Virus record (IMG/VR): IMGVR_UViG_3300031227_000302
Span: 1-28,403 of that record
Strand: one strand, 5' to 3'
DNA from: a virus
DNA length: 28,403 nucleotides
Shown here: positions 1 to 28,403 of the stretch, one piece after another
Layout: each line of letters begins with the position of its first letter
Numbering within the stretch: position 1 is the first letter of the stretch
Notes under the pieces: generated by a model
Told to the model about the DNA's origin: nothing
Database searches by the model: none
The model's input: only the letters and a program-made list of their open reading frames with translations
Position numbers and translations under genes: made by a program

Positions 1-2
1 CG

Positions 3-401
3 ATACGCACCGGCTACGAGCATTACGGGCTGCAGGCGGACGTGGAGTTCGTCACACTGGAGATGGAGCGGCGGAACTGGCGGTTCCCGATCATTAAGCT
101 CGGCGGGCAGATGCCTAAGAACGATCGGATACGTCGGACCATCCCGCTGTTTGAGCAGGGGCGGTTCTGGTTGCCGCGGCGGTTGCTGTACGTCGACCGG
201 GAACGGCGGTCCCGCGACCTGATCAACGAGTTCGTGCATGACGAATACCTGGCGTTCCCCGTGGCCGAACACGATGACATGCTCGACTGTTTGGCGCGGA
301 TCATGGAGGTGGATCTTAAAGCACGGTTTCCGGCGCCGCAACCGCCCGAAAATGAAACACGCGCCGTATCTATGACAACCTCTCGTTACAAAGTGGTGTG
401 A
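3..401 (+). CDS. terL: Terminase large subunit, C-terminal part (5' end outside window)
   Basis: The frame is open from base 3 with no start in the window, so only about the last 132 residues are present; an internal GTG at 42 is not the gene start. The segment HDDMLDCLARIMEVDL (about bases 270-320) is the typical C-terminal end of the RNase H-like nuclease domain of large terminases, where the aspartates help bind the catalytic metals that cut concatemeric DNA. The ATPase half would lie upstream. It is followed 4 nt later by a small virion-region gene and then the portal gene, the usual packaging order. The call rests on this motif and on context. The exact terminase subfamily cannot be judged from the fragment. 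Confidence 0.88.
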   Translation: MRTGYEHYGLQADVEFVTLEMERRNWRFPIIKLGGQMPKNDRIRRTIPLFEQGRFWLPRRLLYVDRERRSRDLINEFVHDEYLAFPVAEHDDMLDCLARIMEVDLKARFPAPQPPENETRAVSMTTSRYKVV

Positions 402-405
402 GCAT

Positions 406-609
406 ATGTGCTTCTCAAGTAAGCCGAGTATTCCGAAACCGCCGCCGCCGCCGGAGCCGCTGAAGGACGCGGACACAACCGTGTCGAACGCACGTTCCCG
501 GCAAAAGCGTCTGGCTGCCGCGGCTGGTGGGCTCGGGAACACGGTTAAGACCTCGCCGCTCGGCACGGTTCCGCCGCCGCCTGGTGGTAAAACGCTGCTC
601 GGAGAATAG
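406..609 (+). CDS. Small proline-rich protein between terminase and portal
   Basis: This 67-residue protein begins MCFSSKPSIPKPPPPPEP and ends GGKTLLGE. Small proteins with an MCFxS start, a run of prolines, a basic middle (RSRQKRLAAAAGG) and a KTLLG end are a recurrent family next to portal genes in T7-like and related phages; their role is not established to my knowledge. ATG at 406 is 4 nt after the terminase stop, and the stop abuts the portal ATG at 610, so the three are likely translated from one message. The Shine-Dalgarno signal is poor, which fits coupling to terminase translation. The GCC/CCG runs encode the proline stretch. Confidence 0.75.
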   Translation: MCFSSKPSIPKPPPPPEPLKDADTTVSNARSRQKRLAAAAGGLGNTVKTSPLGTVPPPPGGKTLLGE

Positions 610-2280
610 ATGGACGCGGACACCAAAACCATTTCCATCCTGACCCAGCGGCTCGCACAGCTCAAGAAGCAACGCTCGTCCTGGGTTGATACCTGGACGG
701 ACCTGCGTGACAACCTGCTGCCGTACCACGGGCGTCCGCTCGGCAGCGGGGGTGCATCGACGTACAACGACGGCCAACGCCATGACACGTCTATTTATGA
801 TGGCTTGCCGTTGCGTGCGATGGGGATTGCAGGTGCTGGATTGATGTCGGGCCTGACCTCCCCAAGCAGACCTTGGTTCGCATTGACCGTCGAAGACCCG
901 GACCTCGCCGATGACTATGAGGTACGTGAGTGGCTGTCAGCAGTGCAGGCGCGGATGATGGCGACCTACGCCCGGAGTAACATTTACAACTGCCTGCATC
1001 ACTTGTACCTGGAATTGATCGCGTTTGGCGGTGGCGCAGTAGCGGTGTATGAGGAATTCGACAAGGTTCTGCGCGGCCGTGCCTACACCGTCGGCGAGTA
1101 CTGGCTCGGGCTCGGTGCTGACGGACTTGTGGATACGATCTACCGGCAGTACACCATGACTACACGGCAGTTGATGACCGTTTTCGGTGAGGATAAATGC
1201 AGCGATGTGGTACGCCAGGCGATGCGCGACAATCAGCCGGACACGCCTATCAGCGTACTCAACGCTATTGAGCCTAATGATGACCGGATCGATCTGGGCA
1301 TCGAATTCGAGTGGCGCAGCGTGTATTGGGAGGCGGATAGGACCGACGGCATTCTCGGCACGGGCGGGTTCGAAATGTGCCCGGTTCTTGCGCCGCGCTG
1401 GCATGTCAGTAGCGCCGATACCTACGGGCATGGTCCTGGGCATGACGTGCTTGGTGATGCCAAGTGTCTGCAAAAGATATCCGAGCAGGTGCTCGTTGCC
1501 TTGGACAAGACGATTGAACCGCCGATGGTTGCACCGGGGACTATGAAGGCGGCGATGCTCAACACCATCCCGGGTGGTATTACCTACTCCGACGATCTTA
1601 AGGACGCGTTGCGCCCGCTGTATCAAGTCAATTTCAACCTTGCAGATGCTCAAGCTAAGATTGTGGACTTGCGCAGTGCTGTGCGCCAGGGGCTGTATAA
1701 CGATCTGTTCCTAATGCTCATCGACGTGGACGCCGGAAAGATGACTGCAACCGAAGTAGCGGCACGTCAGCAGGAAAAACTGATCATGCTCGGGCCGGTC
1801 CTGGAGCGGCTGCACAATGAGCTGCTGGAACCGCTGATCGACCGAACGTTCAGCATCCTGCTGCGCGCCGGGTTGCTGCCGGAGGCGCCGGACGTCATTC
1901 AGGGCACTGATCTCAAGGTCGATTTCATTTCTCCTCTGGCGCTCGCGCAGCGTGCGGCCGGGCTGCAATCCATATCGACGCTTGTGCAGTTTGCCGGGCA
2001 GGTTGCTCAGGCAAAGCCGGACGTACTTGACAAGATCAATTTTGATGAGGCCATCGACGTGATGGCCGAGTCTTTGGGCACTCCCCCGCGGTTGCTGAAT
2101 GATGACAGACAGGTGCAGGCATTGCGGCAGGCGCGCACACAGCAGGAACAAGCGATGCAGATGGGGCAGGCTGCTCAGGTTGCTGCGGAGACCGCGAAGG
2201 ACGCGTCCGGCGTAGACCTGGAGTCCGATAACATCGTAAGCCGTATGGTCGGGCAGGGCGGGGCGGCACAGAATGGCTGA
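610..2280 (+). CDS. Portal protein (T7-type head-to-tail connector)
   Basis: This 556-residue protein matches the podoviral head-to-tail connecting family, whose T7 member is gp8. It forms the dodecameric ring at the packaging vertex through which DNA enters and leaves. Visible family landmarks are the N-terminal helical segment LTQRLAQLKKQRSSWVDTW, the DGLPLRAMGIAGAGLMSGL segment (about residues 58-80), SRPWFAL just after it, and a C-terminal Gln/Ala-rich helix. Length is normal for the family. GGAGA at 601-605 precedes the ATG. The stop overlaps the next start by 8 nt. Confidence 0.95.
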   Translation: MDADTKTISILTQRLAQLKKQRSSWVDTWTDLRDNLLPYHGRPLGSGGASTYNDGQRHDTSIYDGLPLRAMGIAGAGLMSGLTSPSRPWFALTVEDPDLADDYEVREWLSAVQARMMATYARSNIYNCLHHLYLELIAFGGGAVAVYEEFDKVLRGRAYTVGEYWLGLGADGLVDTIYRQYTMTTRQLMTVFGEDKCSDVVRQAMRDNQPDTPISVLNAIEPNDDRIDLGIEFEWRSVYWEADRTDGILGTGGFEMCPVLAPRWHVSSADTYGHGPGHDVLGDAKCLQKISEQVLVALDKTIEPPMVAPGTMKAAMLNTIPGGITYSDDLKDALRPLYQVNFNLADAQAKIVDLRSAVRQGLYNDLFLMLIDVDAGKMTATEVAARQQEKLIMLGPVLERLHNELLEPLIDRTFSILLRAGLLPEAPDVIQGTDLKVDFISPLALAQRAAGLQSISTLVQFAGQVAQAKPDVLDKINFDEAIDVMAESLGTPPRLLNDDRQVQALRQARTQQEQAMQMGQAAQVAAETAKDASGVDLESDNIVSRMVGQGGAAQNG

Positions 2281-2569
2281 CCGGCGGAAACCTATTGCCA
2301 ACGAAGCCGAGAAAGAGCGGGAGATAGGGCTTGCCGACTTACGAACGGTTATGGGTACGGCGGCCGGGCGCCGGGTTGTGTGGCGCTGGCTGGCGCACGC
2401 ACGGGTGTTTGCGCCCTGTTTCACCGGCAGCAGTGAGACGTTTTACCGCGAGGGCCGCCGCGAGTTCGGCTTGCGCATGTTCCACGAAGTTCTTGAGGCG
2501 TGCCCGGATCTCTACTCGCAGGCGGTGAGAGAGCTGAAGGCGCGGGAATCAGCAACAGGAGATGGTTGA
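2273..2569 (+). CDS. Bbp19-like small phage protein
   Basis: This 98-residue protein has a core of DLRTVMGTAAGRRVVWRWL followed by GSSETFYREGRREFGLRMF. That pattern is the Bbp19-like family, named after a Bordetella phage BPP-1 protein, found between portal and scaffold genes in BPP-1-like and other podoviruses. Its molecular role is not known to me; position suggests head assembly. The ATG lies inside the end of the portal gene (8-nt overlap) and it stops one base before the chosen start of the scaffold gene, indicating tight translational coupling. The family assignment is from memory of the motif and would need a profile search. Confidence 0.8.
   Translation: MADRRKPIANEAEKEREIGLADLRTVMGTAAGRRVVWRWLAHARVFAPCFTGSSETFYREGRREFGLRMFHEVLEACPDLYSQAVRELKARESATGDG
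2557..2561 (+). promoter_or_regulatory. Shine-Dalgarno AGGAG that fixes the scaffold start
   Basis: AGGAG sits 9 nt before ATG 2571 but directly against ATG 2562, which is too close to be used. This favours 2571 (protein beginning MAEAVV) over the longer frame. Confidence 0.6.
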
Positions 2570-2570
2570 A

Positions 2571-3248
2571 ATGGCAGAAGCAGTAGTAACATCGGTAGTC
2601 GAAGCGGAACCTGGGACCGTGCTGGCTGCCGGTGCCAGTGACAAGGACGCTTCCGTCCTCGCGGACGGTGTTCCCGCGGTCGATCCGAATGCTGATCCGA
2701 ATGCAGTTGTCGATCCGAATGCGGATCCCGATGCTGCCGCTGCCGTCGCTGCCGCCGCTGCCGCCGCCGCCGATAAGGATAAGACCGATGCCGGCGCCCC
2801 GGAGAAATACGAGTTCGCCGCTCCCGAAGGCGTCACACTCGACGCTGCGTTGGTCGAGAAGTTTGAGCCCATCGCTCGCGAACTCGATCTGTCGCAGGAA
2901 CAGGCGCAGAAGTTCGTCGGCATGTATTCCGAGCATATTGCCGCGCTCAACGGCCAGGCGCAGACCGAGTTGGTTACCAAACGCGCCGAATGGGCAGCTG
3001 AATTCCGGAAGGCCGGCGACTGGAAAGAACAGGCTGGATTGGCGCGTCGCGCCATCAACAATCTGGCAGACGAAGACACGCAACGGTTGTTCCTGGGCTC
3101 CTGGCTCGGGGATCACCCTGGGATCCTAAAGCTCCTGGCAAGTGCCGGGAAGCTGATCAGCGAAGATCGCGGTAAGCCGGGCGGCTCCACCTCACCGGCA
3201 GCGAAGAGTGCGGCGGACATTATGTATCCGTCGCTGGCAAAGAAGTAA
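2571..3248 (+). CDS. Scaffold-like capsid assembly protein
   Basis: This 225-residue, acidic, Ala/Asp-rich protein lies directly upstream of the major capsid gene, where scaffold proteins of short-tailed phages are encoded. The N-terminal third is low-complexity, with PNAD-type repeats and a poly-Ala run (about residues 38-67). A helical, charged C-terminal part follows: VEKFEPIARELDLSQEQAQKF, then a helix with WAAEFRKAGDWKEQAG, and a final basic tail ending SLAKK. Scaffolds typically bind capsid protein through a basic C-terminal helix and leave before maturation. No protease motif was seen. The start at 2571 is chosen from ribosome-binding spacing. The function is inferred from composition and place rather than from a diagnostic motif. 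Confidence 0.75.
   Translation: MAEAVVTSVVEAEPGTVLAAGASDKDASVLADGVPAVDPNADPNAVVDPNADPDAAAAVAAAAAAAADKDKTDAGAPEKYEFAAPEGVTLDAALVEKFEPIARELDLSQEQAQKFVGMYSEHIAALNGQAQTELVTKRAEWAAEFRKAGDWKEQAGLARRAINNLADEDTQRLFLGSWLGDHPGILKLLASAGKLISEDRGKPGGSTSPAAKSAADIMYPSLAKK
2682..2773 (+). repeat. Tandem GATCCGAATGC repeat and GCC tract inside the scaffold gene
   Basis: Three copies of GATCCGAATGC and one variant, GATCCCGATGC, occur between 2682 and 2734, followed by a GCC/GCT run to about 2772. In frame they give PNAD/PNAV and poly-Ala. The tract is prone to slippage and lies in the disordered N-terminal part of the protein. Confidence 0.8.
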
Positions 3249-3270
3249 CAACGAGTAGGAGTACAACGAC

Positions 3271-4284
3271 ATGAGTACCATTGGAACCAGTTCCGTCACA
3301 CTCCTGGACTTCCAGCGTCGGCTCGATCCGGATGACCGGATTGCTCCGGTGATCGAAGTCCTCGCGGAGAGCAACGAAGTCCTCCAGGACATGCTCTGGC
3401 TGGAAGGCAACCTGCCCACGGGCCACAAGACAACCGTGCGTACCGGCCTGCCATCCGGAACCTGGCGTCTGCTGAACTATGGTGTCCAGCCCACCAAGTC
3501 GCAGACCGCGCAGATCACCGACAACTGCGGGATGCTGGAAGCATACGCGGAGGTGGATAAGTCCCTGGCGATGCTGAACGGGAATACCGCGGCTTGGCGG
3601 TTGAGCGAAGACAAAGCGTTCCTCGAAGGCATGAACCAAGACCTCCTGGATGCGCTGATGTACGGTGACACGACCAGTGATCCGGAGAAGTTCACCGGAT
3701 TCGGGCCGCGTTACGCCACTCCGTCAGCGACCGTGACTGACTCCGGTTACAACATGCTCGCCGGCGGCAGTTCCGATACGGACAATACGAGCATTTGGCT
3801 CGTCGCGTGGGGAGACAATACCGTTCACGGTATCTATCCCAAGGGCAGTAAGGCCGGTCTCATGCAGGAAGACCTCGGTGAGGTGACCCTGCTTGACACG
3901 AACTCCGGTCGCTACCAGGGCTATCGGACGCACTACAAGTGGGACTGCGGTCTCACCGTGCGCGATTGGCGTTACGTCGTTCGCATCTGCAATATCGACG
4001 TGAGCGCGTTGGTTGCCGAGTCCTCGGCGGCCGACCTTGTCAAGCTCATGGTCAAAGCCATCGAGCGTCTGCCCAACCTCAATGTCGGGCGGCCGTCCTT
4101 CCTCGTCAACCGCACGGTGCATACGATGCTCCGCATCCAGGCACTGTCCAAGGCGCAGTACAGCCTCGGTTTCGATGAGATCGGTGGTCACAAGGTGCTG
4201 ACGTTCTCCGGTATCCCGGTGCGTCGGTGCGATGCGATCACCGATGCGGAGGCACTCGTCTCCGGTACGTTCGGCACTCCGTGA
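3271..4284 (+). CDS. Major capsid protein
   Basis: This 337-residue protein follows the scaffold gene and precedes a Bbp16-like cement gene. The N-terminal region TLLDFQRRLDPDDRIAPVIEVL, then LEGNLPTGHKTTVRTGLPS and WRLLNYGVQPTKS, matches the major capsid family of BPP-1-like podoviruses (HK97-type fold by family knowledge). FGPRYATPS and DNTSIWLVAWGDNTVHGIYP lie in the middle, and AGLMQEDLGEVTLLD follows. Length is close to that of other members. AGGAG at 3257-3261, 9 nt before the ATG, is a strong ribosome-binding site, as expected for the most abundant virion protein. A structured hairpin lies just after the stop. Confidence 0.9.
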   Translation: MSTIGTSSVTLLDFQRRLDPDDRIAPVIEVLAESNEVLQDMLWLEGNLPTGHKTTVRTGLPSGTWRLLNYGVQPTKSQTAQITDNCGMLEAYAEVDKSLAMLNGNTAAWRLSEDKAFLEGMNQDLLDALMYGDTTSDPEKFTGFGPRYATPSATVTDSGYNMLAGGSSDTDNTSIWLVAWGDNTVHGIYPKGSKAGLMQEDLGEVTLLDTNSGRYQGYRTHYKWDCGLTVRDWRYVVRICNIDVSALVAESSAADLVKLMVKAIERLPNLNVGRPSFLVNRTVHTMLRIQALSKAQYSLGFDEIGGHKVLTFSGIPVRRCDAITDAEALVSGTFGTP

Positions 4285-4298
4285 TCGAGGTGATGACG

Positions 4299-4326
4299 GT
4301 CCCCTGACGGGCAACCTGACGGGGAC
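4299..4326 (+). terminator. Hairpin after the major capsid gene
   Basis: GTCCCC (4299-4304) pairs with GGGGAC (4321-4326). An inner CGGG (4308-4311) can pair with CCTG (4315-4318, one G-T wobble) around a CAA triloop. No T-run follows, so this is not a classical intrinsic terminator. It may be a partial terminator or an RNA-stabilising end below the capsid gene. Confidence 0.35.
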
Positions 4327-4372
4327 TTGCCCCAAGAGAGTAGAGAAACCGTAAATAGAGAGAGGACAGATC

Positions 4373-4783
4373 ATGTACTTGGACAAGCAACTTCAGATGG
4401 GGGAAGAGCAGAGTGTGATCGCGAGTGCGGATGCTCTGATTCCCACGACCTACAGCATCGACACGACTGTGGCGGGGAACGGGATCCCGAATCTCCAGTT
4501 GGAGATTCTGCTCACCACGACCTTCCTGGCATCCGCTGGCGCGGCGAACGTGACGTTCTTCCTGGAGACGCACACTGCCGATGACTTCACCGCGCACCGG
4601 ACAGTGCTGTGGAAGAGTGCGGCAATCGCCAAGGCGACTCTTGTTGCCGGCTACGTCATCAAGGTTCCGGTCCCGATTGGCATGCTGCGCTACCTGAGCG
4701 TGGTTGCCGTTCCGGATACACATGACCTGACGGCTGGCGCGATGTCCTGCTACCTCGTCAAAGAGAGCGATCACGCGATCTAA
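4373..4783 (+). CDS. Bbp16-like capsid cement (decoration) protein
   Basis: This 136-residue beta-rich protein starts MYLDKQLQMGEEQSVIASAD and contains VTFFLETHTADDF, VPVPIGMLRYLSVV and a C-terminal LTAGAMSCYLVKE. This order matches the Bbp16 family, the jelly-roll cement protein that clamps capsomers in phage BPP-1. The location directly downstream of the capsid gene is the same as in that phage. AGAGGA at 4361-4366 gives a good ribosome-binding site 6 nt before the ATG. The gene is flanked on both sides by hairpins, so it may have its own RNA stability or level. The family call is from motif memory. Confidence 0.82.
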   Translation: MYLDKQLQMGEEQSVIASADALIPTTYSIDTTVAGNGIPNLQLEILLTTTFLASAGAANVTFFLETHTADDFTAHRTVLWKSAAIAKATLVAGYVIKVPVPIGMLRYLSVVAVPDTHDLTAGAMSCYLVKESDHAI

Positions 4784-4808
4784 GTCGGGGCAACCGGACT
4801 GATTGACA

Positions 4809-4844
4809 ACTCCTGACCTCGTCAGTAATGGCGGGGTCGGGAGT
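4809..4844 (+). terminator. Thirteen-pair stem-loop between cement and next virion gene
   Basis: ACTCCTGACCTCG (4809-4821) pairs with CGGGGTCGGGAGT (4832-4844) over 13 positions with two G-T wobbles and a 10-nt loop. No T-tract follows. It lies in the only other real gap of the head operon and ends 20 nt before the ribosome-binding site of the next gene. It could be a partial terminator, an RNase barrier that sets the ratio of head to tail messages, or a recognition hairpin. Confidence 0.5.
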
Positions 4845-4863
4845 CATCCACAACCGGCAATTT

Positions 4864-4868
4864 GGAGG
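4864..4868 (+). promoter_or_regulatory. Shine-Dalgarno GGAGG that selects ATG 4877
   Basis: GGAGG lies 8 nt before ATG 4877, and it overlaps the alternative TTG at 4862. The protein therefore begins MLYRYLC, not five residues earlier. Confidence 0.65.
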
Positions 4869-4876
4869 CATTCTCA

Positions 4877-5821
4877 ATGCTGTACCGCTACCTCTGCACC
4901 AAAGACTTCTATTCGGACATTGAGTACCTCGGTGGGACTGCGACACTCACATCCACAGGCGTTGCCGCCGATGGCACGACTTACACGACCCTGCCTGCTG
5001 TCGCGCACGGGTTCTCTGCAGGTGATCTGATCCTGATTTCCGGAACCACTGCTTACGACAAGGTGTGGACACTCGATTCAAATACCGCTGCCGACCTCCT
5101 CGGACTCGCAACGACCTACATCGCTGAGACGATTGCCACTGCTTACGCTCGCACGATCCAAAAGGCCGCGCGTTCTCGGTTCTACAAGAAGGGACTGTTC
5201 TACGACTTTCCCAACATCCAGTACTTCGCTGAGTTCACGCTTCAGAGTGGTACGCCACTACTGGAACCGTTGAACGAACCACTCCTGCTCGATCTGCAAG
5301 GCACGGTCAAGATGCCGCGATCCGTGTTCGCCACTCTGTGGGTGCCGGCCCAGGCCATTGCTCTGGCTGCGGCAGGCGACGATCCTGCGCGGCAAGCAGT
5401 GTACGGCTATCTGACGTTCGTCAAGGATTCGACGGACTTTATCTACCTTTCGGTGCGCCTGCCGCGCGGGACCAAGTCGGGGCCGCGAGTCCGTTTCAAG
5501 GTCATGTACATCCCTGTTGCCAATACCGGCGGCACGGCGCGTCTGACCCTGTCTTACGGACGTGTGCGTGATTCTCTGGCGATTCCAAGCTTGACTGCGA
5601 TTGCGTTGACCGAGACCGTTGCCGAAAATCTCTACGCGCATGAAGCGGATCTGGGTGAGGTGCATCTGTCTACCTGTGCTGCCGATGACGTGCTCTTGCT
5701 CAAGTTTCAGCGCACGACGAACGGTGGAACGTACACGTTCGACAACTCCATCAACCTCGTCGGCATCGAGGTCGCGGTCGAACAGGATGCACTCGGTAGT
5801 GGACTGAGTGACGGTCGCTGA
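4877..5821 (+). CDS. Beta-rich virion protein of unknown role with an AHG-type insertion domain
   Basis: I do not recognise the whole 314-residue protein. Residues about 20-90 form a small beta domain (LPAVAHGFSAGDLILISGTT, then YDKVWTLDS) whose counterpart is found in the next gene. The remainder is rich in beta-strand patterns, for example FPNIQYFAEFTLQSGTPLLE, and TFDNSINLVGIEVAVEQD near the end, which resemble jelly-roll-like structural proteins of phage heads or fibres. It lies between the cement gene and the tail tubular A gene and has a strong ribosome-binding site, so a structural role (head fibre, decoration or adaptor) is the most likely. No enzymatic motif is visible. Confidence 0.65.
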   Translation: MLYRYLCTKDFYSDIEYLGGTATLTSTGVAADGTTYTTLPAVAHGFSAGDLILISGTTAYDKVWTLDSNTAADLLGLATTYIAETIATAYARTIQKAARSRFYKKGLFYDFPNIQYFAEFTLQSGTPLLEPLNEPLLLDLQGTVKMPRSVFATLWVPAQAIALAAAGDDPARQAVYGYLTFVKDSTDFIYLSVRLPRGTKSGPRVRFKVMYIPVANTGGTARLTLSYGRVRDSLAIPSLTAIALTETVAENLYAHEADLGEVHLSTCAADDVLLLKFQRTTNGGTYTFDNSINLVGIEVAVEQDALGSGLSDGR

Positions 5822-5832
5822 CGTTTCGCGTA

Positions 5833-5838
5833 AGGAGG
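5833..5838 (+). promoter_or_regulatory. Shine-Dalgarno AGGAGG for the GTG start of the tail tubular A gene
   Basis: A full AGGAGG precedes GTG 5846 by 7 nt, supporting this non-ATG start (protein MSLAAIDIANEALLRLGE). Confidence 0.7.
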
Positions 5839-5845
5839 TCTACCT

Positions 5846-6637
5846 GTGTCACTGGCAGCTATCGACATTGCCAACGAAGCGCTTCTCCGGCTCGGGGAAG
5901 CCACGATTTCCGCGGGCACCGCAGTGACCCCGAATGCTGCTGCAGTCGTTGACAACAGCGACGGTACCGTCACACTCCCGGCAACGGCTCACGGAATCTC
6001 CGCGGGAAGGCTGGTGGGCATTACGGGTACCACCAACTACGATGGCGAGTACATCCTCGATTCGGCTACGGCGGCTAACACGATTGTGGTCACAGCTACC
6101 TACACGGCTGAAGACCTGACATCCGCGGCGCGCGTGACACCGTTGTTTGATACGACTCCAAACGGGGTGGTCTGCGAGCGCATGTACCGAAACCTGCGCC
6201 GTCGGATGCTCTCGGCGTTTCCGTGGGGTTTCGCGGTCGGTGAAGAGGACTTGACCGAGGATACAGACCAAGAAGATGCACGCTGGACCTATGCGTTCGA
6301 TCTGCCCGCCGACTACCTGCGCGCTATCGACATCAACGGTGATGAGACTGCCGAGTTCGAAGTACTGCGCGCACATCTGTTCTGCGATGCCGATGAGGTG
6401 GCGTTGCGCTACCTGGCGAGTGCCGATGATCCTGCCGACTGGCCGGCATGGTTCCGGCACGCCCTGGTTCTCCAGTTTGCCGCGGACCTGGCTATGCCGG
6501 TTACCGGGAGCGCAGATATTCTGACTGCTATGATCACGCTCGCGGGGGAAGCGCTGCGCGAGGCAAAGACCGCCGATGCGTCCGAAAACCGGGGGGCGGT
6601 GGCCGTAACGCGGACAATAGCCGATTCGAGGTGGTAA
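5846..6637 (+). CDS. Tail tubular protein A homologue (T7 gp11-like) with inserted domain
   Basis: This 263-residue protein starts AAIDIANEALLRLGEATIS, the recognisable opening of gp11-type adaptor proteins that ring the bottom of the portal. The family core continues after an insertion: MYRNLRRRMLSAFPWGFA, YAFDLPADYLRAI, and HALVLQFAADLAMPVTGS. Residues about 22-96 (VTLPATAHGISAGRLVGITG, then NYDGEYILDS) are an extra beta domain not needed in the family. The same domain occurs in the gene just upstream. GTG start with strong ribosome-binding site; stops 3 nt before the next gene. Confidence 0.88.
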   Translation: MSLAAIDIANEALLRLGEATISAGTAVTPNAAAVVDNSDGTVTLPATAHGISAGRLVGITGTTNYDGEYILDSATAANTIVVTATYTAEDLTSAARVTPLFDTTPNGVVCERMYRNLRRRMLSAFPWGFAVGEEDLTEDTDQEDARWTYAFDLPADYLRAIDINGDETAEFEVLRAHLFCDADEVALRYLASADDPADWPAWFRHALVLQFAADLAMPVTGSADILTAMITLAGEALREAKTADASENRGAVAVTRTIADSRW

Positions 6638-6640
6638 CCG

Positions 6641-9412
6641 ATGCCCGCAGCCATTACCCGCCCGAGCTTTGCCGCCGGCGAAGTATCACCGGCCTTCTAC
6701 GGCAGAGTTGACGTTGCCAAGTATGCGTCGGGTCTCCGGTCCTGCCGAAACATGGTTGTTCAACCGCAGGGGGGCGTATCCCGTCGCAGAGGCACCTATT
6801 ATCTCGGGGCGGTCCAGGGCCCGGGAAGGTTGATTCGCTTTCGGTTCTCGGCCAGCATCGAGTATATGCTGGTCTTCACTGACTACCGTATGGAGATTAT
6901 CACAACCGAAGGTGCATTCGTCGGCAACTATGTCGATTTGGTCAATGCCGATCGCTGGACATGGGCTTCCACCACTTATGGCGGCAATCCCGCTTACTAC
7001 CTGACCACACAAGGCGGCACGGATCCGGAGTTGACCGAGCCGACCACTGTTAAGTATGCCAGCACCTCGATCACGAAGATATTCGGCGACTATGACACGC
7101 TCGGCTTCGACACGATCTATGTCATGGAATCCGAGGTCGGCAGTGTCGATCCGGACACGCTGAGCATCGGGGCAATTACAGGTTACTGGGCATCTCCGGC
7201 AACCTTGCAGGTTACTACACCGTATGCCGTAGCTGACCTTCCGTTGCTCAAGTACTGCCAGAGTGCGGACACGATGTTCCTGACGCATCCGGACTATCCA
7301 CCGTACAAGCTCGAACGTTATTCCCCTTACACCTGGCTCTTCACGCAGTTGACGTTTGTGTCTCCTGCTGCACCGCCCGTCGGGCTCACGGCGACACTGC
7401 AGGGCACAGCCGGTGCGACTACAAGGACAATGGCCTATGCGGTCACTTCGGTCAATGCCGAAGGTGATGAGAGCCTGCTCGGCGAACAGGTCAACTGCGT
7501 TGTCAACCAACCGTGGGACTCGGGCGAGTGGGTTGACCTGGCCTGGAACGCGGTAACGGCTGCCGAAGAGTATCGCGTATACAAGAACTCCCGCGGTGTC
7601 TGGGGGCAGATCGCCGCCATTGTTTCGGGGCTTAGCAACGCACCTGCAAACGGTGGGACGCCGGTCAGCGGTGGCGACTACAGCACGTATGTGAAGGCCA
7701 AAGCTTTCGATGCGGATATCGACTCGCAGTGGATCGCAAGTCAGTCAGGTGTCGGAGCGAGCGGTGTAGCCTATATCGGTCTGGATTACGGCGCCGGCGT
7801 CACTGAAACGGTCACAGGCTTCCGCATCCGGCAGCATCGTTATTACGGGACCGGCAGCGTCAAACTGGAGCATAGTCCCGACGGAACGACATGGACAACT
7901 CTGGAAACGTTTTCCCTCCTGGCTACGGACGACTGGCAGGAATTCACGATCACGGTGGCTTCGGCCGTAAGGCGGTATTGGCGGCTGCTGTGCAACGCTA
8001 CGCCGGACTTCAGTTGTTGGCAGGTTGCGGAACTGCGGTTCTGTGTGTCCGGGACATCGACTGCGTTCGAAGATGACAACATCAGCCCGAATACGTCCGT
8101 GGGGCCACCGCAACAGGTCGAACTGTTCGAAGCCGCCTCCGATTACCCGGGCACGTGCAGCATCCACCAGCAACGTCTCTGGCTGGCGCGTACCGACAAT
8201 CAGCCGGCGACTGTTTGGGCCAGTCGTACCGGGAGCTTCCAGAACTTCGGGTTGTCCCTGCCGTTGCGTGCCGACGACAGCATTGAGGCAACCATTGCGG
8301 CGCTCCAGGTCGATGAGATTCGGGCCATAGTTCCCTTGCGCGAGCTGATCGTGTTCACGGCCGGTTCGGTCTGGAGCGTGACGGCGGGCGGGGAGCTGGC
8401 CGCATTGACGCCGACTTCAATCAGCATGATTCCACAGACCTACGTCGGCGCGAATCACATGCCGCCGCTGACCATCGGGAATTCTGTTCTGTACGTGGTC
8501 CGTAATGCCGATGAGGTGCGGGATCTTCATTACGATATTGCTGCCGACGCTCAGACGGGCGCGAACATGAGCATCCTCGCCGGACATCTGTTCACATCCG
8601 ACCTGACCGGCTGGACGCACACGGCCACACCGGATGGCATTGTCTGGTGCGTTCGAGACGATGGTGTGCTCCTGGGCTTCACATTCCTCGCCGAGCATGA
8701 CGTGTACGCATGGCATCGGCACGATCTGGGCGCCGGCACCTCGGGCGCAACCGGGGCGGCTATGACTGCGTCGGTCGAAGCGGTCGGCTCGATGGACCCT
8801 AACGGGCATCGGGAGGATTACTTCCTGGCCAAGCGCACGCTCCCGGATGCGAGCACGGTTTATTATGTTGAGTTCGTGTCATGGGTCTGGGCCTATCAGG
8901 ATTCGGTATTCCTGGATTCGTTCGTGCTGGCCGCGAACGCTGTCGGTGGACAGACGCTCGCCGGCCTCGATCACCTCGAAGGCATGGTCGTAACGGCGGT
9001 GCTGACCAGTGACGGCAGCGTCGAAACGCATACGGTCACAGGCGGGGAAATCACCATCACCGGAACGCATGGTGGCGCCTATGTCCATGTCGGCTTGCCG
9101 TTCACGTCTTATGTGGAAACGCTCGACCTGGAACTTGACCCGACCGTTCAGGGCAAGCGCAAGAAGATCCACGCGGTTAACCTGAAGCTCAAAGAGACCC
9201 GTGCCGTGGAACTCGGGCAGGCAGTCGATGCGATGTCGAGCATTTACCTTGGCACCGGTGAAGTCGGCGCGGTCGGCAGTTACAAGGACGGTGACCAAAG
9301 GTTGCCGGTGCCGCCTGCTTGGAATACACACGGCCGCCTCTGCATCGGTACGACTACGCCGCATGCGCTGACCATTCTGGCTATTACTCCGGAGGTGAGT
9401 GTTGGGAAGTAA
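6641..9412 (+). CDS. Tail tubular protein B homologue (T7 gp12-like) with FN3-like and discoidin domains
   Basis: This 923-residue nozzle-type protein opens ITRPSFAAGEVSPAFYGRVD, then NMVVQPQGGVSRRRGTYYLG, hallmarks of podoviral tail tubular B or stabilisation proteins. The family core resumes in IHQQRLWLARTDNQPATVWA, IVPLRELIVFTAGSVWSV and ALTPTSISMIPQ (about residues 505-605). Two domains are inserted: an FN3-like unit at about 243-325 (TMAYAVTSVNAEGDES, WNAVTAAEEYRVYKNSRG) and an F5/8 type C (discoidin)-like unit at about 347-470 (AFDADIDSQWIAS, VTGFRIRQHRYYGTGSVKLE, RRYWRLLCNA). Discoidin domains bind glycans or lipids, so the tail tube itself may contribute to surface attachment. GAGGTGG before the ATG is the ribosome-binding site; the end overlaps the next gene by 14 nt. 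Confidence 0.9.
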   Translation: MPAAITRPSFAAGEVSPAFYGRVDVAKYASGLRSCRNMVVQPQGGVSRRRGTYYLGAVQGPGRLIRFRFSASIEYMLVFTDYRMEIITTEGAFVGNYVDLVNADRWTWASTTYGGNPAYYLTTQGGTDPELTEPTTVKYASTSITKIFGDYDTLGFDTIYVMESEVGSVDPDTLSIGAITGYWASPATLQVTTPYAVADLPLLKYCQSADTMFLTHPDYPPYKLERYSPYTWLFTQLTFVSPAAPPVGLTATLQGTAGATTRTMAYAVTSVNAEGDESLLGEQVNCVVNQPWDSGEWVDLAWNAVTAAEEYRVYKNSRGVWGQIAAIVSGLSNAPANGGTPVSGGDYSTYVKAKAFDADIDSQWIASQSGVGASGVAYIGLDYGAGVTETVTGFRIRQHRYYGTGSVKLEHSPDGTTWTTLETFSLLATDDWQEFTITVASAVRRYWRLLCNATPDFSCWQVAELRFCVSGTSTAFEDDNISPNTSVGPPQQVELFEAASDYPGTCSIHQQRLWLARTDNQPATVWASRTGSFQNFGLSLPLRADDSIEATIAALQVDEIRAIVPLRELIVFTAGSVWSVTAGGELAALTPTSISMIPQTYVGANHMPPLTIGNSVLYVVRNADEVRDLHYDIAADAQTGANMSILAGHLFTSDLTGWTHTATPDGIVWCVRDDGVLLGFTFLAEHDVYAWHRHDLGAGTSGATGAAMTASVEAVGSMDPNGHREDYFLAKRTLPDASTVYYVEFVSWVWAYQDSVFLDSFVLAANAVGGQTLAGLDHLEGMVVTAVLTSDGSVETHTVTGGEITITGTHGGAYVHVGLPFTSYVETLDLELDPTVQGKRKKIHAVNLKLKETRAVELGQAVDAMSSIYLGTGEVGAVGSYKDGDQRLPVPPAWNTHGRLCIGTTTPHALTILAITPEVSVGK
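9391..9395 (+). promoter_or_regulatory. GGAGG inside the previous gene; start of the gp13-like gene ambiguous
   Basis: GGAGG is 3 nt from GTG 9399 and 6 nt from TTG 9402. Spacing favours TTG, codon strength favours GTG; the two proteins differ by one residue. Confidence 0.5.
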
Positions 9413-9890
9413 CGCACACGTTGTTCTGGTTCCTGTGATGCGTAATGACATTCGGCGTGTTGCTTCACGCTTGCGCGATGCCGACCGGAATGAACTGGTT
9501 GCGGCAAGCGGCTTGGCGCCGGTCCTGGCACTGGCGCGGAGCGTGCGGCTTCGCGGCGAAGCATGGACGATCATGGTGGACGGCCGTGCTGAAGGTGCGT
9601 GCGGTGTTGCCAGGGCAGGCTCACAGTTGGCCTCTGTCGGTGTGCCCTGGTTCGTGGCAACCGACGTGTTGATTCGCAAGTGCCGGCGCCAGTTGCTGCG
9701 GAAACCGCGATTGATCCTGAAAAGCTGGCTGCGCGAGTACAATGAGCTGGTCAATTACGTCGATGTGCGGCACACAGCCGCCGTGCACTGGCTTGAGCAT
9801 ATCGGGGCGACCCTCGATGAGCCGGAGCCCTACGGACCGTTCAAGATGCCGTTCCGGCGTTTTGTATTCGACGGAGACAGTCATGTGTGA
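9399..9890 (+). CDS. T7 gp13-like internal protein with GNAT-like fold
   Basis: This protein of about 163 residues sits between the tubular B and gp14-like genes, the place of gp13 in T7-like phages. Its pattern VVLVPVMRNDIRRVASRLRD, then LARSVRLRGEAWTIMVDG, then VGVPWFVATDVLI and LREYNELVNYVDVR with HWLEHIGATLDEP is typical of the gp13-related family that adopts a GNAT acetyltransferase-like fold. The HWLEHIGA segment resembles the last helix and strand of such folds. Whether it still binds acetyl-CoA is unclear; the signature R/QxxGxG/A loop is not obvious. T7 gp13 is needed for internal virion protein assembly. Start is GTG 9399 or TTG 9402; the stop overlaps the next ATG by 8 nt. Confidence 0.75.
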   Translation: MLGSNAHVVLVPVMRNDIRRVASRLRDADRNELVAASGLAPVLALARSVRLRGEAWTIMVDGRAEGACGVARAGSQLASVGVPWFVATDVLIRKCRRQLLRKPRLILKSWLREYNELVNYVDVRHTAAVHWLEHIGATLDEPEPYGPFKMPFRRFVFDGDSHV

Positions 9891-10599
9891 ACCGATTACG
9901 ATGACGGCGATTACCACTGCGATTGCGAGTGCAGCCTCGGCAACGGCCGGTGCTGTCGGCACAGTCGTCGGGACTGGCGCTGTCGGCGCTGGCATGGGGC
10001 TTAACGCTGTCGGAATGACGACGCTCGGGGGTGCGCTTACGGCCGGTGGCGGTGCAATTGGCGGGATAGGCGGCGGCACGGCCGTGGCAGGTGGCGCGGC
10101 CAGTGCGTTCTCGTTGGGCGGATTGTTCGGCGAACTCGGGACATTGGGATCATTGGCCGGTGGCGTAGGCGGTGCGGTGCAGGCGAAGCAGGCGGCTGAC
10201 TTTCAAGCTGACATGGCCGGGAACAACGCGTTGATCGCAGAGTACCAGGCGGCAAACGCCGCGCACCGCGGCGAGATTGAACGAAACCTGATCCGGCGTC
10301 AGTTGGCGCAGGCCATAGGCGCAGGGCGCACAACCTACGCTGCGGGCAATGTGCAGCTCGGCAGCGGCTCACCTGCCGCGTGGGAATCGAACTCCGCGGG
10401 GCTCGCAGCCGAAGATATCGCGATGAGCGAGTACAACCAGGCCGTGGAACAGTGGGGCTATGGCGTCCAGGGCTCGAATGCGCGCACAACGTCGAAGCTC
10501 TACAAACGTCAGGGGCGTAATGTGCTTGGCGCGGGGCTGGTCAATACCGGAAGCTCGCTGCTGGCCGGGTTCGGTGAACTGAAGATGGCGAAAGGGTAG
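9883..10599 (+). CDS. Internal virion protein, T7 gp14-like
   Basis: This 238-residue protein begins MCEPITMTAITTAIASAASA, followed by a long Gly/Ala-rich hydrophobic stretch (to about residue 95) suited to membrane insertion. The second half is charged and helical, including NNALIAEYQAANAAHRGEIE and a GRTTYAAGNVQLGSGSP segment that is conserved in gp14-type proteins. T7 gp14 leaves the head at infection and forms the outer-membrane pore of the ejection conduit. ATG 9883 is chosen because the upstream frame extension overlaps the previous gene and does not look like protein of this family. GGAGA lies about 6 nt before it. Adjacent gp15- and gp16-position genes complete the set. Confidence 0.85.
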   Translation: MCEPITMTAITTAIASAASATAGAVGTVVGTGAVGAGMGLNAVGMTTLGGALTAGGGAIGGIGGGTAVAGGAASAFSLGGLFGELGTLGSLAGGVGGAVQAKQAADFQADMAGNNALIAEYQAANAAHRGEIERNLIRRQLAQAIGAGRTTYAAGNVQLGSGSPAAWESNSAGLAAEDIAMSEYNQAVEQWGYGVQGSNARTTSKLYKRQGRNVLGAGLVNTGSSLLAGFGELKMAKG

Positions 10600-10606
10600 G
10601 ACAGCG

Positions 10607-12325
10607 ATGCCGACAGTACCGACCTATCAGCGGCAGATCGGCCCGGCGGCGGTTCCCGGTGTGACGCAGAACATACAGATGCCCGCAAACCCGCTTCCCG
10701 GTGCGCTCGCGCAGGCAGGCGCCACGGCAACTGGTGTCGGCACTGCGCTGATGCGTCAGGTTCGCGTTAAACAGGCCGAAGATGATACCTATGCTGCGCA
10801 GACGGCGTATGCCGGTGCACAGGAAGCGTTGACGCGCTGGCAGGCCGGCGAGCTGCCGAAGCTGCGCGGCCTCGATGCGTCAACCCGGGCCGTTCAGGCG
10901 GCAGAGGGCACGCTTGCGGCGACGTATGACGGCGCTGTGCGAAGCCTGTCTCCGGATGCAAAGAAGCGGTTCGACGTGCATTGGGGCGGACTGCGAACGC
11001 GCGTGATCGGCGCGGCGGCCGGGCACGCGGCACGCGAACATGACGCAGCAGCGGAAAACGCGTACAAGGCACTGCGCGTTACGGCAGTTGAAGCAGCAGC
11101 CGGCGCCGAAACGGAGGAGGAGATTCAGAGCGCGCTTGCGCCGTTCCTCGCGTCTATGGGCGACCGCTTGCGTGGGCAGGCTCCGGAAGTCGTGGAATCT
11201 GAAATGGACACGCTTCAGTCGGACATCGGCACGGCCCGGTTGAACCGTGTGCTTACCGACATGGCCGCCGATCAGGATGAGGCAACGGTCGCAAAGCGCC
11301 GGGTGCATGCTCTCGAAGTGCTCGGGGAATACGGCAGTGTGCTCGGCTCTGACGCGGTGGACGCGTGGACACAGCGCATCGAGGGGCGCGCATCGTCGAA
11401 GACGGCCGCCATCGAACAAGCGCGTAACGAGTATTGGGATGACCAGATCAACCGCGGCCTGCTGAAGATGCAGCAGATCGGGGACGGCATGAGCCCGCGA
11501 GAGCGCGAGTTCAATACCGACATGATCATCGGGCAACTTGAAGCGACTCCGGACATGCCGCCGGAATATCAGCTCAAGGTCCAGCGGATTCGTTCTCTGT
11601 GGCTCAAAGAAACTGAACAGATGGTAAGCGAAGAGGGCCGGCGCCGGCAGGATGCGCGCACACACCTGGGTGATACACGGCTGCTCGATCTACGGCTGCG
11701 CTTTGCTGCCGGCCATGAGACTTCCGACAGCTACCGGCGTAAGCTCACGGAGCTGGCTGAAGACGAAACGGTCGGCACGCTGGGGGTACGCGGAAAGGTC
11801 GCGGGAGAAATCGAGCAGATCGTCGGTGGCAAGGTGTCGGAACTCGACCGGGCAACCGCAACCGCGATGAACGGCCTCGCTGACATGAACTACTTCCTGA
11901 ATCGCCACCTGGAGCGGGGCTCCGGCAACAACATGATTGACCGCACTGAAGACGTGTGGCAAGCGCAGATCGATGCAGTCAGCAAGAATCTCGCGAAGGG
12001 CGGCAAGGAGGCGGAACAGGCCATTGCCGACATGGACGCATTGGTCGAGCAGCGGCGTGAGGCCGACGTGCTGTTCGTCGAGGCTGAGCGGTTCCGCCAA
12101 GACTGGCTGCGGAAGAACGCAAAGCGCACCGATGTGTCGCCGAAAGAGTTCGAGGCGGCGTTGCGCCTGCACCTGGCAAGTGATAAGGCCGCCGCGCTGA
12201 AGGTCCGGTCTGCGACGGCGATGAGAGGTGTAGCGGACGGCATGGGGTTGCCGTTCACCCGTACCGTTTTAGCGCTCCCCCGCGCGGTTTATCGTGCCGT
12301 AGAGCGAGTGAGGACGCAACAGTGA
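10607..12325 (+). CDS. Internal virion protein, T7 gp15-like
   Basis: This 572-residue protein is almost entirely helical and charged, with the opening VPTYQRQIGPAAVPGVTQ and then QAEDDTYAAQTAYAGAQEAL, typical of gp15-position proteins in podoviruses. It continues in alpha-helical repeats to the end. T7 gp15 (about 750 residues) forms the periplasmic channel with gp16; this one is shorter. AGGACA precedes the ATG. The end overlaps the next gene by 4 nt (GTGA), so the giant protein is probably made by coupled translation. No catalytic motif was found. Confidence 0.78.
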   Translation: MPTVPTYQRQIGPAAVPGVTQNIQMPANPLPGALAQAGATATGVGTALMRQVRVKQAEDDTYAAQTAYAGAQEALTRWQAGELPKLRGLDASTRAVQAAEGTLAATYDGAVRSLSPDAKKRFDVHWGGLRTRVIGAAAGHAAREHDAAAENAYKALRVTAVEAAAGAETEEEIQSALAPFLASMGDRLRGQAPEVVESEMDTLQSDIGTARLNRVLTDMAADQDEATVAKRRVHALEVLGEYGSVLGSDAVDAWTQRIEGRASSKTAAIEQARNEYWDDQINRGLLKMQQIGDGMSPREREFNTDMIIGQLEATPDMPPEYQLKVQRIRSLWLKETEQMVSEEGRRRQDARTHLGDTRLLDLRLRFAAGHETSDSYRRKLTELAEDETVGTLGVRGKVAGEIEQIVGGKVSELDRATATAMNGLADMNYFLNRHLERGSGNNMIDRTEDVWQAQIDAVSKNLAKGGKEAEQAIADMDALVEQRREADVLFVEAERFRQDWLRKNAKRTDVSPKEFEAALRLHLASDKAAALKVRSATAMRGVADGMGLPFTRTVLALPRAVYRAVERVRTQQ

Positions 12326-15300
12326 GCGTGTTCGATCAAGAGAGTGTTGCTTCGGGGTTGCTTGGGACCGGCAGCGGGTTTGTGAACCCGAATGTCCTGC
12401 CGCCGCCGGAAGGCTTCGACGCACTGGCCGTCCAGCCAGGAAGCGGGAGCCTGGCGTTTCCGTCCGGCACCATGCCGTCCGGCCCGATTGATCACGGCAA
12501 GGCGCTGAATCTGATCCTCGGTGATTTCTTCGGACCCGATCCCTATGGCGTGCTTGAAGACGAAGCCAACGCGTCCGACGATCCCGTGCAGTTCAAGCGT
12601 CACCGGGCGATGGAGCACTTCCTTGCCTCGCGGTTTGCCGAGCCTATTGAAGCGGTGCAGGGCGATTTCGACCTGTACCTGCGCGAGTGGTTCGGCCCGG
12701 ATCGCTCCGAAGCGGACGCCTATCGCAGCATGCTCTCGCTGACGGGGCATGAGGAAGACCCGTTTGTTCCGCGCGTGCCGAAGGAGCCGGAAGGCCCGTC
12801 GTTCGGCGCACGGTTGCCCGGCATACTCGCCGGTAACGTCCGCAAGGCCGGCGACGTCGTGCGCACGGTTGCCGGCGCTGTCGTCGGCGAGGACGCGACC
12901 CAGGAGATTCCCGCGCTTGCTGTGCAGACGGTCGCCGGTGCCGTCAAGGACATCTACAAGATGGGCGGCGGGTTGAGCCCGGAAGAGGTCGAGCGGCGCA
13001 ACGAATGGGACCGGCAGGGCAAGCCGGTCTCCTACCGCGGCCACAAGAACTTTCTTCGTGGCGCGATGGGCACGGTGGCAAGCGCGTTGATCAGTCAACC
13101 TCAGTACGCGCTGTACGCGCTCGGGTTCAACCAGGCGGCGGCACGGCTTACGGAACTGGCCGGAGAAGCAAACAGACAATTTGGGCCGTTGCCGGTGACC
13201 GCACGGGGGGTCCGCGAAAAGAGCGGGACATGGGAATACTACGTGAGCCAAGAGTTCTGGACCAGCACCATGCCACAGACGGGAACAAGTATGGCCGTGT
13301 TCCTGGGGGAACTGTGGGCGTTCGCCGGTATAGCCCAAGCGTTCGGAGTCGCATCGCCGATGCTTCAGTACACGATGGGCGCAGTGGCCAGCTCTACGCT
13401 TGAAAGCGCGTGGAACGCGGGCCAGACCATGACGGACATAACCGGGGGCGGTGGCGTGCGTCTGACAGACGCACAGGATGAAGCGCTGTGCGCGGTCGAG
13501 GCGCTGCCGGAAGACATGCAGGGGTTCATTCTGAACGCAGCCGGGATGAGTGCGGCTATCGGCTACCGTAAGGCGCTCAGTGCGACGCATGACGAACGGC
13601 TGGCGCGCGATGGGGCCGACAAAGTGTTCTGGACCACGCTGCCGATGAATATTGCGTTTGACCTTCTGAGCGCTGGCGCGGGCGTGGCGGGCGTGAGGGG
13701 TTGGAAGGCCGGGTTCCGCGCGTCGGGCGTGCTGAGTGCATCGGCTGCAGGCTACTTCCAGGCTGAACAGGAGCTTAAACAGGATACCATCCAGAACGAC
13801 GCGCTTCCGGCTGTGGTTGCCGGACGTGCTATTTCCCTCGGCTTATTGCCTACCGACACGGTGCGCGCGTTGCTTCCCGGGGGCGATCCGGAAGCGCGTG
13901 ACACGGCCGTCGCTACACTGCTGCTGGGCGGGAAAAGCGCGATAGTAGGCTCGGCGTTCGACGCGGCGAACGCCAAACATCTTGCCGACCTCGAATCGCA
14001 CCAAAAACGGTACATGGGCACACTGAAGCAGGCCGCCGACGCGGGCTCGGTAGTGGCGCGGGCTCAGTACGAAGCTCTGTCGCGGCCGGTGCCCGGCAAC
14101 GACAAGAGCACAGCCCGCAGTCTGGGCGTGTACTTCAATCGCCTGCGCGACATGGCCGCACGCCGGTTCGTCGGCATCACGGCGGACGTGGCCGCAGCGG
14201 ACACAGCGGACGATGTGGGCGCCATTGATCCGGACGGTGTAACGGCCGATGAAATCGCCGCGATGGCCGATGAGATCGAAACGCAAATGGAGGAGGATCG
14301 GCAGTGGTTCGACGAACACCCGGCGGTTGAGGAGGACGCGGCAGGCGTCGAGACGGCAGAACCGCCGGTTGTCGATGATGCTGCAGTCGCGCCGGTTTCC
14401 GCCGAACCGGATACCGCGGAATCGGCAGCCGATACCGCAGCTGAGCCCGGCCCTGTCGAGCAGGTGCGCAGCGTCCTTGCTGTCCTTGAGTCGCTGAACC
14501 CGGCGGCCCGGAAGATGCGCGTTATCTCGGAAGCCGAGATTCCTGCCGCCTACAAGGCCCGGCTCCAGGAGGGGCAGCACATCCGCGGTTATCTCGACAC
14601 GGCAACCGGCGAACAGGTGATTGTCGGGGACGCCATTCAGGGCGACGTGGTCCGGTACGTTGTGGGCAAGTGGGCGCACGAGCAGAGCCACGCAGGCCTC
14701 AGCGGACTCTTCGGCGCCGACACGGCCGGGCGCGATGCGTTCCTCGACTGGGTGCAGCGGTCCATTGACCCGGAAGCGTTGGCGGGGTTGATCGACAAGA
14801 CCGGTATGACTGCAGACGAGACTCGCGCGGATCCGCAAAAGGCAATGCGCGTATCGGCTGAAGAATACCTGGCGCGCCTGGCTGAGAAGGTAGCGACCGA
14901 CGGGCCGCAGGCGCTGAACGCGAAGCAGTCCGGCATATGGGGTGCCGTGAAAGGCGCGATCGGGAAGCTGCTGCGCACCCTCGCGCAGAAGGCCGGTGTG
15001 CCGCTGACGCTGACCGACGCGGACCTTGAGGAAATCGCGGTATCCATGCTACGCGCGGCCGGTGTCGAACGCACACCACAACTGGCAGAACCGCAGACGG
15101 GCGCGGAACCGCCGCCTATTCCGGCATCGGCGCCCGCCCAACATGCGGCATTCACCCCGTCTAACCAGCTTCAACTTGCCCGCGATGCGGTGCGCAAGCT
15201 CTATCTCACCCCGTCCGATCGACGTGAACTGAAGGACGCCGGTATCAACCTTTCTCCGCGCTACGTCACCGGCAACTCCGCACACGGCATGAATTGGGAT

Positions 15301-18300
15301 CAGGCCGGACAGCTTATCGCCCGCGAGTATCCGGGGCTCGGGCTGAGTGAGGACAATACCGACATTGCCGAAGTTGCACGGCTGTTCGTCGGCAAGGCCG
15401 CGGACTTCGAGGTGCCGGACACGTCGGGGCAGCCGGGCGTGGTCGAAGCACGCGAGCTTGCCGTAGGTGACGCATTCACGGGGCCGGACGGCGAGGAAGA
15501 GATTGTTGTCGAGAAGCGCGCCGACGGGAGCATTGTCACCGCCGACGGCATTGTGCGGCAGCATGACGGCAGTGCCATTGTCGCAGCGGAAGAGGAAGTT
15601 GGCCGGGCTACGGCCGACGAAATGGACGATGCCGAAGAGATGGTCGCACGACACGAAGCGGATGCGGGGGGAGTTACCCGCTTCGACATCGGGGACGATC
15701 GGACCTTTTCCGAAGCCGAGATTGCCGCAGTCTTCAAAAGCGCCGTCAAAAACATGGGGCTGACCAAAGATATTCGCGAAGCCGGCTATGTCCTGCCGGA
15801 CGGCCGAATGCTGGACTTCAGCGGAAAACGTGACGGCGGGGATAGCGGCGTGCGCTACATGGATCACCGCGAGATCGACTATGACGGCGCGGAGGGCTAC
15901 AACGAGCCGATGGTCAAGTTTCTGCGTATGGGTGCTCTTCGTATTGATGCCAACCTGGGCATGGTCAGCGCCGAAGCGCCATTGTCCAGCAAGCAACGCC
16001 AGGCCGCGGAGCTTGTGCTCGCAGACGGCGGTTGGGTGGACGGCGAGCGGAAGGACATGAAGCGCTACTACGTTGAGGTCGTAGACGGCAGTAAGGCCAG
16101 GCGCGCGCTTGGTGAGCTTCAGCGGTTCCTCAAGGGGGAAGATGTAGAGTCGCATACACTGTTCAGCATCGACGCCGACGCGCAAGGCACCTTTGCCGGG
16201 CTCCTGGGTGACGTAGGGCTGAAGCGCCTTGAACAGTACGCCGCGGGTGTGCTCGACATGCCGAAGCTCCCGGACTGGGCCAAGGCGAAAGCGCGCAACA
16301 CCATTGCCAAGGCGCGGTCCGGTGCGATCACGGATCCGCAGGCGGCCTATGACGACCTGACGCGCACGCTGAACGCGGCGGCGAAGATGGCCGACCGCAC
16401 GCCAAGCCGCGGCGTTCAGCAGCAAGGCGACCTGTTCGGGGGCACGGGACCGGGGCAGGGGACGCTGTTCAGCATCGAGGACGATGCACGCCGCCTGGTT
16501 GGTTCCATGCGATACGCGCGCGGCTCGACCATGGCGCGCAGTGCGGCAGCAGAGTTCCTGAACAAGCCGCTGCACAATCGGGAGACGGGCATCGTGGCAA
16601 CAGTGTCGGGGAGTTCCCTGGGCAAGATGCTGAGTCGGAGCGCTGTCGATCAGTCCATATCTCCGCAGGCGCACATGCAGGCCGTGGCCAATCTGGACCG
16701 ACTGTTTCCGGTGGCGATTCCGCGTTTAACACGTTCTGATCGCAATAATGACCCGACAGTGAAGGCGTTGCACCATTTCAGTGTGCCGATGCCCTTCGAC
16801 AGCGACGTACTGCACGTCAAGATTATGGCCAAGGAGTTCAGGCAGTCAGGGCAAGGGACCAGGCTGTACCTGGTGCAGGCGGTAGAAATAGTGAAGCCCG
16901 CTTCATGGTTAAAGGTGCAGCCGACCTCGTCAGAGACCACGCCGGGCTACGATCCGCTAGCGGGCTTCAATGGGAAGATACAGCAATTCACGGACGCTGT
17001 CAAGGCGGCAATGGAAACGCAGGCTGGTGACGACATCCGGTTCGACATCGGAGACGCTGAAGCCAGCGCCCCGCCGTCTGTCGGCGCACGTGAGCGCGTG
17101 GTAGCGCTGGTACTCGCCGAACGCGACTTGCACGCACGGCCGCTCGGTGTGCGCGCTGTCGGCAACCGTCTGGAAGCGCTTGGGCTCCCGCGCACCTCAG
17201 CCGCCGCGGTCATGGACGAAGCGAAGGCGATAGCCGACGGGTTCCGCGCCGAGCGTGCCGACGTGGCGCGGGACGAAGACATTCTCGATGCACTGCTCAC
17301 GAAGGAACTGCGGACAGCCTTTACCAGCGGGATGGACACGGCCGCCGACACGGGCGCGGCACAGCAACGGCAGATAGAAAACGCGTATCGGCAAATTGAG
17401 ATGTGGAAGCGCAAGCGCGTGCAAGCACTGGCCGCCTCACGCCCGGGGTTGTCGGATGCCGAACTCGCAGCGGCCGGACAGAGCAACCTGTCTCAGCGCA
17501 TGGCCGACGTGGTCGATACCTGGGTACCGCCGGGAAAGAAGGCGCATGCACCGCAAGCCGAAGAGGCACAACCGGAGAAAAACGCGAAGCACGACGCGGC
17601 CGATGCAGACGAGTTCGACGCGGCCACGCTCGATGCCGCGGAGCACGCCGAAGAGGACGTAGCGCTGGCACCGTTGCCCGCGGAACTGCCGAGCGACCCG
17701 GTGGACCTGGCGGCGCTGAAGCAGACGATTGCGGAACGTGCAGCGGCGAAGCTTACCGCCGAAGGCTACAAGGTCCGCGGCAACGGCAACACGGATCCGG
17801 TATTGCGCAAGGAGATCGCGGTCACCTGGGCGCGGTTGCTGCGCGGTGCTGCCTGGGAACACGTGCCACACGGAGCACAGCGGGAATGGATCGTCGATGC
17901 TCTGCGAAGACTCGAACTTCAGCCGCCGACGGTCGCCGGCGCCGGCCGGCGCGTGTCGCAACTCGCCTATTGGCTGAGTCGTGCCGCAATAAAGGCGGAC
18001 GCCGACGTCATTGTCAAACGCATTGACAAACTCTTGAAGCTGAAGCGCGTGAAGAGCAAGGGCAGCACACGCACTGAACTGATCAAGCGCGAGATCGAGC
18101 CCGCGGCCAAGGCATGGTTGCGGCTGGTCAAGTCCGTGTACAAGGTGGGCGAAGTCAAGAGCAAGGAACTGCTCGACACCCTGCGCGCGCTCGATGAACA
18201 ATGGGATCTCGGGCAGATCGACGCCGACACACTGCGCGAACGGCTCGGACTGATTTCCGGCGGGCTCGCGACCGATCCGGTGTATCTCGCGATGGACCCG

Positions 18301-20430
18301 GCGGACGCGATAGACGAGGCCATGCGCGCACTTGCGAAGTACGGCGCCATCCGGCACCGGTCTCCGGCGGACATCCGGCAGGCACTCGATGAGCTGCAGC
18401 GTGACTATGACGAGGGTGTCGCGGCGATTGCCGAAGCACGTCAGCGCCGACGCGACCGAATGGGACCGATCCGCGAAACGATTGCGGCGGCCGTACGCAC
18501 AGCACCCCTGGTCGGTCGCCAGGACGGTTTGAAAGCGGGGCTGAAAAAGCTGGCACGCGGCAACTATGACTTCTATCAAGGGATGCGTGATCTTGTACGT
18601 TTCGCCAAGGGCGACCTGCACGAAGATGCAGTTGACGCGATCATGAACCTGTCGATGCAGATTCAGGAGTCACACGATGCCTACCACGCCTATGTAGGGC
18701 GAACGCGTGAGGCCATTGCCGCCGCTGTTAAAGAGATATACGGGCACTGGGACGTTGAGAAAGTGCTGAAGGATCTGGAAAAGCCGCTGGCAACGTTACA
18801 GCAGTTCTCGCGCAATCCCGAAGGCCGCGTGCAACTGTCGCACTCGAACCTGCTGGCGATAATCGCGATGCTCGATCAGGAGCACTTTGCGCGCAACGCA
18901 GAGAAGTTCGACCGCGCCGGAACATACCTGGCCGACCTGAAGGCGGCGGTTTCCGAGCAAGATCTGAAGTTCCTGGACTGGCTGCGTGAGTCCTATCACG
19001 ACAACCGCCCGGAGATTTCCGCCAAGAGCGTGGACGTAAACGGTGTCCCCGTCGTCTCCCCGGACGCGCTCTATCATCCGGGCAAGGTAGCACGCGAAGC
19101 GGCGGGGCTCGCCGAGTTCCATTACACCCTGCAACTCGCGCCGGAAACCTTCGAACAACGGCGCCGGCACAACTGGGATCTTGACGAAACCGCCAGTGTT
19201 GTCGGACTGTACCATCTGTATGCCGACCGGAACGCGCGGTTCCTCAGTCACGTCGATCTTGCGCAGGATATGCGCTATGTGTTCGGGCATCCGGACACGC
19301 GTCGCGCGATCGAATCGCGCATCGGCAAAAAGGGCGCAGCACAGTTGCTGGAATACATCACAAAAGTCGTGCGCGGCCGCAACTTCGACAAGGGCACCGC
19401 AGGCCATGAAGTGCATTCAAGGGTGCGCGGCATCAGCACGCTTACAGTAATGAGTGGCAATGTCGGCTCCGGCATCCGCCAACTCTGCGCAGTCGGCGGT
19501 GTGCCTATGGCGGCCGGCGCAATGAACAGCGCGAAAGCGGTTGCATGGCAGATTGCGCACCCCAAGCGCTGGCGGCAGATCGTCAACGAGATGAAAAAGA
19601 ACCCATCATTCCGCCAGTGGGCAACGCGCGGCTACCTCGAAGCTGTGGACAACGCTATGCACGGAACAGATCCGCTGACGCGGTTCCTGCAGCTCGGCAT
19701 GGTCGTGCAGTCGGCAGGCATCCAGGGCGCGACGTTTCTTGTTGTGCCGGGCCTGTACGAGGCGCGCAAGAAAGACCTCATCGGGCAGGGGCTCACGCCT
19801 GAGCATGCCGCCGAAAGAGCGATGACCTGGGCGAACTGGCTGGTGCATCATACGCAGGGCAGTGCACAGACAGCAACAACCGCGATTGAGATGCTGAGCA
19901 GGGAAGAGGCGGGGAAGTGGATCATGATGTACACCGGTCCGCTGACGCAGTTGTACGGTTGGGAGCAGCGTGCGTTCCGTGAGGTAGCGGCGGGCACACC
20001 TGGAGCTAAACGGCAGATCGGCAATGTACTGCTCGCCAATCACGTTGTTATCCCGAGCTTGTATATGCTTGGCATGGCATTGCAGTCGACGGTAGTTGGC
20101 AAGTTCCGCGACCGCCCCGACAAAGAAGTAGAACGGCTGCTAAAGCGGTGGGCGGCCATGATGGTACTCGGTCCCGTGGGAGGCGTGTTCCTGCTCGGGC
20201 CTGTTATCGAAACCTTCGTAGACATAGGGTTCGGCCAATCATTCGGCGGCGGTGGCATGCCGGTAGTCGAGCAGCTTACGCGCCTCGGCGCTTCCGGTTA
20301 CAGCCTGATGGAACATACGCTTATCGACTGGGATCCGGTGGAGATGGCGAAGGACTGGAACCGGATTATGAGTCAGGTTTCCGCGCCCTGGCGCGACACG
20401 AGCCGGGCAATTGAAAACTGGTCAGACTGA
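12322..20430 (+). CDS. Giant polyvalent DNA-ejection protein (gp16 position) with zincin motif
   Basis: The 2702-residue protein occupies the place of T7 gp16. The first 600 residues hold hydrophobic segments (about 249-273, 322-345, 438-460). Residues 786-790 are HEQSH (HEXXH), followed by SAEEYLARLAEK with E847/E848, the layout of zincin-like domains of phage polyvalent proteins. Further on: a beta domain near 1040-1085 (VGDAFTGPDGEEEIVVEK), a YVLPDGRMLDFSGK/GVRYMDHREI domain at about 1130-1275, and an LPD3- or PBECR-like unit at about 1400-1530 (MLSRSAVDQSISPQAHMQAV). The linkers RFDIGD (1120 and 1573) and TLFSI (1279 and 1381) separate these. The rest is helical, with two hydrophobic segments at about 2572-2590 and 2611-2637. 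No lytic transglycosylase motif was seen. GTG start overlaps the previous stop by 4 nt. Domain names are from motif memory. Confidence 0.85.
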   Translation: MSVFDQESVASGLLGTGSGFVNPNVLPPPEGFDALAVQPGSGSLAFPSGTMPSGPIDHGKALNLILGDFFGPDPYGVLEDEANASDDPVQFKRHRAMEHFLASRFAEPIEAVQGDFDLYLREWFGPDRSEADAYRSMLSLTGHEEDPFVPRVPKEPEGPSFGARLPGILAGNVRKAGDVVRTVAGAVVGEDATQEIPALAVQTVAGAVKDIYKMGGGLSPEEVERRNEWDRQGKPVSYRGHKNFLRGAMGTVASALISQPQYALYALGFNQAAARLTELAGEANRQFGPLPVTARGVREKSGTWEYYVSQEFWTSTMPQTGTSMAVFLGELWAFAGIAQAFGVASPMLQYTMGAVASSTLESAWNAGQTMTDITGGGGVRLTDAQDEALCAVEALPEDMQGFILNAAGMSAAIGYRKALSATHDERLARDGADKVFWTTLPMNIAFDLLSAGAGVAGVRGWKAGFRASGVLSASAAGYFQAEQELKQDTIQNDALPAVVAGRAISLGLLPTDTVRALLPGGDPEARDTAVATLLLGGKSAIVGSAFDAANAKHLADLESHQKRYMGTLKQAADAGSVVARAQYEALSRPVPGNDKSTARSLGVYFNRLRDMAARRFVGITADVAAADTADDVGAIDPDGVTADEIAAMADEIETQMEEDRQWFDEHPAVEEDAAGVETAEPPVVDDAAVAPVSAEPDTAESAADTAAEPGPVEQVRSVLAVLESLNPAARKMRVISEAEIPAAYKARLQEGQHIRGYLDTATGEQVIVGDAIQGDVVRYVVGKWAHEQSHAGLSGLFGADTAGRDAFLDWVQRSIDPEALAGLIDKTGMTADETRADPQKAMRVSAEEYLARLAEKVATDGPQALNAKQSGIWGAVKGAIGKLLRTLAQKAGVPLTLTDADLEEIAVSMLRAAGVERTPQLAEPQTGAEPPPIPASAPAQHAAFTPSNQLQLARDAVRKLYLTPSDRRELKDAGINLSPRYVTGNSAHGMNWDQAGQLIAREYPGLGLSEDNTDIAEVARLFVGKAADFEVPDTSGQPGVVEARELAVGDAFTGPDGEEEIVVEKRADGSIVTADGIVRQHDGSAIVAAEEEVGRATADEMDDAEEMVARHEADAGGVTRFDIGDDRTFSEAEIAAVFKSAVKNMGLTKDIREAGYVLPDGRMLDFSGKRDGGDSGVRYMDHREIDYDGAEGYNEPMVKFLRMGALRIDANLGMVSAEAPLSSKQRQAAELVLADGGWVDGERKDMKRYYVEVVDGSKARRALGELQRFLKGEDVESHTLFSIDADAQGTFAGLLGDVGLKRLEQYAAGVLDMPKLPDWAKAKARNTIAKARSGAITDPQAAYDDLTRTLNAAAKMADRTPSRGVQQQGDLFGGTGPGQGTLFSIEDDARRLVGSMRYARGSTMARSAAAEFLNKPLHNRETGIVATVSGSSLGKMLSRSAVDQSISPQAHMQAVANLDRLFPVAIPRLTRSDRNNDPTVKALHHFSVPMPFDSDVLHVKIMAKEFRQSGQGTRLYLVQAVEIVKPASWLKVQPTSSETTPGYDPLAGFNGKIQQFTDAVKAAMETQAGDDIRFDIGDAEASAPPSVGARERVVALVLAERDLHARPLGVRAVGNRLEALGLPRTSAAAVMDEAKAIADGFRAERADVARDEDILDALLTKELRTAFTSGMDTAADTGAAQQRQIENAYRQIEMWKRKRVQALAASRPGLSDAELAAAGQSNLSQRMADVVDTWVPPGKKAHAPQAEEAQPEKNAKHDAADADEFDAATLDAAEHAEEDVALAPLPAELPSDPVDLAALKQTIAERAAAKLTAEGYKVRGNGNTDPVLRKEIAVTWARLLRGAAWEHVPHGAQREWIVDALRRLELQPPTVAGAGRRVSQLAYWLSRAAIKADADVIVKRIDKLLKLKRVKSKGSTRTELIKREIEPAAKAWLRLVKSVYKVGEVKSKELLDTLRALDEQWDLGQIDADTLRERLGLISGGLATDPVYLAMDPADAIDEAMRALAKYGAIRHRSPADIRQALDELQRDYDEGVAAIAEARQRRRDRMGPIRETIAAAVRTAPLVGRQDGLKAGLKKLARGNYDFYQGMRDLVRFAKGDLHEDAVDAIMNLSMQIQESHDAYHAYVGRTREAIAAAVKEIYGHWDVEKVLKDLEKPLATLQQFSRNPEGRVQLSHSNLLAIIAMLDQEHFARNAEKFDRAGTYLADLKAAVSEQDLKFLDWLRESYHDNRPEISAKSVDVNGVPVVSPDALYHPGKVAREAAGLAEFHYTLQLAPETFEQRRRHNWDLDETASVVGLYHLYADRNARFLSHVDLAQDMRYVFGHPDTRRAIESRIGKKGAAQLLEYITKVVRGRNFDKGTAGHEVHSRVRGISTLTVMSGNVGSGIRQLCAVGGVPMAAGAMNSAKAVAWQIAHPKRWRQIVNEMKKNPSFRQWATRGYLEAVDNAMHGTDPLTRFLQLGMVVQSAGIQGATFLVVPGLYEARKKDLIGQGLTPEHAAERAMTWANWLVHHTQGSAQTATTAIEMLSREEAGKWIMMYTGPLTQLYGWEQRAFREVAAGTPGAKRQIGNVLLANHVVIPSLYMLGMALQSTVVGKFRDRPDKEVERLLKRWAAMMVLGPVGGVFLLGPVIETFVDIGFGQSFGGGGMPVVEQLTRLGASGYSLMEHTLIDWDPVEMAKDWNRIMSQVSAPWRDTSRAIENWSD

Positions 20431-20463
20431 AACACGCGCACCTATTATGAAAGGACTCTCACA

Positions 20464-20769
20464 ATGCCGGACATCATTCATGGACCGCGATTCTACTTTG
20501 GTGATTACGTTCCTACGAACGTGAGCGTGTTGGTCACTGCAACAACTCTGCTGGCTGCAGATGCTGCCATCAGACGGGTGCAGCTTACGAATCTCGGGGC
20601 ATACCCGGTGTACTTCTGCCATCTGAACCAAACGCCACTGGTCAACAAAGGCTTCTACATTGCTCCGAATGGCGGGGTCTTCATCTTCGATGCGGACTGC
20701 GCTCCGATAGGCGGCATTTCCGCTATCGCTGACGGTGGAACGAGCATCGTTGCTGTCGGCAGGGGGTAA
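20464..20769 (+). CDS. Small beta-sandwich virion protein, unassigned
   Basis: This 101-residue protein has the pattern VSVLVTATTLLAADAAIRRV, QLTNLGAYPVYFCH, NGGVFIFDADCAPIGGISAI and a C-terminal TSIVAVGRG. Such short beta-sandwich proteins are frequent in phage structural regions (decoration or fibre-associated), but I cannot assign a role. AAAGGA at about 20450 is the ribosome-binding site, and the gene starts 33 nt after the giant protein stops. It opens the accessory tail block and is followed within 6 nt by a Cys-rich gene. Confidence 0.7.
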   Translation: MPDIIHGPRFYFGDYVPTNVSVLVTATTLLAADAAIRRVQLTNLGAYPVYFCHLNQTPLVNKGFYIAPNGGVFIFDADCAPIGGISAIADGGTSIVAVGRG

Positions 20770-20775
20770 ACCTCG

Positions 20776-21183
20776 ATGATTTGGGCCTCACCAGGCAATA
20801 CACCTCCGGACATGTTCGATGATGAAGTGCCGCCGCCAAGCAATGACTGTACGACATGTGCCGCGAACTGCGTTGGCGGGGATATCTCTGCAGTGTTCAC
20901 CACTACCGGGGCTGGCGGCTGTGCCTTCCCGTCCGGACCTTACACCCTGTCCTACATTGCAGGGTGCCAGTGGAAGTTTGATGATGGGGTGTACCGGATC
21001 AGCCTTGACTGCGTGGCGAACGCTTGGTATCTCTATGCAGAAATCATCGGCATCAACGGAGTCTACAGGGACTTATCGCCGCAACTGGTTTGCGGGGGGG
21101 ATCATCCAACTGGGAGCGGCACGCTGACCGGAACCATCGGTGAGCCTTGCGAGGGTCAGACCGGCACATGGAGCTTTGCATGA
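20776..21183 (+). CDS. Cys-rich small protein (8 cysteines), unknown
   Basis: This 135-residue protein carries eight cysteines: three in DCTTCAANC near residues 24-32, then GGCAF, AGCQW, LDCV, LVCGG and EPCEG. The body is rich in beta-strand and Gly patterns (GPYTLSYIAG, GVYRISLDC, GSGTLTGTIG). A Pro/Asp-rich leader (TPPDMFDDEVPPPSND) precedes the first cluster. There is no signal peptide. The even number of cysteines fits disulfides formed after release or a metal site, but neither is shown. A G-rich ribosome-binding site (AGGGGG) lies 9 nt upstream. The stop overlaps the next start (ATGA). I do not recognise a family. Confidence 0.62.
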   Translation: MIWASPGNTPPDMFDDEVPPPSNDCTTCAANCVGGDISAVFTTTGAGGCAFPSGPYTLSYIAGCQWKFDDGVYRISLDCVANAWYLYAEIIGINGVYRDLSPQLVCGGDHPTGSGTLTGTIGEPCEGQTGTWSFA

Positions 21184-21395
21184 CGTGGTTTGACAGTCAG
21201 CATTGTCTGAGCCATACGCATTGCTGGAAATGCCGGGACAAAACTGGTGGTCGCGACTTTCGTCGGCAACTGAAGGAGACGTTCAAGGACGTGCGGAAAC
21301 AGGACTTTGAATGTCCGCATGGCATAGCGTGGGGTGCGACTCTACCAAGGCGCGCGATGGCACAAACACCGTGCAGTAACTGTCCAGGTCTGTAG
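21180..21395 (+). CDS. Zinc-ribbon-like small protein (6 cysteines)
   Basis: This 71-residue protein starts at ATG 21180, sharing ATGA with the previous stop; an earlier in-frame ATG at 21147 would extend into that gene and is not preferred. Cysteines fall in CLSHTHCWKCRDK, in FECPHGIAWGA and in CSNCPGL, that is CxxC pairs at both ends plus one before His, with a basic helix (RRQLKETFKDVRKQ) between. Small proteins with a CRDK...GR...ECPHG...WG pattern occur in other phage genomes but have no role known to me. A structural zinc site is the likely reading. Confidence 0.6.
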   Translation: MTWFDSQHCLSHTHCWKCRDKTGGRDFRRQLKETFKDVRKQDFECPHGIAWGATLPRRAMAQTPCSNCPGL

Positions 21396-21416
21396 TCTGA
21401 GTGAAAGGGTCGATCA

Positions 21417-21803
21417 ATGGTAGGACATATCTTTGCTTTCCCAAGTGGGACCGCCGGGGTGAGCGGGACCGTGGAACTCGACTTCGACTACGAACTGAAG
21501 CGCAGTGATGCGGGACGGACGTTTGTCGTTAACAAGGCCAGTTTGGTTACGTTAAGTCTGCTCGCCGGAGCGGCAGAGCATGTCGGGGTAACCTACTACT
21601 TCGTGAAAGCTGGTGCTGGCAATGTCATCATCCAATTGCAGAGTGACGATGTCGTGGCTGACTCAAGCGCCAACGGGACCATACAAGACACAACCGCTGC
21701 GGATGCCGGGTGGGCAAATCTCACGCTGCGTCTCGTCTCGTTTGCGGCTGGTGTCGGAACGTGGGTGATACTGTCCGGTCATGGGACATGGGAGACAACG
21801 TAA
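21417..21803 (+). CDS. Beta-rich fibre-like small protein
   Basis: This 128-residue protein is made of beta-strand patterns with Gly/Ser turns: VSGTVELDFDYELKRSDAGR, TFVVNKASLVTLSLL, VTYYFVKAGAGNVIIQL and GTWVILSGHGTWETT. This arrangement resembles domains at the tips or shafts of tail fibres, including the common C-terminal WV...G.W end. AAAGGG at about 21404-21409 is a suitable ribosome-binding site. It is followed one base later by the fibre gene, so the two may form one fibre. The role is inferred from pattern and place. Confidence 0.6.
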   Translation: MVGHIFAFPSGTAGVSGTVELDFDYELKRSDAGRTFVVNKASLVTLSLLAGAAEHVGVTYYFVKAGAGNVIIQLQSDDVVADSSANGTIQDTTAADAGWANLTLRLVSFAAGVGTWVILSGHGTWETT

Positions 21804-21804
21804 T

Positions 21805-23490
21805 ATGTGCCGCAAACTGACTGCTTCCTGCCTGGTGATGTCGTTGATCCTACTTGCTGCCGTGACTGCCTGGGGTCAGTCCGTCTATCCGTTCGGGACG
21901 ACACGACCACGGTTTTCGCACGTCGGCATCGGGTCTGCTCCGGATGCAACCGCGCATATCAAGGTTGCCTACGACGCGGCAGCGTATACCCTGGTGACCC
22001 AGGCAGACGGTGCCGGGATGGTCTTCGACTGCACCAGTGACGGGACTGCTTCGTTTACATTCAACGATCCTATAATCGCCGCGATTGCGGGTCTGAGTGG
22101 TGACCTCACGCTGGACGATGGGGTGGGTGATAGTCCGTCGCTGATCTTCATTGACGCTGACAACAATACGTTTACGGTTCTCAAGCTGGACGCTGGCGCG
22201 GCAACGCTGACGAATGACGAAGGTGCGATCAACCTGCTCCCGAGTGGCGATTCCGACGACTACTTCACCTTCACCACTGCGGCCAATGTTCCCACGATCG
22301 GAACGGTCGGCGCGTGCAATCTCAACATCACCGCAGGCGGCGGGGGCATAGGGTTCGCGGACGAGAATCTGAGCACGACGGGGTCCGTGTCCGGCGGGAC
22401 GCTAACGGATGGCACGGCCAGTATCACCGGGGGAGCGTTGACCGGACTCACCACTCCGCTGACTGCCGCGCAAGGTGGGACGGGGCTGGCGGCCTTGAGT
22501 GCCAATGTGGTAACTCTCCTTGGCGCCGCGAACTTCGCTGCCTTCAAAACCTCGCTCTCGTTGAACAACGTCGAGAACACTGCGCTCTCGACCTGGGCCG
22601 GGACGTCCAACCTCACTACCCTTGGGGCAATCGCCTCGTGCACGAGCCTCACGAGCGCAGGGACGATCCAGGGCGGAACGCTGACGGACGGCACGGCGTC
22701 CCTGACGGCCGGAAGCCTCACCGCTGTGAAGCTCGGTACCCTGACCAGCAACGGGTTCGTCAAGACGTCCGGTGGGGACGGCACACTCTCGGTTGACACG
22801 GCGACGTATCAGGCCAGCGACGCAGAACTCTCCGGCATTGCAGGCCTCTCCGGAACGGGCCTCGTCGCCAAGACCGGCGCCGGGACCTTCTCCGAGCGCA
22901 CCGTGACCGGGACGGCAAACGAGGTGACTGTCACGAACGGGGATGGCGTCAGCGGGAATCCGACGCTCTCGATCCCGGCCGTAGTAGACCTTGGCGGGAA
23001 GACTTCAGTCGAGCTACCGAACGCCGCTGATCCTGCTGTCACTGTGGCGGGGCAGTTCGCACAGGACACAACGGACGGAGCATTAATCGGGTATGACGGG
23101 ACCGCGGAGCGTGTCTACGCTCACCCGGTTGAGCAGTTCAGCTTCACGGTCTACGACGATACGGACTGGGCGAGCGAGGCTGTCCCGGTGTGGACGGCCC
23201 CGAAAGACATGGCCATCACGATAACGCAGGTTCACGCCGTCTCGATGGGTACGACCCCGTCGCTTGCCTACAACATCGAAGAGCGGGCCAAGGCGGGTAT
23301 GGCCTCTGCTGGCACGGACATCTACGCCGCAGACCAAGCGGCTGATGCTACCGGGGAAGACGAGACTTCGTTCAGCAATGCTGGTATTGCCGCCGGGGCG
23401 CATCTTGTGTTCACCACTGCCGCCGCTCCCGAGACAGGCACTGTTGATCTGATCCACGTCGTGGTCTACTACACGAGGGACGTGGAATGA
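21805..23490 (+). CDS. Tail-fibre protein with N-terminal signal peptide
   Basis: ATG 21805 gives a 561-residue protein opening MCRKLTASCLVMSLILLAAV and TAWGQS, a plausible Sec signal peptide (basic start, hydrophobic core, AWG-Q site). The upstream in-frame ATG 21781 would add eight residues inside the previous gene. The body is fibre-like: AAQGGTGLAAL, LNNVENTALSTWAG and GLVAKTGAGTFSERTVTGTA/NEVTVTNGDGVSGNPTLSI are motifs widespread in phage tail fibres. GGTLTDGTAS occurs twice. The last 120 residues form a beta-sandwich-like tip (FSFTVYDDTDWASEAVPVW). The end overlaps the sulfotransferase start (ATGA). A signal peptide is odd for a virion fibre. Confidence 0.8.
   Translation: MCRKLTASCLVMSLILLAAVTAWGQSVYPFGTTRPRFSHVGIGSAPDATAHIKVAYDAAAYTLVTQADGAGMVFDCTSDGTASFTFNDPIIAAIAGLSGDLTLDDGVGDSPSLIFIDADNNTFTVLKLDAGAATLTNDEGAINLLPSGDSDDYFTFTTAANVPTIGTVGACNLNITAGGGGIGFADENLSTTGSVSGGTLTDGTASITGGALTGLTTPLTAAQGGTGLAALSANVVTLLGAANFAAFKTSLSLNNVENTALSTWAGTSNLTTLGAIASCTSLTSAGTIQGGTLTDGTASLTAGSLTAVKLGTLTSNGFVKTSGGDGTLSVDTATYQASDAELSGIAGLSGTGLVAKTGAGTFSERTVTGTANEVTVTNGDGVSGNPTLSIPAVVDLGGKTSVELPNAADPAVTVAGQFAQDTTDGALIGYDGTAERVYAHPVEQFSFTVYDDTDWASEAVPVWTAPKDMAITITQVHAVSMGTTPSLAYNIEERAKAGMASAGTDIYAADQAADATGEDETSFSNAGIAAGAHLVFTTAAAPETGTVDLIHVVVYYTRDVE
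22393..22719 (+). repeat. Diverged internal repeat of the fibre gene
   Basis: GGCGGGACGCTAACGGATGG from 22393 and GGCGGAACGCTGACGGACGG from 22672 start two related units 279 bp (93 codons) apart. Both encode GGTLTDGTAS(I/L)T. The unit is likely one shaft repeat of the fibre. Confidence 0.6.
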
Positions 23491-24206
23491 GCAACCCCGT
23501 CACATATCGGACGCTCCGCACGGTCCAACACCGATACCCCGCCGAGCGTGTGGAGCGTGATCGTTTGTTCAACGTCTTTGTCCTCGGTCTCCCGAGAAGT
23601 GGCACCTCTATGATGACCAAGTGCGTCGAACTCCTTGGCGTGAAGATGGCATACACGACTGAGGAGGATGAGGCCCGGAAACGCAGGGACGCCCGATACA
23701 AGCGCAGTCTCGGAGCAGACTATCATCCGAACCGGGACGGGTTCTTCGAGATCACCCGCCAGAACCTATGGGATTGCTACACGCGGATCATGCAGACCCC
23801 ATATTCTGGGTGTAAGATGATTGTGCCCGTGACTCCTGCCGACCCCCGAATGTGGGTGCTCCGTTTCCAGCCCCGGACCCGTGTCATCTTGAACGTGCGC
23901 GATGCCGAGTGTGTGCGGCAGAGTCAGCAGGCTTTCTACGGAGGCGACCGGGAGCAGTCGGCAGAAGAGATTCGCAAATGGCTGTCTCGTATACACACGG
24001 TCTACCAGCAGCAGGCGAAATGGTTGACGCAGATGGGCGTGAAAGTTGCGACGGTTCCCTACGAGCGCGTCCTTGAAGACCCACGGGGGAGCATGGGGAT
24101 CATTGCTGAGTTCATCAACGCCCCGAACCCGATTGACGCGGCTGTTGCCAACGTGAAGCGGGATCAGTGTCGGTTTAGCCCAGATACGATTGAGGCGGGA
24201 ATATGA
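23487..24206 (+). CDS. Sulfotransferase family protein
   Basis: This 239-residue protein carries the PAPS-binding signature of sulfotransferases: FVLGLPRSGTSMMTK, with the 5'-phosphosulfate loop at about residues 34-42, and VILNVRDAECVRQS, where R138 and S146 stand 8 residues apart as in the 3'-phosphate site of known SULT enzymes. The family moves a sulfuryl group from PAPS to a hydroxyl or amine of a glycan, lipid or protein. It has no signal peptide, so it acts in the cytoplasm. It is embedded between a fibre and an adhesin gene with ATGA overlaps at both ends, so it is co-translated with them. The acceptor is unknown; a surface glycan or a virion glycan are possibilities. Confidence 0.88.
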   Translation: MSNPVTYRTLRTVQHRYPAERVERDRLFNVFVLGLPRSGTSMMTKCVELLGVKMAYTTEEDEARKRRDARYKRSLGADYHPNRDGFFEITRQNLWDCYTRIMQTPYSGCKMIVPVTPADPRMWVLRFQPRTRVILNVRDAECVRQSQQAFYGGDREQSAEEIRKWLSRIHTVYQQQAKWLTQMGVKVATVPYERVLEDPRGSMGIIAEFINAPNPIDAAVANVKRDQCRFSPDTIEAGI

Positions 24207-25483
24207 GTCCACTGCCAGCCGAGTTACAGCCTTCTATCGACAAGCCGATCGAGATGATTCCGATACGGAACAGGCATTCGCGCTGCTACAATCTCGGTGG
24301 CCGTAGACGGCGATTCCACTCCAGCCCTGCTGCCCTGCACTTTCAGCGACATGACAGCGAATTATGGGAGCCGGTTGACCTCTCCATCGTGAGTGGATTG
24401 ATGGAGAAGGCCGACTACAGCTTCCGACTGCTCGATGGCAAGGTGGGGTACTCGGGGATGGACCCCGAGGGACTGCCATTTGAACTTGAGTTGATGGGTG
24501 TTAAGTACAAGGAGCCGGTGATTGTCGGCAACAAGGCAGTGTGGGAGAATATTGAGAAGGGCGTGGACTTCGAGATCACGCTTGGCACTCGGGCTATTCG
24601 CGTTGTGCGTGTGCTGAAGACTTCCGCAGCGAATCGGGAAGCGGTCTATCGAAGTTACCGTCTGCCCTCCGCTCGTGGTGGCATACTGAATCTCGGGAAG
24701 GATCGGAATCGGAAACCTACCGAGTTGAGCATGTCCGACGTGCTGACGGCGCGGCAGAACGAGAGGCTGTTCACGCAAGTTTGGACGGGCCGAGTCAAGC
24801 GCATGGACCCTAAGACCCGTCGTCGCGAGTGGTACGACGATCCAGTTTACCCTGTCCGCATCGACCCCACGAGCACCTTCGACCCGACGGCAGGACTCGA
24901 TGGAAAAGCCCGTTGGTTCTATGCAACGTTCAGTTCGCCGCAGACGGTGCAGAGTTATTGTGGGAACAGTAGCCTCTACGTGACGATTAAGGAATTCACC
25001 TCGACCACAGGGGCGCTCGATTTTAAGACTCAAGGATGGTTCGTCTTTCCGATTACAGGGATTTCAAAGGGTGACACGATCAACGATGCGACGCTCAATC
25101 TGCGTGCGCAGATAGGGGATAGTGGGACAACCGCCTATTTTGACTGCGAAGACCTTGCGGACCCTGCCGCACCGACGAGTGGTGAGCGTCAGCGTATTGA
25201 TACGAACTGGGACCCCGAAACGGCAGCCTCCAGCGCCCATAGTTTCACTCAGAACGCCTCATGGCACGATGAGGCGGTGAACGTGAAGACTGCGATTGCG
25301 GGGATGGTTGCGGCCTACGGCTACACCGATGCCAACATACTGATTCGAGGATCCAACCAGACCGACCGTAGCGTCAAAATCGCAATGGTAGATCACCCCG
25401 ACGAAGCGGCTCCCGAGTTGGTGATTGATTACACTGCTGGTGGCGGAGCAACTTCACGACGCAGGATCGTCATTACGGGATGA
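24203..25483 (+). CDS. Adhesin-like protein with DNRLRE-type beta domain
   Basis: In this 426-residue protein, residues 1-210 form a beta-rich region (LPFELELMGVKYKEPVIVG, VDFEITLGTRAIRVVRVLK) ending in DDPVYPVRIDPTSTFDPT. The YPVxIDPT element commonly precedes DNRLRE or CBM96-like domains of bacterial surface proteins. Residues about 225-420 fit such a beta-sandwich: WFVFPITGISKGDTINDATL, NVKTAIAGMVAAYGY, NILIRGSNQTDRS, and PELVIDYTAGGG near the end. These domains bind polysaccharide in the families I know. It is probably a receptor-binding or fibre-associated protein. It overlaps the sulfotransferase gene by 4 nt. No signal peptide and no enzymatic motif were seen. The domain call is from pattern memory. 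Confidence 0.65.
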   Translation: MSPLPAELQPSIDKPIEMIPIRNRHSRCYNLGGRRRRFHSSPAALHFQRHDSELWEPVDLSIVSGLMEKADYSFRLLDGKVGYSGMDPEGLPFELELMGVKYKEPVIVGNKAVWENIEKGVDFEITLGTRAIRVVRVLKTSAANREAVYRSYRLPSARGGILNLGKDRNRKPTELSMSDVLTARQNERLFTQVWTGRVKRMDPKTRRREWYDDPVYPVRIDPTSTFDPTAGLDGKARWFYATFSSPQTVQSYCGNSSLYVTIKEFTSTTGALDFKTQGWFVFPITGISKGDTINDATLNLRAQIGDSGTTAYFDCEDLADPAAPTSGERQRIDTNWDPETAASSAHSFTQNASWHDEAVNVKTAIAGMVAAYGYTDANILIRGSNQTDRSVKIAMVDHPDEAAPELVIDYTAGGGATSRRRIVITG

Positions 25484-25487
25484 CTCC

Positions 25488-25607
25488 ATGATCGAGGCGA
25501 CCAAAGGCAAGCTGATCTACAAAGAGACAGGCAATGGCAAAGGGCAAGAAACAAGGTGCGTGTGGCGGGACTCCAAGGCGAGACGGCAGCGGCGGTGGTC
25601 GCGGTAA
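25488..25607 (+). CDS. Possible 39-residue micro-ORF (MIEATKGKLIYKETG...)
   Basis: ATG 25488 lies 4 nt after the adhesin stop and is preceded by GGGATGA. The protein begins MIEATKGKLIYKETGNGKGQ and ends basic (RRQRRWSR). Its second half overlaps another small ORF in a different frame, so at most one may be used. I know no family for it. Confidence 0.3.
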   Translation: MIEATKGKLIYKETGNGKGQETRCVWRDSKARRQRRWSR

Positions 25608-25650
25608 TCGCGGCACGCCACGGCAACCGGCCCGACGAAAAGCGAAATGA
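25534..25650 (+). CDS. Possible 38-residue Gly/Arg/Lys-rich micro-ORF
   Basis: ATG 25534 opens a frame of 38 residues, beginning MAKGKKQGACGGTPRRDGSG and ending PRQPARRKAK, stopping at 25648-25650. Short basic, glycine-rich proteins of this look are common in phages and could bind nucleic acid. The ribosome-binding site is weak (GAGACAGG). It overlaps the 39-residue ORF by 74 nt in a different frame. Real coding needs comparative or expression support. Confidence 0.35.
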   Translation: MAKGKKQGACGGTPRRDGSGGGRGNRGTPRQPARRKAK

Positions 25651-25669
25651 TCCAGCCGCGAACGATAAC

Positions 25670-25675
25670 AGGAGG
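25670..25675 (+). promoter_or_regulatory. Shine-Dalgarno AGGAGG that selects the lipoprotein start
   Basis: AGGAGG lies 6 nt before ATG 25682, giving a protein that opens with a signal peptide. The same frame is open further up to 25556, but that extension would bury the signal sequence. Confidence 0.7.
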
Positions 25676-25681
25676 TGCAGC

Positions 25682-26284
25682 ATGAGAACAAGAATCGGAC
25701 AAGCCTGGAGTGATCATTGTGGCGGCAACCTTGGGGCGATACTCCTGCTTTTGTGCGTGATGATCTGCTGCCTGCTGGCGGCGGGCTGCAGGACGAAGAC
25801 ACCAACGGTGGCCATCGAGAATCTGGGCGGGTACATCGTCCATAACCATCCAGGATCGGATCCCGTGACTACATGCGGATCCACCGACACGAATGTCGTG
25901 GACGTGCCGAAAATCAAGATCGAGCCGGTTGAAACATCCCCAGGCGAGTGGGGCGTGAAGCTGACCGCGAAGGACGACGAGGAGGATTCCATAATCGTCG
26001 CCGGCGGGGGCGGTATCATCAACAAATTCGGAACCACGGCCACAGCCAGCCGGGAAATGGACATGAGCAGTGTTATGACCATGCTCCAACGGACCCTGGG
26101 TGCCGCCGGTGTTACCGTGCCGACGGGCCAGCGCGAAGGCACGGCCCAGGGGGAAACAACCGTGGACATGCAACAACTCCGCAAGCTGCTGCTCGCTGCC
26201 CAGAAGGAGGGGATGCTCGAGGTCCAGCCCGACGCGGCCAAGGGGGCACCTGTCATGCCGCCAAAGGATCCAGTCACCCCATGA
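25682..26284 (+). CDS. Lipoprotein with signal peptide and lipobox
   Basis: This 200-residue protein starts at ATG 25682, after a strong AGGAGG. The N-terminus has an arginine region (MRTRIGQAW) and a hydrophobic core (GAILLLLCVMICCLLAAGC) with a lipobox LAAGC and the acylated Cys at 36; the next residue is Arg, not Asp, so outer-membrane sorting is likely in Gram-negative hosts. The mature part is soluble and acidic, with a glycine run (IIVAGGGGIINKFG) and a helical segment (TVDMQQLRKLLLAAQKEGM). I know no family for it. Phage lipoproteins serve as o-spanins, immunity proteins or cell-surface modifiers; at 200 residues it is large for an o-spanin. Its stop overlaps the hydrolase start by 4 nt (ATGA). 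Confidence 0.75.
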   Translation: MRTRIGQAWSDHCGGNLGAILLLLCVMICCLLAAGCRTKTPTVAIENLGGYIVHNHPGSDPVTTCGSTDTNVVDVPKIKIEPVETSPGEWGVKLTAKDDEEDSIIVAGGGGIINKFGTTATASREMDMSSVMTMLQRTLGAAGVTVPTGQREGTAQGETTVDMQQLRKLLLAAQKEGMLEVQPDAAKGAPVMPPKDPVTP

Positions 26285-26781
26285 TGCCCGAGTCAGAACT
26301 TCCGCGAGAGGCAGTGGTCGGCTTCTGGCGAGGCCGGTCATTGCTCTCGCGTGTTATTCGCTGGCAGACGCGCTCGCCATATTCTCACGTCGGCTGGCGT
26401 TGCCCCGATGGCACGGTGATTGAGGCATGGGCGGGTATGGGTGTGCGCCATGTGGCAAATGCGTCTATCGCGCATACGCCCGGAACCGAGATAGACTGGT
26501 TTGATCTTGACGGCTTAACCGAGAGCGCCAGGGATCGCCTTGAGGGGTTCCTAGTGGGGCAGTTGGGATTGCGGTACGACTATCGCAGCGTATTTCGGTT
26601 CCTGACTCGGGGCAATCGTCAGGACAATCGGAAGGCTTGGTTCTGCTCTGAACTAATTGCTGCAGCGATGTGTGCTGCTGGCCTTCCGCCGTTGTCGCCG
26701 CGAGTGGAGAACTGGCAGATTTCGCCGGCATTACTCTCAATGAGTCCACGCCTGTTCTTGATCGGAAGGATACAAGGATGA
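26281..26781 (+). CDS. Permuted papain-like (YiiX or NlpC/P60-related) hydrolase, candidate endolysin
   Basis: This 166-residue protein carries both halves of a permuted papain-like active site: His36 in SPYSHVGW with E48 in TVIEAW, and Cys122 in WFCSELIAAAM. In permuted NlpC/P60 or YiiX-type enzymes the His-containing strand precedes the Cys-containing helix, as here. Such enzymes cleave amide bonds in peptidoglycan or lipid substrates. Its location next to a lipoprotein and a one-span membrane protein at the end of the late operon suggests it is the endolysin. No signal peptide is visible, so it would need help to reach the periplasm. ATG 26281 overlaps the previous stop; ATG 26284 is an alternative start. 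Confidence 0.75.
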   Translation: MMPESELPREAVVGFWRGRSLLSRVIRWQTRSPYSHVGWRCPDGTVIEAWAGMGVRHVANASIAHTPGTEIDWFDLDGLTESARDRLEGFLVGQLGLRYDYRSVFRFLTRGNRQDNRKAWFCSELIAAAMCAAGLPPLSPRVENWQISPALLSMSPRLFLIGRIQG

Positions 26782-27044
26782 CGCTCCCGCTTAAACAGCC
26801 ATGCAGCTATGCGAAGGCGCTTATGTGGATCGTGGGTCTTGCGTCCAGCGTTGGGTTAATCGCCCTCGGCACGATCCACTGGAGTGTAGACAAGCTGGAT
26901 ACCGAAGTTGAAACTCTGGCGGTAGAAGTGCAAGCGCAAGCCGTTGTCGATGCCGACCGCGGGCGCGACGTGATCTGGATTAAAGAATCTCTGACCCGAG
27001 TCGAGCTTAAACTGGACCGCATCCCGACTACTCCCGCGCCATAG
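26778..27044 (+). CDS. One-span membrane protein with coiled coil (spanin- or holin-like)
   Basis: This 88-residue protein from ATG 26778 has AAGGA about 8 nt upstream. One hydrophobic span (about residues 14-32, WIVGLASSVGLIALGTI) follows a basic N-terminus (MTLPLKQPCSYAK), giving an N-in, C-out topology. The rest is charged, heptad-like helix (VDKLDTEVETLAVEVQAQ, then IKESLTRVELKLDRI), like inner-membrane spanins or phage coiled-coil membrane proteins. It overlaps the hydrolase stop by 4 nt (ATGA). It is the only obvious membrane protein beside the hydrolase, so a lysis role is likely, but a holin role cannot be told from a spanin role by sequence alone. Confidence 0.6.
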   Translation: MTLPLKQPCSYAKALMWIVGLASSVGLIALGTIHWSVDKLDTEVETLAVEVQAQAVVDADRGRDVIWIKESLTRVELKLDRIPTTPAP

Positions 27045-27068
27045 CTTCTTCGCGTTCCCTTGACCCGC

Positions 27069-28403
27069 CTATGCCACTCGCAAAATCGCGCCACCTGCAG
27101 CCGAAACAGTTAGCATAAGCACCCTTGGGCTTGCCATCCTTGACGTCTGTGCTAACCGGTCCCCGGTTGTCAGCTCAATATCCCACTTCCCGCCGTCGAT
27201 CCACTGGACCCGTGCAACATGCGCCGCGACCAGCCGACGGCGTACGGCTGCATCGTCGGCCGTCTCCAATAGCCGTCCCAGGTGCGGCAGTTCTTTTGCC
27301 GCGGCCTCGGCTATGGCGAAATGGCTCAATGGCCCGTCAGCGGCGTCTACGAGCGCCTGAGAGTGCGTCTGTGTCTCCGCCAGCAGACGGCGTGTGTCCG
27401 ACAGACGGGTATTCCAGTGCGGTGCGTTGTCGGTGGTCACCAGGCCGTCAAGGAATGCGCGCTCGATGCGTTCGATCTCTCGTGTGTGTGTCCGCTGCTG
27501 TTCCCCGAGGGCTCGGAGTTCCGGGTCCGTGCGGATGCGTTCAGCATCGCGCACCTTGCGGATAGCGGCAACTATCCGTGCAATGTCGTCGTCACGATAT
27601 CGGCAGCCGGCCAGGGCTTCGAGGACCATGGCATCGAGAGCCGGGGCCGATGTACGCGTGGAACATACCGGGGCACTACTGCACTGATAGTAATAGTATT
27701 TCTTCCCGCCGCGGCCGTGTGTGCTGTAGGCGGTCATTACCTTGCCGCAGTGACAGCGGACGAGCCCGGCAAGCATGTACGGATAGCTCTGAGCATTCGG
27801 TCGCGCCTTGCCTTGCCGGCGTTTGGGAACGCTGGGTTGCACCGAATCCCAGAGAACTCGGGGGATGATTGGCGGATGCTTGCCATCGTAGTCGGTATCG
27901 CCGTAACGGATGGTACCGATGTAGATGGGGTTACGCAGGATGTTCCAGAGCTGCTGGCGGGCAAGTCCCATGTCGCGACACAGTGCCGCGGGCGACTCAC
28001 CGGCGGCGTAGCGCTCGTAGAGGGCGCGTACGGTCTTCGCTTTATCCGGATCGGGCTCGAGGATGTTCTGCCGCTTGCCTGGGCGCCGATAGCCGAATGG
28101 GGGAATGCCCCAGGGGATGCCCCCGGCTTCGCAGATCGAGATCATCTTCGCTTTCGTACGCTCTGAGTTGATTTCCCTTTCCCACTGCGCGAACACGAGA
28201 ATGATATGCAGCATGGCGCGGCCGGTGGGCGATGCCATGTCCAGGTTCTGTGTAACAGAAACAAGACCGCGGCCGGCGTCGCGCAACGAGCGCAAGAGCG
28301 GGATTGCATCGGTCAGGGACCGAGACAGCCGGTCAAGGTGGCGCACGATCAGCACATCCCACGGAGCGACGCCTGCAGCCAGATCGGCGAGGATGCGTTG
28401 ATA
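27069..28403 (-). CDS. Large serine recombinase / integrase (5' end outside window)
   Basis: The minus-strand frame is open from the right edge (first codons YQRILADLAAGVAPWD) to a TAG at 27069, about 444 residues; the catalytic serine and first part of the resolvase domain lie beyond the window. Visible landmarks are LIVRHLDRLSRSL, TGRAMLHIILVFAQWEREIN (resolvase domain end), GIPPFGYRR (recombinase domain), and the zinc-ribbon region VRCHCGKVM then YYYYQCSSAPVC, with a C-x-C first pair rather than the usual CxxC. A helical C-terminal coiled part follows. Large serine recombinases integrate phage DNA at attB sites. The 3' end faces the lysis genes with a 24-nt gap. The attP site is expected near its 5' end, outside the window. 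Confidence 0.92.
   Translation of the reverse strand, partial: YQRILADLAAGVAPWDVLIVRHLDRLSRSLTDAIPLLRSLRDAGRGLVSVTQNLDMASPTGRAMLHIILVFAQWEREINSERTKAKMISICEAGGIPWGIPPFGYRRPGKRQNILEPDPDKAKTVRALYERYAAGESPAALCRDMGLARQQLWNILRNPIYIGTIRYGDTDYDGKHPPIIPRVLWDSVQPSVPKRRQGKARPNAQSYPYMLAGLVRCHCGKVMTAYSTHGRGGKKYYYYQCSSAPVCSTRTSAPALDAMVLEALAGCRYRDDDIARIVAAIRKVRDAERIRTDPELRALGEQQRTHTREIERIERAFLDGLVTTDNAPHWNTRLSDTRRLLAETQTHSQALVDAADGPLSHFAIAEAAAKELPHLGRLLETADDAAVRRRLVAAHVARVQWIDGGKWDIELTTGDRLAQTSRMASPRVLMLTVSAAGGAILRVA

What the first reader, a model, noticed from the sequence alone, without database searches (positions are those of the whole stretch)
15679..17055. Repeated RFDIGD and TLFSI linkers separate modules of the giant protein
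RFDIGD occurs at residues 1120-1125 and 1573-1578, and TLFSI-(D/E) at 1279-1284 and 1381-1386, in one protein. The four sites bound segments of about 154, 97 and 187 residues that look like separate domains. Repetition at domain edges suggests defined cleavage sites, possibly cut by the embedded zincin or by a host protease to release modules after injection. This is inference.
Basis: partly seen in the sequence, partly recalled or inferred. Interest (0 to 1): 0.6.

Follow-up and report, generated by a model that had tools for sequence, protein, structure and literature searches.

The report
Repeated separator peptides in phage giant protein
A giant phage protein, probably injected into the host cell, carries four copies of a short peptide in loose linkers between its modules; many related phage proteins contain their own differently spelled version, which looks like a set of cutting sites and makes a long-standing idea about self-cutting phage proteins testable.

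Summary
RFDIGD (twice) and TLFSI (twice) lie at the stated places. The exact repeats alone are weak evidence (two repeated 6-mers against 0.44 expected), but all four fit one pattern, [TI][RL]F[DS]I (4 against 0.004, chosen after the fact).

Homologues make it convincing. The module between sites 1 and 2 (M1) occurs in 66 viral loci, usually with an F/Y-centred peptide at its edges. The spelling follows the protein, not the module: RFSI, TFSI, YSI, FSKE, LFSPR, RFMP, LFQ. In an AlphaFold2 model all four window sites fall in stretches with pLDDT below 50, beside well-folded modules.

In 63 giant proteins fetched only by one zincin type, L[FY]Q occurs 135 times against 42 expected. In 24 of them it lies 7-19 residues before the zincin. 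M1 proteins without that zincin show no LFQ excess.

Best reading: processing sites of a modular, virion-delivered polyvalent protein. Cutting itself is not shown. Against a universal zincin cutter: some classes keep separators without HExxH, some zincin proteins lack separators, and N4 vRNAP works uncut. Polyvalent proteins and proposed self-processing are known; the spelled separator code was not found in the papers searched.

The parts
12322..20430 (+). 2702-aa giant polyvalent-type protein in the T7 gp16 position (last of the internal virion protein cassette)
   Evidence: ORF; neighbours: portal phrog_332, major head protein phrog_212, tail proteins phrog_394/376, internal virion protein phrog_418
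14494..15096 (+). zincin-like metallopeptidase domain (residues 725-925)
   Evidence: homologous to the HExxxH MPTase clade; AF2 mean pLDDT 79; best VIA-align rows are zincins, Z 4-5.6, incl. PPEP-1 and N4 vRNAP
14677..14691 (+). HEQSH active-site motif (residues 786-790)
   Evidence: both His and the Glu invariant in the 25-row alignment A10
15679..15696 (+). separator 1, RFDIGD (1120-1125), outer edge of the cargo block
   Evidence: pLDDT below 50 at model 33-40
15697..16155 (+). module M1 (1126-1278), signature EAGYhLPDGRMLDFSG
   Evidence: 66 related viral loci; AF2 pLDDT 90-98; no Pfam match
16156..16173 (+). separator 2, TLFSID (1279-1284)
   Evidence: pLDDT below 50 at model 195-211; equivalent peptide at the same edge in homologues
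16174..16461 (+). module 2 (1285-1380), short helical bundle followed by a disordered tail
   Evidence: helices at model 204-274, pLDDT about 90, then below 50; no relatives in held loci
16462..16479 (+). separator 3, TLFSIE (1381-1386)
   Evidence: pLDDT below 50 at model 277-364
16480..17037 (+). LPD3 module (1387-1572; Pfam hit 1405-1516)
   Evidence: PF18798 E = 1e-12
17038..17055 (+). separator 4, RFDIGD (1573-1578), outer edge of the cargo block
   Evidence: pLDDT below 50 at model 483-492 and 494-504
17800..20397 (+). C-terminal backbone region (1827-2692) shared with other phage giants of different separator class
   Evidence: 24% identity to L060, E = 1e-42; profile hits to L013, L017, L020, L055, L054, L088, L146

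Best explanation
The window encodes a virion protein of a T7/BPP-1-like podophage: an ejection-protein backbone (N-terminal part with a zincin, and a C-terminal part) with a block of three cargo modules (M1, a helical module, LPD3) between them. Each module edge carries one copy of a short peptide, consensus [TI]-[RL]-F-[DS]-I-x-[DE], in a disordered linker. These peptides most likely mark processing sites: a protease with matching specificity cuts the polypeptide there, in the head or after injection, and frees the modules. Predicted pieces are about 118, 18, 11, 21 and 124 kDa. Shown here: the sites, their linker position in the model, their counterparts in homologues, protein-specific spelling, and the link between one spelling (LFQ) and one zincin type. 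Inferred: that the protein is in the virion, that cutting occurs, its timing, the exact bond, and that the protein's own zincin cuts.
For: All four sites lie in pLDDT<50 stretches next to well-folded modules. M1 in unrelated giants is bracketed by an equivalent peptide. A protein's M1-edge 6-mer recurs in its own sequence 76 times against 25 for permuted proteins, max 56 in 10,000. Sites bracket other domains: ART-PolyVal in L099 (RDILFQAAER/DDILFQAAER) and L060, LPD3 and zincin in BcepIL02, DC1 and JC1, the zincin in Parlo and LASTA. Independent test: 63 giants fetched by zincin have L[FY]Q 135 times against 42; 24/63 have it 7-19 aa before the zincin (p = 2.5e-26; control motifs 0-3). M1 proteins with that zincin: [LM][FYW]Q 52 against 21; without: 29 against 31; site after M1 8/16 against 1/28, p = 5e-4. 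The window zincin keeps HExxH and the downstream Glu pair. Processing of polyvalent proteins by their metallopeptidase was already proposed (PMC5512222).
Against: No cleavage data. TFSI/YSI and SYRL classes have separators but no HExxH; a region with HExxE/EExxE precedes their sites but its kinship to zincins is not significant. BPP-1-like giants have a related zincin without a clear LFQ excess (9 against 4.2). HExxxH-clade giants, the clade of the window zincin, show no F-anchored repeats above other anchors; only a small subset has FSR 15 against 6. N4 vRNAP has a zincin-type domain and is packaged unprocessed (PMC5512222, PMC12633501). P1 DdrB shows no repeated separator. The motif list was picked by eye, which inflates its count.
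Confidence: 0.55

Rival explanations
1. The peptides are repeated docking motifs rather than cut sites: each linker binds a cognate partner (scaffold, core or ejection protein, chaperone) that packs the protein or helps thread it through the tail. Spelling would follow the partner.
For: Protein-specific spelling and linker position fit any cognate binder; classes without HExxH keep the sites; capsid targeting of an injected protein by a short peptide is known for P1 DarB (N-terminal 30 residues; PMC9024508).
Against: One docking site would suffice, yet there is one per module edge; LFQ sites go with one zincin type and abut it.
Confidence: 0.2
2. Passive seams: linkers copied or homogenised when modules were added by recombination between short repeats, without present function.
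For: Modules are mobile, repeated and reordered (LPD3 before M1 in L008; two M1 copies in L060); the DNA copies in the window are near-identical apart from synonymous changes.
Against: In Burkholderia phages the FSV core is kept where a flank has diverged (middle site: core 3/4, flanks 7/30 identical), though the flanks are well kept at the first site (25/30); separators stand beside many unrelated modules and at a fixed place before the zincin; the amino-acid pattern is shared across classes.
Confidence: 0.15
3. The sites are cut, but by a protease in trans (host or another phage protease), not by the embedded zincin. (This overlaps with the best explanation, which leaves the cutter open.)
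For: Separators persist in proteins lacking HExxH; the window zincin's clade has no general link with F-type sites.
Against: The LFQ/zincin association; different spellings would need different host proteases; the only 'protease' label in the window (phrog_458, 2562-3248) belongs to a scaffold-like sequence with no Pfam match.
Confidence: 0.25
4. Chance repetition of short words in a long protein.
For: Exact 6-mer repeats alone are not unusual (P = 0.09).
Against: Pattern count 4 against 0.004, domain-edge position, and homologues.
Confidence: 0.02

Closest known systems
Polyvalent proteins of phages and conjugative elements (Iyer, Burroughs, Aravind 2017, PMC5512222)
   Same: Giant multidomain delivered proteins with LPD domains and zincin-like MPTases; MPTase-driven release of modules was proposed there.
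   Different: That paper has no hit for 'linker', and the passages on cleavage and motifs read here describe no repeated site; here sites, protein-specific spelling and a zincin-linked class are described.
Bcep22-like (Lessievirus) DarB-like giants: BcepIL02 gp70, DC1 gp67, JC1 gp69
   Same: LPD3 and zincin separated by repeated [FY]SV peptides; JC1 gp69 is virion-associated by mass spectrometry (PMC9144972).
   Different: Larger (4515-4667 aa), with SLT, methylase and helicase regions; different spelling.
BPP-1-like compact ejection proteins (Bbp10, Pseudomonas AF_016, Vibrio NVP1021A_18)
   Same: Same gene place after the internal virion proteins, a zincin near residue 800-1000; the Vibrio protein shares part of the C-terminal backbone.
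   Different: No match to the M1/LPD3 cargo block by BLAST and no clear excess of repeated separators.
N4 virion RNA polymerase gp50
   Same: Giant ejected protein with a zincin-type HExxH domain joined by flexible linkers (PMC12633501); appears among the fold matches.
   Different: Packaged unprocessed; separators not examined here.
Self-cutting modular toxins such as MARTX, and RNA-virus polyproteins (own knowledge)
   Same: Works-like analogy: modules separated by short sites, protease in the same chain.
   Different: Those use cysteine-type or other proteases; no kinship tested. The LFQ-G/P look of some sites resembles picornaviral 3C sites and is taken as convergence.

Membership tests
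Phage-type polyvalent protein | Very large multidomain protein encoded by a mobile element | tested here: met
   2702 aa, phage structural operon
Phage-type polyvalent protein | Contains LPD or other polyvalent domains | tested here: met
   PF18798 LPD3 E = 1e-12; M1 shared with proteins holding ART-PolyVal, LPD23, ddrB-ParB
Phage-type polyvalent protein | Delivered into the host on infection | not testable with these tools
   Gene place only; the JC1 relative is in virions
Polyvalent zincin-like MPTase, HExxxH clade | HExx(x)H helix plus downstream Glu | tested here: met
   HEQSH (one residue shorter than HExxxH) and the downstream Glu pair invariant in A10; HEQSH in a helix
Polyvalent zincin-like MPTase, HExxxH clade | Sequence homology to the clade | tested here: met
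   L040 zincin query finds the window's twin contig at E = 3e-8; Parabacteroides LPD38 protein 34%, 2e-11
Polyvalent zincin-like MPTase, HExxxH clade | Zincin fold | tested here: inconclusive
   Foldseek no hit at E <= 0.001; VIA-align Z up to 5.6, best rows mostly zincins
Self-processing polyprotein | Defined sites in linkers between modules | tested here: met
   (sequence and model level)
Self-processing polyprotein | Protease in the same chain with matching specificity | tested here: inconclusive
   LFQ class associated with one zincin type; not shown for the window's clade
Self-processing polyprotein | Cleavage demonstrated | not testable with these tools
   needs protein chemistry
T7 gp16-type ejection protein | Lytic transglycosylase domain | tested here: not met
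   no SLT hit in Pfam at E <= 1; so only the gene place, not membership, is claimed

The most novel reading that the evidence does not exclude
Many phage polyvalent proteins are injected polyproteins with a protease-and-site code: each protein carries repeats of one separator spelling matched to its own protease, and the code diverges between lineages (LFQ, FSI, YSI, FSV, FSKE, FSPR, RFMP, RFDI), so that new modules must acquire the local spelling.
Probability: 0.4. Interest if true: 0.82.

Novelty: new variant of a known kind. Interest (0 to 1): 0.66.

Why it matters
Self-processing of injected polyvalent proteins has been proposed since 2017, but no site list came up in the papers searched. 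Protein-specific separators give exact, testable sites in cultured phages (JC1, BcepIL02, Parlo, LASTA), mark module borders for annotating giant proteins with few Pfam hits, and if they are cut would show that tailed phages use a polyprotein strategy like that of RNA viruses, with proteases of new specificities.

Tried and rejected
Exact repeats as sole evidence: rejected, P = 0.09. Beta-clamp binding motif (QxxLF), suggested by QGDLF...QGTLF near 1367-1383: set aside, since most spellings lack the Q. P1 DdrB as an experimental anchor: no repeated separator. PLxRFG proteins of Klebsiella phages as the same thing: rejected, a different single-copy motif near the C-terminus. phrog_458 'protease' at 2562-3248 as the cutter: rejected, scaffold-like sequence. 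Zincin in cis as universal cutter: not supported. Kinship of the HExxE region of the FSI class with zincins: not significant (hhalign E = 0.097). LPD3 alignment search gave only the twin contig. PDB fold search of the four-site model: nothing; Foldseek alone gave no significant match for the zincin model. The window DNA has no near relative among phage records. Longer proteins did not show more excess LFQ.

Full report
Check. The window holds a podophage structural operon (portal, major head protein, two tail proteins, internal virion protein), and then a 2702-aa ORF at 12322-20430. By shuffling, exact repetition alone is marginal: two repeated 6-mers against 0.44 expected, P = 0.09. But the four sites fit one pattern, [TI][RL]F[DS]I, 4 against 0.004; that pattern was chosen after seeing them. 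I therefore looked for independent evidence.

Modules. Pfam sees only LPD3 (1405-1516), between sites 3 and 4. The one related phage record, Rhodobacteraceae phage LS06-2018-MD07, matches 1105-1283, the segment from just before site 1 to site 2. Its giant protein has its own repeated peptide, LFQ (ILFQIV right after the shared module, then ILFQRD, LLFQGD and others). Call this module M1. An M1 profile found 66 viral loci. In most giant proteins among them an F/Y-centred peptide stands at one or both edges of M1: TFSIS/TFSME in L013, RFSIS/SFSIS in L033, NYSIA/SYSIS in L032, RFMP in L019, KLFQTD/ALFQPD in L054, ALFQG/VLYQG in L039, RFSIA/RFSIA in L060.

Protein-specific spelling. The M1-edge 6-mer of 36 non-redundant proteins was searched in the protein's own sequence and in the others: 76 near-matches at home, 25 plus or minus 6 in permutations, maximum 56 of 10,000; reversed motifs 25, shuffled proteins 25.6. 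L073 has five [LV]FSPR copies, L026 twelve FSKE-like copies, L050 six RFS[LIV]. I chose the 6-mers by eye, so this number is biased upward. Known domains are bracketed too: ART-PolyVal of L099 lies at 1048-1231 between RDILFQAAER (1024) and DDILFQAAER (1242), and that of L060 at 2068-2196 between RFSIA (2037) and RFSIG (2203).

Independent test on the LFQ class. A zincin alignment (S[TS]xxHELxHIFRR type) was used to fetch 80 loci without regard to LFQ; a few are the founders again. In 63 non-redundant proteins L[FY]Q occurs 135 times against 42 in shuffles; 24 have it 7-19 residues before the zincin (background 1.7%, p = 2.5e-26), while control motifs score 0-3. In the M1 set, proteins with this zincin have [LM][FYW]Q 52 against 21 expected, those without have 29 against 31; a site after M1 is found in 8/16 against 1/28 (p = 5e-4). 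Relatedness between proteins was reduced only by a 60% identity filter.

Cultured phages. BcepIL02 gp70 has KFSV, AFSV and RFSV around LPD3 and a HEAFH zincin. JC1 keeps them as KYSV, SFSV and RFSV at 62% overall identity of that region; at the middle site the core is kept (3/4) while flanks are 7/30 identical, at the other two sites the flanks are better kept. Parlo and LASTA have [RQ]YSV upstream and [RA]YS[VM] downstream of the zincin. JC1 gp69 was found in CsCl-purified virions (PMC9144972).

Structure. AF2 of residues 1085-1600 gives M1 at pLDDT 90-98 and a helical module 2 near 90; the four sites fall at model residues 36-41, 195-199, 297-301 and 489-494, in or across stretches below 50. 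LPD3 was not modelled well, as no alignment was at hand, so sites 3 and 4 are less informative. The zincin (725-925) models at pLDDT 79 with HEQSH in a helix. Foldseek alone finds nothing significant; the VIA-align second look puts zincins on top, Z 4-5.6, with PPEP-1 and N4 vRNAP among the rows, which is middling support. By sequence it belongs to the HExxxH clade of polyvalent peptidases, shortened by one residue.

Architecture. The C-terminal part (1827-2692) is shared with L060 (E = 1e-42) and, by profile, with FSI-, SYRL- and LFQ-class proteins; part of it matches the compact Vibrio NVP1021A_18 protein. A common backbone thus carries differing cargo with differing separators.

Negative results that bound the claim. 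TFSI/YSI and SYRL classes have no HExxH. BPP-1-like compact proteins carry a related zincin without a clear LFQ excess. The HExxxH clade shows no general F-anchored repeats, with a modest FSR excess in one subset (15 against 6). N4 vRNAP is packaged uncut (PMC5512222, PMC12633501). So an in-cis zincin may serve some classes only, and for the window protein the cutter is unknown.

Judgement. Separators are real (about 0.9, inference). Processing sites are the best explanation (0.55); docking peptides or inert seams remain possible. Polyvalent proteins and MPTase self-processing are known; I found no description of a protein-specific separator code in the papers searched, a library that lacks most subscription journals.

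Noticed in passing
window 15697-16155: M1 (EAGYhLPDGRMLDFSG signature) is a widespread mobile module with no Pfam match; AF2 models it at pLDDT 90-98 and no PDB match was found (searched within a larger model only).
   Followed up: partly
window 23487-24206 (+): Sulfotransferase-family protein (PF13469, E = 3.6e-10) in the phage structural region, next to genes without hits.
   Followed up: no
window 27069-28403 (-): Integrase/invertase-type recombinase (phrog_95, 1.6e-71; phrog_125), suggesting a temperate phage.
   Followed up: no
window 2562-3248 (+): PHROG label 'protease' (phrog_458), but the sequence looks like a scaffold protein; possible mislabel of the family.
   Followed up: partly
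L099:7913-14686: ART-PolyVal stretches (two) bracketed by near-identical DDILFQAAER peptides.
   Followed up: partly
L060 residues 1673-2055: Two M1-like copies in tandem, bracketed by RFSV/RFSI peptides.
   Followed up: partly
L033 688-909, L030 708-933, L017 768-965, L028 765-934: Conserved region before the first separator with HExxE or EExxE in the place of a zincin motif; kinship to zincins not significant.
   Followed up: partly
L077, L081, L078 (LFQGPKG): Separator letters LFQGP equal those of the picornaviral 3C site; presumably convergence.
   Followed up: no
L159 5785-6429 (Haematobacter massiliensis plasmid): Stand-alone LPD3 protein of 214 aa outside any phage-like neighbourhood.
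   Followed up: no
L223 (Pseudomonas phage Itty13): The DarB-like match lies on the strand opposite to the annotated giant CDSs, so the annotation is probably on the wrong strand there.
   Followed up: no

Follow-up and report, generated by a model that had tools for sequence, protein, structure and literature searches.

A sulfotransferase gene paired with an adhesin-like gene among the tail genes of an epsilon15-like phage: a possible enzyme for sulfating the phage's own adsorption proteins

A temperate epsilon15-like podovirus carries, between a fiber-like gene and an adhesin-like gene, a gene whose product is likely a catalytic PAPS-type sulfotransferase, judging from its sequence, and the same enzyme-adhesin pair recurs in phages that are otherwise unrelated. 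This conserved pairing appears to be new. We favor, at somewhat less than an even chance, a reading in which the enzyme sulfates the phage's own fiber or adhesin, or a glycan on either, late in infection, and we place this reading ahead of sulfation of the host surface. If it is correct, phages tune adsorption by sulfation, a chemistry more familiar from the surfaces of animal cells and also proposed for the glycans of giant viruses. Sulfotransferases recur in viral metagenomes, where they are filed as auxiliary metabolism without a known role (PMC10580990); its conserved pairing with a gene for host binding in unrelated phages points to a specific substrate, a hypothesis that three recombinant proteins would suffice to test.

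The Phage and Its Tail Region

The window, that is, the whole stretch of DNA analyzed here, comprises 28,403 bases, is listed as a virus record in IMG/VR, and encodes an epsilon15-like portal and a GP7-type capsid protein. A second contig, G001 (39,077 bases), is 99.97% identical to the window and permuted relative to it, and it contributes primase/helicase genes, a terminase, and a complete serine recombinase, the last of which points to a temperate lifestyle. Combined, the two contigs point to a genome about 43.9 kb long. G001 ends exactly at window positions 20418 and 25257, and one stretch of the window is missing from it.

20419 to 25256, plus strand: stretch missing from G001 (fiber region, sulfotransferase, and most of the adhesin gene), abutted by the two ends of G001; a break in the contig, and no proof of a deletion or of a variable cassette

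Its absence from G001 may mean that the tail region varies between strains, or the assembly may simply have broken there; when further contigs spanning the left junction at 20418 were sought, only G001 itself was returned.

Several other genes of this phage are worth recording in their own right. A near-identical phage contig (L050) has a PemK/MazF-like toxin gene at 17240 to 17542, directly before the terminase. Window positions 12322 to 20430 encode a 2702-aa protein for which Pfam gives a single match, to the LPD3 polyvalent-protein domain. A small gene at 26281 to 26781, with no Pfam match, falls within a region that matches phrog_1128, "enoyl-CoA hydratase-like," a label that may mislead, as the encoded sequence seems more like a papain-type amidase.

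The genes central to our argument are the following.

21781 to 23490, plus strand: upstream fiber-like gene, 569 aa; match to phrog_697 "structural protein" (E 3.1e-12) and a VGIG-type fiber motif
23487 to 24206, plus strand: sulfotransferase gene, 239 aa, an intact ORF with no apparent signal peptide; three Pfam sulfotransferase families over cut-off and an AF2 model
24203 to 25483, plus strand: downstream adhesin-like gene, 426 aa, conserved as partner to the sulfotransferase; homologues lie just 3' of both closest sulfotransferase homologues
24938 to 25426, plus strand: DNRLRE-like domain of the partner, residues 246 to 408; NF033679 at 22.5 bits (E 9.6e-5), below the NCBIfam cut-off of 34

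The sequence-only reading had described ATGA overlaps on both sides of the sulfotransferase gene, and both are there: at 23487-23490 the stop of the fiber-like gene overlaps the sulfotransferase start, and at 24203-24206 the end of the sulfotransferase gene overlaps the start of the adhesin-like gene. Given these overlaps, the enzyme would be made in step with fiber and adhesin. When scanned for sigma-70 patterns, the surroundings of the sulfotransferase gene yielded no promoter-like site, and the position of the gene suggests late control.

The putative adhesin role of the partner is suggested by its weak DNRLRE match together with a weak match of one homologue, that in the viral contig L082, to the PHROG "virion structural protein" (E 3e-4); the AF2 model of the partner has a pLDDT of 38.8. 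As for the fiber-like gene, an alternative start at 21805 yields a signal-peptide-like N terminus (MCRKLTASCLVMSLILLAAVTAWGQS), which is unexpected in a virion fiber, and the N terminus of a fiber-like gene in another viral contig (L079, 4176 to 6080) resembles it. Acidic-flanked tyrosines occur in both neighbors of the sulfotransferase, an occurrence that in itself proves nothing.

A Likely Catalytic Sulfotransferase

The assignment as a PAPS-type sulfotransferase in the adsorption block is upheld by three Pfam families, each over its curated cut-off: Sulfotransfer_3 (PF13469; E 3.6e-10, 40.9 bits against 27), Sulfotransfer_4 (32.2 bits against 22.8), and Sulfotransfer_1 (27.8 bits against 22). 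Neither PHROGs nor NCBIfam returned a family for the protein. The cofactor motifs are intact.

23586 to 23609, plus strand: codons of the 5'-PSB (PAPS-binding) loop, G34-LPRSGT-S41; G34 and P36-S41 invariant in 50 homologues
23748 to 23750, plus strand: codon of E88, candidate catalytic base; invariant in 50 homologues
23898 to 23924, plus strand: 3'-PSB pair R138...S146; both invariant in 50 homologues and aligned with VRD...S of human TPST2

Aligned, these 50 homologues agree without exception at G34, P36-M42, G85, E88, R138, and S146, and the full GLPRSGTS is invariant within the clade of the window protein. The earlier reading had named loss of R138/S146 or of the 5'-PSB loop in homologues as evidence that would count against it; every one of the 50 keeps them. 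The AF2 model of the enzyme has a mean pLDDT of 79.6, with a well-predicted core and the lowest values at the N terminus and the last residues. In the PDB it matches tyrosylprotein sulfotransferases best and other PAPS enzymes next (E 1.9e-6), with a superposition on the solved enzymes that is only moderate (TM about 0.5). The family profile also matches cytosolic sulfotransferases in the PDB at 7e-8. By sequence the protein does not qualify as a tyrosylprotein sulfotransferase: the single-sequence comparison gives an E of 0.08, and only general sulfotransferase Pfam families match. The invariant cofactor residues and the fold and profile matches thus make cofactor binding likely, and from them we infer activity.

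An Enzyme-Adhesin Pair in Unrelated Phages

The closest homologues of the enzyme are 38-44% identical to it (43% for L082 and 38% for L081/L084), and the window, L082, and L084 enzymes form one clade with support of 100/100, in which the window protein sits on a long branch. L082 and L084 are long-tailed phages, the former with a tape measure and a GpJ-like tail tip and the latter with a tape measure and a tail fiber, and each has its sulfotransferase in the tail module. There the sulfotransferase is followed immediately, in either phage, by a homologue of 24203-25483 (E 5e-20 and 2e-19), and these two partner homologues are 35% identical to each other. The two phages have little else in common. 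When the listed window proteins were searched against both, no other window gene was found; that search returned only the sulfotransferase and the L082 partner, the L084 partner coming from a separate comparison. As no other window gene was found in these phages, the enzyme and the adhesin-like gene seem to travel as a pair, and a pair common to otherwise unrelated genomes suggests joint inheritance and joint function. The sulfotransferase-adhesin cassette that we propose here is thus present in three phages of differing tail type.

Two further loci carry a more distant type of sulfotransferase than the window clade. One (L188) has a related sulfotransferase type followed by a DNRLRE-like gene (E 1.9e-7, just below the cut-off); the other (L077), an epsilon15-like relative by its tail genes, has after its sulfotransferase a gene that weakly matches the partner profile (E 3e-5). 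A profile scan for further adhesin relatives returned the L082 contig only, and the two partner homologues had no match among phage records. A separate feature of L082 is its GpJ-like tail-tip protein (6947 to 11650), which bears an N-terminal HINT domain of the self-splicing type.

How widely is the enzyme itself distributed? A tblastn search of the window sulfotransferase against 50,697 phage records found no relatives, a search of phage records with the L082 enzyme and four more distant viral members found none either, and the window enzyme had no match among plasmid records. A single-protein scan of viral contigs for relatives was likewise empty; a scan of viral contigs for the degenerate loop pattern GLPRSGTSMM gave 15 loci, two of them close (L082 and L081/L084). 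None of the 33 epsilon15-like records, many of which are fragments, carries the gene, so it looks like an accessory acquisition, and its link with tail genes is one seen across unrelated phages and not among near relatives. The expectation that the gene would keep company with tail genes is therefore borne out by the closest homologues, which lie in tail modules beside the same partner, but not within the phage's own group. The related remark that sulfotransferases are unusual in tail operons is also right in part: the subfamily is absent from the phage records searched, but enzymes of this type are met repeatedly among the virion genes of uncultured viruses.

Neighbors of Other Viral Sulfotransferases

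Among the loci inspected, virion genes lie near the sulfotransferase in the window and in ten others.

L082, L084, L077, L183, and L182: tail or fiber genes nearby
L184: major head and tail fiber nearby
L173: head closure nearby
L175: minor tail nearby
L180: major head nearby
L079: tail nearby

Nearby virion genes were not shown at L178, L086/L087, L187, and L176. Small phage contigs consist in large part of structural modules, so position by itself carries little weight and the count of loci is suggestive only. More telling are the neighbors that encode APS kinase, the enzyme that makes PAPS. Such a gene lies directly upstream of the sulfotransferase in two unrelated records, L175 (5193 to 5651, 133 bits) and L180 (5474 to 5800, 49 bits, partial). 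In L079, at 2572 to 3803, a glycosyltransferase-like gene (below cut-off) overlaps the sulfotransferase gene, downstream of a fiber-like gene, and L187, a member from the viral collection, lies in an apparent glycan-biosynthesis cluster. In the window phage, neither a glycosyltransferase nor an APS kinase was found, and G001 likewise yielded no APS kinase.

What Might the Enzyme Sulfate?

In the model that we favor, a soluble, cytosolic, PAPS-dependent sulfotransferase would be produced together with the tail proteins, drawing on PAPS supplied by the host. It would transfer sulfate from PAPS to the fiber (21781-23490), the adhesin (24203-25483), or both, and the acceptor would be either a side chain such as tyrosine, modified directly, or a glycan carried by one of these proteins. 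PAPS is cytosolic and the enzyme has no apparent signal peptide, so sulfation would precede virion assembly. The negative charge added to the adsorption surface could then tune host binding or shield that surface. The model builds on what can be read from the DNA (the family, the intact cofactor motifs, the overlaps, the adhesin pair in three phages, and the APS kinase beside relatives) and extends from there to enzyme activity, late expression, substrate, and benefit, all of which we infer. The sequence-only reading had left both a host surface glycan and the virion as possible substrates, and the conserved pairing leans toward the virion. A bolder generalization would be that tailed phages use a dedicated late enzyme to sulfate the proteins with which they bind their receptors, perhaps on tyrosine, and that the gene for this enzyme travels in a cassette with the gene for its adhesin substrate, at times accompanied by an APS kinase gene. 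We offer it tentatively and regard it as rather doubtful; no description of a virion posttranslational modification of this kind in tailed phages was found in the literature.

Could the enzyme act on the host instead? Sulfation of a host surface glycan, or of its cytosolic precursor, might keep progeny from rebinding to debris or make lysogens resistant to superinfection, and it would amount to a new type of receptor change. In bacteria, surface glycans are frequent targets of sulfotransferases, the L187 gene has its apparent glycan-biosynthesis setting, and the window phage, with its serine recombinase, is temperate. Moreover, the gene sits between the fiber and the recombinase, which starts 2.9 kb downstream, in a region where conversion genes are common; temperate phages keep lysogenic-conversion genes near the fiber-integrase boundary, and we count this placement against sulfation of the virion. 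Even the pairing can be accommodated if the adjoining adhesin binds, or coevolves with, the altered receptor. Nonetheless, host sulfation would not require the enzyme to keep one adhesin family as its partner in phages that are unrelated, neither a membrane partner nor a glycan-synthesis gene lies nearby, and the overlaps on both sides and the lack of a promoter-like site of its own speak against a lysogeny gene. On balance, we consider sulfation of the host surface unlikely, although it is the most serious competitor.

We think it improbable that the enzyme is a metabolic or small-molecule sulfotransferase, an auxiliary metabolic gene brought into the tail operon by chance drift. Sulfotransferases in viral metagenomes are usually filed in this way (PMC8290583, PMC12285232), and the sulfotransferase-like gene of the isolate phage FoX4 lies outside the tail genes; recurrent placement among virion genes and a conserved adhesin partner would nevertheless be unexpected for a general metabolic gene. 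More improbable still is a noncatalytic or chaperone-like descendant of a sulfotransferase that aids adhesin folding or assembly, as fiber-adjacent phage assembly chaperones do. Such a role would suit a gene that directly adjoins its partner and a protein on a long branch, but E88 and every cofactor-binding residue are retained although identity is below 45%, and the APS kinase beside two relatives points to catalysis. Finally, we give almost no credence to a DNA-base modification enzyme, which has in its favor only a literature proposal that phages modify DNA bases by means of glycosyl- and sulfotransferases (Iyer et al. 2013, cited in PMC10829341) and against it the location of the gene with tail genes and the G001 early region, where replication and recombination genes are present and no base-modification gene occurs among the G001 proteins scanned.

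Comparison with Known Systems

The short bacterial Sulfotransfer_3 proteins (GLPRSGTSMM motif) and their TPR-fused forms share the cofactor motifs and length class of the window protein and, like it, have an NPxGYxE-like motif with the invariant E88. They differ in that bacterial homologues in the genome scan reach at most 32% identity among the matches listed, whereas two phage proteins share a clade with the window protein (100/100). TPST1/2 are the best solved-structure matches of the window model, and their PSB motifs align with it; however, the eukaryotic enzymes are located in the Golgi, and the window enzyme is apparently cytosolic.

Phage sulfotransferases are already known (PMC10580990, PMC8290583, PMC12285232), and their function has been stated to be unclear (PMC10580990). 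Those of phages and cyanophages filed as auxiliary metabolic genes (such as those of S-SRM01, OM43 phages, and FoX4) belong to the same broad family as that of the window, but the FoX4 gene belongs to a block on the opposite strand, outside the tail genes, in contrast to a tail operon with a conserved adhesin partner. We found in the literature neither a link between sulfotransferases and phage tails nor a demonstration of sulfation of a tailed-phage virion. Precedents for virus-coded enzymes that probably modify the virion surface, as we propose for the window enzyme, are the capsid glycosylation reported for the mycobacteriophages Che8 and Rita (PMC11256854) and a giant-virus glycosylation cluster that combines a sulfotransferase with an APS kinase (Ma457/Ma461) (PMC10117803). 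The window phage differs from these systems in that no glycan genes were found in it, but the giant-virus arrangement, a sulfotransferase beside an APS kinase, is the one seen in L175 and L180.
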